Assembly: GCA_000492175.2 (NCBI GenBank)
Contig: CP097573.1
Span: 3,472,001-3,536,000 of the forward strand
DNA: 64,000 nucleotides
Direction: 5' to 3'
DNA from: Firmicutes bacterium ASF500
GTDB lineage: Bacteria > Bacillota > Clostridia > Oscillospirales > Oscillospiraceae
Numbering within the stretch: position 1 is the first letter of the stretch; each line of letters starts with the position of its first letter. The notes under the pieces were generated by a model. That model was not told where the DNA came from. It was given only the letters and a program-made list of their open reading frames with translations, and did not search any database. The translations under genes and the position numbers were made by a program. Of this stretch, positions 1 through 64,000 are shown piece after piece.

Positions 1-22
1 ACCACGTATGGAGATGAAACAC

Positions 23-856
23 ATGAGTTTTAAGATTGTAGTGGACAGCTGCTGCGACCTGACCCCTGCCATGCTGAAGGACCCCGTCTTTGTCAAGGTC
101 CCCCTGACCATCCGCTCCAACGGCAGTACCTTTGTGGACGACGAGACCTTTGACCAGGCGGACCTGCTCTGGTCCATGCGGCAGAGTGAGGACGCCCCCT
201 CCACCGCCTGCCCCTCCCCCCAGGCTTACCTGGACGCCTATCAGGGCGCGGACGATGTGTATGTGGTCACGCTGACCGCCCTGCTCAGCGGCTCCCACAA
301 CAGCGCCGAGCAGGCCCGTATACTGATGGAGGAGGACCGGCCGGAGGTGAATGTCCATGTGTTCAACTCCTGCTCCGCCGCCTCCGGAGAGGTGCTGGTG
401 GCCCTGGCCATCCAGCGCCTGGCCTCCGCCGGGATGCCCTTCAAGCGGGTGGTCACCGAGGTGGAGCAGTTTATCTCTCAGATGCAGACCCTGTTCGTGC
501 TGGAGTCTTTGGAGAACCTGCGGAAAAACGGCCGGCTGACCAAGCTCCAGGCGGTGATCACCGGGGCGCTGAAGATCAAGCTGTTCATGGGCGCCACCCC
601 CGAGGGGGAAATCTGCAAGCTGGGACAGGCCCTGACCATCAAGCAGGCGCTGGGCAAGATGGTGGACAAGGTGGCCGCCGACGCCAGCCACGTGGGCCGC
701 ACCCTGGCTATCTGCCACTGCAACTGCCTGGAGCGGGCTTTCCAGGTGAAGAGCATGATCGAGGCCAAGTGCAAATTCGCCCACATCCTGATTACCGAGG
801 CCGGGGGCATTACCAGCGTCTACGCCAACGACGGCGGTATCGTCATCGCGTATTAA
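23..856 (+). CDS. DegV family fatty-acid-binding protein
   Basis: DegV proteins bind a fatty acid in a cleft between two domains and, in Gram-positive bacteria, serve as FakB-type subunits that present it to fatty acid kinase. The N-terminal signature IVVDSCCDLTP (residues 4-14) and the central SLENLRKNGRL stretch typical of the family are present; length (277 aa) is normal. I chose the ATG at 23 because GGAG at 10-13 sits 9 nt upstream; two earlier in-frame ATGs (8 and 14) have no visible ribosome site, but the window starts only 7 nt before. No FakA gene is nearby, so the partner is unknown. Family assignment is firm, the precise ligand is not. Confidence 0.9.
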   Translation: MSFKIVVDSCCDLTPAMLKDPVFVKVPLTIRSNGSTFVDDETFDQADLLWSMRQSEDAPSTACPSPQAYLDAYQGADDVYVVTLTALLSGSHNSAEQARILMEEDRPEVNVHVFNSCSAASGEVLVALAIQRLASAGMPFKRVVTEVEQFISQMQTLFVLESLENLRKNGRLTKLQAVITGALKIKLFMGATPEGEICKLGQALTIKQALGKMVDKVAADASHVGRTLAICHCNCLERAFQVKSMIEAKCKFAHILITEAGGITSVYANDGGIVIAY

Positions 857-861
857 AAAAT

Positions 862-886
862 CCGGCTCCCCCAACGGGGGAGCCGG
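862..886 (+). terminator. Hairpin terminator after degV-like gene
   Basis: An 11-bp perfect GC-rich stem (862-872 with 876-886, loop AAC) begins 6 nt after the stop codon. The following T-tract is weak (TCATTTG), so termination may be partial and allow read-through into the HD-domain gene. Confidence 0.6.
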
Positions 887-908
887 TCATTTGAAAGGAG
901 AAATGGCT

Positions 909-1484
909 ATGCCGATGACCCGAGAGCAGGCCTGGGACCTGCTGACGACCTACAACAAGGAGCCCTTCCATCTGCGCCACGCCGTAACGGTGGAGCGCGT
1001 TATGGGCTGGTACGCCCGGGAGCTGGGCTATGGGGAGGAGGCCGGGTTCTGGTCAATTGTGGGCCTGCTCCACGACCTGGACTTCGAGCAGTGGCCCGAG
1101 GAGCACTGCGTCAGATCTCAGGAGCTGATGCGTCAGGCCGGGGTGGAGGAGCCCGTTATTCGGGCCACCGCCAGCCACGGCTGGGGGCTCCGGGTGGACA
1201 TCAAGCCGGAGCACGAGATGGAAAAGGTCCTCTACGCCTGCGACGAGCTCACCGGCCTCATCGGAGCGGCGGCCCTCATGCGGCCCTCCAGGAGCGTGGC
1301 GGACATGGAGCTGAAATCGCTGAAAAAGAAGTTCAAGGACAAGCGCTTTGCCGCCGGATGCTCCCGGGAGGTAATCGCCAGCGGGGCGGAGTTGCTGGGC
1401 TGGGAGCTGGACAAGCTCCTGGATATGACCCTGCGGGCCATGCAGGCGGAGGAGAGCGCCATCGAGGCGGAAGCGCCGGCGTGA
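909..1484 (+). CDS. HD-domain phosphohydrolase
   Basis: A 191-aa HD-superfamily protein. The metal-binding pattern is visible as HLRHAVTVERV near residues 23-33, LLHDLDFEQWPEEHC near residues 55-70, a histidine in the TASHGW segment, and CDELTG further on. Such small stand-alone HD proteins act on phosphate esters or nucleotides in the cytoplasm, but the substrate cannot be read from the sequence. AGGAG at 896-900 lies 8 nt before the ATG at 909; the ATG at 903 would be too close. It follows the DegV gene after a hairpin and faces bofA convergently. Confidence 0.8.
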   Translation: MPMTREQAWDLLTTYNKEPFHLRHAVTVERVMGWYARELGYGEEAGFWSIVGLLHDLDFEQWPEEHCVRSQELMRQAGVEEPVIRATASHGWGLRVDIKPEHEMEKVLYACDELTGLIGAAALMRPSRSVADMELKSLKKKFKDKRFAAGCSREVIASGAELLGWELDKLLDMTLRAMQAEESAIEAEAPA

Positions 1485-1496
1485 TATGTAGACCGG

Positions 1497-1763
1497 TCAA
1501 CCCAGAATCCATTGCAGCATCAGCAGCAGTCCAAAGCCGGGCAAACCCAGCAGACCCAAGACCAGGGCGTTGACCAGGTTGACCCCCAGATGAATGCCGA
1601 TGAACTGGCTCACCTGGGCGAAGAGTGCCAGGACGGCCAGCCCCACCGAGGACCGCAGAGCCAGGTGGAGCAGCCGGGTGGCTGGCCGGCGCAGCAGGAC
1701 CAGCGCCGCGCACAGCACCAGTCCCGCCAGACACCAGGCCAGATATCCGGGGATGGGGTTCAT
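1497..1763 (-). CDS. bofA: Pro-sigma-K processing inhibitor BofA family protein
   Basis: An 88-aa membrane protein with two to three hydrophobic segments and the family signature N-A-L-V-L-G-L-L-G-L-P-G-F in its C-terminal third. In Bacillus, BofA sits in the forespore-facing outer membrane with SpoIVFA and holds back the protease SpoIVFB that activates sigma-K. The ATGA overlap (1760-1763) with the upstream yaaL-like gene reproduces the well-known recR-yaaL-bofA order, although recR itself is not adjacent here. The gene supports a spore-forming ancestry. Whether this strain sporulates cannot be told from this window. Confidence 0.85.
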   Translation of the reverse strand: MNPIPGYLAWCLAGLVLCAALVLLRRPATRLLHLALRSSVGLAVLALFAQVSQFIGIHLGVNLVNALVLGLLGLPGFGLLLMLQWILG

Positions 1764-1996
1764 GTGGTCCCCTCCAGCTCTTTGACCCGGCGGAGGAGAT
1801 AGTTGTAGCGGGCCTGGAGGGCGTTGATCTCGAAGACGTAGGACTCGATCAAATCGCTGTCGCTGGCGGTGTTGAAGCCGCCGTAGGCCTGACTGATCAG
1901 GGCCCGGGTGTGGGACAGGGAGTCCAGAAGCTCCCGGCGGGCCTGGTGGTTGGGGTCGCCCCGGCGGAGGCCGGACCGTTTGACTGATTGTGCCAT
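1760..1996 (-). CDS. yaaL: DUF2508 (YaaL-like) protein
   Basis: A 78-aa, charged, largely helical protein ending in a YNYLLRRVKELE segment; composition, length and position directly before bofA match the DUF2508/YaaL family. The function of YaaL is not established. The start is the ATG at 1996, preceded by AGGAG about 11 nt upstream. Stop and bofA start overlap by 4 bp, which implies translational coupling. In Bacillus the upstream neighbour is recR; here the upstream neighbour is the S-layer gene behind a hairpin, so the cluster has been rearranged. Confidence 0.75.
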   Translation of the reverse strand: MAQSVKRSGLRRGDPNHQARRELLDSLSHTRALISQAYGGFNTASDSDLIESYVFEINALQARYNYLLRRVKELEGTT

Positions 1997-2088
1997 AGAG
2001 AAGACCGCTCCTTTCTGATAAAGCCTGTTGGTCTATTCTATGGGTAGTATGGACAAATATTCCAGCTGATAAACTGGAGAGAGCAGAA

Positions 2089-2122
2089 ACCCGGCCGGCG
2101 GTCTCAGGACCACCGGCCGGGT
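2089..2122 (-). terminator. Hairpin terminator of the S-layer gene
   Basis: A 15-bp stem with one mismatch (2089-2103 with 2108-2122, 4-nt loop) starts 12 nt beyond the S-layer gene stop on the minus strand. A short TTTCT tract follows on that strand, so it is a plausible but not ideal intrinsic terminator. Confidence 0.6.
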
Positions 2123-2134
2123 CGTTTGTCAAAA

Positions 2135-3352
2135 TCAATATATTCTGCCGCCGTGGAGTCCCGCGTTCAGGGTGAAGGAGTACAGAGCGGCGGCCAGCTC
2201 GGCCCGGGTCACCATGTCCTGGGGGCGCAGAGCGCCGTCGGAGCCGGAAATCAGCCCGTTGGTCACAGCCCATTCCATGCTGTCCACAGCCCAGCTGGAG
2301 ACGCTGTCCCCGTCGGAGAAGCGGGTCAGGTCGGCGTTGGAGCGCAGGGTGGCGCCCAGATAGCGGGCGTAGTTGTGAAGGATGACCGTCATCTGCTCCC
2401 GGGACAGAAGACCCATGGGGTCAAAGGTCTCGGGGGTGTAGCCGGAGATCAGGCGCTCCTGCTGGCACCAGGCCACGGCGGCGTGGAACCAGTCGTCGGG
2501 GGAGACATCGGTGAAGGAGAGTTGGGTCTGGTCAGCCTCCAGAGAGCCCGACATGGCCCACAGCACCTGAGCCATCTGGGCCCGGGGGAGGTAGTCGTCG
2601 GGGAAGAAGTAGCCGTCGTCCGCCCCGGCAAAATAGCCCTGGGACAGACCGAAGGACACCGCGTCGTAGTACCAGTCGTCAGGGGAGACGTCGAAGGGGA
2701 TGAGCACGTCGTTGTAAATTTGCAGGTAGTAGGTCTGGGTGCGGTCCTGGCCATCCTCGGGGTCGGTACGGTGGAGCTTAATCATGCACAGGGGGAACTC
2801 CTGCCAGAAAATGGTCTCCAGGCCGTCGTCCAGGGCGTGGTCTCCGCTGGCCGACCGGTCCCGGACCGCCAGCTGACTGCGGTAGACCAGCAGCTCGGGG
2901 GAGAGGATGTAGGGCTGTCCCACCTCCAGGGTGGGGGGCGTCTCCTCGGGCTGGAGCCGGGCCAGCGCCCCCTCGGTGTCCATCACGTCCCAGACGGGCT
3001 CCTCTCCGCCCTCCAGGAGCTCGTAGACGCCGTCGCCGTTGATGTCGGTGAGGTAGTCCACCGACACCCAGACCCCCTCCTCGGTGGCCTGGATAAAGAA
3101 GCCTGCGTCGATGGTGACGCGGTTGAGCTTGCAGTCGTATTCACCGCTGGTGTCGAGCTGGAAGCGGCCGTCCTCGTCCCTGCGGTAGATGTCTACGGAG
3201 ATGCTCCGCTCCGGCTTGTCAATGGCGGAGGCATCAATGCGGAACTCGCCAAAAAACGTATCCGCAGAGGAGGCGAAGCCGCAGGAGACAGAGGCGGCTG
3301 TCATGAAGGCCGCGGCCATCAAACCGGCGATCCATCGTCTGGTTCGTTTCAT
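2135..3352 (-). CDS. Secreted protein with three S-layer homology domains
   Basis: A 405-aa exported protein. Residues 1-28 form a signal peptide (MKRTRR, hydrophobic core, then a small-residue cleavage region). Residues about 118-130 contain an EF-hand-like loop, DINGDGVYELLE. The C-terminal half has three SLH modules, recognisable by DVSPDDWYYDAVSFGLSQG, DVSPDDWFHAAVAWCQQE and SSWAVDSMEWAVTNG, each followed by an R-x-(Q/E)-(M/L) helix. SLH modules anchor proteins to pyruvylated secondary cell-wall polymer. AAAGGAG precedes the ATG, and a strong sigma-A promoter lies upstream (3403-3431). The N-terminal domain is not one I recognise. Confidence 0.9.
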   Translation of the reverse strand: MKRTRRWIAGLMAAAFMTAASVSCGFASSADTFFGEFRIDASAIDKPERSISVDIYRRDEDGRFQLDTSGEYDCKLNRVTIDAGFFIQATEEGVWVSVDYLTDINGDGVYELLEGGEEPVWDVMDTEGALARLQPEETPPTLEVGQPYILSPELLVYRSQLAVRDRSASGDHALDDGLETIFWQEFPLCMIKLHRTDPEDGQDRTQTYYLQIYNDVLIPFDVSPDDWYYDAVSFGLSQGYFAGADDGYFFPDDYLPRAQMAQVLWAMSGSLEADQTQLSFTDVSPDDWFHAAVAWCQQERLISGYTPETFDPMGLLSREQMTVILHNYARYLGATLRSNADLTRFSDGDSVSSWAVDSMEWAVTNGLISGSDGALRPQDMVTRAELAAALYSFTLNAGLHGGRIY

Positions 3353-3402
3353 GAGAGAGCTCCTTTCTGGACAGATGGGGGAATCGAACTTAACACGGCC
3401 CC

Positions 3403-3431
3403 ATTATACCCAAATTTTTCTCCGTTGACAA
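3403..3431 (-). promoter_or_regulatory. Sigma-A promoter of the S-layer gene
   Basis: On the minus strand TTGTCA and a perfect TATAAT are separated by exactly 17 bp. The start codon is about 50 nt downstream of the -10 element. This is one of the best promoter matches in the window. Confidence 0.85.
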
Positions 3432-3463
3432 GGGATGTAACAAAACAGTAAGAATTTAGCAGC

Positions 3464-4537
3464 TCAAACGCAGGGCGGAAGGGTGGCGGAGTCCCACATA
3501 TAGCCCAGCTCCTGGAGCTGGAGGTCTGTATATAGTGGCAGCTCCTCCTCATCCGGGGCCGACAGGTCCAGGTGCCGCCAGCCCTCGCTGGTCTGGACGG
3601 CGACCCAAAAGCGAGGCGATCCCTCCAGCGTGCCTTGGGCCACCTGGCAGGGCAGCTCCAGCCGCTGGCACAGGGCGGCGAAGGCCAGGGAGAGGCCCTC
3701 GCTGTCGGCCGAGCCGTCCACAAAGAGATCGTAGGCGGTGGCCCCCCCCAGGGGGTCCAGCTCCCCTGCCTCCAGCACGGCCTGGGCGGCGGCCTGGAGC
3801 CGCTCCCGGACCGGGAGGGCGGTCAGCTCCTGGGCCAGCTCGTCCACCGCCCCGGCCAGCTCGCTCTGCCGGGCCAGGAGCTCGGCGTGGTCCAGCGGGT
3901 AGTTGAGGGTGATCTCCACAATCCTCTGCCGGCCGCTGTTGGGGTAGATGGACACGGAGATCTCCGGCATCCCCAGGGCGAAGGCGGGGGCGTCGTAATA
4001 GGCCTGGCGGGCCAGGTCCTGAATGAAAGCTTCGTCCTCCTCAAAGTAGTGGATGCGCAGGGTGCGCTCCGGGGCGAAGGAGGTCAGGGCGGTGCCCAGC
4101 TCGCTGCGGATGGCGGCGGCACCGGTGGCCTGAACAATGGAGGCCACCTGCTCCCGGGTGCGGCGGTAGGTGATGTCAACCTCCGCCTGAGAGAAGGTGA
4201 CCACCGGGTCCACGCTGTAGGTGATAAATTCCACGCAGTAGGCCCCCAGGGGGTCCTCCTGCACCACCTCCAGACAGGCGTCGGACAGAAAGTCCTCCAC
4301 ATCCTCCGAGTCGGTGTACAGCCGGATGGTCCCCCGCTCCGCCCCCAGGTTAACCAGATAGACCAGCGCGTTGACGAGCTCCTGATAGCTCTCCGCCCGC
4401 AGGATGGAGGGGTCCCCCTCGGTGGTGGGGGCGGCGTTGTGGGGGGTGACGTGGCTGTAGTCCCGCTCCAGCATGGCGGAGCAGCCGGTGAGGAGGAGGG
4501 AGGCGGCCAACGTGAGCAAAATCCCGGTTTTTTTCAT
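3464..4537 (-). CDS. Lipoprotein with degenerate transglutaminase-like C-terminal domain
   Basis: A 357-aa lipoprotein: a basic start (MKKTG), a hydrophobic stretch and a lipobox LLTGC with the lipidated cysteine near residue 19. The region from about residue 270 (AYDLFVDGSADSEGLSLAFA ... FWVAVQTSEGWRHLDLS) follows the layout of transglutaminase-like domains, but the position normally held by the catalytic Cys is Asp-Ser and the usual His is missing, so it is probably a binding module rather than an enzyme. ATG 4537 was chosen because AGGAG lies just upstream. The gene is downstream of a palindromic repeat. Role unknown. Confidence 0.7.
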   Translation of the reverse strand: MKKTGILLTLAASLLLTGCSAMLERDYSHVTPHNAAPTTEGDPSILRAESYQELVNALVYLVNLGAERGTIRLYTDSEDVEDFLSDACLEVVQEDPLGAYCVEFITYSVDPVVTFSQAEVDITYRRTREQVASIVQATGAAAIRSELGTALTSFAPERTLRIHYFEEDEAFIQDLARQAYYDAPAFALGMPEISVSIYPNSGRQRIVEITLNYPLDHAELLARQSELAGAVDELAQELTALPVRERLQAAAQAVLEAGELDPLGGATAYDLFVDGSADSEGLSLAFAALCQRLELPCQVAQGTLEGSPRFWVAVQTSEGWRHLDLSAPDEEELPLYTDLQLQELGYMWDSATLPPCV

Positions 4538-4549
4538 GAGAAATCTCCT

Positions 4550-4620
4550 GTAGGGACGCATCATGATGCGTCCGCGAAATTTGATGTACAGCCGGCGGAC
4601 GCTTCGTGAAGCGTCCCTAC
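4550..4620. repeat. MITE-like double-palindrome intergenic repeat
   Basis: A 71-bp element with near-complementary ends (GTAGGGACGC ... GCGTCCCTAC). It contains two internal hairpins, GGACGCATCATGATGCGTCC and GGACGCTTCGTGAAGCGTCC. It sits just upstream of the ribosome site of the lipoprotein gene. Its GTAGGG...CCCTAC termini are shared with the element at 17011-17086. Confidence 0.75.
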
Positions 4621-4630
4621 GTGGGAAATA

Positions 4631-5221
4631 TCAATAACCCAGCTCCTCGTCAATGAGGATGACCTCCATGGTCTCGATGGCCCTGGGCTTCTCCCACAGC
4701 ACCACCAGTCCCCGGCAGATGCGCTGGGGGCTCTTGCAGTCGTAGCACTTGTCCCCCTTCACGGCGCAGGGGGTATTCATGCCCAGGCGCTGGGCGTTTT
4801 TGGGGGAGGCGATGTTCCGGGCCCGCCACAGGGCGGCGTCGTAGTCGGGGGCGACCTTGTTTCTGCCCACCACGAAATAGACCTTCTTGTGGCCGAAGAG
4901 GGTGGAGGCCACCCGGTTGCCGGTGCCGTCGATGTTGATGAGCTCGCCGGTCTCGGCCAGGCCGTTGACGGAGGTGATGTACACGTCGGTGACGGCGGCT
5001 TGCTCCAGCCCGGCCTTGTCCCAGTGCCAGACGGCGTCGTTGTGGGAGGCCAGGCGGGGGTAGAGCCCCATCTCCTGCACCGTCATGGAGCCGCCGAAGC
5101 CCACGCTTACCCCGTTAATCTCCTTGTCCAGATAGTCCGCCGCCTCCTCCTTGGTGGCAAAGCGGCGGACGGAGAAGCCCCGCTCCTCCAGGCTTTGGGT
5201 CAGTTTGGTCCAGTTTGTCAT
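4631..5221 (-). CDS. LUD-domain protein (LutC/DUF162-like)
   Basis: A 196-aa cytoplasmic protein of the LUD superfamily, whose better-known members (LutB/LutC) take part in lactate oxidation. The characteristic glycine-rich segment VGFGGSMTVQEMGL is at residues about 41-54, and DVYITSVNGLAETGELINID follows near residue 80-100. Three cysteines near the C-terminus (CAVKGDKCYDCKSPQRIC) could hold a metal or cluster. The ATG at 5221 is 8 nt after GGAG; a GTG 9 nt earlier is less likely. No other lut genes are nearby, so involvement in lactate use is not supported by context. Confidence 0.8.
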   Translation of the reverse strand: MTNWTKLTQSLEERGFSVRRFATKEEAADYLDKEINGVSVGFGGSMTVQEMGLYPRLASHNDAVWHWDKAGLEQAAVTDVYITSVNGLAETGELINIDGTGNRVASTLFGHKKVYFVVGRNKVAPDYDAALWRARNIASPKNAQRLGMNTPCAVKGDKCYDCKSPQRICRGLVVLWEKPRAIETMEVILIDEELGY

Positions 5222-5239
5222 AAAAAACACTCCTTTTTA

Positions 5240-6112
5240 TTAAATATCGTTCTTCTGATACCGGCGGAAGCCCTGTCCCAGCACCTCGTGGGCGTCGCAG
5301 ACGATGAGGAAGGCCTCCGGGTCCAGGTCGTGGACGATGGCCTTCAGCGGGACGATCTGCCGCTGCTTGAAGGCGCACATAAGCACCAGCTTGTCCTGGC
5401 CGGTGAAGCTGCCCTCCCCGTGGAGGAAGGTGGTCCCCCGCTCCAGCTGCTTGTCGATCTCCGCCGCCATGGGCCGGGGGTTGGAGGTGACGATATAGGC
5501 CACCTTGGACCGGTCCAGGCCGTAGAGCACGTTGTCCATAATGACGGTGGAGATATACAGGGCGATGCCGCCGTACATGCCGCTCTCCAGGCTGCGGAAG
5601 GCGGCGGCGACGGCCAGCAGCATGGACAGGTCTACCAGTAGAAGCAGCTTGCCCACCGGGAGCCAGGCGAAGGGGATTTTCAGCAGCCGGGCGACCAGGT
5701 CAGTCCCCCCGGTGGTGGCCCCCCTGGAGAAGATCATCCCCAGCGCTACCCCCAGCGTCAGCCCGCCGAAGACGGAGGCCAGCATGGGGTCCATGGGCGG
5801 GAAGGTGTACGCGGCGGCAATCAGGTCCACCAGGATGGAGGTGGCCGCCATAGCGAAGAGGGAGGACACCAGAGTGTGCCCGCCCAGCAGCTTCCAGCCC
5901 AGGAGGAAAATGGGGATGTTCAGCACCAGCACCACCGTACCGATGGGCAGACCGGGGATGAGACGGTTCAGGATCATGCCCAGAGCGGTAATCCCCCCGA
6001 AGCCGATCTCATTGGGGACGTAGAACCAGTCGAAGCTGAGGGAGTAGATCACCGATCCCAGCGTGATCCAGATATAGTCCCGCGCCAGTCGGGAGGGGGT
6101 GTGTTTGGTCAT
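5240..6112 (-). CDS. YitT family membrane protein with DUF2179 domain
   Basis: A 290-aa integral membrane protein. About five hydrophobic segments fill residues 10-200, including the glycine-rich loop IFSRGATTGGTDLVARLL typical of YitT proteins. The C-terminal 80 residues are soluble and match the DUF2179 layout (VTSNPRPMAAEIDKQLERG, then FKQRQIVPLKAIVHDLDPEAF). Transport or sensing roles have been suggested for the family, but the substrate is unknown. It lies upstream of the LUD gene on the same strand with an 18-nt gap, so the two are probably co-transcribed. Confidence 0.88.
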   Translation of the reverse strand: MTKHTPSRLARDYIWITLGSVIYSLSFDWFYVPNEIGFGGITALGMILNRLIPGLPIGTVVLVLNIPIFLLGWKLLGGHTLVSSLFAMAATSILVDLIAAAYTFPPMDPMLASVFGGLTLGVALGMIFSRGATTGGTDLVARLLKIPFAWLPVGKLLLLVDLSMLLAVAAAFRSLESGMYGGIALYISTVIMDNVLYGLDRSKVAYIVTSNPRPMAAEIDKQLERGTTFLHGEGSFTGQDKLVLMCAFKQRQIVPLKAIVHDLDPEAFLIVCDAHEVLGQGFRRYQKNDI

Positions 6113-6141
6113 AGGGGGCCTCCTTGTGATAGGGTCAATTG

Positions 6142-6276
6142 CCTCCCTTTAGCAAGGGAGGGGGACCGCCGCCGCAGGCGGTGGTGGAGGGATTCCGTCA
6201 TGCGGAACGGTTTTGACAGACGGAATCCCCCCGCCCCCTGCGGGGGGCACCCCCCTTTAGCAAAGGGGGCTTTTTT
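6142..6276. repeat. Intergenic repeat with TTTAGCAA hairpins and plus-strand terminator
   Basis: A 135-bp element between two minus-strand genes. It starts with the hairpin CCTCCCTTTAGCAAGGGAGG, has GGATTCCGTCNNG...GACGGAATCC inverted arms in the middle, and ends with CCCCCTTTAGCAAAGGGGG plus TTTTTT, a good intrinsic terminator in the plus direction. Related hairpins with the TTTAGCAA loop are common intergenic repeats in Oscillospiraceae-type genomes (general knowledge, not checked). It reaches the stop codon of the topoisomerase gene. Confidence 0.7.
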
Positions 6277-8518
6277 ACAGCAGAGTCATCTGCTCCTCTC
6301 CCCGGTCCTCCTCCTTGAGGAGGGCGCCGGCGATGGGCAGGGAGCGGGCCCGGTAGCGGGCGGCGTTTTGGATGTGGGTGCGTTCCAGGGGGAGGACCTT
6401 CTCAACCTTATATTTTGGCTTCAAGGTCATGATGTTGACCCCCTGGGTGCTTCGGGTGGTCTTGGGGTTGAGGCTGGCGGTGTGGAACACCACGCAGCGG
6501 CCCTCGGTGGAGATGACCGCCGCCTCAAAGTCGTCCCGGAGGAGGAAGGCGGAGGCCAGGGGGGATTTGTCGGAGTAGGCCCCGGTGAGCTTCTTCCGCC
6601 GGGTCTGGGTCTGGTAGGCGGACAGCTCCACCCGGGCGGCCTTGCCGTTCTCAAAGAAGAACAGCAGGTGTCCGGAGTAGTCCCCGGGGATACAGGCCCA
6701 CAGGGCCTTCTCCTCCGGGTCCATGGCCAGCTTGGAGGGCAGATAGTCCCCCAGGGCGCTGGCCTTGGTGTCGTCGAAGTCGGCAAGCCGGGTCTTGTAG
6801 CACTGCTGCTTGTCGGTGAACACCAGCAGCTCGTCCCGGTTATTGGCCTCCCACTGGAGGAGGGGGCCGTCTCCCTCCTTGTACTTCTGGTCGCTGGCCA
6901 TCCGCAGGGATTGGGGGGTAATCTTTTTCAAATACCCCTCCTGAGAGAAGAACAGGTGGACTGGGTAGTCCGGGGTCTCGTCCTCCACGGTCATGACGGG
7001 CTCGTCCATGTGGTCATAGACGATCTGGGTGCGCCGGGGCTGGGCGTACTTCTTTTTGACCTCCGTCAGCTCGTCCACGATGATCTTCCGGATGCGCTTG
7101 GGGGAGTTGACGATGTCCTCCAGGTCGGCGATCTCATCCTCCAGCGTGTCCACCTCCTGGGTGCGCTTGAGGATGTATTCCTTGTTGATGTTCCGCAGGC
7201 GGATGTCCGCCACATACTCCGCCTGGATCTGGTCGATGCCGAAGCCGATCATCAGGTTGGGAATGACCTCGGCGTCCTCCTCGGTGTCCCGGATGATCTG
7301 GATGGCCCGGTCGATGTCCAGCAAAATCCGCCGCAGGCCCTTGAGCAGGTGCAGCTTCTCCTTCTTCTTGTTCATGGAGAAGTATACCCGCCGGCGTACC
7401 GACTCCATGCGCCAGGCGGTCCACTCCTCTAAAATTTCCCGGACGCCCATCACCCGGGGCATTCCGGCGATGAGGATGTTGAAGTTGCAGGACTGGCTGT
7501 CCAGCAGGGGGGTGAGCTTGAAGAGCTTGGCCATCAGCTTCTCCGGGTCGGTCCCCCGCTTCAGGTCGATGGTCAGCTTCAGGCCGGACAGGTCGGTCTC
7601 GTCCCGCATGTCGGCGATCTCCTTCACCTTGCCCAGCTTGACCAGCTCGGTCACCTTGTCCATGATGGCCTCGCTGGTGGTGGAGTAGGGAATCTCATAG
7701 ACCTCGATGAGGTTCTCCGCCTTCACATACCGCCACCGGGCCCGGACCTTGAAGGAGCCCCGGCCGGTGCGGTAAATGTCCGCCAGGGCGGCCCCGTCGT
7801 AGAGCAGCTCGCCGCCGGTGGGCAGGTCGGGGGCCTTGAGGGTGGTCATCATGTCGTGGTCCGGGTTTTTCAAAAAGGCGATGGTGGTGTCGCACACCTC
7901 GCCCAGGTTGAAGCCGCACAGGTCGCTGGCCATACCCACGGCGATGCCCTTGTTGGCGGAGACCAGCACGTTGGGAAAGGTGGTGGGCAGCAGGGAGGGC
8001 TCCTTCAGCTTGCCGTCGTAGTTGTCCACGAAATCGACGGTGTCCTGGTCGATGTCCCGGAAGAGCTCGGCGCAGATGGGGTCCAGCCGGGCCTCGGTGT
8101 ACCGGCTGGCCGCCCAGGCCATGTCCCGAGAGTACACCTTGCCGAAGTTGCCCTTGGAGTCCACCAGGGGGTGGAGCAGGGCCCCGTAGCCCCGGGACAG
8201 GCGGACCATGGTGTCATAGATGGCCTGGTCGCCGTGGGGGTTGAGCTTCATGGTCTGGCCCACGATGTTGGCGCTTTTGGTGCGCCCGCCCCCCAGCAGC
8301 TTCATCTGATACATGGTGTACAGCAGCTTGCGGTGGGAGGGCTTGAAGCCGTCGATCTCAGGGATGGCCCGGGAGATGATGACCGACATGGCGTAGGGCA
8401 TATAGTTGATCTCCAGGGTCCGGGTGATGGGTTGCTCCAGCACCTCCGCCCGCAGGCCCATCACGTTGGGGTCCGTCTTTCGGGCGTTGTTCTCATTTGG
8501 CGTCTTTTTCTTCGGCAT
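6275..8518 (-). CDS. Type IIA topoisomerase subunit A (ParC/GyrA-like)
   Basis: The DNA-breaking and rejoining subunit of a type IIA topoisomerase, 747 aa. The catalytic tyrosine is Tyr140 in AASRYTEARL; the winged-helix motif PHGDQAIYDTMVRLSRG precedes it. The coiled-coil and C-terminal domain follow, but no GyrA-box (QRRGGRG-like) motif is visible, which favours a ParC-like (decatenating) role over gyrase. The partner ATPase subunit lies at 12252-14234 on the same strand, separated by three unrelated genes, an unusual arrangement. The upstream part of 8519-8585 has a short hairpin. Confidence 0.92.
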   Translation of the reverse strand: MPKKKTPNENNARKTDPNVMGLRAEVLEQPITRTLEINYMPYAMSVIISRAIPEIDGFKPSHRKLLYTMYQMKLLGGGRTKSANIVGQTMKLNPHGDQAIYDTMVRLSRGYGALLHPLVDSKGNFGKVYSRDMAWAASRYTEARLDPICAELFRDIDQDTVDFVDNYDGKLKEPSLLPTTFPNVLVSANKGIAVGMASDLCGFNLGEVCDTTIAFLKNPDHDMMTTLKAPDLPTGGELLYDGAALADIYRTGRGSFKVRARWRYVKAENLIEVYEIPYSTTSEAIMDKVTELVKLGKVKEIADMRDETDLSGLKLTIDLKRGTDPEKLMAKLFKLTPLLDSQSCNFNILIAGMPRVMGVREILEEWTAWRMESVRRRVYFSMNKKKEKLHLLKGLRRILLDIDRAIQIIRDTEEDAEVIPNLMIGFGIDQIQAEYVADIRLRNINKEYILKRTQEVDTLEDEIADLEDIVNSPKRIRKIIVDELTEVKKKYAQPRRTQIVYDHMDEPVMTVEDETPDYPVHLFFSQEGYLKKITPQSLRMASDQKYKEGDGPLLQWEANNRDELLVFTDKQQCYKTRLADFDDTKASALGDYLPSKLAMDPEEKALWACIPGDYSGHLLFFFENGKAARVELSAYQTQTRRKKLTGAYSDKSPLASAFLLRDDFEAAVISTEGRCVVFHTASLNPKTTRSTQGVNIMTLKPKYKVEKVLPLERTHIQNAARYRARSLPIAGALLKEEDRGEEQMTLL

Positions 8519-8585
8519 CGGTATCCATCCTTACTCATTTCGTCATAGGGCCTCCCCGCCCCGGAGGGCGGGGGAGCCGTTTGGG

Positions 8586-10649
8586 TCAAAAGAAGTCTAC
8601 AATCTCCGCGCCCTCGGGCGGGGCGGACTTGGGGGTGTCGCTGGTCTTCTGGCGGGCGGAGGTCCCGGACATCTCCAGCTTAAACTGGTTCTTCCAATGG
8701 AAGGAGTAGGAGCTGGAGCTCTTGTCCGCGGTGCCGGAGGCGTGGGATTCCACCCGGAAGTCGAACAGATTGGTCATCCAGGAGATGAGAGCGGCGGAGA
8801 GGGGATCGGAGCCCAACCCTCCCTGGGAAATGAGGGCGGCCAGGGCGTCCATGTCCAGGCGGAGGGCCATGTCGGAGGTCATTTTTCCGTTCTTGTCCGC
8901 CGACAGGGTGACGCTGTACTCCTTGAAGATAGAGGCGAGCTGAGCGGCCAGCTCCTCGTCCTCCTCGGCCAGCAGGTTTTTCAGGCTCTGGACGTTGAGG
9001 GTCCAGGTGAGGGTCCCGTTTTTCTCGGTGAAGTTCTGGGGGCCCATGAGGGCGGACAGCATCTCCTGGTTGGCGAGATAGCGGTAATAGGCGAAATAGG
9101 AGAGGTACATGGAGTCCTGGGCGGCGCCGTCCAGCAGCTCCTGATAGAGGAGGTCGTTGGTGTTCCACTCCAGGTTCTCAAGGTCCAGAAGCTGGGCGAG
9201 GTCTGTTCCCAGGCTGGCATGGAGCCAGGTGTTTTCTTTGTAGGTACTGTCGAGCAGGGCCAGAAGGGGGGCGTTGATGTAGAGGTCGCCGGTCTCCCCG
9301 TTCAGCAGCAGGGTGAACTTGCAGCCCCGCATCAGGGTGGTCAGGTCCTTGATAAACTGGGCGTCCATCAGGTTCAGGCTGGCCTTGGGGATCAGGGGCA
9401 TCAGGCCGGCGGCGTTCAGGGTGACGGTGACCTCATAGAGGGCGTCCCGCTGGACCAGCTCGGCGGTGACCCGGGCGGTGTGGGTCTTATCCCCGTCCAG
9501 GGTGTTGAAGGCGGTGAATTTCAGGTCGATGGTCTCGGTGGTCTTGTAGCTCTGGCCCTTCTCCGTTTTGGCGGCGGCGAGGAGGCGGTTCATCAGCTCG
9601 TCAAATTTGGAGAAATCCCCTTGGGGCAGGTCGGACTGGCGGTACAGGTACACCACGCGGTCAGCGGAGCTCCATATCACGTCCCACCCGGCCTCCTGGG
9701 CGGCCTGACGGATGGAAATCTGGTCCCCGGTGAGCTGGGTGCCCAGAATGGCGTTCAGACTGTCGGCGGAAGCGCAGGACACCCCATCGATCAGAGTGAC
9801 CGCTGCCTCCGATTCTTCGCCGTTGACCATCAGGGTGATGTCCGAGTTACTGCCGGGGTAATCGAGGTCCCACTTCCAGGATTCGCTGTCCACATAGTCT
9901 ACAAACATTACTTCACGAAATTGTTCTTCGGAGGAAATGTTGCGAATGCTCATAAATTCTGTTTTGTCATAGTAGGGATATTCCTGGGCAAGCCAGGCGT
10001 CCGCGTCAAAGGAAGCCCACTGTTCAGGGTACTGTTCCTGACAGGACAGGAAGATGGAGTGTCTTTTCTCCGCCCACAGGCGGTCTTTCGCATAGATGCT
10101 GAGCAATGTGGGGCGGACCTGAGCGGGGTCGGTGATTTCCCAGTCCTCCATAAACTGTTCCATGGGGGTGAGGGTCTGGGTATAGCCCAAGTCTGTCAGG
10201 AGGAACTCGGTGCTGACACCGTCCAGCTCACCTGGGTGGCGTGCCTCATAAATTCCTACGATGTATGTGTCGTAAGCGGCAAGGATTTCTTGGTAGAGAG
10301 GGTCGGCCTTGTCGTAATACAGGTATTCCAGATATTCCTCCCAAATGTACGCCTTAAACGCAGCCTCGTCTGCCAGCTCATAGATTGCCATAAAATCTTC
10401 TTTGGTATACCAGTCGCCGTAATGCGATGTAAACCAAGCGTCGGCATCGAAGGCCTCATAGTACTCTGGGTGCTCCTCCAGGTACTGATAGAGGAAGTTA
10501 TCCCGGTCCAAATAGCCGGCGCTGTCCGCCGGGGCGGGGGAGATGAGGAGCGGCGGGGTGTCCTCAATGGCCCAGGCGGGGAGGGCCAAGGTGAGCGCCA
10601 TAGTGAGGGACAGGAGCAGAGCGGTTAGCTTGGATAGCTTCTTTTTCAT
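8586..10649 (-). CDS. Large secreted protein with copper-amine-oxidase N-like domain
   Basis: A 687-aa exported protein with a clear signal peptide (residues 1-27, ending LALPAWA). Residues 29-230 contain loose repeats of acidic, aromatic helices (for example EAFDADAWFTSHYGDWYTKEDF and a similar SFDADAWLAQEYPYYDKTEF). Residues about 250-320 resemble the copper amine oxidase N-terminal (stalk) module found in many clostridial surface proteins: VNGEES, then DSLNAILGTQLTG, then W-x-x-x-x-x-R-V-V-Y-L-Y. The rest is predicted beta-rich and unassigned. The start has GGAG about 8 nt upstream. A function at the cell surface is inferred from export only. Confidence 0.7.
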   Translation of the reverse strand: MKKKLSKLTALLLSLTMALTLALPAWAIEDTPPLLISPAPADSAGYLDRDNFLYQYLEEHPEYYEAFDADAWFTSHYGDWYTKEDFMAIYELADEAAFKAYIWEEYLEYLYYDKADPLYQEILAAYDTYIVGIYEARHPGELDGVSTEFLLTDLGYTQTLTPMEQFMEDWEITDPAQVRPTLLSIYAKDRLWAEKRHSIFLSCQEQYPEQWASFDADAWLAQEYPYYDKTEFMSIRNISSEEQFREVMFVDYVDSESWKWDLDYPGSNSDITLMVNGEESEAAVTLIDGVSCASADSLNAILGTQLTGDQISIRQAAQEAGWDVIWSSADRVVYLYRQSDLPQGDFSKFDELMNRLLAAAKTEKGQSYKTTETIDLKFTAFNTLDGDKTHTARVTAELVQRDALYEVTVTLNAAGLMPLIPKASLNLMDAQFIKDLTTLMRGCKFTLLLNGETGDLYINAPLLALLDSTYKENTWLHASLGTDLAQLLDLENLEWNTNDLLYQELLDGAAQDSMYLSYFAYYRYLANQEMLSALMGPQNFTEKNGTLTWTLNVQSLKNLLAEEDEELAAQLASIFKEYSVTLSADKNGKMTSDMALRLDMDALAALISQGGLGSDPLSAALISWMTNLFDFRVESHASGTADKSSSSYSFHWKNQFKLEMSGTSARQKTSDTPKSAPPEGAEIVDFF

Positions 10650-10702
10650 GTTAGGAACTCCTTTCGTAAAAAATTGTATCAATAGAGGGGCCTCGGCCCC
10701 AG

Positions 10703-11569
10703 CTATTCCGATTTGGGGGCGTATTCCAGCCCGAAGGGGGTGGCGGCCAGACCGCCCCTGCCCGTCTCCCGGAGGGTGTGGGGGAGGGAGCGGCCCACCT
10801 CGGCCATAGCGTCCAGCACCTGGTCGGGGGGCACCCGGCTCTCGATGCCCGCCAGGGCCATCTGGGCGGCGGACAGGGCGTCCATCGCCCCGATGACGTT
10901 GCGCTTGACGCAGGGCACCTCCACCAGCCCCCCGACGGGGTCGCACACCAGCCCCAGCAGATTCTTCACCGCCATAGCGCAGGCGTGGGCCATCTGCGCC
11001 GGCGCGCCCCCCTGGAGGTGGACCAGAGCGGGGGCGGCCATCGCGGCGGCGGAGCCGATCTCCGCCTGACAGCCCCCCTCCGCCCCGGAGATGGAGGCCC
11101 GGGCGGCAATGACCATCCCGAAGCCGGAGGCCACATACAGGGCCTGAACCAGGGCCTCGTCCGAGACGCCGAGGTGTTTCCGGCAGGGCAGGAGCACCGC
11201 GGGCAGTACCCCGCAGGCCCCGGCGGTGGGGGCGGCGACAATGCGCTTCATGCAGGCGTTGCACTCTCCCATGCGCAGGGCCCCGGCCATCACGTCGGTG
11301 AGGAAGGGGCCGCACAGAGTCCCGCCCTGGCCGTAATCGGACATCTTGCCCCCGTCGCCCCCGGTCAGGCCGCTGCGGGAGCGGTCCCCGGCCCGATAGC
11401 CCTCGTCGGCCTGGGTCATAGCCTCCAGCATGGCGGACATCTTGGCCCAGGAGGCCTCCGGGGTGATGTCCTGGCGCTGGCAGTCGGACAGCTGGATGCC
11501 CTTCCACAGGGGGAGCCCGGCCTGCTCCGCGCCGGTTATCATCTGTTCAATGGATGTGAAGTCGATCAT
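10703..11569 (-). CDS. sdaAA: L-serine dehydratase, iron-sulfur-dependent, alpha subunit
   Basis: The catalytic subunit (288 aa) of the two-chain [4Fe-4S] serine dehydratase that converts L-serine to pyruvate and ammonia. Characteristic segments are GECNACMKRIVAAPTAGACGVLP, ASISGAEGGCQAEIG and CDPVGGLVEVPC, which supply the cluster-binding cysteines. The ATG at 11569 overlaps the sdaAB stop by 4 bp (ATGA), so the subunits are translationally coupled. Length is as expected for the clostridial form. Confidence 0.95.
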   Translation of the reverse strand: MIDFTSIEQMITGAEQAGLPLWKGIQLSDCQRQDITPEASWAKMSAMLEAMTQADEGYRAGDRSRSGLTGGDGGKMSDYGQGGTLCGPFLTDVMAGALRMGECNACMKRIVAAPTAGACGVLPAVLLPCRKHLGVSDEALVQALYVASGFGMVIAARASISGAEGGCQAEIGSAAAMAAPALVHLQGGAPAQMAHACAMAVKNLLGLVCDPVGGLVEVPCVKRNVIGAMDALSAAQMALAGIESRVPPDQVLDAMAEVGRSLPHTLRETGRGGLAATPFGLEYAPKSE

Positions 11570-12240
11570 AGATGTTCCTCCTGATCTGGGGTGTAGCGGT
11601 TGACCCGCAGAATGCCGGGCAGACTGCGCAGCCACTGGGCGGTGGCCTCGCTCACCGGCTGGTCGCACTCGATGACCATCACGGCGCTGCCTCCCCGCCC
11701 GCCCCGGTTGAGCTGGAGGGTGGCCACGTTCAGCCCCTGGGCGGCCAGCGCCCCGGTGACCTGGCTGACACAGCCGGGCTTGTCCGAGTTGTGGACCACC
11801 AGGGTGGGCAGCTCCCCGGTGAAGGAGGTGTCCAGGCCGTCCACCCGGAATACCCTGATCCGCCCGCCCCCGGGGGAGGAGGCCCCCACCTCCAGTTTGC
11901 CGCCCTGCTCCCCCTCCAGCGTGACGAGGACGCTGTTGGGGTGAACATCCCGCAGCTCGCGGGTCCCGAAGGTGAAGGCCAGCCCCCGCTCCTTCGCCAG
12001 AGAGAAGCTGTCCGGCACCCGGCTGTCGTTGGGGGCCAGCCCCAGCAGACCGGCGATGAGGGCCTGATGGGTGCCGTGGCCCTCCCCGGTGGAGGCGAAG
12101 GAGCCGTGGAGGAGCAGCTCCGCCTTGACGGGCGTCTGTCCCAGCAGCGCCCGGGCCATCCGTCCGATGCGCACCGCCCCCGCCGTGTGGGAGCTGGACG
12201 GCCCCACCATCACAGGCCCTAAAATGTCGAACAGATTCAT
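11566..12240 (-). CDS. sdaAB: L-serine dehydratase, beta subunit
   Basis: A 224-aa regulatory subunit that pairs with the gene immediately downstream. The N-terminus carries the conserved LGPVMVGPSSSHTAGAVRIG motif, followed by HGSFASTGEGHGTHQALIAGLLG. An ACT domain occupies residues about 150-224 (LVVHNSDKPGCVSQVTGALA), the likely site of serine sensing. Translation starts 11 nt after the topoisomerase B-subunit stop, so parE-like gene, sdaAB and sdaAA may form one transcript. Confidence 0.95.
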   Translation of the reverse strand: MNLFDILGPVMVGPSSSHTAGAVRIGRMARALLGQTPVKAELLLHGSFASTGEGHGTHQALIAGLLGLAPNDSRVPDSFSLAKERGLAFTFGTRELRDVHPNSVLVTLEGEQGGKLEVGASSPGGGRIRVFRVDGLDTSFTGELPTLVVHNSDKPGCVSQVTGALAAQGLNVATLQLNRGGRGGSAVMVIECDQPVSEATAQWLRSLPGILRVNRYTPDQEEHL

Positions 12241-12251
12241 GGTGATCCTCC

Positions 12252-14234
12252 TTATGAAATATCCGCCAGCTCTAAAAATTCGTGGCCGTGGTCGGCGATG
12301 TGGGTCTTCCGGCCGGGGAGGTCGTCGCCCAGGAGGAGGTCAAACATCTGACCGGTGCGCTCCACGTCCTCGGGCATGACCTTGATGAGCCGCCGGGTGT
12401 CAGGGGACATGGTGGTCAGCCACATCATCTCCGGGTCATTCTCGCCCAGGCCCTTGGAGCGCTGAACGTCATATTTTTTCCCCTGAAGGGTGGCGACTAT
12501 GTCATCCTTTTCCTTGTTGGAGTAGGCAAACCAGGTCTTTTCCTTGCAGGTGATCTCAAACAGGGGGGACTCGGCGATGTAGACATAGCCCTCCTGAATC
12601 AGGGTGGGGGTGAGGCGGTAGAGCATGGTGAGAATCAGGGTCCTGATCTGGAAGCCGTCCACGTCGGCGTCGGTACAGATGACCACCTTGCTCCACCGGA
12701 GGTTGTTCACGTCGAAGGCGGCCATATCCTTGGCACGCTTGTCCTGGACCTCCACGCCGCAGCCCAGCACTTTTAAGAGGTCGGTGATGATCTCGCTCTT
12801 GAAGATCTTGCCGTAATCGGCCTTGAGGCAGTTGAGAATTTTGCCCCGGACGGGCATGATGCCTTGAAATTCCGCGTCCCGGCTCAGCTTGACGCTGCCC
12901 ATAGCGGAGTCGCCCTCCACGATATACAGCTCCCGGCGGGACACGTCCTTGGTGCGGCAGTCCACAAACTTCTGCACCCGGTTGGAGATGTCCATAGACC
13001 CGGTGAGCTTCTTTTTGATGTTCAGCCGGGTCTTTTCCGCATTCTCCCGGGCCCGCTTGTTGATTAAAACCTGCTCGGCGATCTTCTGTGCATCCATGGG
13101 GTTTTCGATGAAGTAGACCTCCATCTGGGCTCGAAGAAATTCCGTCATGGCCTCCTGGACGAATTTGTTGTTGATGGCCTTCTTGGTCTGGTTCTCATAG
13201 GAGGTCTGGGTGGAGAAATTATTGCTCACCAGCACCAGAGCGTCCTGAATGTCGGGGAAGGTGATCTTGCTCTCGTTTTTGGTATACTTGCCCTGCTGCT
13301 TCAAATAGGCGTCCAGGGCGGAGACAAAGGCGGAGCGCATGGCCTTCTCCGGGGAGCCGCCGTGCTCCAGCCAGGAGGAGTTGTGATAGTGCTCCACCAG
13401 CTGCACCTTGTTGGAGAAGCAGAAGGAGACAGACAGCTTCACCTTGTACTCCGGCTTGTCCGCCCGGTCCCGGCCCTTCCGCTCGGTCTGCCAGAAGACG
13501 GGGGTGGTGAGGCCGTCCTCACCGGACAGCTCGGTCACATAGTCCACGATGCCGTTTTCATACTTGAAATCGGTGGTCTCGAACTTACCCCCCACCTGGT
13601 TTTTAAAGCGGAAGGTCACCCCGGCGTTGACCACCGCCTGACGCTTCATCACGTCCAGGTAGTAGTCCACCGGAATGCTGATGTCGGTAAATACCTCCAG
13701 GTCGGGCTTCCAGCGGAAGGTGGAGCCGGTCTTTTTCCCCCGGTCGGTGGGCTCCTTGTTCAGGCCCCCGATATTCTCCCCCTTTTCGAAGTGAAGGGAG
13801 TACTTGAAGCCGTCCCGGTAGATCACCGCGTCGAAAAACTCGCTGGCGTACTGGGTGGCGCAGGAGCCCAGGCCGTTGAGGCCCAGGGAGTACTCATAGT
13901 TGTCCCCGCCCTCGTTGTCATACTTGCCGCCGGCGTACAGCTCACAGAACACCAGCTCCCAGTTGAATTTCTGCTCCTTCTCGTTCCAGTCCACGGGACA
14001 GCCCCGGCCCTGGTCCTCCACCTGGATGGAGCCGTCCTCAAACCGGGTGACGGTGATGAGGGAGCCGTGGCCCTCCCGGGCCTCGTCAATGGCGTTGGAC
14101 ATGATCTCAAAGACGGCGTGCTCACAGCCCTCCAGCCCGTCGGAGCCGAAAATAACCCCCGGGCGCTTGCGGACCCGGTCGGCCCCCTTCAGGGCGGAGA
14201 TGGAGTCGTTGCCGTAGTTCTTCTTCTGTGCCAT
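12252..14234 (-). CDS. Type IIA topoisomerase subunit B (ParE/GyrB-like)
   Basis: The ATPase subunit, 660 aa. The GHKL fold shows EIMSNAIDEA (Mg-binding Asn47) and DQGRGCPVD; the TOPRIM domain shows YIVEGDSAMGS and CTDADVDGFQIRT. In most GyrB/ParE proteins these are EGDSAGGS and DGxHIRT, so this belongs to a divergent clostridial branch. ATG 14234 follows GAGG by about 8 nt. It probably works with the A subunit at 6275-8518. A promoter is visible at 14284-14312. Confidence 0.9.
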   Translation of the reverse strand: MAQKKNYGNDSISALKGADRVRKRPGVIFGSDGLEGCEHAVFEIMSNAIDEAREGHGSLITVTRFEDGSIQVEDQGRGCPVDWNEKEQKFNWELVFCELYAGGKYDNEGGDNYEYSLGLNGLGSCATQYASEFFDAVIYRDGFKYSLHFEKGENIGGLNKEPTDRGKKTGSTFRWKPDLEVFTDISIPVDYYLDVMKRQAVVNAGVTFRFKNQVGGKFETTDFKYENGIVDYVTELSGEDGLTTPVFWQTERKGRDRADKPEYKVKLSVSFCFSNKVQLVEHYHNSSWLEHGGSPEKAMRSAFVSALDAYLKQQGKYTKNESKITFPDIQDALVLVSNNFSTQTSYENQTKKAINNKFVQEAMTEFLRAQMEVYFIENPMDAQKIAEQVLINKRARENAEKTRLNIKKKLTGSMDISNRVQKFVDCRTKDVSRRELYIVEGDSAMGSVKLSRDAEFQGIMPVRGKILNCLKADYGKIFKSEIITDLLKVLGCGVEVQDKRAKDMAAFDVNNLRWSKVVICTDADVDGFQIRTLILTMLYRLTPTLIQEGYVYIAESPLFEITCKEKTWFAYSNKEKDDIVATLQGKKYDVQRSKGLGENDPEMMWLTTMSPDTRRLIKVMPEDVERTGQMFDLLLGDDLPGRKTHIADHGHEFLELADIS

Positions 14235-14283
14235 GATGATACCTCGTCTTCCTTGGGGCATAAAAACCCAATTTATCAATTTA

Positions 14284-14312
14284 ATATTACCAGAAAGCCG
14301 GGGGAAAATCAA
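14284..14312 (-). promoter_or_regulatory. Promoter of the topoisomerase B-subunit gene
   Basis: On the minus strand TTGATT and TAATAT are separated by 17 bp, ending about 50 nt before the start codon. Both hexamers differ from consensus, but the spacing and the AT-rich context support it. Confidence 0.6.
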
Positions 14313-14367
14313 GGCGGCGCATAAAATCCCAGGATACGACCAGACTGACAGGAAGGGGGAGAGACAG

Positions 14368-14829
14368 ATGGAATGTTTTCAGGTTTTTGAGGCCGGAGAG
14401 GGTATTGAGCGGGCGATCCTCCGGGGGCTGTCCGCCCGGGGCGGACTGAGAGGCCGGTGCGCCAACGGCGGGCACCCGGCGCTGCTGGTGGTGTCCCCCC
14501 GGGCGGCGGCCCGGGGGACGCGTCTGCCCCGGCAGTGCCGCACGGTGCTGCTGCCCGGCGGGATGGGGGGCGTGCCGCCCCGGGCGGCCAGCGCCGTCAG
14601 CTACGGCGCCTCCCCCCGGGACAGCCTGACCATCTCCAGCCGGGAGGAGGGCGCCCTGTGGGCCGCCCTCCAGCGGGAGCTGGTGACGGTGGAGGGCCAG
14701 GTGGTGGAACGGCAGGAGTTCTCCCTGCCCCTGGCCCCGGGAGAGGAGGAACTGCCCCTTCTGGCCTGCGCCGGGGCCCTCCTCCTGCTGGGCATCCCGC
14801 CGGAGGAGCTGGGACAGGCGCTCAGCTGA
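14368..14829 (+). CDS. Hypothetical protein
   Basis: A 153-aa, GC-rich reading frame with good codon bias and a purine-rich GGGGGAGAG about 8 nt before the ATG. It has a repeated alternation of beta-like strands and short loops (PALLVVSPRAA, TVLLPGGMGG, then SYGASPRDSLTISS) suggestive of a Rossmann-like or kinase-like half domain, and a hydrophobic C-terminal helix (LLACAGALLLLGI). I do not recognise the family. It stands alone between the topoisomerase promoter and the aromatic operon promoter. Confidence 0.55.
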   Translation: MECFQVFEAGEGIERAILRGLSARGGLRGRCANGGHPALLVVSPRAAARGTRLPRQCRTVLLPGGMGGVPPRAASAVSYGASPRDSLTISSREEGALWAALQRELVTVEGQVVERQEFSLPLAPGEEELPLLACAGALLLLGIPPEELGQALS

Positions 14830-14885
14830 TAAAAATAAATTAAAAACTCGGGGAGCTTGCGGCGTGATTTTGTAAAAATCCACAA

Positions 14886-14914
14886 TTCACTTTTCCTCGG
14901 CAAAGTGGTATGCT
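14886..14914 (+). promoter_or_regulatory. Promoter of the aromatic amino acid operon
   Basis: TTCACT (14886-14891) and TATGCT (14909-14914) are spaced by exactly 17 bp; each hexamer matches the sigma-A consensus at four of six positions. Transcription would start near 14921, giving a leader RNA of about 190 nt up to the attenuator terminator. Confidence 0.65.
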
Positions 14915-14948
14915 GTGTACAGCTCAAGACATGAAGGAGATACAAACG

Positions 14949-15047
14949 ATGGCTAACATGACTCGCTCCAGCTTTTACCGCTACTTTAGCTTTACCTGCT
15001 TTGAGGGTAAGGCTTGTTTCGGTTTGGCTGAATATGTGGGCGTGTAA
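14949..15047 (+). CDS. Phe/Tyr-rich leader peptide of the aro operon
   Basis: A 32-codon frame with AAGGAG at 14934-14939, 9 nt before its ATG. Five of 32 residues are Phe and three are Tyr, and residues 9-18 contain the cluster F-Y-R-Y-F-S-F-T-C-F. Its stop (15045-15047) lies 31 nt before a strong intrinsic terminator that precedes aroF. This matches the classical leader-peptide attenuation design (pheL, trpL): when charged tRNA-Phe or tRNA-Tyr is scarce, the ribosome would stall at the F/Y cluster and change folding of the downstream RNA. It is too short to be found by usual gene callers. Regulation is inferred from layout. Confidence 0.8.
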   Translation: MANMTRSSFYRYFSFTCFEGKACFGLAEYVGV

Positions 15048-15078
15048 CCTGGTTTTGTAATACCACCAGTGCATGATA

Positions 15079-15108
15079 ACCCGCGGCCAGACCGGCCGCG
15101 GGTTTTTT
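15079..15108 (+). terminator. Attenuator terminator before aroF
   Basis: A 10-bp perfect stem, ACCCGCGGCC with GGCCGCGGGT (15079-15088 with 15094-15103), is followed by a run of six T. It ends 30 nt before the aroF start, so it must be bypassed for the operon to be expressed. A shorter upstream hairpin (CTGGT 15049-15053 with ACCAG 15065-15069) and a possible pairing of GTGGG (15036-15040) with CCCGC (15080-15084) could form the competing structure; I could not fold this quantitatively. Confidence 0.85.
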
Positions 15109-15137
15109 GTACCACTGAAATTGAGGAGGAAGCCGCT

Positions 15138-16151
15138 ATGATCGTCATTTTAAAGCCCAATCACAACCCCGACCAGCTGAACAGCCTGGTCTCCTGGCTC
15201 CAGGAGAAGGGCATCACCATCCACACCAGTATCGGCGAGGCCAACACTGTCCTGGGCCTGGTGGGGGACACCTCCACCCTGGACACCGACCTCATTGCCG
15301 CCCTGGATATCGTGGAGGACGTGAAGCGGGTCCAGGAGCCCTATAAAAACGCCAACCGGAAGTTCCACCCGGAGGACACAGTCATCCAGGTGGGCAGCAC
15401 CCAGATCGGAGGCGGGACCTTGACCATTATGGCCGGGCCCTGCTCGGTGGAGAGCGAGGACCAGGTGGTGGCCATCGCCAAGGCGGTGAAGGCCAGCGGG
15501 GCCACCATGCTCCGGGGCGGGGCCTTCAAGCCCCGTACCTCCCCCTACGCCTTCCAGGGCCTGGGAGAGCGGGGCCTGGAGTATCTGAAAGCCGCCCGGG
15601 CGGAGACCGGCCTGCCCATCGTCACCGAGCTGATGGACCTGAGCCACCTGCCTCTGTTCAAGGATGTGGATGTCATCCAGATCGGGGCCCGGAATATGCA
15701 GAATTTCGACCTGCTCAAGGCGGTGGGCCACCAGGACAAGCCTGTCATGATTAAGCGGGGCATGTCGGCCACCTATGAGGAGTGGCTGATGAGCGCCGAG
15801 TATGTGATGGCTGGGGGCAACGAGAACGTCATCCTCTGTGAGCGGGGCATCCGCACCTTTGAGAGTTACACCCGCAATACCTTGGACCTGGCGGCTATCC
15901 CCGTTCTGCGGCGAATGACCCACCTGCCTGTCATTGTGGACCCCAGCCACGCCACCGGCAAGTATTGGCTGGTAGAGCCCCTGGCTATGGGGGCGGTGGC
16001 GATCGGGGCGGACGGTTTGCAGATCGAGGTCCACAACGACCCCGCCCACGCCCTGTGTGACGGCCCCCAGTCCCTCAAGCCCGAGGCCTTTGATCCCCTG
16101 GCTAAAAAGCTGCTGGCCCTGCACAGCGCTCTCCGGGGCATGGAGGGGTAA
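15138..16151 (+). CDS. aroF: 3-deoxy-D-arabino-heptulosonate 7-phosphate synthase, type I-beta
   Basis: First step of the shikimate pathway: condensation of phosphoenolpyruvate with erythrose 4-phosphate. Residues 1-70 form a ferredoxin-like N-terminal domain (known in related enzymes to bind Tyr or Phe as feedback inhibitor). The barrel carries GPCSVES, LRGGAFKPRTSPYAFQGLG, KRGMSATYEEW, CERGIRTFE and VDPSHATG, including the metal-binding Cys, His and Glu positions. GAGGAGG lies 8 nt before ATG 15138; 337 aa is normal. First structural gene of the aro operon, 3 nt before tyrA. Confidence 0.97.
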   Translation: MIVILKPNHNPDQLNSLVSWLQEKGITIHTSIGEANTVLGLVGDTSTLDTDLIAALDIVEDVKRVQEPYKNANRKFHPEDTVIQVGSTQIGGGTLTIMAGPCSVESEDQVVAIAKAVKASGATMLRGGAFKPRTSPYAFQGLGERGLEYLKAARAETGLPIVTELMDLSHLPLFKDVDVIQIGARNMQNFDLLKAVGHQDKPVMIKRGMSATYEEWLMSAEYVMAGGNENVILCERGIRTFESYTRNTLDLAAIPVLRRMTHLPVIVDPSHATGKYWLVEPLAMGAVAIGADGLQIEVHNDPAHALCDGPQSLKPEAFDPLAKKLLALHSALRGMEG

Positions 16152-16154
16152 GGG

Positions 16155-16991
16155 ATGAGGGTTGGAATCGTCGGTCTGGGCCTGATTGGGGGCTCTATGG
16201 CAAAGAGCGTCAAGGCCCGCACCGGCCACACCGTATACGGCGTCGACCTGGACCAGGAGACCATGATGCTGGCCCGGATGTGCGGGGCCATCGACGGGGC
16301 GCTGGACGGGGACACCCTGCCCCAGTGCGATTTGATTCTGGTGGCCGTCCGCCCCGGCGCGGCGGTGCGCTGGGTCCGGGACCACGCCGTTCAGATTGCT
16401 GGCTCCGCCATCCTGGTGGACCTGTGCGGCGTGAAGCGGACGGTGGTGGCTCAGATCGCCCCCATCGCGGCGGAGCGGGGCTTTGCATACATCGGCGGCC
16501 ACCCTATGGCCGGGAAGGAGCGGGGGGGCTTCACCTCCTCCAGCGACAGCCTGTATGTGGGGGCCTCCATGATCCTCACCCCTGACGAGCACACCGATAT
16601 GAAGCTGCTGGAGACTCTCCAGGCCTTTTTCCTGGATGTGGGCTTCGCCCGCCTCACCTTCTCCAAGCCGGAGGAGCACGACCGGATTATTGCTTTCACC
16701 TCCCAGCTGGCCCACATCGTGTCCAGCGCCTATGTGAAGTCCCCCGAGGCCCAGCGGCGGCGCGGCTTCTCCGCCGGGAGCTTTCAGGATATGACCCGGG
16801 TGGCCCGGCTGGACGAGGACATGTGGACCGAGCTCTTCCTGGACGACGCGGACTTTCTGACAAAGGAGCTGGGTGTCCTCATTGGACACCTGGAGGAGTA
16901 TCGGCAGGCCCTGGAGACCAGGGACGCCCAGCGCCTCCACGACCTCCTCAAGGAGGGCCGGGAGCTGAAGGCCACCGCAGGGGGGAATTGA
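16155..16991 (+). CDS. tyrA: Prephenate dehydrogenase
   Basis: Oxidises prephenate to 4-hydroxyphenylpyruvate, the tyrosine branch. The NAD-binding motif VGIVGLGLIGGSMAKS is at the N-terminus, and the substrate-site segment GGHPMAGKERGGF with its conserved His is at residues about 114-126. The helical C-terminal dimerisation domain follows; there is no ACT domain (278 aa), so feedback control probably lies in AroF and PheA and in the attenuator. Second gene of the operon, followed by a 120-nt gap with a MITE-like repeat. Confidence 0.95.
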   Translation: MRVGIVGLGLIGGSMAKSVKARTGHTVYGVDLDQETMMLARMCGAIDGALDGDTLPQCDLILVAVRPGAAVRWVRDHAVQIAGSAILVDLCGVKRTVVAQIAPIAAERGFAYIGGHPMAGKERGGFTSSSDSLYVGASMILTPDEHTDMKLLETLQAFFLDVGFARLTFSKPEEHDRIIAFTSQLAHIVSSAYVKSPEAQRRRGFSAGSFQDMTRVARLDEDMWTELFLDDADFLTKELGVLIGHLEEYRQALETRDAQRLHDLLKEGRELKATAGGN

Positions 16992-17010
16992 GAGAATGCT
17001 AGGACGGCGT

Positions 17011-17086
17011 GTAGGGCGCGACGACCCCGGCGCGCCGCCCGATAATGGAACGGTAAAAAACGGCGCGCCGAGTCGTCGCGCCCTAC
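17011..17086. repeat. MITE-like inverted repeat inside the aro operon
   Basis: A 76-bp element with near-perfect 26-bp inverted arms (GTAGGGCGCGACGA... and ...TCGTCGCGCCCTAC) around an AT-richer centre. It fills the tyrA-aroB gap, the only large gap in the operon. The ends resemble those of the element at 4550-4620. It lacks a T-run, so it should not terminate transcription, but it could be a processing or pausing site. Confidence 0.75.
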
Positions 17087-17110
17087 AAAAGCGAGAGAGA
17101 AGGAATTTGA

Positions 17111-18193
17111 ATGTCCATCCAAACCATCCACGTCCGCACCAATCCGGAGTATGATGTTGTCATCGGTCCCGGTCTGTTGAAGGAGTGCGGCTCCCGGCTG
17201 AAGGAGACGGTAGGCCTGTGCCATGTGGCGGTGATCACCGACAGCAACGTGGCCCCGCTGTATCTGGAGACCGTGAAAAGCTCTCTTTTAGAGGCGGGGT
17301 TCCAGGTCAGCACCTACACCTTCCCCGCCGGGGAGGCCCACAAGAATTTCAATACCCTGTCCGATATTTTGGAGTTCCTGGCCGGGGAGCAGCTCACCCG
17401 CACCGACTGCGTGGCCGCGTTGGGCGGCGGCGTCACCGGAGATATGGCGGGGCTGGCCGCGGCCCTGTACCTGCGGGGGGTGAAGTACGTCCAGCTGCCC
17501 ACCACCCTGCTGGCAGCGGTGGACTCCTCGGTGGGAGGCAAGACGGCCATCGACCTGTCCGCCGGGAAAAATCTGGCCGGGGCCTTTATGCAGCCCTCCG
17601 CCGTGATCTGCGACACCGATTGCCTGAAAACTCTGCCCCCCGAGGTCTTTGCCGATGGGGCGGCGGAGGCCCTCAAGACGGGGGTGCTATGCAGTGAGAA
17701 GCTGTTTGCCCGCATGGAGGCCGGACTGAGGGTATCTGAGCTGGAGGAAATCATCGCCCAGTGCGTGGCCTTTAAGGCCGGCGTGGTGGAGCGGGACGAG
17801 AAGGAACAGGGGGAGCGGAAGCTGCTCAATCTGGGCCATACCATCGGCCACGCCATCGAGAAGTGCAGCGATTTCACCATCCCCCACGGCCACGCTGTGG
17901 CGGCGGGGCTGGCTATTATGACCCGGGCGGCCAAGCGGCTGGGCTGGATATCTTCTGAGGGCATCGACACCCGGGCCGCAGACCGCATCTGCTCGACCTT
18001 AAAACTCACGGATCTGCCCACCTCCACGGAGTACCCCCCCGAAGCCCTGGCGAAAGCCGCCCTGTCCGATAAAAAGCGGGCGGGGGACAGCATCACCATC
18101 GTGGTGCCCAGCAAAATCGGCCGCTGTGAGCTGAAAACCATTCCGGTAACTGAACTGTTGTCTGTCATCGAAGCGGGGTGGGCGCTGGAATGA
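17111..18193 (+). CDS. aroB: 3-dehydroquinate synthase
   Basis: Second shikimate step, an NAD- and metal-dependent cyclase of 360 aa. Signature segments: FPAGEAHKNFNTL, ALGGGVTGDMAGLAAALYLRG, PTTLLAAVDSSVGGKTAID, and the metal ligands in LLNLGHTIGHAIE and IPHGHAVAAGL. A GAGAGAAGGA purine stretch precedes the ATG. Its stop overlaps the aroA start (ATGA at 18190-18193). Confidence 0.97.
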   Translation: MSIQTIHVRTNPEYDVVIGPGLLKECGSRLKETVGLCHVAVITDSNVAPLYLETVKSSLLEAGFQVSTYTFPAGEAHKNFNTLSDILEFLAGEQLTRTDCVAALGGGVTGDMAGLAAALYLRGVKYVQLPTTLLAAVDSSVGGKTAIDLSAGKNLAGAFMQPSAVICDTDCLKTLPPEVFADGAAEALKTGVLCSEKLFARMEAGLRVSELEEIIAQCVAFKAGVVERDEKEQGERKLLNLGHTIGHAIEKCSDFTIPHGHAVAAGLAIMTRAAKRLGWISSEGIDTRAADRICSTLKLTDLPTSTEYPPEALAKAALSDKKRAGDSITIVVPSKIGRCELKTIPVTELLSVIEAGWALE

Positions 18194-19419
18194 ACATCCG
18201 CATCACCCCCGGCCCCCTGGAGGGGACTATTACCCCGCCCCCCAGCAAGTCAATAGCCCACCGGGCCATTCTGGCCGCCGCCCTGGCGGAGGGAGTCAGC
18301 ATTCTTCGGAATGTCTGCTTCTCTCAGGACATTGCAGCCACCCTGCGCTGCGCACGGGGATTTGGCTGTTGTCATGGACAGCCGGGATACGCCATTGATA
18401 TTGCCGGCACCGGCGGGGAAAAGCTGACGCCCGGAGAGCTGGTATACTGCGACTGCGGTGAATCCGGGTCCACACTGCGGTTTTTGATCCCCATTACCCT
18501 GGCGTTGGCTCAGGGCGGATACTTTGTGGGAAAGGGCCGTCTGATGGAGCGGCCCCAACAGCCCTACTTCGACATCTTTGACGAGAAGGGCATCTTCTAC
18601 GAACAGAAGGACGGCGCTCTCACTGTCCGGGGGCATCTGGAACCGGGGGAGTACCGCCTCCCCGGAAATATCTCCAGCCAGTTCGTCACCGGACTGCTCT
18701 ATGCCCTGCCCCTGCTGGACGGGGACAGCGAGATCGTGCTCACCTCCCCTCTGGAGAGCCAAGGCTATGTGGACATGACCCTGGATGTGCTGAAAAACTT
18801 TGGAATCACCGCAGAGAACCAGAACTATAAGCGGTTTGTTGTCCCCGGAGATCAGGAATATATCCCCCAAAATGTTACCATCGAGGCCGACTGGTCCCAG
18901 GCGGCGTTCTGGTACGGGGCCATCGCCCTGGGGAATCAGGTGGAGCTGGAGGGCCTGAATGCCTTTTCTACCCAGGGGGATATGTGTATTGTCCCCTGCT
19001 ATTTAAAGCTGCAAGGAGTGGGGGAGGTGGAACTGGATGTCTCCGGCTGTCCCGATTTAGTACCACCCCTGGCGGTCATGTCGGCCCTGCGGGCAGGGGA
19101 GACCACCTGTCTGACCAACGCCGCCCGTCTGCGCATCAAGGAGAGTGACCGTCTGGCCACAGTGACCCAAACGCTCAACACCCTGGGCGCTCAGGTGGAG
19201 GAGGGTCCGGACTTCCTGAAAATCTGGGGCCGGGACGGCCTGGCTGGCGGCGTGACGGTAGACTGCTGCAACGACCACCGCATCGCCATGATGGCCGCCG
19301 TGGCCGCCACCCGGTGCAGGGAGCCCGTCACCCTCCTGGGGGCGGAGTGCGTCAGCAAGTCCTACCCCAATTTCTGGGATGATTACCGTATGCTGGGAGG
19401 GAAATTCGATGTCCTCTGA
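18190..19419 (+). CDS. aroA: 3-phosphoshikimate 1-carboxyvinyltransferase (EPSP synthase)
   Basis: Transfers the enolpyruvyl group of PEP to shikimate 3-phosphate. 409 aa with PPSKSIAHRAILAAALAEG near the N-terminus, CGESGSTLRFLIP, the PEP-site SSQFVTGLL segment, and the C-terminal RIKESDRLATV and NDHRIAMM motifs. The gene is AT-richer in patches than its neighbours but intact. Start fixed by the 4-bp overlap with aroB; it overlaps aroC by 11 bp. Confidence 0.97.
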   Translation: MNIRITPGPLEGTITPPPSKSIAHRAILAAALAEGVSILRNVCFSQDIAATLRCARGFGCCHGQPGYAIDIAGTGGEKLTPGELVYCDCGESGSTLRFLIPITLALAQGGYFVGKGRLMERPQQPYFDIFDEKGIFYEQKDGALTVRGHLEPGEYRLPGNISSQFVTGLLYALPLLDGDSEIVLTSPLESQGYVDMTLDVLKNFGITAENQNYKRFVVPGDQEYIPQNVTIEADWSQAAFWYGAIALGNQVELEGLNAFSTQGDMCIVPCYLKLQGVGEVELDVSGCPDLVPPLAVMSALRAGETTCLTNAARLRIKESDRLATVTQTLNTLGAQVEEGPDFLKIWGRDGLAGGVTVDCCNDHRIAMMAAVAATRCREPVTLLGAECVSKSYPNFWDDYRMLGGKFDVL

Positions 19420-20500
19420 GTTTGGAAAGATTTTAAAGGTGTCGGTCTTCGGACAGTCACACGGGACGGCCATCGGAGTGAATATCGACGGCCTGCCCGC
19501 CGGGGAGACCATCGACCTGGAGGCGCTCCAGCACTTTCTGGACCGGCGCAGGCCGGGGAAAAGCCCCCTGTCCACCGCCCGGAAGGAGGGGGACGTGCCG
19601 GAATTTCTCTCCGGGCTGGAGAACGGCAAAACCTGTGGCGCGCCCCTGTGCGCCATCATCCGGAACAGCGACCAGCACTCCGGTGACTACGCCGAGCTGG
19701 CCGACAAGCCCCGACCCGGCCACGCCGACTATACCGCCTGGGTGAAGTGGAAGGGCCACGCCGATATGCGGGGCGGGGGACACTTCTCCGGGCGGCTGAC
19801 GGCTCCCCTGTGCATCGCCGGGGGCATCGCCAAGCAGATTCTGGCCCGCCGGGGGATTTATGTGGGGGCGCACCTGGACTCGGTGGGCGCCGCCTGCGAT
19901 GAACACTTCCCCCTGTACCCCACAAAGGAGTTGTTCGAGGAAATTGCGGCCAAGCCCTTTCCTGCCCTGAGCGATAACGACGGAGCTCGGATGCAGGATG
20001 TGATTCTGGCGGCAAAGAACGCCCTGGATTCTGTGGGGGGCGTTATCGAGTGCGCCGCCATCGGCCTGCCCGCCGGGCTGGGCGACCCCATGTTCGACGG
20101 GGTGGAAAACCGCCTGGCGGCGGCGCTGTTTGGGATTCCCGCCGTCAAGGGGGTGGAGTTTGGCGCGGGCTTTAACGCCGCGGCCCGCCGGGGCTCGGAA
20201 AATAACGACGCCTTCACCGTGGAAAACGGAAGAATTTCCGCCGGGACCAACCACGCCGGGGGAATTTTGGGCGGCATCACCACCGGAATGCCCCTTGTTC
20301 TGCGGGCGGCGTTCAAGCCCACGCCGTCCATTGCCAGGGAACAGGAAACCGTCAGCCTGTCAAAAATGGAAAATACAAAGCTGCAAATCCACGGCCGCCA
20401 CGACCCCTGCATCGCCCACCGGGCGGTCCCTGTGGTGGAGGCGGTGACGGCCACCGTACTGTTAGACTTACTGTTGGAGGGAAATCATGGAACTTTCTGA
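19409..20500 (+). CDS. aroC: Chorismate synthase
   Basis: Last common step, FMN-dependent anti-elimination to chorismate, 363 aa. The family start motif appears as FGQSHGTAIG (commonly GESHG), and the second signature as RGGGHFSGRLTAPLC rather than the more usual GRSSARETA, so this is the divergent clostridial type. The third signature region HDPCIAHRAVPVVEAV is present. GGGAGG at 19395-19400 lies inside aroA. The end overlaps pheA by 14 bp. Confidence 0.95.
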   Translation: MSSEFGKILKVSVFGQSHGTAIGVNIDGLPAGETIDLEALQHFLDRRRPGKSPLSTARKEGDVPEFLSGLENGKTCGAPLCAIIRNSDQHSGDYAELADKPRPGHADYTAWVKWKGHADMRGGGHFSGRLTAPLCIAGGIAKQILARRGIYVGAHLDSVGAACDEHFPLYPTKELFEEIAAKPFPALSDNDGARMQDVILAAKNALDSVGGVIECAAIGLPAGLGDPMFDGVENRLAAALFGIPAVKGVEFGAGFNAAARRGSENNDAFTVENGRISAGTNHAGGILGGITTGMPLVLRAAFKPTPSIAREQETVSLSKMENTKLQIHGRHDPCIAHRAVPVVEAVTATVLLDLLLEGNHGTF

Positions 20501-21623
20501 AATTCGCGCCAAGATTGACGCCGTAGACGACCAGCTCCTGGACCTGTTCCTGGAGCGCATGGAGCTCAGCGAGGCGGTCGCCGCCTACAAGAACGAGCAC
20601 AAGCTGCCCATCCTGAACAAGACCCGGGAGCGGGAAATTTTAGCCAAGGTCACGGAGCGGGCCGGGGATAAGGAGCGGTATGCCTACCACCTGTACTCCA
20701 CCCTTTTCGAGCTGGCCCGGTCCCGTCAGGCGGAGCTCATCTCCGCCCCCACCAGGGTAGCGGCCCGGGTGGAAGCCGCCCTGGCCTCCAACAGCGAGGT
20801 CTTCCCCCAGACGGGGATGGTGGCCTGCCAGGGGGTGGAGGGGGCCAACTCCCAGGTGGCCTGCGACCGTCTGCTCCCCCGGGGGAACATCATCTATGTA
20901 AAGAGCTTTGAGGCGGTGGTGTCCGCCGTGGAGTCCGGGCTGTGCAAATTCGGGGTTCTGCCCATCGAGAACAGCTCCAACGGCTCGGTCCGGGCGGTGT
21001 ATCAGCTCCTCCAGGAGCACGACCTGAGTGTGGTCCGGTCCGCCCGCCTGTGCATCCGCCATGAGCTGCTGGCCCTGCCCGGGACGAAGCTGGAGGACAT
21101 CACTGAGATTTATTCCCACGAGCAGGCCATTGGACAGTGCTCCAAATTCCTGAGCGGGATGAAGGACGTGAAGGTGGTCCCCTGCGGCAACACCGCCGCC
21201 GCCGCCAAGCTGGTGGCCGAGAGCGGGAATCCCCACGCCGCCGCCATCTCCTCCCACCCCTGCGCCGCCCTCTACGGCCTGGAGTGCGTCAACGGCAGTA
21301 TCCAGGACAGCGACAACAACTACACCCGCTTCATCTGCGTCACCAAGGACCCGGTTATCTACGCCGGAGCCAACAAGATCAGCCTGATTATCGCCCTGGA
21401 CAACAAGCCGGGGGCCCTGTACGAGGTGCTGTCCAAGCTGGCGGCGCTGGACATCGACATGACCAAGCTGGAGTCCTGCCCCGTGGCGGGGAGCGACTTT
21501 GAGTTTGTCTTTTTCCTGGAGCTGGAGGCCAGCGTGAAGGACCCCAGCGTCCGGGCCTGCCTGGAGGAGCTGGAGCGCTCCTGTGCCCAGTTCCATTTCC
21601 TGGGCGGCTACGCGGAAGTGTGA
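20487..21623 (+). CDS. pheA: Bifunctional chorismate mutase / prephenate dehydratase (P-protein)
   Basis: Phenylalanine branch. Residues 1-90 are an AroQ-type chorismate mutase (IRAKIDAVDDQLLDLFLERMELS, with RERE near 60). Residues about 110-290 are prephenate dehydratase (GVEGANSQVACDRLL, LPIENSSNGSV, HEQAIGQCSKFL, NYTRFICV). Residues 297-378 form an ACT domain (NKPGALYEVLSKLAALDIDM then LESCPV) for Phe feedback. Length 378 aa is typical. Overlaps aroC; 4 nt before aroE-aroK. Confidence 0.96.
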   Translation: MELSEIRAKIDAVDDQLLDLFLERMELSEAVAAYKNEHKLPILNKTREREILAKVTERAGDKERYAYHLYSTLFELARSRQAELISAPTRVAARVEAALASNSEVFPQTGMVACQGVEGANSQVACDRLLPRGNIIYVKSFEAVVSAVESGLCKFGVLPIENSSNGSVRAVYQLLQEHDLSVVRSARLCIRHELLALPGTKLEDITEIYSHEQAIGQCSKFLSGMKDVKVVPCGNTAAAAKLVAESGNPHAAAISSHPCAALYGLECVNGSIQDSDNNYTRFICVTKDPVIYAGANKISLIIALDNKPGALYEVLSKLAALDIDMTKLESCPVAGSDFEFVFFLELEASVKDPSVRACLEELERSCAQFHFLGGYAEV

Positions 21624-21627
21624 CGCA

Positions 21628-22872
21628 ATGGGAGAGAAAATTTACGGCCTGCTGGGACGAAAGCTGGGCCACAGCTGGTCCGCCCCCATCCACAAGGCCC
21701 TGGGCTGTGGCAGCTACCGCATGATCGAGCTGGAGCCTGAGCAGCTGGGGGACTTCCTCCGCCGGGAGGACATCGGGGGGCTGAACGTCACTATGCCCTA
21801 TAAGCGGGACGTGATGCCCTTCTGCGACGTGATTGACGAGGGGGCCCAGGCTATTGGTAGCGTCAACACCCTGGTCCGCCGGGGCGGGAAGCTGTACGGC
21901 TACAATACGGATATTGACGGCTTTTTGTACACAGCCCGACGGAGCAAAATCGAGTTTGCCGGGCGGAAGGTTCTGGTTCTGGGCAGCGGCGGGGCGTCCC
22001 TCACCGCTCAGGCCGGGGCGAAGCGGGAGGGGGCCCGGGAGGTGGTTGTCATCTCCCGCTCCGGCCCGAACAGCTATGAAAGCCTAACCCAGTGCCACGG
22101 GGACGGGGAAATTGTGGTCAACACCACCCCAGTGGGGATGTGGCCCGATCTGGAGGGCCGGCCCCTGGACTTGAAGTCCCTGCCCCGGCTGGAGGCGGTG
22201 CTGGACGTGATTTACAACCCCACCCGCACCAGTCTGCTCCTCCAGGCGGAGGAGCTGGGCCTGCGCCGCGCGGGGGGCCTGCCCATGCTGGTGGCTCAGG
22301 CGGTGCGGGCGGAGGAGCTGTTTTTTGAACGGGAGCTCCCGTCCAGCGAGAACGAGCGCATTCTGGCCCAGCTCTGGCAGGACCGGACCAACCTCGTCCT
22401 GGTGGGAATGCCCGGGTGCGGCAAGACCGCCGTGGGCCAGGAACTGGCCCAGCTGTCCGGCAGGCCCCTTGTGGACCTGGACGGGGAGATTGTCAAACGG
22501 GCAGGCAGGCCCATCCCGGAGATGTTCGCTCAGGAGGGCGAGGTGGCCTTCCGGAAGCTGGAGGCTGAGACGCTGGCTGAGGTCTGCGCCCAGGGGGGGC
22601 GGGTTGTCGCCACCGGCGGCGGGGCGGTGCTCCGGGCGGACAACCGGGCCGCCCTGCGCCGCACCGGGCGGGTGTATTTCCTCCGCCGGGACCTGGACCT
22701 TCTGCCCACCGACGGCCGGCCCCTGTCCCAGGCGGGGAGCCTGGAGGAGATGTACCGGGCCCGGAGGCCCCTGTACCAGGCGGCAGCCGACGCGGTGATC
22801 GACAACAGTGTGCCTCTGGAAAAGACCGCCGGACTGATTTGGAGGGATTTTTGTGAACATTCTGGTGATTAA
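21628..22872 (+). CDS. aroEK: Fused shikimate dehydrogenase - shikimate kinase
   Basis: A 414-aa two-domain protein. Residues 1-265 are AroE: LGHSWSAPIHKALG, NVTMPYKRDV with the catalytic Lys, GSVNTLV, GYNTDIDGF and the cofactor loop LGSGGASLTAQ. Residues about 268-414 are AroK: P-loop VGMPGCGKTAVGQEL, DLDGEIVKRAG, RKLEAETL, and the TGGGAVLR motif. The fusion joins two non-adjacent reactions interrupted by none (dehydroshikimate to shikimate to shikimate 3-phosphate), so channelling is possible. A purine-poor start region makes translational coupling to pheA likely. Confidence 0.95.
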   Translation: MGEKIYGLLGRKLGHSWSAPIHKALGCGSYRMIELEPEQLGDFLRREDIGGLNVTMPYKRDVMPFCDVIDEGAQAIGSVNTLVRRGGKLYGYNTDIDGFLYTARRSKIEFAGRKVLVLGSGGASLTAQAGAKREGAREVVVISRSGPNSYESLTQCHGDGEIVVNTTPVGMWPDLEGRPLDLKSLPRLEAVLDVIYNPTRTSLLLQAEELGLRRAGGLPMLVAQAVRAEELFFERELPSSENERILAQLWQDRTNLVLVGMPGCGKTAVGQELAQLSGRPLVDLDGEIVKRAGRPIPEMFAQEGEVAFRKLEAETLAEVCAQGGRVVATGGGAVLRADNRAALRRTGRVYFLRRDLDLLPTDGRPLSQAGSLEEMYRARRPLYQAAADAVIDNSVPLEKTAGLIWRDFCEHSGD

Positions 22873-23296
22873 CGGCCCGAACATGAATTTTTTGGGCATC
22901 CGCCAGCCGGAAATCTACGGGAGGGCCACCTACGACGACCTGAAGGACATGATTTCCGCTGAGGCGGCGGAGCTGGACGTACAGGTGGACTTTTTCCAGT
23001 CCAACCACGAGGGGGCCCTGGTGGACGCCATCCAGCAGGCCTACCTTGACAAAGTAGACGGCATCGTCATCAATCCCGCCGCCTACACCCACACCAGCGT
23101 GGCCCTGCTGGACGCGGTGAAGGCGGTGGGCATCCCCACGGTGGAGGTCCACATCTCCGACCCGGATAGCCGGGAGGAGTTCCGGCATGTGTCTTACGTC
23201 AGACAGGCGTGTGTCGCCACTTTCAAGGGCCACGGCCTGGAGGGCTATCTGGAGGCCATGCGGCTGTTGAGGGACAGGGCAAAAACCCAGTTGTAG
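22853..23296 (+). CDS. aroQ: 3-dehydroquinate dehydratase, type II
   Basis: A 147-aa type II dehydroquinase; forms dodecamers in known cases. Signatures: INGPNMNFLGIRQPEIYG (with catalytic Tyr), FFQSNHEGALVDAIQ, NPAAYTHTSVALLDA, EVHISDPDSREEFRHVSYV. Start is GTG at 22853, 20 bp inside the aroEK end, with GGAGG at 22841-22845. Last gene of the aromatic operon; a new promoter overlaps its stop. Confidence 0.95.
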   Translation: MNILVINGPNMNFLGIRQPEIYGRATYDDLKDMISAEAAELDVQVDFFQSNHEGALVDAIQQAYLDKVDGIVINPAAYTHTSVALLDAVKAVGIPTVEVHISDPDSREEFRHVSYVRQACVATFKGHGLEGYLEAMRLLRDRAKTQL

Positions 23297-23319
23297 TTTG
23301 GAAAGAACCGTGCTATAAT
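23291..23319 (+). promoter_or_regulatory. Promoter of the sugar kinase gene
   Basis: TTGTAG (overlapping the aroQ stop codon) and a perfect TATAAT are separated by 17 bp, about 30 nt before the kinase start codon. The kinase can therefore be transcribed independently of the aromatic operon. Confidence 0.75.
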
Positions 23320-23350
23320 GGGAGAAAAATGAAGGAAAGGAAATGATTCC

Positions 23351-24301
23351 ATGACAGATGTAGTCGCCTTGGGCGAGCTGCTCATTGATTTCGCCCACAA
23401 GTCTTCTGACAGCGCCGGATACCCGACCCTCGCCGCCCAGCCGGGGGGCGCGCCCGGAAATTTCCTTGCCGCCCTCCAGCGGTACGGCTGTTCCACCGCC
23501 CTGCTGGGCAAGGTGGGGGACGACGCCTTCGGGCATCTGCTGGTGAACACCCTCCAGGAGCTGGGCATCGGGACGAAGGGCATCTTGCGGGACCCCGCCG
23601 TCTTTACCACCCTGGCCTTTGTCACTCTGGACGGCACCGGGAACCGGGAATTCAGCTTTGCCCGCAAGCCCGGGGCCGACACCTGCCTGACCGCCGGCGA
23701 GGTGGACTACAGCCTGATTGACGGGGCCCGGGTCTTTCACTTCGGCACCCTGAGCCTCACCGCCGAGCCGGCCCGCGCCGCCACCCGGGAGGCGGTGGCC
23801 CACGCCAAACAGGCGGGCAAGCTGGTGAGCTTTGACCCCAACCTCCGCAAGCCCCTGTGGGCTAGCGAGGCGGAGGCCAAGGAACAGATTGAGTGGGGCC
23901 TGGGGCAGTCGGACATTGTAAAGATCAGCGACGAGGAGGTGGACTTCCTGTGGGGGCTGTCCCCGGAGGAGGGCGCCCAGAGGCTGTTGAAGGAGTACGG
24001 CGTCAAGCTGGTCTACGTCACCCTGGGGCCCAAGGGCTGTCACTTCGCCAACCAAAACGGCTGCGGGGAGGTGGCCTCCCCCTCGGGCATCCAGGTGGTG
24101 GACACCACCGGCGCGGGGGACATCTTCGGCGGCAGCGCCATGAGCCGCTTCCTCAAGCTGAACAAGGCCCCGGACGGCCTGACGGTGGACGAGATGGAGG
24201 CCGTTACCCGCTTCGCCTGCTGTGCCGCCAGCCTGTCCACCCAGACCCACGGCGGAATTTTCAGCGTCGTCCCCGAAGAGCAGGTGCTGTCCATCCTGTG
24301 A
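23351..24301 (+). CDS. PfkB-family carbohydrate kinase (fructokinase-like)
   Basis: A 316-aa ribokinase-fold sugar kinase. PfkB signature 1 is seen as AQPGGAPGNFLAALQRYG, and signature 2 as DTTGAGDIFGGSAMSRFL with the catalytic Asp. The sequence pattern is closest to fructokinases, but the sugar is not certain and no transporter or glycosidase is adjacent. AAGGAAAGGA lies upstream of the ATG. Own promoter and strong terminator make it a single-gene unit. Confidence 0.88.
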   Translation: MTDVVALGELLIDFAHKSSDSAGYPTLAAQPGGAPGNFLAALQRYGCSTALLGKVGDDAFGHLLVNTLQELGIGTKGILRDPAVFTTLAFVTLDGTGNREFSFARKPGADTCLTAGEVDYSLIDGARVFHFGTLSLTAEPARAATREAVAHAKQAGKLVSFDPNLRKPLWASEAEAKEQIEWGLGQSDIVKISDEEVDFLWGLSPEEGAQRLLKEYGVKLVYVTLGPKGCHFANQNGCGEVASPSGIQVVDTTGAGDIFGGSAMSRFLKLNKAPDGLTVDEMEAVTRFACCAASLSTQTHGGIFSVVPEEQVLSIL

Positions 24302-24345
24302 CGGAGCCGCCCCTCCCTTTATAAAAGTAAGCGGATAGATACAGG

Positions 24346-24393
24346 CCGCGGACCCGCGCAGTATTGGCGCGGGTCCGCGGCGCTGTGCTTTTT
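24346..24393 (+). terminator. Strong intrinsic terminator after the sugar kinase
   Basis: A 14-bp perfect stem, CCGCGGACCCGCGC with its complement (24346-24359 with 24367-24380), has a 7-nt loop. TTTTT follows at 24389-24393, slightly displaced from the stem. Confidence 0.75.
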
Positions 24394-24496
24394 CGCGCCC
24401 GAGGGCGGGGGAAAAAATTTTAAAAAAAAAGAGAATTTTGAGAAGTATTTTCGTATAAGAAATCGTAGCGAAAATAGTTGGGAGGGGGAGGCCGAT

Positions 24497-25510
24497 ATGA
24501 CCCTGATGACCCTGCGGGAGCAGATGCAGGAGCGGGAGGAGGCGACGCTGTCCCCGCTGGCCTGCAAGTCGTCTCAGACCAGGGGCCGGGCCCGGACGGA
24601 GGAGGAGTGTGATTTCCGCACGCCCTTCCAGCGGGATACCGACCGAATTGTCTATTCCAAGGCCTTCCGGAGGCTAAAGCACAAGACCCAGGTCTTTCTC
24701 CAGCCGGAGGGGGACCACTACCGCACTCGAATGACCCACACCCTGGAGGTCAGCCGCATTGCCCGCACCATGGCCCGGGCGCTGTTCCTCAACGAGGACC
24801 TCACCGAGGCCATCGCCCTGGGCCACGACCTGGGCCACACCCCCTTCGGCCACGCCGGAGAACGGCTGCTGAACGAGGTCATGCCCGGAGGCTTTGCCCA
24901 CTATAAGCAGTCGGTCCGGGTGGTGGAGCGGCTGGAGAAGGGGGGCGAGGGCCTGAACCTGACCTGGGAGGTGCGCAACGGCATCGTCTGCCACACCAAG
25001 GGGACCCCCGCCGCTACCCTGGAGGGACAGCTGGTCCGGCTGGCCGACCACATCGCCTATATCAACCACGACATCGAGGACGCCCTGCGGGGCAAGATCA
25101 TCTATCCCATGGACCTGCCCCTGGAGACCTCCCGGGTTCTGGGCTTTACCCACAGCGCCCGGATCAACACCCTGGTGGCCGACGCCATCCAGGCCAGCCA
25201 GGGACAGGGGGAGATCAGGCAGTCCCCCCAGGTGGGGGAGGCCATGCGGTCTCTGAAGGAATTTATGTTTGACAGCGTATACACCAACCCGATGGCAAAG
25301 GGGGAGGAGGGTAAGGCCCAGGACATGCTCCGCCGCCTCTTTGAATACTATCAGGAGAACCCCGACGAGCTGCCCGACGATTTCCAGAGCATTCGTCAGA
25401 AGGAGGGGGTGGAGCGGGCCGTGTGCGACTACATCGCCGGCATGACCGACCCCTTCGCCGTGGAGCGGTTTAAGGAGCTGTTCCTCCCCAAGGGGTGGAC
25501 GGTGCTGTAA
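24497..25510 (+). CDS. dgt: Deoxyguanosinetriphosphate triphosphohydrolase-like HD protein
   Basis: A 337-aa HD-domain dNTPase (dNTP to deoxynucleoside plus triphosphate). Motifs: RLKHKTQVF, RTRMTHTLEVSRIARTMA, ALGHDLGHTPFGHAGE (the HD pair), and DHIAYINHDIEDA near residue 180. A GGGAGGGGGAGG tract precedes the ATG. Placement just before dnaG and rpoD is the usual clostridial order. The 195-nt upstream gap contains an AT-rich tract and a TATAAG hexamer, but I could not match a -35 at proper spacing. Confidence 0.93.
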   Translation: MTLMTLREQMQEREEATLSPLACKSSQTRGRARTEEECDFRTPFQRDTDRIVYSKAFRRLKHKTQVFLQPEGDHYRTRMTHTLEVSRIARTMARALFLNEDLTEAIALGHDLGHTPFGHAGERLLNEVMPGGFAHYKQSVRVVERLEKGGEGLNLTWEVRNGIVCHTKGTPAATLEGQLVRLADHIAYINHDIEDALRGKIIYPMDLPLETSRVLGFTHSARINTLVADAIQASQGQGEIRQSPQVGEAMRSLKEFMFDSVYTNPMAKGEEGKAQDMLRRLFEYYQENPDELPDDFQSIRQKEGVERAVCDYIAGMTDPFAVERFKELFLPKGWTVL

Positions 25511-25582
25511 TTGGGATAATCTCCCCCAAAAACGGATACAAATAGGAGAGAAAATGAGCGTTTTACGAGAGGAGGGAGGACC

Positions 25583-27343
25583 TTGCCCCTGCCCGAGCGG
25601 TTTTTGGACGAGCTGCTGGCCCGGACGGACCTGGTGGACCTGGTGTCCGAGTCGGTGCGGCTGACAAAAAAGGGGAACAGCTGGTGGGGCTGCTGTCCCT
25701 TTCACAGCGAAAAGACCCCCTCCTTCCATGTGGTGCCCGACCGTCAGCTCTACAAGTGCTTCGGCTGCGGAAAGGGGGGCGGCGCCATCAGCTTTGTGAT
25801 GGAGCTGGAAAACCTGCCCTTTCGGGACGCGGTGGCGGTGCTGGCCCAGCGGGCCGGGATGCAGATGCCCGAGATGGGCGGCAGTCCGGGCGCGCGGGAG
25901 CGCCGGGAGCGGATCCTTGCCATCAACAAGCAGGCTGCCCGGGCCTTTCACCGCTGGCTCAACAGCCCGGAGGGGGCGGAGGGGCTGGTCTACCTCCAGT
26001 GCCGGGGCCTGTCCAGGCGGACGCTGACCAACTTCGGTCTGGGTTTCGCCCCCGACGGCTGGGAGAGCCTGATCCGGGAGCTGTCCGGCCAGGGCTATGA
26101 CAAGCGGGACCTTCTGGACGCCGGACTGGCTGTCAGCAATAAGGACGGCCGCATCTACGACCGCTTCCGCAACCGGGTGATGTTCCCCATCATCGACGTG
26201 CGGGGGGAGGTCATCGGCTTTGGAGGCCGGGTGATGGACGACTCGATGCCCAAGTATCTCAACTCGCCGGACACGCCGGTGTACAATAAGAGCCGGAACG
26301 TCTTTGCCCTGAACATCGCCAAGCGGTCCAAGACGGGCCGGGTCATCCTGACGGAGGGGTATATGGACACCATCGCCCTCCATCAGGCGGGCTTCGACAA
26401 CGCGGTGGCCTCTCTGGGCACCGCCCTGACGGCGGAGCACGGCCAGCTGCTGGCCAAGTACTTCAAGGAGGCTGTCATCTCCTACGACGGAGACGGGGCC
26501 GGCGTGAAGGCGGCTCAGCGGGCCATCCCGATTCTGGAAAAGGCGGGCATGAAGGTGCGGGTCCTGCAAATGCGGGGGGCCAAGGACCCGGACGAGTTCA
26601 TCAAGGCCTATGGCCGGGAGGCCTTCGCCAAGCTGCTGGACAGCAGCGAGAACCAGGTGGACTACCGCCTGGCCCAGCTGCAAAAGCAATATAACCTGGA
26701 GGACGACGCCCAGCGCATCGCCTTTTTGCAGGAGGCGGCCCAGCTGGTGGCCGCCATCCCCAGCGCGGTGGAGCGGGAGATTTACGGCGGCCACGCCGCC
26801 CGGACGGCGGGAGTCACCCCCGAGGCCATGGGCCTGGAGGTGAACCGGGCCCTGAGGGTCCGCGTCAGCAAGGCGAAAAAGCAGCAGGAGCGCCGGGACC
26901 TGGCTCCGGCGGCCCAGCTCCAGCCCAGAAGCCGGGGTCTGCGGTATGAGAATATCCGCTCTGCCCGGGCGGAGGAGGGGCTGATAGCCCTGCTGATGCT
27001 GGACCCGGGGGCGGTAAAGGAGATGGACGGTATCACGGGGGCAGATTTCTCCTCCCCCCTGCTGGGCCGGGCCTTCGACGGGCTGAGCCGCCGGGCCCGG
27101 GACGGTCTGTCCGTCCAGCTGGCCGCTCTGGCCGAGGAGTTTACCGGTGAGGAGATGGACCATCTGGCCCAGATCGCCATTCAGCCTGTGGCGGCGGGAA
27201 ACACCGCCCGGGCCATAGAGGATTACATATCCGTGATCCGCGGCGAAAAGCTGCTGCGGGCCGGCGGGCCGGAGGACGAGCTCCTTCTGGCCGCGCAGAA
27301 AAAGTATCAACAGAAGAAAGCATATATGGAGGAAAAGAAATGA
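25583..27343 (+). CDS. dnaG: DNA primase
   Basis: Synthesises RNA primers at the replication fork. The CHC2 zinc-binding domain uses Cys37/38, His41, Cys59 and Cys62 ([23 protein letters not shown]). The TOPRIM core shows [18 protein letters not shown] and [12 protein letters not shown]. The C-terminal part would bind DnaB. Start is TTG at 25583, chosen by alignment to the family N-terminus and the GGAGGGAGG tract at 25571-25579; the ATG at 25554 is out of frame. The stop overlaps rpoD (ATGA). Confidence 0.96.
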
Positions 27344-28644
27344 GCACCAAAAAGAAAGAATACACCCTCGAGGCCATTCCTGAGAAGCCGGCGGACATTC
27401 AGACCCGGATGGAGACCGGAAAAATTGAGATCATGAAGGTGGTCGAGGGGGTCGCCGGCGCGGAAAAGCTGAGCGAGCTCATTGAGCGCGGCAAAAAGAA
27501 GGGCCATCTCTCCTCCTCCGAGCTGCTGGACGTGCTGGAGGACATGGAGCTGGGCGCCGAGCAGATGGACAAGATCTACGATACCCTGGAGAACCTGGGC
27601 ATTGAGACGGTGGGGGAGGACTACATCCCCGACCTGGCCGAGACCGGCGAGCCCCCGGTGGAGGAGATGGAGGAGATCGCCGAGGAGGAGATCGTCGATC
27701 CCAATACCCTCATCGACACCTTCGGCACCGACGACCCGGTGCGGATGTATTTGAAGGAGATCGGCAAGGTCAACCTGCTCACCCCCGAGGAGGAGGTGGA
27801 GCTGGCCCAGGCCATGACCGCCGGAGCCGCCGCACAAGAGCAGATGGACGAGCTGAAGCAGTCCGGGGAGGAAATCCCGGAGGAGGTTCGGACCGAGCTT
27901 GAAAAAACCATCAAGAAGGGCGAAAAGGCCCGCCAGCGGCTGGCCGAGGCCAACCTGCGCCTGGTGGTGTCCATCGCCAAGCGGTATGTGGGCCGGGGGA
28001 TGCAGTTCCTGGACCTGATTCAGGAGGGCAACCTGGGCCTGATTAAGGCGGTGGAGAAGTTCGACTATGTGAAGGGCTTCAAGTTCTCCACCTACGCCAC
28101 CTGGTGGATTCGCCAGGCCATCACAAGGGCCATCGCCGACCAGGCCCGGACCATCCGCATCCCCGTCCACATGGTGGAGACCATCAACAAGGTCATCCGG
28201 GTCTCCCGGCAGCTGCTCCAAGAGCTGGGCCACGACCCCACCCCCGAGGAGATCGCTGAGGAGATGAACATGCCCGCCGAGCGGGTGCGGGAGATTTTGA
28301 AGATCGCCCAGGAGCCCGTCTCCCTGGAGACCCCCATCGGCGAGGAGGAGGACTCCCACCTGGGGGACTTCATCCCCGACGAGGACGCCTCCGAGCCCGC
28401 CGAGGCCGCCTCCTTCACCCTGCTGAAGGAGCAGCTCATCGACGTGCTGTCCACCCTCACCCCCAGGGAGGAGAAGGTGCTCAAGCTCCGCTTCGGCATC
28501 GAGGATGGCCGCACCCGCACCCTGGAGGAGGTGGGGAAGGAATTTAACGTCACCCGGGAGCGTATCCGCCAGATCGAGGCCAAGGCCCTCAGAAAGCTGC
28601 GCCACCCCTCCCGGAGCAAGAAGCTGAAGGACTTTTTGAATTAA
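27340..28644 (+). CDS. rpoD: Primary RNA polymerase sigma factor (sigma-70/sigma-A)
   Basis: The housekeeping sigma factor, 434 aa. Region 1.1-like helices fill the N-terminus; region 2 shows [20 protein letters not shown] and [20 protein letters not shown]; region 3 [13 protein letters not shown]; region 4 [21 protein letters not shown]. Translationally coupled to dnaG. Its presence fits the TTGACA/TATAAT-type promoters found across the window. Confidence 0.98.
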
Positions 28645-28694
28645 ACATCTCCCTTGAGGAGTTTTCATAGAAAGATGGAAAGGAAGCGGCCCAA

Positions 28695-31600
28695 ATGGCA
28701 GACGAAAAAAACAAAAACCCTGAGTCCTATGACCAGGACTCGGTGATGATCTATATTGACCCCAAGGTAATGAGCAGTCTCAACGATATGGCGGAGCGGA
28801 AGAAGCAGGACCTGGAGGCCGTTCAGACGGCCGCTGAGGAGGGGGACCTGGACGCCCAGTACCGCCTGGGCCGCAGCTATTACTACGGCGACGAGGGCGC
28901 CCCCAAGGACGGCGAAAAGGCCTTCTACTGGTTCCAAAAGGCGGCGGAGGGGGACAACATCGCCGCCCAGTACTACCTGGGCCTGTGCTACGCCCGGGGC
29001 GTTGGCGTGGAGAAGGACGAGATCCGGGCGGTGGAGCTGTTCACCGGCGCGTCGGAGGAGGGCTACGCCCCCGCCACCACCGAGCTGGGCCTGTGCTATG
29101 AGTTGGGCCACGGGGTGGAGATGGACAAGGGCCGGGCGGCGGAGCTCTATCAGGAGGGGGCCGACCAGGACTATGCCCCCGCCCAGTGCAACCTGGGGTA
29201 TTTCTACTACCAGGGCATCTATTTTGAGGAGAACAACGACGCGGCGGCGGAGCTGTTTGCCAAGGCCGCCCAGCAGGGCTACCCCCGGGCCCAGGTGCTG
29301 ATGGGCGAGTGCTTTGAAAACGGGTACGGCGTGGAAAAGGACCCGTCCAAGGCCATCGAGCTGTACCGCGCCGCCCACGAGCAGCACTATCCCGACGGGA
29401 CATGCTCCCTGGGCCTGTGCTATGAGGCGGGCGTTGGCGTGGAGGAGGACAAAGCCCGGGCGGTGGAGCTGTACCGCCAGTCGGCGGAGCAGGACTTCCC
29501 CCCCGCCCAGTGCAACCTGGGCTTCTGCTACTACATCGGCATCGGCGTGGAGGAGGACTCCCAAAAGGCTGTGGAGTGGTTCACCAAGGCGGCGGAGCGG
29601 GAGTACCCCCGGGCCATGTTTTTCCTGGGCGAGTGCTACGACCGGGGCTGGGGCGTGGAGCAGAACTACGACCGGGCCGCCAAGCTGTATCAGCAGGCGG
29701 CGGACAAGGAGTACATATCCGCCATGTGCTCCCTGGGCCTGTGTTATGAGCTGGGCCAGGGGGTGGAGCAGGATCAGGCCCGGGCGGTGGGGCTCTACCG
29801 TCAGGCGGCGGAGCGGGGGATGCCCCGGGCCCAGTGCAACCTGGGCTTCTGCTACTACACCGGCATCGGCGTGAAGGAGGACAACGACGAGGCCTTCCGC
29901 TGGTTTACCAAGGCGGCGGAGCAGGACTACCCCCGGGCGATTCACCTGCTTGCCGAGAGCTATGAGAACGGCTACGGCGTGGAGAAGGACCAGGTGAAGG
30001 CGGTGGAGCTGTACGCCAAGGCGTGGGAGCTGGGCTATCCCCCCTCCGCCTGCTCCCTGGGCCTGTGCTATGAGCTGGGCACCGGGGTGGAGGAGGACCC
30101 GGCCAAGGCGGTGGAGCTCTACCGGGCCGCCGCCGAGCGGGACGACGCCCGGGCTCAGTGCAACCTGGGCTTCTGCTACTACCAGGGCATCGGCGTGGAG
30201 GAGGACAACGACCAGGCCTTCCAGTGGTTCTCCCGGTCGGCCTCCGACGGCTACCCCCGGGGGCTGTTCATGCTGGGGGAGTGCTATGAGCGGGGCTTCG
30301 GCACGGAGGCGGACATGGAAAAGGCGGTCTCTCTCTATCAGGAGGCCAGCGACAAGGGCCACATCCCCGCGGTCTGTTCCCTGGGCCTGTGCTATGAGCT
30401 GGGCACCGGCGTGGCGGAGGATAAGGCCAAGGCCAGAGAGCTCTACATCCGTGCCGCCGAGCGGGGCTATCCCCGTGCCCAGTGCAATCTGGGATTTTTC
30501 TACTACCAGGGCATCAGCGTGGAGGAGGACAACGACGAGGCGGTGAAGTGGTTCTCCAGAGCCGCCGCCCAGGGCTATCCCCGGGCCCAGCAGCTTCTGG
30601 GCGAGTGCTATGAGAACGGCTACGGCGTGGAGGAGGACCTGGAAAAGGCGGTGGAGCTGTATACCCAGGCCAGCCAGGCGGGCTATCCCCCCGCCGCCTG
30701 CGCCCTGGGCGTGTGCTATGAGTACGGCGACGGTGTGGAGAAGGACCTGAAGAAGGCGGTGGAGCTGTACCGTCAGGCCGCCGAGGCCGGGGTGGTCCGG
30801 GCTCAGTGCAATCTGGGATATTGCTACTATCGGGGTATCGGTGTGGAGGAGGACGACAGTCAGGCCTTCCAGTGGTTCTACAAGACCGCCCAGCGGGACT
30901 ACCCCCGGGGCATGTGCCTGCTGGCCGAATGCTATGAGAACGGCTACGGCGTGGAGGCGGACATGAGCAAGGCGGTTCAGTGGTACCTCCGGGCCGCCGA
31001 GGGGGACTACCCCCCCGCTATGTGCTCCCTGGGCCTGTGCTACGAGGTGGGCAGCGGGGTGGAGCGGGACCCGGTCAAGGCGGTGGAGCTCTACCGCAAG
31101 GCGGCGGAGCGGGGCCACCCCCGGTCCCAATGCAACCTGGGCTATTGCTACTACCAGGGCATCGGCGTGGAGGAGGACAACGACACCGCCTTCCAGTGGT
31201 TCCAGAAGGCCGCCGCACAGAGCTACCCCCGGGCGCTGTATCTGCTGGGCGAGTGCTATGAGAACGGCTACGGCGTGGAGGAGGATATCCAGCGGGCGGT
31301 AGAGCTGTATCAGCGGGCCCACCAGGGGGGCAGCGCCTCGGGCACCTGCTCTCTGGGCCTGTGCTATGAGCTGGGCCAGGGGGTGACTAAGGATCAGGCC
31401 AAGGCGGTGGAGCTGTACCGTCAGGCGGCGGAGCGTGGCCTGTCCCGGGCCCAGTGCAACCTGGGTTACTGCTATTACGAGGCCATCGGCACGGAGCGGA
31501 ACGACGACGAGGCCTTCCACTGGTTCCTCAAGGCGGCGGAACAGGGCCACGCCAGAGCCCAGTGCATGCTGGGTCTGTGCTATGAGCTGGGCCGCGGCGC

Positions 31601-32051
31601 GGCGGAGGACAAGAAGAGGGCCGCCGAGTATTACCGCCAGGCGGCGGACAACGGCAACGTTACCGCTATGTGCAACCTGGGTTACTGCTACTACACCGGC
31701 ATCGGCGTGGCGGAGGACGAAGCGGAGGCGGTGGTCTGGTTCCGCAAGGCGGCGGACCGGGGCCAGCCCCGGGCGCTGTTCCTGCTGGGCGAGTGCTATG
31801 AGGAGGGCAATGGCGTCCAGGCCGATCTGGACAGGGCCAGAGCGCTGTACCGGCAGGCGGCGGACAAGGGCTATCAGAGCGCCCAGGAGGCCATCCAGCG
31901 GCTGAACGGCCAGCCCGCCAGCCCCTACGCCTACATCCCTCCCGCCAAGGAGGAGCCCGCGCCTCAGCCCCCCGTATCCCCGGCTCCCGCGCCCCAGAAA
32001 GCGCCGGAGAAGAAAAAGAAGGGCGGTCTGTTCGGCTTCTTCAAAAAGTAA
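28695..32051 (+). CDS. Giant Sel1-repeat (SLR) protein
   Basis: A 1118-aa cytoplasmic protein without signal peptide. After a 45-residue acidic head, about 28 Sel1-type repeats of 36 residues run to about residue 1060. They come in sets of three variants: one with CSLGLCYELG, one with CNLGFCYYQGIGVEEDND, and one with LLGECYENGYGVE, making a super-repeat of about 108 residues. The tail is Pro-rich and ends in a Lys/Phe-rich GGLFGFFKK segment. SLR arrays form alpha-solenoids that bind proteins. The gene starts 50 nt after rpoD and may be co-transcribed. The partner is unknown. Confidence 0.88.
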   Translation: MADEKNKNPESYDQDSVMIYIDPKVMSSLNDMAERKKQDLEAVQTAAEEGDLDAQYRLGRSYYYGDEGAPKDGEKAFYWFQKAAEGDNIAAQYYLGLCYARGVGVEKDEIRAVELFTGASEEGYAPATTELGLCYELGHGVEMDKGRAAELYQEGADQDYAPAQCNLGYFYYQGIYFEENNDAAAELFAKAAQQGYPRAQVLMGECFENGYGVEKDPSKAIELYRAAHEQHYPDGTCSLGLCYEAGVGVEEDKARAVELYRQSAEQDFPPAQCNLGFCYYIGIGVEEDSQKAVEWFTKAAEREYPRAMFFLGECYDRGWGVEQNYDRAAKLYQQAADKEYISAMCSLGLCYELGQGVEQDQARAVGLYRQAAERGMPRAQCNLGFCYYTGIGVKEDNDEAFRWFTKAAEQDYPRAIHLLAESYENGYGVEKDQVKAVELYAKAWELGYPPSACSLGLCYELGTGVEEDPAKAVELYRAAAERDDARAQCNLGFCYYQGIGVEEDNDQAFQWFSRSASDGYPRGLFMLGECYERGFGTEADMEKAVSLYQEASDKGHIPAVCSLGLCYELGTGVAEDKAKARELYIRAAERGYPRAQCNLGFFYYQGISVEEDNDEAVKWFSRAAAQGYPRAQQLLGECYENGYGVEEDLEKAVELYTQASQAGYPPAACALGVCYEYGDGVEKDLKKAVELYRQAAEAGVVRAQCNLGYCYYRGIGVEEDDSQAFQWFYKTAQRDYPRGMCLLAECYENGYGVEADMSKAVQWYLRAAEGDYPPAMCSLGLCYEVGSGVERDPVKAVELYRKAAERGHPRSQCNLGYCYYQGIGVEEDNDTAFQWFQKAAAQSYPRALYLLGECYENGYGVEEDIQRAVELYQRAHQGGSASGTCSLGLCYELGQGVTKDQAKAVELYRQAAERGLSRAQCNLGYCYYEAIGTERNDDEAFHWFLKAAEQGHARAQCMLGLCYELGRGAAEDKKRAAEYYRQAADNGNVTAMCNLGYCYYTGIGVAEDEAEAVVWFRKAADRGQPRALFLLGECYEEGNGVQADLDRARALYRQAADKGYQSAQEAIQRLNGQPASPYAYIPPAKEEPAPQPPVSPAPAPQKAPEKKKKGGLFGFFKK

Positions 32052-32060
32052 ACATGAAAG

Positions 32061-32100
32061 CGCCGCCCCGGAGAGCTCATTCTCTCCGGGGCGGCGTTTT
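32061..32100. terminator. Bidirectional terminator between Sel1 gene and rnc
   Basis: A 15-bp perfect stem (CGCCGCCCCGGAGAG with its complement, 32061-32075 with 32082-32096) is followed by TTTT on the plus strand and by CTTTC on the minus strand. It lies between two converging genes. Confidence 0.8.
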
Positions 32101-32102
32101 GA

Positions 32103-32774
32103 TCATTTAGACAGATTTTCGATTCCGGCGGCGGCGGCGGCCTGCTCGGCCTCCTTCTTGCTGCGGCCGGAGCCGGAGCCGATGGACTGGCCGTTGAGGG
32201 TCACCTCCACGAAAAAGCGCTTGTTGTGGTCAGGTCCCTCCTCGCCAACCAGGCGGTACTGGAGGACCTGGCCGCTCTCCCGTTGGACCAGCTCCTGAAG
32301 GGCGGTCTTGTGGTCCCGGGGCTTGGTCAGCCCGGCGATCTCCCGGGTCAGGATAAACTTTTGGATAAATTTCCGGGCGGAGCCAATGCCACCGTCCAGA
32401 TAGATAGCGGCCAGCACGGCCTCCACCGCGTCGGCCTGGATGGAGGGGCGCTCCCGGCCCCCGCCGGAGCTCTCCCCCTTGCCCAGGCGGAGATACTCCC
32501 CCAGCCCCAGCTCGCGGGCCACCTCCACAAGGCTGTCCTCACAGACCAGAGCCGCCCGGGTGCGGGTCAGGTCCCCCTCGGGCAGGTCGGGGTGGTTGCG
32601 GAACAGGTGGTCGGCCACCACCATGCCCAGGATGGAATCGCCCAGAAACTCCAGCCGCTCGTTGCTCTGCAGCTTGCCCCGGCTCTCGTTGGCCCGGGAG
32701 CTGTGGGTAAGGGCATTGTCCAGCAGGTCGGGGTTTTGAAAGGTATAGCCCAGCTTTTCTTCCAATGTCGTCAT
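32103..32774 (-). CDS. rnc: Ribonuclease III
   Basis: Cleaves double-stranded RNA (rRNA precursors, some mRNAs). 223 aa with the catalytic signature NERLEFLGDSILGMVVAD near residue 37-54 and a second acidic site in DAVEAVLAAIYLDGG. The C-terminal dsRNA-binding domain spans about 152-222, ending in GSGRSKKEAEQAAAAAGIENL. It lies downstream of acpP, as in many Firmicutes. Confidence 0.97.
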   Translation of the reverse strand: MTTLEEKLGYTFQNPDLLDNALTHSSRANESRGKLQSNERLEFLGDSILGMVVADHLFRNHPDLPEGDLTRTRAALVCEDSLVEVARELGLGEYLRLGKGESSGGGRERPSIQADAVEAVLAAIYLDGGIGSARKFIQKFILTREIAGLTKPRDHKTALQELVQRESGQVLQYRLVGEEGPDHNKRFFVEVTLNGQSIGSGSGRSKKEAEQAAAAAGIENLSK

Positions 32775-32822
32775 GGTATACTCCTAACCCCCGGGAAACC
32801 CCAGGCGGGTTCTGAAATAGTG

Positions 32823-32845
32823 GAACTCCGCCGTGGGCGGAGTTC
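32823..32845 (-). terminator. Hairpin between acpP and rnc
   Basis: GAACTCCGCC and its complement form a 10-bp stem with a 3-nt loop 15 nt beyond the acpP stop. No proper T-run follows on the minus strand, so it may only attenuate or protect the acpP message. Confidence 0.45.
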
Positions 32846-32859
32846 TGTCAGCATTTGGG

Positions 32860-33093
32860 TCAGTCGATTTTATTCTGGAGGAAGCGGACCAGGTCGCCCA
32901 CAGTGGAGATGGAGGAAGCCTCCTCCTCGCCCAGCTCCTCAATGCCGAATTCCTCCTCCAGGGCCATGGACAGGTCCACAATGTCTACGGAATCGGCGTT
33001 CAGGTCGTCGGAAAAAGAAGTTTCCATCGTGACGGTGTCAACGTCTACATTGAATTGCTCGGCAATCAAGGCGGCCAGCTTTTCAAAGATCAT
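32860..33093 (-). CDS. acpP: Acyl carrier protein
   Basis: A 77-aa acidic carrier protein of fatty-acid synthesis. The phosphopantetheine attachment serine is in LNADSVDIVDL (Ser36 or nearby). Length and composition are typical. AGGAG (as GGAGCGACTC on the minus strand) is upstream. A near-consensus promoter at 33142-33170 drives it, and rnc is downstream. No fab genes are adjacent. Confidence 0.96.
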   Translation of the reverse strand: MIFEKLAALIAEQFNVDVDTVTMETSFSDDLNADSVDIVDLSMALEEEFGIEELGEEEASSISTVGDLVRFLQNKID

Positions 33094-33141
33094 AATGAGT
33101 CGCTCCTTCTATGTTTTGTGCCTGTGCACATTTCTGTCCCT

Positions 33142-33170
33142 ATGATAGGCAAATTTCCCCGAGCTGTCAA
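33142..33170 (-). promoter_or_regulatory. Sigma-A promoter of acpP
   Basis: On the minus strand a perfect TTGACA and TATCAT are separated by 17 bp. The -35 element overlaps the stop codon of the upstream symporter gene. Confidence 0.85.
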
Positions 33171-34528
33171 TAGCTTTTTTTAAAATTCTTTTTCCAGGGA
33201 GAATTTATTTCCGGCCGGGGACGGGGCTCTGAAAGGACCTGGGGTACCAGGAACATAAGCGCAGCAAGGTTTGGCAGGGCCATCAGGGCGTTGGACAGGT
33301 CCACCAGCTGCCAGATGGCCTGGGGGCTCCAGACCGCTCCAGCCAGGGTACACAGGAGGAAAACCGCCCGGTAGGCGGGCAGAAACCGCCGGCCGGACAG
33401 AAACTCCAGGCATTGCTGGCCGTAGTAGCTCCAGCCCAGGATGGAGGAGAAGGCGAACAGCAGCAGGGACAGGGCCACGACCCCCTCGCCCGCCCGGCCC
33501 AGGGCGGCGGCGAAGGCGGCGGCGGTGAGGGGGGCTCCGGTGTCCGCGCCGGGGGAGATGGGGAGCCCGCTGACCAAAATGACCAGGGCGGTGACGGTGC
33601 AGACCACCAGCGTGGACAGAAAGACCTCAAAGATACCCCACAGCCCCTGCTGGGCGGGGCAGTCGGCCCGGGTGGCCCCGTGAGCGATGGCGGAGGTGCC
33701 CAGTCCCGCCTCGTTGGTAAACACCCCCCGGGCCACCCCGTACCGAATGGCCACCGTCCAGCCTGCCCCGCCGCCCAGGGCGGCGGCGGGGGAGAGGGCC
33801 TGGGAGAGGATCAGCCCCAACGCCCCGGGAACCGCCCTCCAGTGGAGCAGGAGGACCAGCCCGCCGCTGCCCAGATAGAGCAGGGCCATCCCGGGCACCA
33901 GGGCGGAGGACACCGCTGCGATCCGCCCCAGTCCACCCACCATCACCAGCCCGGCCAGCAGGGCGGTGACCAGGCCCACAGACGGCCTGGAGAGGCCGAA
34001 GGCGGCCTCCAGACTGGAGGCGATGGAGGAGGACTGGACCAGGTTCCCCCCGGCCAGGGTGGCGGGAATGCAGGCCAGACAGAAGCAGGAGGCCAGCAGG
34101 GGGGAGCCCAAGCCGTCCCGGATGTAATACATGGGTCCCCCCCGGAGGCCGCCGTCCGGGCCGGGGCGCTGGTATTTCACCGCCAGCAGCTTTTCCCCAT
34201 AGCCTGTCATCATGCCCAGCAGGGCGGAGACCCACATCCAGAACACCGCTCCCGGCCCGCCCAGCGTAAGGGCGGTGGCTACCCCGGCGATGGAGCCGGT
34301 GCCCATGGTGGAGGCCAGGGCGGTAGCCAGGGCCTGGAGGGGGGACAGGCCGTCCCGCCCCGGCGCGCTCTTTCGGAGCAGCGACCCCGCCGTGGCCCGC
34401 CACCAGGTCCGAAATCCAAAAATTTGAAACCACCCGGAGCCCACAGAGTAGATCAGCCCTGTCACCAAAAACAGCCCCAGCAGCCAGGGATTCCACAGAG
34501 CGTCCGCCAGTCGGGACAAAAAATCCAC
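33167..34528 (-). CDS. Alanine/glycine:cation symporter (AGCS family)
   Basis: A 453-aa sodium-dependent small amino acid carrier with about ten membrane segments. AGCS signatures visible are GTGSIAGVATALTLGGPGAVFWMW near residues 76-99 and VFTNEAGLGTSAIAHG near residues 270-285. The N-terminus GLIYSVGSGWFQIFGFR also matches. Together with the nearby serine dehydratase the strain seems able to use amino acids, but no direct link is shown. The last chromosomal gene before the mobile region; a GC-rich hairpin (34556-34578) lies upstream. Confidence 0.93.
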   Translation of the reverse strand: MDFLSRLADALWNPWLLGLFLVTGLIYSVGSGWFQIFGFRTWWRATAGSLLRKSAPGRDGLSPLQALATALASTMGTGSIAGVATALTLGGPGAVFWMWVSALLGMMTGYGEKLLAVKYQRPGPDGGLRGGPMYYIRDGLGSPLLASCFCLACIPATLAGGNLVQSSSIASSLEAAFGLSRPSVGLVTALLAGLVMVGGLGRIAAVSSALVPGMALLYLGSGGLVLLLHWRAVPGALGLILSQALSPAAALGGGAGWTVAIRYGVARGVFTNEAGLGTSAIAHGATRADCPAQQGLWGIFEVFLSTLVVCTVTALVILVSGLPISPGADTGAPLTAAAFAAALGRAGEGVVALSLLLFAFSSILGWSYYGQQCLEFLSGRRFLPAYRAVFLLCTLAGAVWSPQAIWQLVDLSNALMALPNLAALMFLVPQVLSEPRPRPEINSPWKKNFKKSY

Positions 34529-34626
34529 CGCATATCACCTCGAAACGAAATGGACCGCCCCGCCAGAGGCGGGGCGGCCCTGAAAGACCTATATGAGAAG
34601 ACAGGCGGGAAAATGCTTGGGATACA

Positions 34627-35313
34627 ATGAATAAATTTTTAATCCCCTTTCAGATTGGTGTTGCCAAAAGCCGCTTCGCCAAACCGCGCGTCAAAATATC
34701 CAAAGTGAGCAATCCCCTGACTGAGAAGCCCGACGTGGGCCCCGAGACCCCCGATGCGGCGGGCGAGCCTGAGGCTCAGTCTGTGGTTTCCGCTGTCAAC
34801 AACGAGGGCAATGGTAACGACAACGGAAACAGCGCTGGCAACAACGGCCAGGGCAATGGAAACGCCGCCGGGAGCGGCGACCACATCCGGCTGTACTACC
34901 ACATGGACTACCTGGGCACTGCAGACTACCTCACCAGCCCGGTGAGCGGCAAGGCGGAGGCATGGCCCCACTACAACGAGTGGGGGCTCAACACAAAAAT
35001 ACATCTGGCCGTGGATGCGAATGGTATGCCAGTCCGAATTCTTGTTACAGAAGGTACCCGAGCAGATTGCAAAGAAGCTGTCCACCTGATAGAGGGAATT
35101 TCCACAGAAACCCTGTTGGCAGACCGGGGCTATGACACAAATGATATCCTGGCCTATGTGGTTTCGGCGGGAATGGAACCTGTGATTCCACCGAAGAAGA
35201 ACCGTAAAGAACAGCGCGGCTATGATAAATATCTGCCATATTGTGTTCCTCCTATTTTCAGATTATGTCGAAAAATGCGTCTCGACTTGAGACGCATTAT
35301 CAACCAGTATTAG
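34627..35313 (+). pseudogene. Rhs-core remnant joined to an IS5-type transposase remnant
   Basis: One open frame of 228 codons made of two unrelated pieces. Codons 1-120 resemble the end of an Rhs/YD-repeat protein: a low-complexity Asn/Gly linker, then RLYYHMDYLGTADYLTSPVSG and HYNEWG, where the Rhs core would continue. From about 34983 the frame changes to an IS5-family transposase: TKIHLAVDANGMPVRI, LLADRGYDTNDI, VIPPKKNRKEQRGYDKYL. The transposase lacks its N-terminus and stops soon after YDKYL, before the final catalytic Glu region. No ribosome site is visible. The open frame is a by-product of two truncations, not a functional fusion. Confidence 0.75.
35274..35298. repeat. Dispersed GCGTCTC palindrome, copy 1
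   Basis: AATGCGTCTC and GAGACGCATT with a 5-nt loop; the loop differs from the other copies. It lies between the transposase remnant and the convergent repA stop. Confidence 0.7.
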
Positions 35314-36338
35314 GGGCCGAAATCATTCTGTACTGCCGCCTGATAGTAATTATTGATGGTCGTTGGGGCGTTGTATAAGGCGGTCAGCAGGTAGGCCCGG
35401 ATGTTGCGTATCTGCGTGGTGTTGTTCCGCAGGCAGTCAAAAACATATTCCAGGTGGCCGGAGTCCAGTCTGTAAAACCGTTCTTTCACCTGAGCGGCGG
35501 GAAGGTCCTCTCCGCCTATGCGGAGGGTGGGACGGGTGGAGCATAGCACATCGACAATCAGCTCCGCGATCTCGTCCACATCCTCACGGCTGAACTGGCT
35601 GCATAGGCTCTCATAACCAATGGCCTCATCCACTTCTCTCCTGCACTCGAATCTATCCATCAATCCCATATCTGGCGGGGAACCTGATGGAAGGATAGAT
35701 GGATCAGTATAGCTGAAATCAGTTTGATTTGATTTAATATAATTTGGTGCGACTTTTCCGCAGTCTTGACTGCGACTTCCCCGCACTCTTGACTGCGGTT
35801 TTTCCGCAGTCTTGGCCGCGACTTCTCCGCAGTCTTGGCCGCGACTTCTCCGCAGTCTTGGCCGCGACTTCTCCGCAGTCTTGGCCGCGACTTCTCCGCA
35901 GTCTTGACCGCTGAAAAGCCGCGGTCTGGGGGAAGGCTCCGGTTCTGGCGGTGGGGGAGGGACGGCGCGGGTGGTAAAGCGTTTGACATAGATTTTTGTT
36001 GGACGGCCTTGGCCCTGCCGAACACGCTCAATCAGGCCAAAACCGCTTTTTCCGCTGCCCAGCTCCACCAGCAGCTTCGTGGCTTTGTCATGGCCGCAGT
36101 TCAAGTCCTCCTGTATCTCATCCAGCGTGTAGTAGATATAGACGCGCCCCTGTTCATCGTACCAGCCGTTCTTGGCGGACAGCCCCATGCGGTCCAGCAG
36201 CAGGCCATACAGCAGTTTGGCATCCGTGGACAGGCGTTTGAACCGTTCCCCGGTGACAAGCTGGCGGGGGATACGGTAAAAAGAAAATTGATTGCTCTCG
36301 TCGCCGTAGTAGTAATCAAAGGATGTTTCTGCGGCCAT
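35310..36338 (-). CDS. RepA N-terminal family replication initiator
   Basis: A 342-aa protein whose first 115 residues match the RepA_N initiators of Firmicutes plasmids and conjugative elements: FSFYRIPRQLV, LSTDAKLLYGLLLDRM, VYIYYTLDEIQEDLNCGHDKATKLL. Residues about 140-200 are a 23-aa periodic, Arg/Lys-rich segment encoded by seven 23-nt repeats. The C-terminal 110 residues resemble the DUF6017-like tail of ICE RepA proteins. ATG 36338 has AGGAG 9 nt upstream. It marks the replication module of an integrative conjugative element. Intact, unlike most neighbours. Confidence 0.82.
   Translation of the reverse strand: MAAETSFDYYYGDESNQFSFYRIPRQLVTGERFKRLSTDAKLLYGLLLDRMGLSAKNGWYDEQGRVYIYYTLDEIQEDLNCGHDKATKLLVELGSGKSGFGLIERVRQGQGRPTKIYVKRFTTRAVPPPPPEPEPSPRPRLFSGQDCGEVAAKTAEKSRPRLRRSRGQDCGEVAAKTAEKPQSRVRGSRSQDCGKVAPNYIKSNQTDFSYTDPSILPSGSPPDMGLMDRFECRREVDEAIGYESLCSQFSREDVDEIAELIVDVLCSTRPTLRIGGEDLPAAQVKERFYRLDSGHLEYVFDCLRNNTTQIRNIRAYLLTALYNAPTTINNYYQAAVQNDFGP
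35749..35909 (-). repeat. Seven tandem 23-nt repeats inside repA
   Basis: Seven contiguous 23-nt units with the plus-strand form GCGACTTCTCCGCAGTCTTG plus GCC; units 4-6 are identical and the others differ at one to five positions. An eighth degenerate unit follows. Since 23 is not a multiple of three, each unit is read in a new frame and three units give one 23-aa peptide period. Confidence 0.9.
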
Positions 36339-36410
36339 GTTCCGGCTCTCCTTTCCAGACAACAAAAAAGCGCCCCTTTCGGAACGCTTTACTATTGGGT
36401 TTTCACCCAT

Positions 36411-36627
36411 ATCGCCAATTTCAATAACATTTTTCGTTTTATATTGTACGGATGCAGGGAAACGTACCAGCTAACAGAGATTTTTAGAGGGACACCGTGG
36501 ACAGCCGCTTTTAGACAGGCTCGATTGAATTTTTCTGGCCGCCATACGTCACCATCCGCTATTTCCTATTTTTTCTCGCTATTTCCGCTATTTTTTCTCT
36601 ATGATTTTTGTATCATAGAACCGTATC
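36411..36627. other. AT-rich region upstream of repA
   Basis: No gene is visible. The stretch 36556-36600 contains repeated CGCTATTTCC and CGCTATTTTTT motifs in an AT-rich background. It could be a DNA-unwinding or initiator-binding region for the neighbouring RepA protein, but nothing proves it. Confidence 0.35.
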
Positions 36628-37392
36628 GTGTGGTACGTCCGGGACTGTAGCCGGAAACAGAAAGCGCAGTATCAGGTGCGTGGACGGTCCGGCAAGCCCG
36701 TCACCAACACGATCCCCTACGGGTTCAAGAAGGACCCGGAGGAAAAGCACCATTGGCTGGTGGACGAAGAAGCGGCGGATGTTGTACGCCGCATTTTCCA
36801 TTTGAGCGCGGAGGGAAAAGGCCCTCAGACGATTGCCAAAATCTTGATGATGGATAAGGTAGAGCGCCCCTCTTATTACCTCGCCAGGCAGGGGCGGGGG
36901 ACGTGCCAGCGCAAAACGGATATGTCCCGGCCCTATGACTGGACGGGCAACACGATTGCGGATATGCTTGCCAAGCCGGAGTATATGGGGCATACGGTCA
37001 ATTTCCGCGCCTACAAGCCCTCCTATAAGGACAAGAAGATGATTAAGCGTCCCCCGGAGGAATGGCTGATTTTTGAGAATACCCATGAAGCCATTGTGGA
37101 TGCGGAGACGTGGAAACTTGCCCAGAGGTCAAGGCAGACAGTACGCCGGACGGACACCACAGGCGTGGCCAATCCCCTGACGGGGCTGTTATTCTGCGCT
37201 GAGTGCGGGGCCAGGATGTATAACCATCGGTGCGGCGGCAGGGCGCTAAGAGAAGGCTGGAAGCCGGACGCTGACAGTGGCCTCTACCCCAGCGACAACT
37301 ACAACTGCTGGATAGAAAAACGCCCGTATAGCGCAAGGCTACACGGACGTACCGGGGCGACAGGATATTACAATTTTCGCAGTTGTGGGTAG
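36628..37392 (+). pseudogene. Large serine recombinase fragment, headless and tailless
   Basis: About 254 codons matching the recombinase and zinc-ribbon domains of large serine recombinases of ICEs: YVRDCSRKQKAQYQVRG, IPYGFKKDPEEKHHWLVDEEA, DMLAKPEYMGHTVNFR, then LLFCAECGARMYNHRCGG. The N-terminal resolvase domain with the catalytic serine is missing, and the sequence departs from the family after SDNYNC (about 37310), so the coiled-coil tail is gone too. It cannot be an active integrase. Confidence 0.8.
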
Positions 37393-37622
37393 GACTACCC
37401 TTTAGAGGAGGCGGGCTTTTTTTGACAGTTCAAAGGGGCGGGGAATATAAAAAGACACGGCTTAACCTCCTTTTTCCGCCGTGTCAGTCATAAGAAAGCG
37501 GCGGTCTTGAAATCCGTTGTTTCAAAACCGCCGTTTGGTGTTCATTTTCGTTTGGGGCGCGTTAATAGACAGCCGCCATTCAACGGTTTTTTTATATGCC
37601 GTTGGTCTGGCAGAGAAGCACT
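37393..37622. other. Intergenic hairpins
   Basis: No gene seen. Two hairpins lie here: GACACGGC with its complement (37454-37485) and CGGCGGT plus TTGAAA with their complements (37499-37533). Either could terminate the flanking converging transcripts; neither has a strong T-run. Confidence 0.45.
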
Positions 37623-37943
37623 CTACGCATAGACATCAATATATTTCCCGGTATCTGGTGAATTTTGAAATGCCTTTTTTACATCAGGCCCCTCATTCCC
37701 AGTTTCTTGGGTTCGTTTCTTTTCCTGTTGTCTTAACTGCTGGATTTGTTTTTCAATTTCTTGAATTTGCTTCTCAATCTTTTTCTTTTGTTTCTCGTTT
37801 TTGCGCTGAATTGCTTTTTGCCGTTCTACATTTAGCTTTTGCAGTTGTTGCTCCAACGACTTTATTTTTGCGTCAGCGCCAGTGCTTTGATTTGGTTGGG
37901 TATTTGTAGACGGATAGCCCGAACTGATAGCAGGAATATCCAT
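37623..37943 (-). CDS. Small coiled-coil protein
   Basis: A 106-aa protein. After a Ser/Thr/Pro-rich head, residues about 27-80 form a Gln/Lys/Glu-rich coiled coil (repeats of KQIQEIEKQIQQLRQQEKK). It superficially resembles FlxA-like proteins, but composition alone can cause that. AGGAGG lies 7 nt before the ATG at 37943. It follows the sensor kinase gene on the same strand by 44 nt and may be co-transcribed. Function unknown. Confidence 0.6.
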   Translation of the reverse strand: MDIPAISSGYPSTNTQPNQSTGADAKIKSLEQQLQKLNVERQKAIQRKNEKQKKKIEKQIQEIEKQIQQLRQQEKKRTQETGNEGPDVKKAFQNSPDTGKYIDVYA

Positions 37944-37987
37944 AAAATCACCTCCTGATGGGAGCATAAAGATTTTTTTAGTGAAAA

Positions 37988-39289
37988 TCAATAGGTTTGT
38001 TCTGAAATGTTCTCTGGATGTAATGAAATGTTCAACAGCACATTCAAAGAAAAACGCTGTCCCACTTTTTCTGTCAGTGTCGCACCATGATATTTTTCCG
38101 CCACCGATTTGATATTGGAAAGACCTGTTCCCGCCGGGGGCAGCGGTTCATCTGAGCAGGTGTTTTCAAACGCCAGCATGTAAAAATCACCCTGCCGTTC
38201 CCCATGGATACGAATTAACTTCGTCCCCTTAGCGGATTGACACGCGTTGATTGCATTATCCAAAGCATTTGCAAAAATCACACACAAATCAAAATCATCT
38301 ATCCCGCAGGGTCTGGGTAGGAGCAGCGTAACCTCTGCCGTAATTTCCTTTGCCAGCCCCAGCTTTTCACTCAGTAAAATGTCTACTACTGGATTGCCTG
38401 TCTGATATGGAAAAGACAGAGAAGTCGAAGCCATTTTCAATTTTTGCAAATATGCTTTGCTTTCATCCAGCTTTTTACTATTTAACAGGCCATCAAGTAC
38501 AGACAGGTGATTGGCAATATCATGGCGAAATGCTTTCGTTTGCTCGTAGCGCCTTTGTGCCTCGGCAATATAGTTTTTTTGTGCTTGGGTTGCTTGCTCC
38601 AAAGATCGTAACGCAGCCTGCGTTTGAAAGCCGTGACAGATGTGTTGGTAAGCATACAGTGTGCAAAGTAACGCGGCCAGCCCCAGGATTTGCATGACGA
38701 ATAACGCACCATGTTTCCCGGCCTCTCCCAACGAAATGGACGCAGGTAATATGCTATATGAAGTTTGCAGAATATACAGTTCAGCAGCAAAGAAAAACAG
38801 TCCGGGAAATAGTAACAAGCCGACATACGGCGTTTGACGTTCTTCTGTAAGAGATAGAAATTTCAATACCGCACCACAACAACAGGCGCAGATTGCAAAA
38901 ACGGTCAGCGTTGCTAAAAGAACTAACAGATACAGCAGTGGTTTCCCAATCATACGGGGGAATAGCATTACCTCTACCGAGTTGACAATACCGAAAGAAA
39001 GCTGAGAAATATAAACTGCTAAAATTGCAGCGGCCCAAGATACAGATTGCCGGTTCCGCAAGGCCAGACGGCTCACACTGTATAATACAAGCAGCTCCGC
39101 ACCGATGGGCAGCACATCGTGAAAGTCGAATGTAGTGAAAAACCATTGTATGGTACAGAGCAGAAAAAAGTAGATAACGAAGTGCCACATTTTCTGTTTC
39201 TTTCCGGTCAGACGGCTGACGAAAGCGATGTGCATCACACATTGCCCAAGCAGGCAAAGACCGTCAAGGCATAGGCCGAAGTAGTCCAT
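37988..39289 (-). CDS. GHKL-type sensor histidine kinase (AgrC-like)
   Basis: A 433-aa membrane kinase. About six hydrophobic segments fill residues 1-200, then a coiled region and the phospho-acceptor box FRHDIANHLSVLDGLL near residue 255-270. The ATPase domain shows the N-box ANALDNAINAC and a late GTGLSNIKSVAEKY G-box. This is the AgrC/LytS-like group that responds to peptides or cell-envelope signals. No AgrB/AgrD is visible, so the signal is unknown. It follows the regulator gene by 1 nt. Confidence 0.88.
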   Translation of the reverse strand: MDYFGLCLDGLCLLGQCVMHIAFVSRLTGKKQKMWHFVIYFFLLCTIQWFFTTFDFHDVLPIGAELLVLYSVSRLALRNRQSVSWAAAILAVYISQLSFGIVNSVEVMLFPRMIGKPLLYLLVLLATLTVFAICACCCGAVLKFLSLTEERQTPYVGLLLFPGLFFFAAELYILQTSYSILPASISLGEAGKHGALFVMQILGLAALLCTLYAYQHICHGFQTQAALRSLEQATQAQKNYIAEAQRRYEQTKAFRHDIANHLSVLDGLLNSKKLDESKAYLQKLKMASTSLSFPYQTGNPVVDILLSEKLGLAKEITAEVTLLLPRPCGIDDFDLCVIFANALDNAINACQSAKGTKLIRIHGERQGDFYMLAFENTCSDEPLPPAGTGLSNIKSVAEKYHGATLTEKVGQRFSLNVLLNISLHPENISEQTY

Positions 39290-39290
39290 A

Positions 39291-40004
39291 TCAAAAATCC
39301 CTCTCTTTCATATAACGCAAAAGAGCCTGCGTTAAATCTCGCTCACGCAATCTGGAAACAGGGATTTTATCCCCCTGTGAAAGTATGACCTGTCCGGCAT
39401 TACATCCACGAACATATTCAATATTGACAAGATAACTTCTATGGCATCTGAAAAAACGTCCATCAATACGTTGCTCTAAATCATCCAACTTATCATAATA
39501 GTCGGTGATTTTTCCGTTGCTTTGGTGGATATAGATTTTTCTGCCCTGCACCTCGAAATACACTATTTCGGCTAACAGAATAACATCACAGGAAGTTCCT
39601 CTCTGAACAACAATACTTTTTGTTTCCCTCTGCTGTAAAGATTTGATTATCCTATCCATTGTTCTCTTGAAATGACCACTATCTATTGGTTTGAGTAAAT
39701 AGTCAAATGCCTCCACTTCAAAAGCGTCAAATACACACTCTTTCAAAACGGTCACAAAAATCAATAGGCTATGATTTTTCCTTTGGCGGAGCATTTTAGC
39801 GGTTTCCATCCCGTTTAGATGTTCCATTTGAATATCAAGGAAAATCACATCAAAATCGCAGCCGCTTTCTAACAAAGAACAACCATTTTGAAAGCTGCTG
39901 ACACAGTATGAGGTGATTTGCTCTCCATTCATATACCGGGAAAGTTGGTTCGCTATTTCTTGGGCCATATAGGGTTCATCATCGCAAATTGCAAATTTCA
40001 ACAT
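39291..40004 (-). CDS. LytTR-family response regulator
   Basis: A 237-aa two-component regulator. The receiver domain shows ICDDEP, the phosphorylated Asp in DVIFLDIQMEHLNGMETA, and a Lys in LLKPID. The LytTR DNA-binding domain covers about residues 130-237 (IYIHQSNGKITDYYDKLDDLE, FFRCHRSYLVNIEYV). Start ATG 40004 follows GGTGA. Upstream direct repeats at 40068-40099 and a TATAAT at 40024-40029 suggest autoregulation. Coding GC is far below that of the flanking chromosome. Confidence 0.9.
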   Translation of the reverse strand: MLKFAICDDEPYMAQEIANQLSRYMNGEQITSYCVSSFQNGCSLLESGCDFDVIFLDIQMEHLNGMETAKMLRQRKNHSLLIFVTVLKECVFDAFEVEAFDYLLKPIDSGHFKRTMDRIIKSLQQRETKSIVVQRGTSCDVILLAEIVYFEVQGRKIYIHQSNGKITDYYDKLDDLEQRIDGRFFRCHRSYLVNIEYVRGCNAGQVILSQGDKIPVSRLRERDLTQALLRYMKERDF

Positions 40005-40023
40005 TTTTATCACCACGCTATTA

Positions 40024-40099
40024 TTATAGAATAGCAAAAGCAAGTTAAATGGGCAATCCCGTTGTTATGAATTGTTCCAAAATTGTAATGAAATGTTCT
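40024..40099 (-). promoter_or_regulatory. LytTR-type direct repeats and -10 element
   Basis: On the plus strand ATGAATTGTTC (40068-40078) and ATGAAATGTTC (40089-40099) are repeated with a 21-bp period, the spacing used by LytTR/AgrA dimers. A TATAAT (minus strand) is at 40024-40029, with no good -35, as expected for an activator-dependent promoter. The repeats are about 50-80 bp upstream of the likely start. Confidence 0.6.
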
Positions 40100-40104
40100 T
40101 TATT

Positions 40105-40338
40105 GTCTATTATACTCCATTTGACAAGGATGCTGGGCAAACGACGCCTCCGTTTTTTCACGGCGTTTCCGATGGAGTGCGTTAGCGGCAAGCAGGGCAA
40201 GTGTATAACACTTGCAATTTTCGCTTTGCGAAAATGCTTGTTGGGGTGCCCCCCAAACCCGCCGGAAGCCTCTGGACACCGTGTCCAGAGGCTTCCATGT
40301 CTGCGGCCCCGTCGCTGACGCTCCTGGGCCTTATGCGC
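40105..40338. repeat. Cluster of perfect hairpins beside mobC
   Basis: No gene is seen here. There are several perfect hairpins: GCAAGTGT/ACACTTGC (40197-40215), ATTTTCGC/GCGAAAAT (40217-40235), a GGGG/CCCC hairpin near 40240-40256, and a 16-bp stem GGAAGCCTCTGGACAC with its complement (40264-40296). Such clusters border mobilisation genes in clostridial ICEs. A relaxase gene, expected downstream of mobC, is absent. Confidence 0.6.
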
Positions 40339-40740
40339 TTACAGCGTCACCACCTCCAAAAGTTTCTCCAGCAGTTTAGAGAGAGGCCCCCATAAATCCG
40401 CATAGTCTTTTTGCAGTGTCTTGATTTCTTCGGGGTAAACTCCGCCACAAGTATTCACCCTGACGGCGATTTGATTGAGATTATTTGCACACCGCCTTTG
40501 CAGGGAAACGATCTCTTTGACTGGCGCAAGGTCAACATGGAGCACATAGCCGTTGAGAGCCATTTTTCTCATATATGCTGAAAGGTTGCGAATACCCACA
40601 TCCGCCATGCGCTCCTGGATTTTTGCCTGTTCATCCGGGGACAGCCAGACACAGACGGACGTACTCCGAATACGCTTTTTCCCGGCGACCAGTGTTGACT
40701 GGTTTTCTGAGTTACAAGGCATTGAATTTTGACTGCTCAT
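40339..40740 (-). CDS. mobC: MobC-like relaxosome protein
   Basis: A 133-aa protein of the bacterial mobilisation family: after a basic head, VWLSPDEQAKIQERMADVGIRNLSAYMRKMAL is the ribbon-helix-helix DNA-binding part, and LQRRCANNLNQIAVRVNTCGG is the family's conserved middle. It would bind oriT and help the relaxase. GGGAGG precedes ATG 40740. A large inverted repeat lies upstream (40969-41113), and the expected relaxase gene downstream is missing, so the mobilisation module is incomplete. Confidence 0.8.
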   Translation of the reverse strand: MSSQNSMPCNSENQSTLVAGKKRIRSTSVCVWLSPDEQAKIQERMADVGIRNLSAYMRKMALNGYVLHVDLAPVKEIVSLQRRCANNLNQIAVRVNTCGGVYPEEIKTLQKDYADLWGPLSKLLEKLLEVVTL

Positions 40741-40968
40741 AGATACCTCCCATAAATTCAGATGTTGACAGTATTTCGATAAATCGGGGGTGGGGAATGA
40801 TACTATACCAGCCTCCACAAAACCGGCGCTGGAAACCCTTGTGGGGCAAGGTTTTGAGATTGCTAATTTTCAACACATCAGCCGTGGAAAGACAGTGGTT
40901 TGAGAGGAAAGCGGTTCGACCCTATCCCCCCGCCCTTTCCCTATCCAGGGAAAGGGGGCGGCTCTGGA

Positions 40969-41113
40969 GGATATATCCCCCGTCGCGCCTTGGGAGGTAG
41001 CACAGCCGGGACTGCCTGTCAAGGGTGCGAAGCACCGCCGCGCAGCGGCGGCTTTGCCCTTGACAGGCAGCCCCGGCTGTGCTATGGGTGGCGCGGCGAC
41101 GGGGGATACATCC
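40969..41113. repeat. 145-bp imperfect inverted repeat, candidate oriT
   Basis: The arms run from GGATATATCCCCCGTCGCGCC to the matching GGCGCGGCGACGGGGGATACATCC, with AGCACAGCCGGGACTGCCTG/CAGGCAGCCCCGGCTGTGCT and TGTCAAGGG/CCCTTGACA inside. A small GC hairpin forms the tip. It lies 230 bp upstream of mobC; a second palindrome (CCCTTTCCCT/AGGGAAAGGG, 40933-40956) is between them. Position and structure suit an origin of transfer, but no nick site is identified. Confidence 0.55.
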
Positions 41114-41182
41114 AGCAGAGCCTCCGTGGACGAAGCGGGGGAAATGGGGTCACTTCTGGTCACGGTGTCCAGAAACCATACA

Positions 41183-41219
41183 AAAACACCGCTCCGATTT
41201 TTGTTGGAAGCGGTGTTTT
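41183..41219 (+). terminator. Hairpin at the mobC-region / protease-remnant border
   Basis: AAAACACCGCT and its complement form an 11-bp stem around a 15-nt loop, with TTTT in the right arm. It could stop transcripts leaving the mobilisation region. Confidence 0.45.
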
Positions 41220-41266
41220 GCGTAAGGTTGACAGTCCATTTAATTGTTGTGTTTTTGTATGCTCTT

Positions 41267-41800
41267 GTTAAAGGAAGATATGGAGTTCCGAATATAAAAC
41301 GAGTTCAGGAGTATGCCAAAAACAGAATTACTCTGATCGGATATGGTGAATTAGTGCAAGATACCGCAGCTTTATATGAGCTTCCATTACCATTCAATTT
41401 TTCTAAGCAAAAAATGTATCGTTGTTTAACAGTCACTTTAGCATCATTTACGCCGATCCGACCTGCTACACAAAAATATCGATCCTCGCAGATATGGTTT
41501 AACCTGGAGCCTGGAGATAAAAATCATGGTTTGAAGCGGCTTGATGCTGATGATAAGGCTGTTGCACGTGGAACTCTGCAACATGAGCGTTTTGGAGGAA
41601 ATAGTGCGGTCGTATGGGGCGAAGATGATATCCTTGGAATTAAAATTAACTGCCGCGCTGATGCTCATGACTTTACAGAGCAAATTCCATATGCTCTTTT
41701 TGCAACATTTGAAATCGCACCAGAGCATAACATTGATGTATATGAAAAAATCGCTGAAAAAGTAAGACAGAAAGTTAAGGAAGCTGTTAAACCCAAGTGA
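41267..41800 (+). pseudogene. C-terminal remnant of a subtilisin-like (S8) protease
   Basis: About 177 codons resembling the conserved tail of large S8-family peptidases that are often paired with an AAA ATPase: GVPNIKRVQEYAKNRITLIG, LTVTLASFTPIRPATQKYR, ARGTLQHERFGG, IKINCRADA, IPYALFATFEIAP. The catalytic Asp/His/Ser domain and the ATPase partner are absent, so the frame is a remnant cut by the mobile element. It is AT-rich relative to its surroundings. The open frame continues upstream to 41054 into unrelated inverted-repeat DNA. Family assignment is from memory of conserved segments. Confidence 0.6.
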
Positions 41801-41855
41801 AATAATAATTTGATAAAATTTCAGGGGGAGCGATAAACATTTGTCGCTCTCCCTT

Positions 41856-42413
41856 TTACGGGAATAAATTTTGACGATTAAAGTTTAGCAAATAAATAAG
41901 GATTTCGTAGGAAACCAGTTCGCTTACCGGGATACGCATTTGGCTGTGCCGTTCCGGGTCAGCAAAGTTTTCTCCGGCATAGCCGACGGCCAGTATGTTG
42001 ACCGGCTCCAGATTGGCAGGAAGGCCGAACTCCCGGCGCAGAACATCCGGATTGAAATAGCACACCCATACGCTGCCCAGGCCCAGCTCCGTGGCCTGGA
42101 GCATCATGTGATCGGTCAGGATAGAGGCATCAATGTCCCCGGTCTGCTTCTGGTCAAAGGGCCGCACCCACGCTTTGTTGTGGTCGGCGCAGACGATGAT
42201 AGCCAGGGGCGCACCGTAGATGTTGGCGGCTTTGCCGATCTTCGCCAGCCCGTCCTCACTCTGGACGGCAATCAGGTGAACCGGCTGGAGGTTGGCGGCG
42301 GTGGGGGCCACATGAGCGGCCTCCAAAATTTTCTCCAGCTTTTCCGGCTCCACCTTCTTGTCGGTGTAGCTGCGGATGGAGCAGCGAGTTTTAGCAATCG
42401 TAATAAAATCCAT
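41856..42413 (-). CDS. Nitroreductase family protein
   Basis: A 185-aa FMN-dependent oxidoreductase. Signature elements: AKTRCSIRSYTDKKV (FMN-phosphate site), AAHVAPTAANLQPVHLIAV, and the GLGSVWVCYF segment. It is shorter than classical NfsB types. AAGGAC is upstream of ATG 42413. It is divergent from an HxlR regulator with a 175-bp gap. This gap contains AGGTAGGTACTTCCC, which could be an operator. Confidence 0.88.
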   Translation of the reverse strand: MDFITIAKTRCSIRSYTDKKVEPEKLEKILEAAHVAPTAANLQPVHLIAVQSEDGLAKIGKAANIYGAPLAIIVCADHNKAWVRPFDQKQTGDIDASILTDHMMLQATELGLGSVWVCYFNPDVLRREFGLPANLEPVNILAVGYAGENFADPERHSQMRIPVSELVSYEILIYLLNFNRQNLFP

Positions 42414-42588
42414 GATATGTTGTCCTTTCTGAATGATTTGATAGCTGACAATCAGGAATGCCATCTGCTATGATTTTAGCAACATCCAGAAATCTTCACA
42501 AGATTGCACTTTTTAGGTAGGTACTTCCCAAAAAGATAGTCCTTTTCTAAAGGAACATACCATGATATACTTGGTGCGAGGTGAGACT

Positions 42589-42933
42589 ATGAAGCAGACA
42601 CAGTTTAATTGTCCCGTTGAGGCCACACTGTCACTGATTGGCGGGAAATATAAGCCGCTTATTCTCTGGCACTTGGTAGACCGGCCCTTGCACTACATGG
42701 AGTTACAGCGACGGATTCCCAGTGCAACACCTAAAATGCTCTCCCAGCAGCTCCATGATCTGGAGGGATGCGGGATGGTACATAGAGAAGTGATCCCGGA
42801 GAAGCCGCCGAAAACAGTATATTCCCTGACGCCCTTTGGGGAAAGCATCATTCCTGTCATAGACGCCATGTGCCAATGGGGTACGGACTATCTGGACGGG
42901 TTGGATGTGCAGCCTCCATGCTGCGGCGCATAA
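42589..42933 (+). CDS. HxlR-family transcriptional regulator
   Basis: A 114-aa winged-helix regulator: CPVEATLSLIGGKYKPLILWHL, the recognition-helix region ATPKMLSQQLHDLEGCGMVHRE, and VEYSLTPFGESIIPVI-type end. HxlR/YodB-type proteins often sense electrophiles or oxidants through an N-terminal Cys, here Cys7, and control a divergent reductase. GAGGTGA precedes the ATG at 42589; an earlier ATG at 42562 is possible. It probably represses the nitroreductase. Confidence 0.88.
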   Translation: MKQTQFNCPVEATLSLIGGKYKPLILWHLVDRPLHYMELQRRIPSATPKMLSQQLHDLEGCGMVHREVIPEKPPKTVYSLTPFGESIIPVIDAMCQWGTDYLDGLDVQPPCCGA

Positions 42934-42939
42934 TTCTTA

Positions 42940-43360
42940 TCACAGCAACGGCATACTGCCGGTCAACTTATTGACCTTTTTCTTCGGGCCACAGATCGCA
43001 ACACCAAAATATTGTAGGGTACTTTCTGGAACGTGGCCCATCTTCTCAATAAATTCGTCATAGGTCTTGCAGCCCTGGGCCAGATCGGAGAAGTCCACCA
43101 CCGTTAAATCTTGAAAATCAGGCTGGTAGAGCTTTTCCCGTATCTGTTTGATGATCTCCGGCGAACCGCGGCAGGATGGGCACAGGAAATTCGATGATGC
43201 CAAGATGTTCGTTGCCGCTTTGGTCGGTCACGTCGGCCCCTACTACCTCCGGCATTTTCTTTCCCAAGGTGATCCCCATGATTGCCGCCGTATTTGCGAT
43301 AATACCCAGGGGTAGGCTCTCGTCAATCACCATGACGCACTTCTCGTTTTGCCAGTCCAT
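42940..43360 (-). pseudogene. DUF2000-like protein gene with one frameshift
   Basis: Two overlapping frames together give one protein of about 138 aa. The first covers DESLPLGIIANTAAIMGITLG ... LGIIEFPVPIL, and the second continues RGSPEIIKQIREKLY ... QYFGVAICGPKKKVNKLTG. The switch is near 43165 and can be cured by removing one C. The composite resembles DUF2000, a family of unknown function. It overlaps the end of the EamA gene by 38 bp. Either the gene is dead or the base is a sequencing error. Confidence 0.65.
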
Positions 43361-44258
43361 TTTGCTTTGCCTCTTTTCTCAAAAATAGTTTGCTCTCCGA
43401 CAAGAACAGCCCTGCCAGCGTCAGAAACGTCCCAATAGCGGCCAGAGCGGTGATTTTTTCACGGAGGATCGCCACGGAAGTCACCACTGTAATAACAGGA
43501 ACCATGTAGATATAAACGCTCGTTTTGACCGCTCCCAGCGCCTTGACCGCAAAATTCCAGGTGACAAAGCATAGGGCTGATGCGCCCAATCCCAAAAAGA
43601 GAATGTTGAACAGGTACACAGGATTTGCAAACCTTGCCAGTTCCAGCCTGAAATCGAACAGGAACAGAGTTGGGAGCATGAACAGGATGCCATAGTAGAA
43701 CACCCGCCGGGTGGTGAGAATGGTGTGGTAGCCGTAGCCGCTGATTTTCTTTGTCAGCACAGAATAACAGGCCCAAATCAGCGCGGCCAGCAACGCCAGC
43801 AAGTCCCCAGTGGGGTTTAGTTCCAGCTTGGAGCCGTTGAAGCTGATTAAAGCGATCCCGGTCATAGCCACTACAAAGCCAATGAAAAAGCTGGTATGAG
43901 GCTTTTCCTCTTTCAAAAACAGATGGGATAGAATGGCCGTGAAAAACGGAGCTACTGAGATAATCACCCCGACATTGGAGGCCATTGTGTAGGTAAGTGC
44001 GATATTTTCCAGCAGATAGTAAAGGCATATCCCGCATAGGCCCGCGGCGGCAAAGGTCAATTCCTGGTGCCTGTTCGTCCCTTTCAAACGCCGGGGATAG
44101 ACCAGCAGAAGGGCCAGCAGCCCCATGACAAAGCGGAAGAACAGTATCTCTACCGGCTGGAAGTCGGTCAGCAGAATTTTGGTGGAGATAAAAGTCGTTC
44201 CCCAAATGATGATCGTGAGCAGGGCGGAGAGATGGCCCGCTGTGCCATTACCCTTCAT
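43323..44258 (-). CDS. EamA-family (drug/metabolite) transporter
   Basis: A 311-aa membrane protein with ten hydrophobic segments in two EamA halves (each about 130 residues), for example SALLTIIIWGTTFISTKIL and LLALLAALIWACYSVLTKKI. Such permeases export metabolites or drugs. GGAGG lies 9 nt before ATG 44258. The start overlaps the end of the AraC gene by 11 bp, so the regulator and transporter are coupled; the AraC protein probably controls it. Confidence 0.88.
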   Translation of the reverse strand: MKGNGTAGHLSALLTIIIWGTTFISTKILLTDFQPVEILFFRFVMGLLALLLVYPRRLKGTNRHQELTFAAAGLCGICLYYLLENIALTYTMASNVGVIISVAPFFTAILSHLFLKEEKPHTSFFIGFVVAMTGIALISFNGSKLELNPTGDLLALLAALIWACYSVLTKKISGYGYHTILTTRRVFYYGILFMLPTLFLFDFRLELARFANPVYLFNILFLGLGASALCFVTWNFAVKALGAVKTSVYIYMVPVITVVTSVAILREKITALAAIGTFLTLAGLFLSESKLFLRKEAKQNGLAKREVRHGD

Positions 44259-45084
44259 GCGGCATTTCCTCCGTATCCTTGAAGATGTCCCGATAGATAC
44301 CGGGGGCCAGTCCAATAAATCGGTTGAAATAATTGGAGAAGTGGCTTTGATCGGAAAAGCCGGTTTGCAGCGCCGCCTCAACGGGGGGAACCCCTTGTTC
44401 CAGTAGCTTTTTGGCCTTGCCGATACGAATGTTTTCCAGGTAGCTGTACGGCGTAACACCTTTTGAGCAGGTAAAGGCCCGGAGCAGGGTGGATTTGCTC
44501 AATCCGGCACAACGGCAAATCTGATCCAGATAAATTCGCTCGGCATAATGCTGTTCCATAAAGGCACAGGCTTTTTCAATTTCCTCCCGGCACTCCGGGA
44601 TGCAGTTCTCAAAAGGCTGGCCGTATTGCTGGATTAGCAAAGAAATCAGAAACAGCAGATTTTCCTCTTTTCCAAATTCATTGGAGCCTTTCATCACCAG
44701 CTCATGGAGCGGGCGCAAATAGCAGGTGACTTCTTCATCAAAAATCACGTTTTGGGAAAATCCAGGCAGCTCCCGTCTGCCGGTGACTTCCTCCGCCAAG
44801 TCCAGCATGACCTCCTTGGTGATGTTGAAGCCCCGGTAATCCAGTGTCCCGCCGTCACTCTGGGCACAGGCGTGGTTGTCCCCTGGGTTGAACAGAAGAA
44901 CATCGCCCCTTGTGATGGTGTACTCCTGATTTTTGCAGGACAGGACACGCTCCCCATCTTCCATGAAGCCGATCACATAGTATTCGTGAAAATGGTTTGG
45001 AAAAGGCTGCACAATGCCCTCAAAACGGTAAGCCTCTATGCGGAGTTCATTATCGTAGACCACCGTTCGTACTTCTTTTTTCAT
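44248..45084 (-). CDS. AraC-family transcriptional regulator
   Basis: A 278-aa regulator: an AraC-type cupin sensing domain (FPNHFHEYYVIGFM, GDVLLFNPGDNHAC) then two helix-turn-helix motifs (YLDQICRCAGLSKSTLLRAFT and VEAALQTGFSDQSHFSNYFNRFIGLAPG). AAGGAGG lies 8 nt before ATG 45084. The reading frame stays open upstream into an IS1182-type transposase fragment, but this is accidental. The IS remnant now provides the upstream sequence, so the native promoter may be lost or replaced. Confidence 0.88.
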   Translation of the reverse strand: MKKEVRTVVYDNELRIEAYRFEGIVQPFPNHFHEYYVIGFMEDGERVLSCKNQEYTITRGDVLLFNPGDNHACAQSDGGTLDYRGFNITKEVMLDLAEEVTGRRELPGFSQNVIFDEEVTCYLRPLHELVMKGSNEFGKEENLLFLISLLIQQYGQPFENCIPECREEIEKACAFMEQHYAERIYLDQICRCAGLSKSTLLRAFTCSKGVTPYSYLENIRIGKAKKLLEQGVPPVEAALQTGFSDQSHFSNYFNRFIGLAPGIYRDIFKDTEEMPHEG

Positions 45085-45198
45085 ACGGTGTACCTCCTTG
45101 CCTGTCCCATTATAACAGCCGGGGATTATGTTGGCTTGTAAAATATCTTCATTTTTAGTGTGGCGGAGCAAGCGGCGCAGGGATGGGTCAGCCAATCC

Positions 45199-45813
45199 CT
45201 TCCCTCCAGCTTTGGGTGGTTCTTCTTCATCATCCAGTGGCTTTTTTCCATGAGCCTCCCGGTCCGCGTTCACTTCCGCCAGTAGTTCTTCCTGGTATCG
45301 TTTTGCTGCTGCCGGTACTTCCTGCTTCATTTTCTTCTTCAGATTTGCGCTGGCTTTGATGTGTGTCCCATCTATAAATACCGCCGCCGGGGTCAGTGCT
45401 CCCGCACTGCCCGCCTCCTCCAATATCCACTGAAACACCAACTCTATCGTTTCCGGAGTGTACCGGTGCCGGAAGTTGTAGCTCACCGTGGAAAAATGGG
45501 GCAGCTCCTCACTCAGCGTGTATCGCAGAAACCACCGGTATGCTACATCTGTCTGGGCTCTGCGCAGCGTTCCCCGCAAAGAGGTATTCCCATCCAAATG
45601 CTGCAGCAATACGATTTTGAATAGCACCACTGGGTCGATGCCCCGCCGGCCCTCTTCTTCGCTGTACAACGCCTCCACGATTTCGTACAATTTTTCGAAA
45701 TCTACCGCTGCATCCACCTGCCGCAATAGATGTTCGGGCGGCACCAGGCTTTCTGTGTCCACCATTTCTATGACCCCTCGCTCATTTTTCCCTCGCTCCA
45801 ACATTTCCCTCAC
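45199..45813 (-). pseudogene. N-terminal fragment of an IS1182-type transposase
   Basis: About 205 codons of the N-terminal part: SLVPPEHLLRQVDAAVDF, GRRGIDPVVLFKIVLLQHL, LPHFSTVSYNFRHRY, VFIDGTHIKASANLKKK. The homology stops at PPKAGGK (about 45199), and unrelated DNA continues the frame into the AraC gene. The middle and C-terminal parts of a closely similar transposase are at 61582-61902 and 59470-60001. Confidence 0.85.
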
Positions 45814-45844
45814 CCCTTACTCCCTATTTTATCATCTTTACATG

Positions 45845-45882
45845 AAAAAGTCTGCCATTTGGCAGACTTTTTCGACAGGCTG
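45845..45882. mobile_element. Terminal inverted repeat and hairpin of the IS1182-type element
   Basis: AAAAAGTCTGCC/GGCAGACTTTTT (45845-45872) is followed by TTTTTCGACAGGCTG (45868-45882). The latter nearly matches TTTTTCGACAAGCTG at 59984-59998, next to the C-terminal transposase fragment. The two look like the opposite ends of the same type of IS. Confidence 0.65.
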
Positions 45883-45915
45883 TCACGCCCTTATAGGGCG
45901 TGTGCAGACCACCCG

Positions 45916-46290
45916 TTATACGGGTGGTCCTGACTTTCGATAGCCGATCTCCACCGCCGGATTTTGGGCGGAGATGTGGTCCAGGACCCGCTGACCCGCC
46001 GCCTTGTCCTCCACCTGCCACTGGACCTCCTGCCCGCCGCCGCAGGACATGGCCACATAGAACTGGTCAAAGTTGGCGGTGGCGCAGCACATCCGGGCTC
46101 TGACCTCCTCCTGACGCAGCCACGCCCGGACAATCTGCCTACAGGGCACATAGGCAGCCCCGGAGAGTTTGCGGAGATACAGGCATTGCGCCCCCAGCCG
46201 CACCTTGCCCTCCTCATGGGCCTGGGCGTAGTCCGCCTCCAGCGTACCGTCCGGCAGGATTTCCCGGGAAAGCTCAGGCTTGAATTTCAT
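45916..46290 (-). CDS. Conserved hypothetical protein beside tRNA-Arg
   Basis: A 124-aa soluble protein with good codon bias. Notable parts: LSREILPDGTLEADYAQAHEEG, VPCRQIVRAWLRQEEVRARMCC, NFDQFYVAMSCGGG. No catalytic motif is recognised. AGGAGG lies 8 nt before ATG 46290, and a hairpin (45907-45929, GACCACCCGT and complement) includes its stop codon and may terminate it. It probably belongs to the core chromosome rather than the mobile DNA. Confidence 0.6.
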   Translation of the reverse strand: MKFKPELSREILPDGTLEADYAQAHEEGKVRLGAQCLYLRKLSGAAYVPCRQIVRAWLRQEEVRARMCCATANFDQFYVAMSCGGGQEVQWQVEDKAAGQRVLDHISAQNPAVEIGYRKSGPPV

Positions 46291-46458
46291 GGATGCCACC
46301 TCCTAATTTACGCTATTTTATCACAGCCCAAAGGGCCGCACAAGCCGTGCTCAGACAAAAAGAAAAATAAACCAACAAATTGTAAATTTCCTCTTGCTTT
46401 TTCAAATCGGGTGTGCTATAATAACGAAGCTGTTCGAGGGAAATGCTCGTTACAGTAT

Positions 46459-46535
46459 GCGGCTGTAGCTCAGTTGGATAGAGTGACTGGCTACGAACCA
46501 GTAGGTCGGGGGTTCGAATCCCTTCAGCCGTACCA
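46459..46535 (+). tRNA. tRNA-Arg(ACG)
   Basis: A complete cloverleaf with encoded CCA: acceptor GCGGCTG/CAGCCGT (one G-U), D-arm GCTC...GAGT, anticodon arm GACTGG-CTACGAA-CCAGTA with anticodon ACG, and T-arm GGGGGTTCGAATCCC. A hairpin with a 12-bp stem (46554-46582) follows as likely terminator. tRNA genes are frequent integration sites, and mobile DNA begins a short way downstream. Confidence 0.95.
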
Positions 46536-46553
46536 AAGCAAATGCCCACTTTA

Positions 46554-46582
46554 GATGCCGTAGGCTAAACGCCTACGGCATC
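46554..46582 (+). terminator. Hairpin after tRNA-Arg
   Basis: GATGCCGTAGGC pairs perfectly with GCCTACGGCATC around TAAAC. The T-run that follows is poor (AGTGGTTT). Confidence 0.55.
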
Positions 46583-46658
46583 AGTGGTTTCCGGGGATTT
46601 TAACCCCCAAATTTTCACCAGTCAAACGGGAGATGTAAATGAGGTTTTTTTAGTGACT

Positions 46659-46687
46659 GGCGGGGTTCGAACCCTCGTAATACACCA
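46659..46687 (+). other. tRNA-like 3' fragment
   Basis: GGGTTCGAACCC (a perfect T-arm) followed 10 nt later by ACACCA-like sequence resembles the 3' third of a tRNA, and it is preceded by AGTGACTGGC, also found in the tRNA-Arg anticodon arm. No matching 5' half exists. It may be a scar of integration or recombination. Confidence 0.35.
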
Positions 46688-46726
46688 TTCAAAAAGGGCG
46701 CTAAGATTTTGAAGCGCCTGCATCTG

Positions 46727-46779
46727 GCGTCGGTCCGTCAATCCCAAGGGAATTGACAGACCGGCGCTTTTTGTTTTTT
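46727..46779 (+). terminator. Strong intrinsic terminator
   Basis: A long hairpin (GCGTCGGTCCGTCAATCCC with a near-complement ending at 46767) is followed by TTTTTGTTTTTT. It closes whatever is transcribed from the tRNA region on the plus strand. Confidence 0.8.
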
Positions 46780-46892
46780 CAGGAAAACACAATATCCCCA
46801 GCGCCTGTTTTCAAAACAGGCAAAATCAAAAAGGGCCCTGTACTTTTCAGCAAAAAAAGTTACCATTACATTAGAAAGCAAGGAGGACCAAA

Positions 46893-47586
46893 ATGAACGT
46901 AGAAGAAAAAAGCAGATACTTCCAAGAACTAACCCTGAACCTCCAGCACGAGGGCTTCGCCGTAAAACCAGAAACAGAGGAGGGCCTCCTGCCGGTGGAG
47001 CTGGACGGCCAGCACCTCTGCCTTCACCGGACTAGCCGTTACAGAGGAAAACTATCAGGAGCAGCTCCGCCCGGCCATCAACTTGGGCTTTAATTACTGC
47101 GGCCAGGCGTTCTTCAAGGCGCCGGAGGGAATGTTTGAGTATGATGTGTTTCTGGACACCTTCATGCCCTGCGGCGGAAAAGTCAACTATTACGATGACG
47201 GCATCTCCATGATGACCAAGGCCCACGGCCTCCGGGTTTCCGCCGCCATCGTTCCCAGCGAGGGGACCGCCATGGACGTGGTGGAGCGGGCGTATCAGGA
47301 CCTGAAGGCGGCTGGGCGGCAGTACGATGAACAGACGTTGTTCCAGGACGCCTACAACGAGGAGGGCAACAACGCCTGCCGCCTCACAGTTTACTATGAC
47401 GGGGGACGCACCCGTGTCACAGTGCTGGTGGCGATCCAGGAGCGGGAGGGGTACTATCTCTTCAAGGAGATGACCTGTCTGCCCGAGGAGGCCGACAGTG
47501 AATATCAGGCGGTCTTCAAGGAGATGGAGACCACCTGCGGCATCGAGGTCTCTGTGATGGAAGACCTGGGCCGGCACAGTCAATGA
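46893..47586 (+). pseudogene. Hypothetical protein gene with a frameshift
   Basis: AAGGAGG precedes an ATG at 46893 that opens a frame with good coding bias (NVEEKSRYFQELTLNLQHEG ... VELDGQHLC). Near 47020-47030 the coding signal moves to another frame, GLAVTEENYQEQLRPAINLG, and runs to 47586 (YCGQAFFKAPEG, FLDTFMPCGGK, CRLTVYYDGGRTRVTV). Together they would encode about 230 aa. The family is not recognised. Followed 19 nt later by the membrane-protein gene. Confidence 0.5.
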
Positions 47587-47605
47587 CAGAAAGAGAGGGA
47601 ACAAC

Positions 47606-48835
47606 ATGGATTTGGAACGGGAGAATCCTCGTGACAATGTGATTGCAGGTACTGTGGGAGCGTTTTTGGGCTCCTTGATTGGCGTGGCCTGCATCGTGAT
47701 CTTCAACAAGCTGGGATATGTGTCTGCGGTGTCCGGCGTGGTGATGGCGGTGTGCGCCATCAAGGGCTATGCCCTGCTGGGAGGGAAACTCACCAAGCGG
47801 GGCGCGGTCATTTCCGGTCTTTTCATTCTTGTGATGACCTACATAGCCACCAAGCTGTGTTTTGCCCTTGCGGTGATGGAGGCTGCCACAGAGGAGGTCA
47901 GCTTTTTCCTCGTCTATCAAAGTATTGGGCGGTTTCTGGAGGACAGTGAGCTGAGACGAATTTTCCTGGGAGAACTGGCGCTGCAATACCTCTTTACCCT
48001 GATCGGCGGTATCCCCACCATCATTTCCAGCCTCCGTGAGCCATTCAAGCGTCCTGAACGACCGCAAAACACCGCCGGACAGGACGAACAGCCGCCCATT
48101 CAAGGAGATTTCTATGCCCTGCGTAAGGATTGGATGCGCCCCCTGCGGCTGAGTGTCTTTGTGCCGCTGCTGGCCATCATGGTCATGGTGGTAGGCGGAT
48201 TTATTGCCACTGCCTTTGTCCACGAAACACGGCTGATGGGCGCTATCACTCTGGGCGGCTTTGTCAGCGGGGTGTTTCTGCTTTGCGCGGCGATCCCTAC
48301 GCTCCAGCTGTGCAACGCCTTCCACATCCTGTTTGTCCGGGCCGGGGGAAAGCTGTGGCGGTTGGATTTGCAACGGTTCTGCGGCATCCAGACCTGGGAG
48401 AGCCTGCCCTCCAGCAAGCAGGCAGCCATCAAATGGGACATCCTGTGTGAGATCAGATGCCTGCTGGACGGCGAAGCTCCCAGCTACGGCCCCGGCGCAT
48501 TGACGGAGCTGAAAGACCTCCAGGTGGAAAAGGAGGACAACTGGAGTTGGAAGTGCTTCTATGAGACGCCAGACGGCAAACGGAAAAAGCTACGGATCAG
48601 TAAGGGCTATCCGGACTTCTGCCCTGTCTCCGGTCTGGAACGCTCTCAGGGGCCTACACCCGCCCGCTGGATATTCATTCCCCTCTCTTTCCTGGTGACT
48701 GCGGCGGTAATCGCCGGATTCTGGGCGGTAGATATGCCCATTACCTTTGGCCCGTCACGGAGTCAGTCCCAAAACTCGGATTCTGCACCGGAGGCGGACA
48801 CACAGCCCCAGGTCAAGAACATGTCTGGAGTATAA
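47606..48835 (+). CDS. Hypothetical multi-pass membrane protein
   Basis: A 409-aa protein with an N-terminal membrane domain (four hydrophobic segments in residues 12-140), two more segments near residues 178-235, a cytoplasmic or extracellular domain of about 120 residues (WRLDLQRFCGIQTWESLPSSK ... RKKLRISKGYPDFCPV), and a final membrane helix (IFIPLSFLVTAAVIAGFW). No family is recognised. GAGAGGGA precedes the ATG. Same strand as the previous broken gene. Confidence 0.6.
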   Translation: MDLERENPRDNVIAGTVGAFLGSLIGVACIVIFNKLGYVSAVSGVVMAVCAIKGYALLGGKLTKRGAVISGLFILVMTYIATKLCFALAVMEAATEEVSFFLVYQSIGRFLEDSELRRIFLGELALQYLFTLIGGIPTIISSLREPFKRPERPQNTAGQDEQPPIQGDFYALRKDWMRPLRLSVFVPLLAIMVMVVGGFIATAFVHETRLMGAITLGGFVSGVFLLCAAIPTLQLCNAFHILFVRAGGKLWRLDLQRFCGIQTWESLPSSKQAAIKWDILCEIRCLLDGEAPSYGPGALTELKDLQVEKEDNWSWKCFYETPDGKRKKLRISKGYPDFCPVSGLERSQGPTPARWIFIPLSFLVTAAVIAGFWAVDMPITFGPSRSQSQNSDSAPEADTQPQVKNMSGV

Positions 48836-48875
48836 TCAGCATGATAAATTATAATTTGTTGCGGAGGCAAACATT

Positions 48876-49466
48876 ATGGATAGAAAAAACTATATTCAAA
48901 CTGTAATAGAAAAATTTGGAATCGAACACCCGGAAGTGGAATTGAGAAGATCAATGATTTTAGATCAAGATATAGTTGATCTTGAAAACAGGCTCAATAT
49001 TATCATACCAAATGCAGTAAAAGATTATTTTCGGTCTTATACATTGTCTGTCCCTTTTGTTACGGGGAAAATGCTGGGGGACTTCTCAATGACATATTGC
49101 GAAGAAACAGGCGGATGGCGTGAACTTGAGATAGAAGAAGAAATTGCAACGACAATTCTCCAGCTTCCTTTAATGTTTCCCAATAAGGACTTGAGCGAAT
49201 TTGAACGAAGCAATACGATATTTCATGGAACCGGATTCCTATACCTGGGCTTATACAACGAAGAATACTACGTTTTGCTTGACGTGCAGAGTGAACAGGT
49301 GTATCAAGTGGACATGGCTCGAGTTCGCCCGACATTAGGAGAAGAAACCAGAGCAGATATTCTAAGATGGGCGCTTCCATTTTTTAATAAATTTGAAGAT
49401 TTGGTACGTTGCTTTTTCGGCGGCGAACTTTACGATGAGGATGAGTTGACATTCGATATTGAATGA
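48876..49466 (+). CDS. SMI1/KNR4 (SUKH) family protein
   Basis: A 196-aa AT-rich gene. The pattern of SUKH proteins is seen: an N-terminal helix with VDLENRLNIIIPNAVKDYF, then GDFSMTYC, FHGTGFLYLGLYNEEYYVLLDV, and the late WALPFFNKFEDLVRCFFGG helix. SUKH proteins commonly act as immunity proteins of contact-dependent or polymorphic toxins. An Rhs-core remnant is at 34627, so a past toxin-immunity locus is plausible, but the two are 14 kb apart. GGAGG lies upstream of the ATG. Confidence 0.7.
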   Translation: MDRKNYIQTVIEKFGIEHPEVELRRSMILDQDIVDLENRLNIIIPNAVKDYFRSYTLSVPFVTGKMLGDFSMTYCEETGGWRELEIEEEIATTILQLPLMFPNKDLSEFERSNTIFHGTGFLYLGLYNEEYYVLLDVQSEQVYQVDMARVRPTLGEETRADILRWALPFFNKFEDLVRCFFGGELYDEDELTFDIE

Positions 49467-49520
49467 GATGGAGCAAAAGCAATCCCCGTTCATCGGAAAG
49501 CTAACTATACAGGAATTTAT

Positions 49521-49667
49521 ATGGCTGAAAAATCATTGGTTTTTGACAAGGAATACAGAACAAAAATAGCCGATTCTTTTACAGAACTATTTAGAAACGC
49601 AAAAGTGCAGCGACTTTTCCGTAGTTACTATCGCTATGGCTGTGATAAAGGTGAGGATGGAAGGTAA
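49521..49667 (+). CDS. Possible small protein or gene fragment
   Basis: A 48-codon AT-rich frame (basic and aromatic: FDKEYRTKIADSF, RLFRSYYRYGCDKG). The frame is open upstream to about 49470, and AGGAATTTAT is the only ribosome-like site. It may be the tail of a longer lost gene such as a toxin. No family is recognised. Confidence 0.25.
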   Translation: MAEKSLVFDKEYRTKIADSFTELFRNAKVQRLFRSYYRYGCDKGEDGR

Positions 49668-49781
49668 TTCCCAGTTTATCACCCAATATAGAGTTAAAAT
49701 TTGTCGAAAAAAGCCTTTTTTTCTCAATCAGGTGAGTCGAACTCCCCTCCACTCCGAGATCAGTCTTTCATAAAGGCAAGC

Positions 49782-49834
49782 AGCCCTCTGCGGTTCGCTG
49801 GAACCTATCCGGTGAACCATAGAGGGCTATTTTT
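49782..49834 (+). terminator. Branched hairpin with T-run
   Basis: AGCCCTCT (49782-49789) pairs with AGAGGGCT (49821-49828), enclosing GGTTC/GAACC; ATTTTTCATTTT follows. It separates the SUKH island from the conjugation module. Confidence 0.6.
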
Positions 49835-49995
49835 CATTTTCCGCCATTGTTACATTTTTCTTTCATTTCGTAGTATTCGAGTAACAGGTTGGTGATGTAC
49901 TGCGCAGTGGTCAGGCCCGACTGTTCTCTGGCCACGCAGACGCGCTGGTGCAGGTCTAAGGGAAGCTGGGCACACAAGTTTCTTGTCTCTGGCAT
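49834..49995 (-). CDS. Small ICE-associated protein, ribbon-helix-helix-like
   Basis: A 53-aa protein: LCAQLPLDLHQRVCVAREQSG then LTTAQYITNLLLEYYEM, which fits a short beta strand plus two helices as in ribbon-helix-helix DNA-binding proteins. AAGGAG lies 9 nt before ATG 49995. Similar small proteins occur in conjugative elements of Clostridia. It is transcribed away from the conjugation genes and could regulate them. Confidence 0.6.
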   Translation of the reverse strand: MPETRNLCAQLPLDLHQRVCVAREQSGLTTAQYITNLLLEYYEMKEKCNNGGK

Positions 49996-50049
49996 GGTGT
50001 TCTCTCCTTTCCGCTGATTGCAACGCAAGTATACTCGATACAGGCGTTT

Positions 50050-50703
50050 TTGACACAAAAAGAGCTTCTGACCCAGCCCTACACCAAGAGCAGCGACAAG
50101 CAGTACAAATATCGAACGTTTGACTCACCCATAGGCCGTAAGCTAAAAATCGTCAACCAGCGGCTTTATGACTACGCAGCCAAGGCAGGGTTTCCCCCCA
50201 ACTTTTTCCGCGAAACCTACTTTGACCGGGTAACGTTCTACTGCATACCCGACCACACGGATTTTAATTTCTCCACTTTCAGCGACTGCACCTTTTCCGT
50301 GTGCCGGGTCAGGGAGGCCACCTTTGACGGGGCAAGCATTTTTAGCTCCGAATTTCAAAGCTGCGCCATACAGTACGCCACGTTCTTTGATGCGTCCATC
50401 GCCCACACCCATTTCCACGACAGCACCCTGCGAAATGTTTCGTTCCAGAAAGCACACCTGACATCCTGCAATACCGTTGACTGTGAATTAGATGGCATTG
50501 GCTTCTTGAACGCGACACTGGACGGCTGTTTTTTTGGACGGGTAGCCGCCCACGGCATCCGTAACCTGCACACTGCCACCATCACCCAGGGCGGCGCGAC
50601 AGACTACGAGGTGAAGCGTAACCGGGAATCCATTTTTGCCGCGCTCCGCCCTGAGCAGGGGACGCGGCAGGAGCTTCCGGCGAAAAGGCGAGGTGGGCGG
50701 TGA
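50050..50703 (+). CDS. Pentapeptide-repeat-like ICE protein
   Basis: A 217-aa protein with a central right-handed helix-type repeat of about five residues (YFDRVTFYCI, FSDCTFSVCRVREATFDGA, FQSCAIQYATFFDASI). Its N-terminus PYTKSSDKQYKYRTFDSPIGRKLKIVNQRLYDYA is typical of a protein found just before VirD4 in clostridial ICEs. The start is a TTG at 50050 without a good ribosome site, so its 5' end may be lost. The stop overlaps virD4 by 4 bp. Confidence 0.65.
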   Translation: MTQKELLTQPYTKSSDKQYKYRTFDSPIGRKLKIVNQRLYDYAAKAGFPPNFFRETYFDRVTFYCIPDHTDFNFSTFSDCTFSVCRVREATFDGASIFSSEFQSCAIQYATFFDASIAHTHFHDSTLRNVSFQKAHLTSCNTVDCELDGIGFLNATLDGCFFGRVAAHGIRNLHTATITQGGATDYEVKRNRESIFAALRPEQGTRQELPAKRRGGR

Positions 50704-52439
50704 AAAATCAATCGGACAACAGCTATTCCAAGTGGCTGTTCCTTGCCCTGCCCGTGCTATGGATCGGCGCGGGGCTGGCCTCCAGCTATGAGGACGGCAT
50801 GACCATCTTTGAGACGCTGGGCAAGTTTTCCCAATGGGCCGACCACCCGTTTCTGCTCCGCTGGACGCCCTACACCCTCAAATTCATGCTGGGGGCGCTG
50901 GTGGTGTATGCCTTTGCCATTGTGCTGTACATTTCCGGCAAGCAGAACCGCAGACCCGGCGAGGAACACGGCAGCGCCCGCTGGGGGAACCCCCACCAGC
51001 TTGACCGCAAATACCGGGACAAAGACCCCCACCGCAACGCCATCCTGACGCAGAACCTGCGGATGAGCTTGAACAGCCGCCAGCATTTCCGAAATCTGCT
51101 GCAAATCGTGGTGGGCGGCTCTGGCGCGGGCAAGACCCGCTACATCGTGAAGCCAAATCTGTACGAAGCGAACGCCTCATATATAGCGACCGATCCGAAA
51201 GGGGAACTCGCCCGCGACTCCATCCCCCTGCTGCTCCGGGAGGGGTACACGATCAAGGTTTTCGACCTTGTTGACCCGGACCGTTCCGACTGCTACAACC
51301 CGTTTCACTACATCCGCAACGACGCAGATGTGCTGAAGCTGATCGCCAATTTCATCCGCAACACCACCCCAAAAAACGCCCATTCCAGTGACCCGTTTTG
51401 GGAAAAAAGCGAGACAGCCCTGGACAGCGCCCTCATGCTCTATCTGCTCCACGAGGCCCCGCCAGAGGATCAGAACATGGAGATGATGCTGACCATGCTG
51501 GAGTACGGCGCGGCAAAGGAGGGGGACGGCGATCATGTTTCAGCCCTTGACCTGCTCTTTCAGGCGTTGGAGGAAGAAAACCCCAACCACATCGCTGTGC
51601 GGCAATACAAAGTGTTCAAGCAGGCCCCCAGCGAAACAGCCATGAGCATCTTGATCAGCGCCGCCGTGCGCCTCGCTCCCTTTTCCCTGCCGGAGATACA
51701 GCGCATCACCAGCCGGGACGAGATGGAGCTGGGCAAGCTGGGGGAACGGAAACAGGCCATTTTCTGCATTATCCCGGACAGCAACGATGTAAGCCTCAAT
51801 TTCCTTGTTGGTATGCTCTATTCCCAAGCGTTCCAGGAGCTTTACTTTCAAGCCGACAAGGTACACGGCGGCAGTTTGCCCATTCCCGTGCGGCTCATGT
51901 TCGACGAATTTGCCAATGTGTCACTGCCGGACGGCTACGCCCGACTTCAGGCCACCATGCGCTCCCGCAACGTGATGGCCACTATTATACTGCAAAACAT
52001 TTCTCAGCTCAAGGCCCTTTTCAAAGACGATTGGGAAGGTATCATCGGCAACGCAGACACCTTTATTTATTTGGGCGGAAATGAGAAAGACACACACAAA
52101 TACATTTCTGAGCTGCTGGGCAAGGAGACGATCCAGACGCAGACCAGCAGCCAGAGCAAGGGGCGCAACGGATCGTACAGTCAGAATTTTCAACAGGCCG
52201 GGCGCGAACTCTTAACGCCAGATGAAGTGCGGATGCTGGACAACAAAAAGGCCATTGTCCTCATTCGCGGCGAAGCGCCGGTCATTGACGACAAATACGA
52301 CCTAATGAAGCACCCCGCTATCAAATTCACGGCTGACGGGGGCGCAGCCGCTTATATACACAGTCCAGTTTGCCTTTACGACGTGGGCGACCTGGACTTT
52401 TCCTTTACGTCGCTGGACGATGTAGAAATCATCGAATGA
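50700..52439 (+). CDS. VirD4-like conjugative coupling protein
   Basis: A 579-aa type IV coupling ATPase that would bring the relaxase-DNA complex to the secretion channel. Two N-terminal membrane helices; Walker A VVGGSGAGKTRYIVKPNL near residues 137-154; Walker B RLMFDEFANV near residues 395-405; and QNISQLKALFKDDWEGIIGNAD, the conserved TraG/VirD4 motif. Full length and intact. Starts with GTG overlapping the previous stop. First gene of the type IV secretion cluster. Confidence 0.93.
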   Translation: MKNQSDNSYSKWLFLALPVLWIGAGLASSYEDGMTIFETLGKFSQWADHPFLLRWTPYTLKFMLGALVVYAFAIVLYISGKQNRRPGEEHGSARWGNPHQLDRKYRDKDPHRNAILTQNLRMSLNSRQHFRNLLQIVVGGSGAGKTRYIVKPNLYEANASYIATDPKGELARDSIPLLLREGYTIKVFDLVDPDRSDCYNPFHYIRNDADVLKLIANFIRNTTPKNAHSSDPFWEKSETALDSALMLYLLHEAPPEDQNMEMMLTMLEYGAAKEGDGDHVSALDLLFQALEEENPNHIAVRQYKVFKQAPSETAMSILISAAVRLAPFSLPEIQRITSRDEMELGKLGERKQAIFCIIPDSNDVSLNFLVGMLYSQAFQELYFQADKVHGGSLPIPVRLMFDEFANVSLPDGYARLQATMRSRNVMATIILQNISQLKALFKDDWEGIIGNADTFIYLGGNEKDTHKYISELLGKETIQTQTSSQSKGRNGSYSQNFQQAGRELLTPDEVRMLDNKKAIVLIRGEAPVIDDKYDLMKHPAIKFTADGGAAAYIHSPVCLYDVGDLDFSFTSLDDVEIIE

Positions 52440-52459
52440 AAAAAGGAGGAATTTTTACT

Positions 52460-52798
52460 ATGAAAAAACACAATTCCAACACTTCCCTCACCACCCGGAG
52501 CAAGGCCCGCCGCTATATGGCCGTCTGGACGGCGCTGGTGCTGTCCTTGTGCCTGTTCACCGTCCCGGCCTCCGCCGCTGGCGGCGACCCGCTGGATATT
52601 GTCAACAATTTGTCTGACTTCATTTTCTCCATTATCAAAGCCCTGGGCGTCATTATCCTGGGCTGGGGCATTGTGCAGGTGGGTATGTCCATTCAGTCCC
52701 ACGACGCCAGCCAGCGCACCCAGGGCTTCCTGTGTCTGTTCGGCGGACTTATGATCGCCTTTGCTAAGGAGATTTTGACCGCCATTGGCGCGGTGTAA
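52460..52798 (+). CDS. Maff2-family membrane protein (possible VirB2-like pilin)
   Basis: A 112-aa protein: signal-like N-terminus (residues 20-43, ending TVPASAAG) and two membrane helices (FIFSIIKALGVIILGWGIVQVGM and FLCLFGGLMIAFAKEILTAI). The location between VirD4 and VirB6 and the small size fit the Maff2 component of clostridial ICEs. AGGAGG precedes ATG 52460. A palindrome (52821-52855) follows. Confidence 0.8.
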   Translation: MKKHNSNTSLTTRSKARRYMAVWTALVLSLCLFTVPASAAGGDPLDIVNNLSDFIFSIIKALGVIILGWGIVQVGMSIQSHDASQRTQGFLCLFGGLMIAFAKEILTAIGAV

Positions 52799-52820
52799 GC
52801 GGCCCCATCAACCCTATACC

Positions 52821-52855
52821 GGGGAAATGCGTCTCACCGTGAGACGCATTTCCCC
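52821..52855. repeat. Dispersed GCGTCTC palindrome, copy 2
   Basis: The longest copy: 17-bp arms GGGGAAATGCGTCTCAC and complement around a single C. It lies between the Maff2-like and VirB6-like genes, 20 nt before the VirB6 ribosome site. Confidence 0.85.
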
Positions 52856-52874
52856 CAATGAAAGAGGTGATTTT

Positions 52875-53713
52875 TTGAGTGACAACTGGATCGTCAGCAA
52901 TCTGGAAAATGCCTTGGTGGACTGGAACGGGAAGCTGGGGGAGATATGGGCGCTGCTGACCCAATCCCCGGAGACGTTCAAGGGCGGCACCATTTGGAGC
53001 TTGATCCTCAACGTCCACAATGCCCTTGTGGGGATCGGCTACGGCCTTTTGGTGCTGTTTTTCGCTATGGCTATCTTTCAGAGCGCCGCCAGCTTCCGGG
53101 ACTTCCAGAGGCCGGAATATGTACTGCGCCACCTGATCCGCTTTATCCTCGCCAAAACCGCCGTGGGCCGGTGTATGGAGATTATGACCGCAATTTTCAA
53201 TATCTGCGGCGGCATCACCCAAACCGTGATGAGCGGGCTGGGCGGCTCCATTACCACGGCGGCATCGCTGCCCAGCGAGATTGTGACCGCGATAGAGGGG
53301 GTGGGCCTGTTGGAGAGCATCCCCCTGTGGCTCGTTTCCCTATTGGGCACCCTCTTTATAACCGTCATGTCCTTTATTCTGCTGCTCACCGTCTACGGGC
53401 GCTTTTTCCGGCTGTATATGTTTACCGCCCTGGCTCCCTTGCCGTTGGCGTCCTTTGCCGGTCAAACCACGTCATCCAGCGGCAGGGCGTTTATCAAAAG
53501 CTACATTGGCGTGTGTATGGAGGGCGCGGTGATCGTGCTGGCCTGTTGATTTACTCCGCGTTCCTGTCCAGCAGCGCCCCCGCCGTGGACAGCAGCTTAC
53601 CCGCCGTCACAATGGCGTGGCAGTACATCGGACAGCTCATTTTCAATATGCTTATCCTGACCGGCCTTGTCCGGGGGGCCAGCCGGATCGTAAAGGAGAT
53701 GTTCAGCTTGTAG
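52875..53713 (+). pseudogene. VirB6/TrbL-like membrane protein gene, one-base frameshift
   Basis: The first 225 codons (TTG start, AGGTGA upstream) give SDNWIVSNLENALVDWNGK, several membrane helices and SYIGVCMEGAVIVLAC, then a stop at 53547-53549. The continuation LIYSAFLSSSAPAVDSSLPA ... GLVRGASRIVKEMFSL lies in another frame up to 53713. Adding one T in TGTTGATT restores a full-length gene of about 280 aa. VirB6-like proteins are channel components, so the secretion system is probably dead. Confidence 0.85.
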
Positions 53714-53721
53714 TTATTACT

Positions 53722-54128
53722 TCACCTTTTTGCTAATTTCTTCTTGCCTTTAGGCAAGGGATCAACTGTGTCGTTAATGGAAACAAGGACACCTAAAATT
53801 GTACTCATCAAGGTTTCTAAGAGCCAACTCGCTTTTGGATATATGTATAGCTTTAGCAACAGGACGAAAGTTACAGTAAAAATGCATAGAGTGAAGCACA
53901 AAAAACGCCGTTTCACCTTGAGATTATTGCGATTTCTTTTCCAATAAATTTGACGTTGCTGGCATCCAAAATACGAAAGTAGAACGCAAGAAGAAATCTG
54001 AAAGAATCCCGAAAGATTTTTTAAGCATGGGGATATTTCTAAAAAGGGGAACCTTAAAATGAAAGCAAATACAATCCCACTATTCCAACAAAAACAATCG
54101 TAGTATTAGATGGCCTTTTAGTTTTCAT
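53722..54128 (-). pseudogene. AT-rich small membrane protein gene, apparently broken
   Basis: AGGAGG and an ATG at 54128 start a 24-codon hydrophobic frame (KTKRPSNTTIVFVGIVGLYL). Further hydrophobic segments follow in other frames, the last a GTG-started 64-codon frame (53722-53916, FTLCIFTVTFVLLLKLYIYP, then KGKKKLAKR). They may be pieces of one small membrane protein of the kind found in clostridial ICEs (DUF6050-like, tentative). A TATAAT lies at 54159-54164 on this strand. A 34-codon plus-strand frame with AAGGAG begins at 54218 but is doubtful. Confidence 0.35.
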
Positions 54129-54297
54129 TTTAATCCTCCTAAATTTATACTTGATATGATTATAACAGAAAGACTAACTATTAAAAGTCAAGTCCTAAAC
54201 TGAAGGAGAACGAAGGTATGTGGAACCACAAGACGGAAAAAGAGCGCAAAGAAGCAAACGTCCGTGAGGACGCCAAAGTGAGAAGACCCAGGGTGGA

Positions 54298-54474
54298 CTA
54301 CGTGGCTGTTACCGGCCGGTAAGGAAGTCTGGATTTCTCCATTGCGTAGATGAGCCGTACCAGTTTCTTGGCGGCATGGGACAAGGCCACATTGTAATGC
54401 TTGCCTTCAGCCCGCTTCTTGGCAAGGTAGGCGGCAAAGGTGGGGTCCCAAATGCAGACGTACTTGGCAGTGGT
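54298..54474 (-). pseudogene. C-terminal fragment of an IS110-type transposase
   Basis: 58 codons resembling the IS110 tail: CIWDPTFAAYLAKKRAEGKH, YNVALSHAAKKLVRLIYAM. It abuts the C-terminus of the inverted VirB4 fragment within a few bases. It suggests that IS110-mediated events shaped this breakpoint. Confidence 0.7.
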
Positions 54475-56415
54475 TCAGCTTTCTCCGGGCGTTGTGGACA
54501 TCAAGCGGTAGAGGCCGGAGTCACGGGGGATGGTGTTAGCAAAGGGCACCAGCGCCCCGCCAAACCGTAACAGGCCGTGTCCGGGGTCGGCGTTGGTGAT
54601 GTAGCCCATCTGCGTATCAGAAATGTGCAGGAGCTTGGACAGCTCCGCCCGGTCGGTGGCGGACTGATTGAACAGCAGCAGAAATTCGCTGTTGGCCAGC
54701 ATGAGCCGCGCCGTCTCTGACTTCAAACATTCCTCTACGTTCTGCGTCGCCGCCGTCATGATCCCGGCGTACTTTCGGAAGCGTTTCCACGCCCGGTAGA
54801 GAAATTCGCCGGAATAGTGGTACTTAAAGTACAAATAGCACTCGTCAATGAATACCCATGTAAACTTGCCCCGCTTGCGATTCTCCATCACCCGGACCTG
54901 GATGGCCTCCAGCGTCACCACCAGGGCAGTGGGCCGGAGCTGCTCCCCCATCTCGTAGAGATCGAGGACAACCAGCCGGTTGTCCATGTTGACATTGGTG
55001 GGGTGGGCGAACACATTCAAGCTGCCCTCGGTGATCAGCTCGGCGGCGAGGGCGATCTCCCGCGCCTCCGGGTCGGCCTGCTTCAGCACTTCCTCCCGCC
55101 AGTCGGTAAGCAGGGGCATCCGCACTTTCCCTTTGCCCTGGAAGTAGTTCTGATAGATATTGGAGGTACAGCGGTCAATGATGGATTTGTGGCTGGCGCT
55201 CATGCGTCCCGCGCCCATCTGCTGCTCCAAAATGCTGGTGATAATTTCGGACTTCATGGCAACGGGGTTTTCGTCGTCGGCGTAGCCGCTGGCAAGGTCA
55301 AGGGGGGAAATGTGGTGCTGGCTGTGGGGGGAGATTTCAATGATCTCGCCGCCCAGAGCCTTGGCCAGCGGGCCGTACTCACGCTCGGCATCAATGATGA
55401 TCACATCGTCGCCGGTCCCCAGCACAACCTCGGTAATGGCGTCTTTCATGCCCATGCTCTTGCCGGAGCCGGAGACGCCCAAATAAAAGCCGTGGGGGGA
55501 AATGAGCCGCTTGCGGTCACAAATCAGAAGGTTGCGGGAAATGGCGTTGATGCCGTAGGACAGTCCGCCGGGGTCCTGTATCTCCTGCACCCGGTAGGGC
55601 ATGAGGACGACGGCGCTCTCAGTGGTCAGCGTCCGCAGGGCCTTGACGCGCCGGAGGCCGTAGGGCAGGACGGTGTTCAGCCCGTCCTCCTGCTGGTAGC
55701 GCAAAACGGAAAACTGGCAGAGGTGTTCCCGCCCGATAGACAGCAGGGTTTCCGTGTCCGCGTCCAACTGCTCCAGCGTGTCCGCGATATGCACCAGCGT
55801 CACCACGGCAAAAATCATGCGCTGGTCGCGCTCGGTGAGGTCGGACAAAAATTCCTTTGTCTCGGCGCGGAGCTGCTCCAGCTCGTAGGGAATGGCGGCG
55901 GTAAAATTATTCCGGTCGTTCTGGCGCTGCTGCCAGCGGGTGATGTCGCTCTCAATGCCTAAAATCCGGCTCTGGATTTCTTTTACGGCCTCATCCGTGG
56001 GAATGGGGAGGATGTCAATGGACAGCATGAGGCTGCGGTCAAAGTCGGACAGGTCGGAGATCATATCGTCCTCAATATAGCTGGCGTACTCCTTGAGAAA
56101 GAGGACGCGCCCATACTTGCCGCCCATCTCAAAGTGTCCAGCCTTAAAGGAAATACCGTCCGGGCAAACCAGGTCTTTGAAGTCTACCCCGTGCCGGATC
56201 GCCGCCGTTTGGTCGAAGGTGAAATACTGTTCCTCGCCGGGACGGAAAAAATCATGAAGGATGCGGAGCCGGTCATGGTTGGCAACCTCCCGCGCCGTGC
56301 TGTCCAGCCGCCCCAGGCTCTTGGTCAGGTTGCCGTCCACCCGCCGGAAATAGGAACGGGTTTCCTCGATCTTCCGCTGGGGGATGGACAAGGTGATGTA
56401 CTTCTCCTGCCTGAT
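54475..56415 (-). pseudogene. VirB4-like conjugation ATPase, inverted and missing its N-terminus
   Basis: About 646 codons corresponding to the C-terminal four fifths of the ICE VirB4/TraE ATPase: EKYITLSIPQRKIEETRSYF, Walker A YLGVSGSGKSMGMKDAI, Walker B FTWVFIDECYLYF, and the tail DTQMGYITNADPGHGLLRFGG. It is on the minus strand, while virD4, Maff2, VirB6 and NlpC are on the plus strand. The upstream codons (56416-56535) are unrelated because they are the antisense of the NlpC gene. Thus the segment has been inverted, with one breakpoint near 56411 and the other at the IS110 remnant. Confidence 0.85.
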
Positions 56416-57454
56416 TGTTTTAGTTGCGGCGATTATCGCCTCACCATTCGGCATCCTCTTTGCCAATGAACCGACGCCGGGGGCCATGCCCCTCAATGTG
56501 GCCGTGGGGCAGCTCAATATGGAGCTGGCCAACACACTGGAGACAATGCAGACCGGCGACTATGACAGCATTGACATCCAGGGCCAAGGCCCGGACTGGC
56601 GGGAGGTTATCGCCGTGTTTGCCGCGAGGACGGCGGGGGCCGATGACGGCATAGACGTTGCCGCCCTGACCCCCGACCGGGTGGACCGGCTGAAGGCCGT
56701 CTTTTGGGATATGTGCGCCATTTCCTCGGAGGTGGAGACAATATCCCACCCGGACAGCGACCCGGACGATGATACGGACGATAGCTGGACGGAGCGTATT
56801 CTGCATATCACCATCACGGCCAAAACCGCCGAGGATATGCGGACAGAGTATGCCTTTACCGATTATCAGAACCAGGCGTTGACGGAACTGCTGGCCGAGC
56901 TTGCCACAATGGATCTGCTGCTTACCGACCTGTCCGCGTCCCAGGAGCAGGCCCGGAACATCCTGCGGAACCTCCCTGCCGACCTTGCCCCGGAACGGCG
57001 GGCCGTGGTGGAGACTGCCTGTAAGCTGGTGGGGAAAGTCAATTACTTCTGGGGCGGCAAAAGCCGTGTGATCGGCTGGGACAGCCGCTGGGGAACCATT
57101 CAGAAGGTATGGGCGGACGGCAGCAGCACAACCGGAACCTACCGGCCCTACGGCCTCGACTGCTCCGGTTTTGTGGATTGGGTATTTTACAATATCTCCG
57201 ATGGGGCCTACACCATAGGCCACGGCGGGGGCGCTCACGCACAGCATACTTACTGCACAGCAATTACCTGGGCTGAAGCGCAGCCGGGCGATTTGGTTTT
57301 CTACCCGGAGGACACCCACGTTGGCATCGTGGGCGGCTGGGACGAGAGCGGCAATATCCTGATTATCCACTGCGCCAGCGGCTATAACAATGTAGTCGTT
57401 ACAAAGCAGGAGGGCTTTACCACCATAGGCAGACCGTTGTATTACTCTGAATAA
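56384..57454 (+). CDS. NlpC/P60 conjugation-associated hydrolase, 5'-truncated
   Basis: A 356-aa frame with one membrane helix (LIVLVAAIIASPFGILF) and a C-terminal NlpC/P60 domain: Cys in YGLDCSGFVDWVFYN, His in EDTHVGIVGG, third residue in IIHCASGYNN. It would cut peptidoglycan for the transfer channel. Related ICE proteins carry a long cytoplasmic head before the helix; here the similarity begins at about 56411, exactly at the VirB4 inversion breakpoint. The ATG used is therefore accidental. Confidence 0.75.
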   Translation: MDKVMYFSCLIVLVAAIIASPFGILFANEPTPGAMPLNVAVGQLNMELANTLETMQTGDYDSIDIQGQGPDWREVIAVFAARTAGADDGIDVAALTPDRVDRLKAVFWDMCAISSEVETISHPDSDPDDDTDDSWTERILHITITAKTAEDMRTEYAFTDYQNQALTELLAELATMDLLLTDLSASQEQARNILRNLPADLAPERRAVVETACKLVGKVNYFWGGKSRVIGWDSRWGTIQKVWADGSSTTGTYRPYGLDCSGFVDWVFYNISDGAYTIGHGGGAHAQHTYCTAITWAEAQPGDLVFYPEDTHVGIVGGWDESGNILIIHCASGYNNVVVTKQEGFTTIGRPLYYSE

Positions 57455-57489
57455 AGGAACGTCTCACGGCGCGGCGCGTTTCCCACGGG

Positions 57490-57519
57490 AAATGCGTCTC
57501 ACCGTGAGACGTATTTTTC
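57490..57519 (+). terminator. Palindrome copy 3, acting as terminator of the NlpC gene
   Basis: AAATGCGTCTCAC and GTGAGACGTATTT (one G-U) around a C, followed by TTTTT. A degenerate relative (AACGTCTCACGG...) lies 20 nt upstream. Confidence 0.7.
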
Positions 57520-57529
57520 TGCTGAATGG

Positions 57530-57967
57530 CTAACGGTAATACCTGCGGCCCCGTTCATCCAACTCGGCCAGGGCCTCAAAGAGCTGTTCCTGCAATTCCT
57601 TTTTGGACAGGCTTTTCACATAGGAACGCAGCGCCTCATAGTGATTTTCCATGCGCTGTTCTTCCTCCCGTTCGTATTCCTCTACTTCCTCCATGTACTG
57701 CTCCGCTTCCTTCGGGAACGCGGCAAAGAACAGGGCGACCATGTGCTTACAAATCACCCGCCGCCCGTCCGCATGGGGACAGTTGCATTTGGACTGCCGG
57801 GGATGGGCAGTATTGATTTTCACCTGATAGGGGGCGGAGCCGCTCCCAGCCACCTGTCCCGTGTACTCGTCCTCGCCTGTTTGGGAAAAGAAAAGCACCT
57901 TTTTCCCCTCGTAGTATTCATAGCCTCGCCATGCGGACGCACCGCTGGCCAACGTGCGGATGCTCAT
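57530..57967 (-). CDS. SWIM zinc-finger protein
   Basis: A 145-aa protein with the SWIM motif CNCPHADGRRVICKHMVALFF (C-x-C-x(n)-C-x-H) near residues 63-83. Residues 100-140 are an acidic/basic coiled coil (EEVEEYEREEEQRME). SWIM fingers bind DNA or proteins. AGGGGGG precedes the ATG at 57967; an in-frame ATG 30 nt earlier is possible. Such genes are a regular accessory of clostridial ICEs. Confidence 0.8.
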   Translation of the reverse strand: MSIRTLASGASAWRGYEYYEGKKVLFFSQTGEDEYTGQVAGSGSAPYQVKINTAHPRQSKCNCPHADGRRVICKHMVALFFAAFPKEAEQYMEEVEEYEREEEQRMENHYEALRSYVKSLSKKELQEQLFEALAELDERGRRYYR

Positions 57968-58035
57968 AGTAGCCCCCCTGATAGCTGGTACGTTCATAAT
58001 ACCACAGGGCCGCGCCCCAAACAAGGGATTTGACA

Positions 58036-58062
58036 AAATGCGTCTCACGGTGAGACGCATTT
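58036..58062. repeat. Dispersed GCGTCTC palindrome, copy 4
   Basis: AAATGCGTCTCAC and complement around a single G. It lies between the XRE regulator and the SWIM gene, both on the minus strand. Confidence 0.85.
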
Positions 58063-58078
58063 CTTACTGGCAAATACT

Positions 58079-58381
58079 TTATTTCATATTGCCAATCATA
58101 TTCAAAACAAGCTGCTTTTGTTCAGCGGTCAGCAGCGCCCACTTATCCAGCAGCCCCCGCTGTTCCCCGGTCAGTGGCACAAGCTCCCCCTCTGCAAAAA
58201 ACTCACCCAGCGTCATGCCAAACGCTTTGCAGATTGTTTCCAGTGTTGAGATCGTCGGCTCCGAATCCTTGCGGAAAACGTGTGACAGTGTGGACTGTGC
58301 CAAGCCGGACTCTTTGCACAGGCGATATACGCTCCAACCCCGCTGTTCCATGAGCTGTTCGATCCGTCCAAGTACATCCAT
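58079..58381 (-). CDS. XRE-family transcriptional regulator
   Basis: A 100-aa protein with an N-terminal helix-turn-helix: IEQLMEQRGWSVYRLCKESG, LAQSTLSHVFRKDSEPTIS, LETICKAFGMTLGEFF. The tail is helical. It is divergent from the SLOG gene; the gap contains the related motifs TTCTACATTCGTTTT and CGTTCTATTTTGC (on opposite strands), which could be its operators. Confidence 0.88.
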   Translation of the reverse strand: MDVLGRIEQLMEQRGWSVYRLCKESGLAQSTLSHVFRKDSEPTISTLETICKAFGMTLGEFFAEGELVPLTGEQRGLLDKWALLTAEQKQLVLNMIGNMK

Positions 58382-58446
58382 AGTCTATCACCTCTTTTGA
58401 AACTATTCTACATTCGTTTTAGATTGCAAAATAGAACGGAAATAGG

Positions 58447-58476
58447 TTTTAATTTACTTCGATAATAGGATATAAT
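58447..58476 (+). promoter_or_regulatory. Promoter of the SLOG gene
   Basis: TTTTAA and a perfect TATAAT are separated by 18 bp, about 45 nt before the SLOG start codon. The -35 element is weak, consistent with regulation by the divergent XRE protein. Confidence 0.5.
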
Positions 58477-58522
58477 AGGATGTGCAATTAGGGATGAAAA
58501 ATCAGCGGAAAGGGAGCGAAAA

Positions 58523-59029
58523 ATGGAAATAGCAAACAAACGGATGCAGACCTGCTGCTTTACGGGCCACCGGCATCTGCCGCTGGAGGAACAGGCGGAG
58601 ATTGCCAACAAGCTGGAGCGTGTCATAGTGGCCCTATACCAAAAGGGTATCCGATATTACGGGGCCGGGGGCGCCCTGGGTTTTGATGCCCTCGCCGCCC
58701 GGACGGTGATTTGTCTGCGGGAGAACTGTCCCGGCATGAAACTGATCCTTGTCCTGCCGTGTCTGACGCAGACCAGGGGATGGAGGCCGGAGGACATAGC
58801 GGAATACGAGCGCATCAAGGCCCAGGCAGATAAAGTCGTCTACACGGCCCAGCAGTACACTAGGGGCTGTATGCACAGGCGCAACCGGCATTTGGTAGAT
58901 CACAGCGGGGTATGCGTCTGCTACCTCAACAGGGAGAGCGGTGGGACAGCCTATACCGTCAGATACGCAAAAGAAAAGGGGCTTGAGATCGTGAATGTTG
59001 TCCAAGGTGAGAAATGCGTCTCACCGTGA
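58523..59029 (+). CDS. SLOG-family (DUF1273/YspA-like) protein
   Basis: A 168-aa protein of the SLOG superfamily (nucleotide- or ligand-binding Rossmann-like fold): CCFTGHRHLP, YGAGGALGFDALAARTVICL, LVLPCLTQTRGW, and NRHLVDHSGVCVCYLN. Members are linked to stress and mobile elements. GGGAG lies upstream of the ATG. The stop codon lies within a copy of the palindromic repeat, so the last residues (KCVSP) are encoded by it. Confidence 0.8.
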   Translation: MEIANKRMQTCCFTGHRHLPLEEQAEIANKLERVIVALYQKGIRYYGAGGALGFDALAARTVICLRENCPGMKLILVLPCLTQTRGWRPEDIAEYERIKAQADKVVYTAQQYTRGCMHRRNRHLVDHSGVCVCYLNRESGGTAYTVRYAKEKGLEIVNVVQGEKCVSP

Positions 59030-59040
59030 GACGCATTTCT
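59010..59040. repeat. Dispersed GCGTCTC palindrome, copy 5
   Basis: AGAAATGCGTCTCAC and complement around a C. It overlaps the last 20 nt of the SLOG gene and can also serve as its terminator. Confidence 0.85.
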
Positions 59041-59245
59041 GACAAACAAAAACGCTGCTGGCCTCCTCAAAAGAGAAATAAAGGCCCAAAACACATACGC
59101 TTGCGCCCTAATACTCCACATATTATAATGATTTTATTGCAAAGAAAACTTCTTTGGAAATTTCAAAAAAATTTTGTTGTAGCGTGTAGTATTTTCCGAA
59201 AAATCCATAGTAGATAGTTGAGGGACAAAAAGGGGGGATACACCG

Positions 59246-60001
59246 ATGGATGACAGCGCCATCATAGAACTGTTCTTCGCCCGGTCAGAGCAAGCGATCC
59301 GAGAATTGGATGACAAGTACGGCAAAGTCTGTTACAGCTTGCCCTACAATATTCTCAACTGTCGTCAGGACGCGGAGGAGTGTGTGAACGACGCCTACTT
59401 GGGCACTTGGGACGCCATCCCACCAGCGCGGCCCAATCCGTTGCTGGCGTTCCTATGCCGGATTGTCCGTAATCCCTGGTGGTCTTACGTCTATGATGAA
59501 TATTATGACTGCGTGATCTGCCCGGAATACCGCATCCTGTCCTACCGCACCACCAACCGGGATGGATACCGTGAATACTGCAGCAATCCGACAATTTGCG
59601 TCCAGTGCCCCACCCGGCATTTATGTACAAAATCCAAAAGCTTCGTAAAGACTGTCCTGCGGCACATCTGGAAGGGCTATGAGGAACTGGCCGATGATGC
59701 CAGGTACACCCCGGAGTACAAGCAACTCTATGCAAGGCGCAAAGAGACCATTGAGCGAGTTTTTGCCGATGCAAAGGAAAAACACGCCATGCGCTATACC
59801 GTTTACCGTGGTCTGGCCCAGGTTTCCAACTGGGTGAGGCTTAAATTTGCTGCCATGAACCTCAAAAAGTTGGCAAGATGGAAAGCCAGAAAGCGCTTTG
59901 CTCCGCCCTCCTCCACACCCTCCTCCTACATTTTATTCCTCATTAACGTTGTGCCCTGTCTGGCTTCATTACCAGACAGACCATTTTTCGACAAGCTGTA
60001 A
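59246..60001 (+). pseudogene. Sigma-factor head fused by accident to IS1182-type transposase tail
   Basis: Codons 1-76 (GGGGGG ribosome site, ATG 59246) match region 2 of an ECF-like sigma-70 factor of ICEs: IIELFFARSEQAIRELDDKYG, RQDAEECVNDAYLGTWDAIPP, LLAFLCRIVRN. At about 59472 it turns into the C-terminal part of an IS1182-type transposase: WSYVYDEYYDCVICPEYR, RTTNRDGYREY, RRKETIERVFADAKEKHAMR. The stop lies at the IS terminal repeat (59984-59998). Region 4 of the sigma factor is lost. Not a functional fusion. Confidence 0.85.
59984..59998. mobile_element. Terminal inverted repeat of the IS1182-type element, other end
   Basis: TTTTTCGACAAGCTG differs at one position from TTTTTCGACAGGCTG at 45868-45882. 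It directly follows the transposase C-terminus, as an IS end should. A GC-rich hairpin (AGCTCCCC...GGGGAGCC) follows at 60004-60024. Confidence 0.65.
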
Positions 60002-60070
60002 CCAGCTCCCCAAAGCGGGGAGCCGGTTCGTGTTTTATTCGGAGTAGGGACTAGCGAATTTGATTCCAGA

Positions 60071-61585
60071 TCAGCACGAAGTTTTGTTACGATACCGATA
60101 CTGGGTCTCTGTTCTGGTTTCATATTTAGCGTCTATAGTTCTGCTTTCTTCCCAGTAATAATTCTTGCCATCCGGAAGTGTGTATTCAGGCCACCAGGCT
60201 CGCCCGTCACTTCCGTAATGACCAACATTAATGTGATTTCCGCTACAATTACCGCAGGACCAACCGGTACCGTTAACGCTGTATCGCTTGGTACTCCAAT
60301 CGGAATAACGCATAACGGCACTGCCAAATTTATTTCTGAGATAAGTTTCGCACCAGCATTCGTGCCGGCCATCGGTGGTTGCATAACCTACATAGCGGTA
60401 CTCGGTATAACCGTCAGCGATCTTAACTTGGGTAGTCACTGTTTTAGTCTCTACCTCCCGGGTATCACTTTCATCGGCGGGGGTAGTTGTCCAATCGCTC
60501 CAGGGGCTCCAACAATTATCGTTGTTGGGCTCCTCTGGCGGCGGGTTGCAGATGCTACAAGACTCTACATAGCTCGTTGTATCATCTGTAAATGTTTCAC
60601 CGCAAATTGAACAGGTGTAATAATTAAAGTGAGGGTGCTCATTACTAAAATATTGGAATTGGCCTTTGTGACTAACATGGGTTACACTCATATTGCTGGT
60701 TAGGTCGAACCACAAACTCTTTTTATCTCCGCTGACAAAGAAAAAGCGGGTTTTACCATTGGAAAGTGTGGCTTTTTCTGTGCACGAAAGTTTGTAAGAA
60801 TCAGACATCTTTTTGATATACGTGGTATCTTTAGAAGCTTCTGCACTAGGGGAACAAAGTAGCTTGTAATTTGCGGGAATCGTTACCGTCCATTTGCCAG
60901 TCATGCGTGTAGAAACCGTTGGAGTTTCAACTGAACCTGAGTTTCTCACAGGTGTCCCCGCAATTTTTGAGCTCATTTTTGAAATATAAATGGTTTTTCC
61001 TGAATAATTTTTATTGCTAAATTCTATTCTGTGCCGTTTTACAATGCAGTTATTTGTACTGTAAGAGTTACAATCTAAAACTTCAACACCTGTAGAATCT
61101 GTGCTTATTAAAATGAAAGAATGCCCACTGACTCTTATATAGTCGCCTTTGTCAGCATTTTTTGCGATTGTATTATAATTGAAACCACCCTCGTATTTCA
61201 CACTACTTTCTCTTAATACTCTATCGGAGTTATCGTACCTAAAAATATACCATTCAGCAAATTCAACAAACCCCATACATGACATGCCACCGCTTAGGAA
61301 AAACTGTGACGCTTCCACAGTTCCAAACATATTCTTAAACCATTGTGATTTAATTACCCGGTTCACGTTGCAATTAGAACATCCATGATTAGACACCCAT
61401 TCACAGCAGCCCTCACCGTTTACAGTAAAATATTTACCACTTAGCAAACGGTCCAATTCATCAATTCGTGTTTGAATGGTCTCATCAGTAATTGGAGCAA
61501 CCGCACCTGTAACAAAGATTGTGCTTGGTATAAGGGTCAGAACCATACAGGCTACAAGAATATAGTTTAATATTTTCTTTTTCAT
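60071..61585 (-). CDS. Secreted protein with putative cysteine-peptidase fold
   Basis: A 504-aa, AT-rich gene. Signal peptide in residues 1-28 (ILNYILVACMVLTLIPSTIF). Residues about 95-190 look like a papain/NlpC-type domain: Cys in GGMSCMGFVEFAEW, His in RVSGHSFILISTDS, then VLDCNSYS. Two CxxC pairs (YYTCSICGETF) follow and a tail rich in W-x-x-W and Y-R-Y-R motifs. The ATG lies 4 bp inside the end of an IS1182 fragment; no ribosome site or promoter is seen. Exported and probably acquired; its expression is doubtful. Confidence 0.6.
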   Translation of the reverse strand: MKKKILNYILVACMVLTLIPSTIFVTGAVAPITDETIQTRIDELDRLLSGKYFTVNGEGCCEWVSNHGCSNCNVNRVIKSQWFKNMFGTVEASQFFLSGGMSCMGFVEFAEWYIFRYDNSDRVLRESSVKYEGGFNYNTIAKNADKGDYIRVSGHSFILISTDSTGVEVLDCNSYSTNNCIVKRHRIEFSNKNYSGKTIYISKMSSKIAGTPVRNSGSVETPTVSTRMTGKWTVTIPANYKLLCSPSAEASKDTTYIKKMSDSYKLSCTEKATLSNGKTRFFFVSGDKKSLWFDLTSNMSVTHVSHKGQFQYFSNEHPHFNYYTCSICGETFTDDTTSYVESCSICNPPPEEPNNDNCWSPWSDWTTTPADESDTREVETKTVTTQVKIADGYTEYRYVGYATTDGRHECWCETYLRNKFGSAVMRYSDWSTKRYSVNGTGWSCGNCSGNHINVGHYGSDGRAWWPEYTLPDGKNYYWEESRTIDAKYETRTETQYRYRNKTSC

Positions 61586-61902
61586 TGTCTGTCATGGACA
61601 TTTCCGGGGGTGACCACTGCTTCCAATACGTAACCGTTCTTGTCACAGGCGGTATGGGCCTCATAAGCGAAGCACCGCTTGTGCTCCCCTTTGTGGAACA
61701 TTCCACACTCCGGGTCTGTGGTGGATACCGTTACTGTTTTCTGCTTTTTTGCCTCTTTCTTCCTCCGGGCCTGCTTCTTTTTTGAGGTGTTGTCCTGTTT
61801 CTTCCCTCCAGCTTTGGGTGGTTCACCTTTATCATCCAGTGGCTTTTTTCCATGAGCCTCCCGGTCCGCGTTCACCTCCGCCAGCAGTTCTTCCTGGTAT
61901 CG
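61582..61902 (-). pseudogene. Middle fragment of an IS1182-type transposase
   Basis: About 106 codons: RYQEELLAEVNADREAHGKK, PPKAGGKKQDNTSKKKQARR, TTDPECGMFHKGEHKRCFAY, EAVVTPGNVHD. Its first 30 residues repeat the last part of the N-terminal fragment at 45199-45813, so at least two IS copies took part. It ends exactly where the secreted-protein gene begins. Confidence 0.85.
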
Positions 61903-61913
61903 TTCCCCTCCAA

Positions 61914-62110
61914 ATGCATCATGTAAGAAAACTCAAAAACCTAAAAGGCAAAGAACCCTGGGAGCAGTTTATGATTTCCCGCAAACGCAAAACCCTTGCT
62001 GTATGTGAAGATTGTCACCATAAAATTCACGGTGACAAAATGGACTGATTGTAGGTAGAGAGCCGGATACATCGAGAGGTGTACGTCCGGTTCAGGGGCG
62101 AGCGCCCGGA
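61914..62110 (+). mobile_element. 3' end of a group II intron (RT tail and domain V)
   Basis: 61914-62048 encodes the HNH-type tail of a group II intron reverse transcriptase (HHVRKLKNLKGKEPWEQFM, then CEDCHHKIHGDKMD). 62060-62093 is a 34-nt domain V: GAGCCGGATACATCGAGAGG...GTCCGGTTC, with the catalytic AGC and a GAGA-type tetraloop. The rest of the intron and RT are missing upstream, where the IS1182 fragment begins. Domain VI probably follows to about 62110. Confidence 0.8.
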
Positions 62111-62150
62111 AACTTGCCATAGCAATATGGTAAGGCGCTGGACGCTTAGC

Positions 62151-62399
62151 CTACAGGGCCTGGAGAAGCGCAAGCCGGACTGCTTCGCCGTGAAGCAGTA
62201 CAACCGCTATACAGACCCACCAAAGCCGGTCTATCAAAACCTGCTGAAGCTGGTAAAGGACAAAGACTATTTTGTTCTGACCACAAATGTAGACCACTGT
62301 TTCCAAAAGGCTGGTTTTGACAAAAAGAAGCTGTTCTACACCCAAGGGGACTACGGACTGTTCCAGCGCAGTGAGCCTTGTTGTCAGGAAAGCTATACT
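62151..62399 (+). pseudogene. SIR2-family protein fragment
   Basis: About 80 codons resembling a SIR2 NAD-binding protein: PVYQNLLKLVKDKDYFVLTT, NVDHCFQKAGFDKKKLFYTQ, GDYGLFQRSEPC. Both ends are lost: upstream is the group II intron exon junction, downstream a hydrophobic frame (62400-62570) that I cannot assign. The intron may have inserted in this gene. Confidence 0.65.
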
Positions 62400-62619
62400 G
62401 CGGAAATGGAAGGTCCGAAAACTCGAAAAGATTTAAGGCGCTATCCAACAAGCTCTTGCTCTTGTTGTTCCTGGCAATGTGCGTCACTGGTTTGCCCGCT
62501 CTGGTTATTGTTGCTATTATTGGTTGCTATAGTTTATACTTGCCGGCGGGTGCTGCTGCTGTTATAATGAGAGCGGCAAATTGGGATCGTATTTTGTGGA
62601 GGGCATGGAGGAAACGATA
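62400..62619 (+). other. Unassigned stretch with hydrophobic frame
   Basis: A short frame with one or two membrane-like segments (KLLLLLFLAMCVTGLPALVI) lies here and is open on both sides. It is probably the debris of a lost membrane-protein gene. TATACT and GTTATAATGAGAG near 62560-62572 could include a -10 element for the downstream flavodoxin gene. Confidence 0.3.
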
Positions 62620-63132
62620 ATGGTTTTGATGATTGACACAACGGCGGAGCATATAGGAAAAGGAATCGCGGAGGAGCTGCGCCACAGGGGTAAAAACGCA
62701 GTCGAGTTCGAGCTGATCGACACCGCCGGGATGCACATTTCACATTGTGTTGGATGCAATTATTGCTGGCTGAAAACGCCGGGAGTATGTTCCATTCAGG
62801 ACGATTATGAGCCGATTTTAAGAAAAATGAGCGAGGCTGACCAGGTTTGGCTGGTTTCGGATACGCGCTTTGGATTTATTTCCTGGCAGACAAAAAATAT
62901 TGTAGACAGAATCATGCCGCTTGTCACCATGTACCTGAAATTCCAGGGCGGGCAGATGCGTCATGTCATGCGCTATGACCACCAGCCGGATCTTGGGGTT
63001 ATCTATACCGGCGGCGGCGACCAGGCTTACCTGGAGCGGTGGTGCCAGCGTACCGCGCTGAATTTAGGGAGCCGTTCCCTGGGCGTTTTTTCGGAAAGCA
63101 GCGGAAAGGAGGCGGTCTCATGCATGTTGTGA
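62620..63132 (+). CDS. Flavodoxin-like iron-sulfur/FMN reductase protein
   Basis: A 170-aa NADPH-dependent FMN-reductase-type protein: MIDTTAEHIGKGIAEEL, CVGCNYCWLKTPGVCSIQDD (Cys motif seen in iron-sulfur flavoproteins), SDTRFGFISWQTKNIVDR. GGAGG lies 8 nt before ATG 62620; two earlier in-frame starts (62581 TTG, 62605 ATG) are less likely. It overlaps the following, related gene by 13 bp. Confidence 0.82.
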   Translation: MVLMIDTTAEHIGKGIAEELRHRGKNAVEFELIDTAGMHISHCVGCNYCWLKTPGVCSIQDDYEPILRKMSEADQVWLVSDTRFGFISWQTKNIVDRIMPLVTMYLKFQGGQMRHVMRYDHQPDLGVIYTGGGDQAYLERWCQRTALNLGSRSLGVFSESSGKEAVSCML

Positions 63133-63773
63133 TAATCAATGGAAGCCCACGGGTGCAGAAGTACAGCAATACGGAGAAGATTATCGCCGCCTTTGCGAAG
63201 GGGCTGTCAGAAGCAGAGAGTACCTTTGAAGCATACGCAATTTCCGACCGAAAAACATGGGACATCATCCGTGACGCCTACATGAAAAACGACGAGATTC
63301 TCATTGCTCTGCCGCTATATGTAGAATGCGTCCCCGGGCTTCTCTTGGAATTTTTGGAAACCCTCCCCAAAAAGGATGAGCGCACACGGCTCTCCTTTCT
63401 TTTGCAGAGCGGTTTTGCGGAGGGGTGCCAGCTTCGGTGCGGCGAGGCGTTTCTGGAAAAGCTCCCGGAATATTTGGGTGTCCGTTATGGCGGCTGTCTG
63501 GTGAAGGGAGATAATTTCGGAATCCGAATTTTGGATGAGGAGAAGCAGGCTCAGGCCACAAAGCCGTATCAGGAGATGGGCAGGCTGTTTGCGGAGGGAG
63601 ACGGCTTTTTCCGTGAGGAAGCAAAAAAATTTACCGGCCCGGAATATTTTTCACTTCCTGTGCGCTTAATCATGGGGTTAATCCACAAAACTCTTGCAAG
63701 AAAGATGCTTCAGAAAGCGGCGGAATCATGGGGATGCAGTGTACCGCTTGACGAAAAGGTTTGGGAAAAATGA
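63120..63773 (+). CDS. Flavodoxin-like NAD(P)H-dependent oxidoreductase
   Basis: A 217-aa protein with the flavodoxin-like start HVVIINGSPRVQKYSNTEKI and IALPLYVECVPGLLLEFLETL in the middle. AAAGGAGG lies 8 nt before ATG 63120. It is probably co-translated with the preceding gene, and the two may form a heterodimer or act in the same redox pathway. The physiological substrate is unknown. Confidence 0.8.
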   Translation: MHVVIINGSPRVQKYSNTEKIIAAFAKGLSEAESTFEAYAISDRKTWDIIRDAYMKNDEILIALPLYVECVPGLLLEFLETLPKKDERTRLSFLLQSGFAEGCQLRCGEAFLEKLPEYLGVRYGGCLVKGDNFGIRILDEEKQAQATKPYQEMGRLFAEGDGFFREEAKKFTGPEYFSLPVRLIMGLIHKTLARKMLQKAAESWGCSVPLDEKVWEK

Positions 63774-63828
63774 AAGAAAGTTGGCTTTGAGTATTTTCTC
63801 GACAAACATCAAGAAAGGGATTTTATAA

Positions 63829-63859
63829 GGCCTCCCGCCGGTTTTACTGGCGGGAGGCC
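63829..63859. terminator. Hairpin between converging genes
   Basis: GGCCTCCCGCC and its complement form an 11-bp stem around a 9-nt loop. CTTATAAAAT follows on the minus strand and CGCTTCT on the plus strand, so it fits neither direction perfectly but probably ends both. Confidence 0.65.
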
Positions 63860-63898
63860 GCTTCTATCTAGCAATTCAGGGAAATGGCCGCACTGAAT

Positions 63899-64000
63899 TT
63901 ACAGATTGGAAAATACATCCATCTGCTTTTGCAGCTCCCCTACGATCTCCTGGTTGGTATCCATACCGGCGGTAACGCCCGCCATATCCTCCACCAGGAC
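63899..64000 (-). CDS. Probable methyl-accepting chemotaxis protein, C-terminus only
   Basis: The last 33 codons of a gene that runs off the window: VLVEDMAGVTAGMDTNQEIV and then ELQKQMDVFSNL. This matches the end of chemotaxis receptor signalling domains, where MA-x-V-T-x(n) is followed by a short helix ending in F. Too little is present for certainty. Confidence 0.5.
   Translation of the reverse strand, partial: VLVEDMAGVTAGMDTNQEIVGELQKQMDVFSNL

Follow-up and report, generated by a model that had tools for sequence, protein, structure and literature searches.

In E. coli, the pheA and pheST attenuators combine a leader peptide containing Phe codons with a layout of alternative 1:2, 2:3 and 3:4 pairings. 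Firmicutes are generally credited with T-boxes and TRAP for the control of aromatic and other amino acid genes. When a histidine leader was described in bacilli in 2010, its authors stated that they knew of no earlier demonstration of leader peptides beyond Proteobacteria and Actinobacteria, apart from ermC (PMC2965389). Other papers describe His attenuators in the B. cereus group, Eubacteriales, and Erysipelotrichales (PMC9413887), the experimentally tested ilv-leu attenuator Rli60 of Listeria (PMC5864092), and a Phe uORF (uORFC-13-1) proposed before aroF in Acholeplasma, with 24 representatives (PMC8632094); a general survey of leader genes has also been published (PMC4833913). The earlier note on the DNA examined here had held that a ribosome-sensing switch summing Phe and Tyr supply would be notable in a clostridial operon, a claim that has to be narrowed, given that the His and Ile/Leu cases and the Acholeplasma Phe uORF are already in print. 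As for a Phe/Tyr leader before aroF in Clostridia, no report was found in the literature covered, which left out most subscription journals, so that the missing report is weak evidence of absence.

The locus lies in a window of 64,000 nucleotides (i.e., the whole stretch of DNA that was analysed, to which all positions refer). It is very probably a ribosome-mediated transcription attenuator sensing charged tRNA-Phe and tRNA-Tyr and governing a Phe/Tyr operon; this interpretation of the earlier note is supported by a conserved frame of Phe/Tyr codons and by a co-evolving alternative structure. Its parts are a short 5' frame with a ribosome-binding site, a cluster of codons for the end products, an intrinsic terminator before the first gene, an antiterminator which, in the decision-point model described below, excludes the terminator, and a 1:2 hairpin embedding the control codons and sharing region 2 with the antiterminator. 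These features are located as follows:

14886..14914, + strand: probable promoter (from the sequence; letters of the -10 kept in relatives)
14888..14907, no strand assigned: inverted repeat CACTTTtCCtcGGcAAAGTG, a candidate repressor operator, sitting between the -35 and the -10
14934..14939, + strand: ribosome-binding site AAGGAG of the leader frame (from the sequence)
14949..15047, + strand: leader peptide frame of 32 amino acids with eight Phe/Tyr codons (from the sequence; kept in relatives)
14969..14997, + strand: region 1, codons F9-F15, 5' strand of the 1:2 hairpin (RNA fold)
15005..15030, + strand: region 2, 3' strand of the 1:2 hairpin (RNA fold, alignment of relatives)
15020-15029, + strand: portion of region 2 that doubles as antiterminator 5' strand (fold without the 5' part)
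15036..15053, + strand: further antiterminator 5' strand (15036-15046) and arm of a small hairpin (15049-15053)
15078..15094, + strand: region 3, terminator 5' arm and loop (folds, relatives, co-evolution test)
15085-15094, + strand: portion of region 3 that pairs with region 2 in the antiterminator
15094..15108, + strand: region 4, terminator 3' arm and six-T tract (sequence, covariation)

The promoter, as read from the sequence, consists of a -35 TTCACT (14886-14891), a 17-nt spacer and a -10 TATGCT (14909-14914), the latter being part of an extended -10, TGgTATGCT (14906-14914), whose TG lies one base 5' of the -10. A manual count gives 8/12 matches to the consensus; in a consensus promoter scan, 14886-14914 fell below the threshold and was not among the calls. 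In the 25 aligned relatives, the T, A, C and T at positions 1, 2, 5 and 6 of the -10 are invariant. The leader frame, which would be translated from a transcript presumably starting 5' of it, runs from the ATG at 14949-14951 to the TAA stop at 15045-15047 and encodes the peptide MANMTRSSFYRYFSFTCFEGKACFGLAEYVGV. Its Phe/Tyr codons are F9, Y10, Y12, F13, F15, F18, F24 and Y29; the eight that had been assigned to the first 18 residues are therefore correct in number for the whole 32-codon frame, whereas six of them fall within the first 18. No Trp codon is present in the sensor.

The analysis of the region downstream of the leader disclosed the following genes and signals:

15138..16151, + strand: aroF, DAHP synthase (profile match)
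16155..16991, + strand: tyrA, prephenate dehydrogenase (best NCBIfam matches below curated cut-offs)
17111..18193, + strand: aroB, 3-dehydroquinate synthase (NCBIfam above cut-off)
18190..19419, + strand: aroA, EPSP synthase (NCBIfam above cut-off)
19379..20500, + strand: aroC, chorismate synthase (NCBIfam above cut-off; the start may be about 30 nt downstream)
20487..21623, + strand: pheA, chorismate mutase / prephenate dehydratase (NCBIfam below curated cut-offs)
21628..22872, + strand: aroE-aroK fusion, shikimate dehydrogenase / shikimate kinase (NCBIfam below curated cut-offs)
22853..23296, + strand: aroQ, type II dehydroquinase (NCBIfam above cut-off)
23351-24301: PfkB-like kinase gene, preceding the next hairpin
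24345..24381, + strand: strong hairpin of 15 pairs, the longest terminator-like one in the window and the strongest on the + strand, probable end of the transcription unit

Since the scores of tyrA, pheA and aroE-aroK lie below the cut-offs, these three are named by best match. The gene order aroF-tyrA-aroB-aroA-aroC-pheA-aroE/K-aroQ fits the earlier claim that the leader controls the whole aromatic pathway, a claim that also depends on the genes from aroF to aroQ being, as the order suggests, co-transcribed. Eight terminator-like sites were found on the two strands of the window against 6.6 expected, so that the weaker internal ones are indistinguishable from chance. Further downstream, a sigma-70-like factor gene (27340-28644) precedes the gene of a 1118-residue protein with many Sel1-like repeats (28695-32051), both named by eye, and a group II intron match of 51.2 bits is located at 62058-62154 on the + strand.

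In the 3.67-Mb genome, aroF is the sole PF00793 match, in a search that excluded class II DAHP synthases. No member of PF00425, to which the TrpE/PabB/MenF-type synthases of anthranilate, aminodeoxychorismate and isochorismate belong, was retrieved from the genome, which is 96.8% complete, the same search being positive in 14/14 control genomes; a profile search for IGPS in the genome was likewise negative. IGPS was found in 0/13 genomes of the genus and in 29/80 of all those tested (28 above cut-off). On the basis of the missing PF00425 and IGPS genes, the organism probably does not make Trp, and since the Trp branch was undetected, chorismate very probably flows to Phe and Tyr, the same amino acids as those of the leader codons; a leader without Trp codons fits such a genome.

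The terminator, located between the leader frame and aroF, is formed by ten perfect pairs (15079-15088/15094-15103), or 11 counting 15078/15104, with the loop AGACC and six T at 15103-15108, which confirms the perfect 10-bp stem with six T noted earlier. The RNA from 14925 to 15110 folds at -69.6 kcal/mol (z -3.92) and beats all 200 shuffles. In the fold of the full leader, 14969-14973 pair with 15026-15030, 14977-14980 with 15020-15023, and 14988-14997 with 15005-15014, and the Phe/Tyr codons 9 to 15 sit in the 5' strand of this 1:2 hairpin. When the 5' part and the terminator 3' arm are left out, 15020-15029 pair with 15085-15094 and 15036-15040 with 15080-15084; this shorter antiterminator piece has a z of -1.43, and 20/200 shuffles fold equally well. 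Since both folds use 15020-15030, this stretch is common to the 1:2 hairpin and to the 2:3 antiterminator, which takes up the terminator 5' arm and loop. An alternative structure including the 5' arm, on which the earlier interpretation had been made to depend, thus exists by folding, and across clades it co-evolves with the arm. In 25 relatives, 63-91% of the cells of 15036..15053 are paired. The exact pattern of the leader hairpins has no second copy in the genome.

The arrangement suggests the following mechanism. If charged tRNA-Phe or tRNA-Tyr were scarce, the ribosome would stall at leader codons 9-18 and cover region 1, so that region 2 (15020-15030) could bind region 3 (15085-15094); the 2:3 pairing would block the terminator, and the RNA polymerase would read into aroF and the later genes. 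If both charged tRNAs were plentiful, the ribosome would reach the stop codon, where it would cover region 2 together with the antiterminator strand next to it; transcription would then end at the 3:4 terminator after about 190 nt.

In order to assess how far these features extend among relatives, the regions upstream of aroF were analysed. Genomes with aroF matches were 47/64 in the genus, 243/300 in the family, 193/297 in the order, 218/293 in the class, and 266/299 in the phylum; the upstream regions examined, a subset, were taken from the best aroF matches and from 100 further stretches selected to span genera and families, so the sample is not random (loci L069-L128 and L264-L303 were hand-picked over genera and families). 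A script searched for ribosome-binding motifs followed by a frame of 12-60 codons that has six or more F/Y within 18 residues and ends 45 nt or more before aroF. Such a frame is present in 186/235 sampled aroF loci, with a terminator after it in 170/235, and in 0/846 control windows placed elsewhere in the loci, so relatives do keep the small frame with its F/Y codons, as had been anticipated. The frame was found in 29/30 loci of the genus, 69/85 of the family, 24/26 of the order, 21/28 of the closest class members, 27/39 of the class spread over families, and 16/27 of the phylum, counts which are not independent events, the loci being mutually related. Of 169 upstream regions, 143 hold the frame and 128 the frame plus the terminator, against means of 2.35 and 0.05, respectively, in their dinucleotide shuffles. 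The terminator rule was then relaxed (from 128 to 130 of the 143 loci) because stems running into the T tract had been missed. Duplicates (L124 of L021, L314 of L274) were dropped from the counts, as were loci with less than 330 nt upstream (3/172 in the shuffle comparison; L279 in the 235-locus count), and 80 further loci (L184-L263) were inspected and left out.

The 49/235 loci scored as leaderless by the script speak against an attenuator. Among the loci so scored, L295, L322 and L325 have a frame further upstream, and L070 and L080 a frame with no recognised ribosome-binding motif; in L028, the terminator lies at -374, so that a leader would fall outside the stretch examined.

Phe/Tyr-rich frames occur in the culturable Oscillibacter valericigenes Sjm18-20 (MSTFTFAAEYRYFSFTYYFGKAYFGLAENECV), whose leader is of the window's type, in Yanshouia hominis, in Clostridium chromiireducens and in a Pelosinus genome, in the last of which no terminator was found by the script. 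Two types of leader can be recognised. The first, that of the window, has TTT AGC TTT ACC ... GGT AAG GCT (SFT..GKA); the second, found in some members of the class and phylum, has (F/Y)FS(A/T)G(Y/F), in which Ser is usually encoded by AGC, and in many cases a terminator carrying CTCATT. The second core, or one near to it, was seen in distant Clostridia and other Bacillota (L264, L286, L292, L294, L296, L319, L320, L243). Three loci of the family f22 (L166, L178, L179) share a different frame before aroF, TTRFTSFGYPR(F/Y)F..AW.F, which includes Trp codons; their terminator is GC-rich. Of the three genomes, G378 and G437 have IGPS and G448 lacks it. Asked whether Trp codons mark the leaders of species that still make Trp, the loci gave the following counts: a Trp codon is found in the leaders of 14/52 loci whose genomes lack IGPS and of 13/28 with it (Fisher p 0.089).

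Covariation was analysed in 25 close relatives. The terminator stem shows double changes at 5/11 pairs (17 cells; 0/500 shuffles). In the 1:2 hairpin, 86% of the cells are paired and six pairs show double changes, a number reached by 8/500 shuffles; its outer helices, paired in just 56-68% of cells, weigh against the attenuator. In the 2:3 core, 98% of the cells are paired and the changes are one-sided only, and the whole 2:3 structure, to the disadvantage of the attenuator, has no excess of double changes (two pairs, matched by 433/500 shuffles), as region 2 hardly varies among these relatives; the mutually pairing GCTTTAC and AAGGC are invariant, wobble bases included, in all 25 rows of the window's clade. 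A more powerful comparison was made across clades: for each of 130 loci, the pairing of region 2 with its own terminator arm was set against its pairing with the arms of other loci. The own 2:3 pairing beats the additive expectation in 110/130 loci, by a mean of 3.3 kcal/mol, and is better than the foreign-partner expectation in 34/37 arm clusters (Wilcoxon p 3e-9). A looser clustering, which merged 118/130 loci in one cluster, gave the same sign as the stricter one with 37 clusters. The specificity is moderate, since in the median locus 12% of the foreign arms pair at least as well as the own arm (less than 5% do so in 42/130 loci); compared with its shuffles, region 2 has a mean z of -1.74 (n = 130), with p <=0.05 in 50. 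The compensatory changes that had been proposed as a check on the stems were observed in the terminator and in the 1:2 hairpin; 2:3 shows no excess of them within the close relatives, and across clades region 2 co-evolves with the terminator arm.

The effect of the ribosome position was modelled at the decision point, i.e., on an RNA ending at 15094, before the terminator 3' arm emerges, with folding limited to the RNA past the leading edge of the ribosome. In this model, helix 2:3 has a probability of 0.89-0.96 with the ribosome at codons 1-20 and of 0.00 at codons 21-33, so that in the model a ribosome at codons 9-18 favours antitermination and one at the stop codon favours termination. Two outcomes of the same model are unfavourable to the attenuator: the terminator arm enters other upstream pairings (0.95, 0.59 and 0.33 for a ribosome at codon 21, at codon 25 and at the stop, respectively), and the truncated RNA free of ribosomes also forms helix 2:3 (0.96). 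In the relatives, the arm is sequestered above 0.5 in 125/130 loci when the ribosome stands at the median Phe/Tyr codon, in 44/130 when it stands at the stop codon and in 74/130 when there is none; mean sequestration in the 130 loci is 0.78 for the stall, 0.39 for the stop, 0.52 with no ribosome and 0.59 with a shuffled spacer. The stall exceeds the stop by more than 0.3 in 81/130 loci and the opposite holds in two, a gap that is partly trivial, as a ribosome nearer the stop leaves a shorter stretch of RNA to fold, so that shuffling the intervening RNA is the fairer control. The stall differs from this control as well (0.78 vs 0.59; Wilcoxon p 4e-16); against the attenuator, 98/130 loci pass 0.5 even with the intervening RNA shuffled.

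Full-length equilibrium folding did not reproduce the switch: in the equilibrium fold to 15108 with a masked ribosome, the terminator of the window keeps a probability of at least 0.63 at every ribosome position, and more than 0.5 of the terminator is lost in 14/130 loci only, both of which count against the attenuator. The model thus relies on the co-transcriptional order of synthesis.

Other explanations of the locus can be weighed against these data. It is quite unlikely that a DNA-binding repressor acting at the inverted repeat of the promoter exerts the main control, with the leader tuning basal expression. The repeat CACTTTtCCtcGGcAAAGTG does lie inside the promoter spacer, and in the alignment, counted by eye, both arms are exact in 15/18 rows of the genus; however, they are exact in 0/7 of the other rows, and L015, L016, L018 and all of L032-L038, in which the arms are broken, retain the leader. 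With up to two mismatches, a pattern search of the genome retrieved the aroF site alone (a reversed control pattern gave two sites), leading to the rejection of a regulon, and a candidate repressor protein was not identified. Among shuffles of the window, 30/100 hold at least one match with up to three mismatches; the real site has no mismatch. As to a T-box or another known riboswitch, whose probability is practically negligible, its case draws on the frequent use of T-boxes in Firmicutes and on 11 T-box matches elsewhere in the genome, six of them above the gathering score; among eight of these regions that were fetched, four precede valS-, ilvB-, leuA- and glyS-like genes, recognised by eye. 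At the aroF locus, in contrast, no Rfam family reaches its cut-off, the T-box (RF00230) was rejected, having no match at the gathering score or at E <=10, and the eight weak matches at E <=10 include neither a T-box nor a known amino acid leader, RF01859 (Rfam Phe_leader) being absent among them. Nor was any Rfam match found in 60 aroF loci from relatives, a scan which includes 28/49 leaderless loci (16 + 12), 11 leaderless loci of the phylum lying outside it.

The remaining alternatives concern the peptide itself. An arrest peptide, whose nascent chain would sense free Phe/Tyr, the stalling not deriving from uncharged tRNA at the F/Y codons, could account for the recurrence of the SFT..GKA and (F/Y)FS(A/T)G(Y/F) cores in distant families, but is made very unlikely by the leaders of L086, L120 and L161, which have F/Y runs alone and neither core, and by the Ser of both cores being nearly always encoded by AGC (by eye), a codon choice pointing to a constraint on the RNA. 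The frame might instead encode a stable functional small protein (e.g., a membrane peptide), the hairpin being merely the terminator of its gene. The aromatic, hydrophobic character of the peptide favours this, as does its core SFTxF-GKA, which shows strong conservation among close relatives and turns up again in other families. Such a protein is extremely improbable in view of the leaders of other clades, which range from the common core to F/Y runs alone, of the pairing GCTTTAC/AAGGC being kept down to its wobble bases, and of the co-evolution of region 2 with the terminator arm, all of which are at odds with it.

The Phe/Tyr attenuator is hence the reading that we retain. A broader possibility is that the Phe/Tyr attenuators form one ancient family, present since the early Clostridia, prevailing there in the control of DAHP synthase and reaching other Bacillota; the ribosome logic would have persisted through repeated changes of sequence and stems, and the attenuator would not be isolated to one operon. 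We regard the case for this broader reading as evenly balanced. If the attenuator reading holds for the window and for the 186/235 sampled loci that resemble it, leader-peptide attenuation would be a major regulatory mode in these anaerobes, many unannotated frames of 15-60 codons would receive a function and an amino acid, the tuning of the shikimate pathway to Phe and Tyr only, in species probably not making Trp, would be explained, and many loci would be available in which to follow the evolution of attenuator strands with the switch preserved. It is also worth considering that, in a genome with T-box matches elsewhere, the sole DAHP synthase gene of the PF00793 family would be preceded by a leader that the ribosome reads.

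How does the locus compare with the known systems? The E. coli pheA and pheST attenuators respond to Phe only and stand before a branch gene or a synthetase, whereas the window has mixed Phe and Tyr codons with DAHP synthase and a shikimate operon downstream. A T-box, like the proposed leader, senses uncharged tRNA before amino acid operons; unlike it, the sensor proposed here is the translating ribosome, and no T-box match was found at the locus. PMC2965389 and PMC9413887 describe leader-peptide attenuation in Firmicutes, Clostridia included, but with His codons and the his operon or hisS/hisZ as targets. Rli60 (PMC5864092) is a ribosome-mediated attenuator in a Firmicute too, but an experimentally tested one, with branched-chain codons and the ilv-leu operon. 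The likeness to uORFC-13-1, as PMC8632094 describes it, includes a short uORF with Phe codons before a DAHP synthase gene, followed by an intrinsic terminator, for which attenuation was proposed; compared by description, that uORF is reported from Acholeplasma and unassigned environmental sequences only and with 'at least one' Phe, while the leader of the window has eight Phe/Tyr codons, a defined 1:2 / 2:3 / 3:4 switch and a spread across Clostridia. The mechanism is therefore known, partly so in Firmicutes, and, within the literature covered, what appears to be new is the pair of amino acids, the target and the breadth of its distribution.
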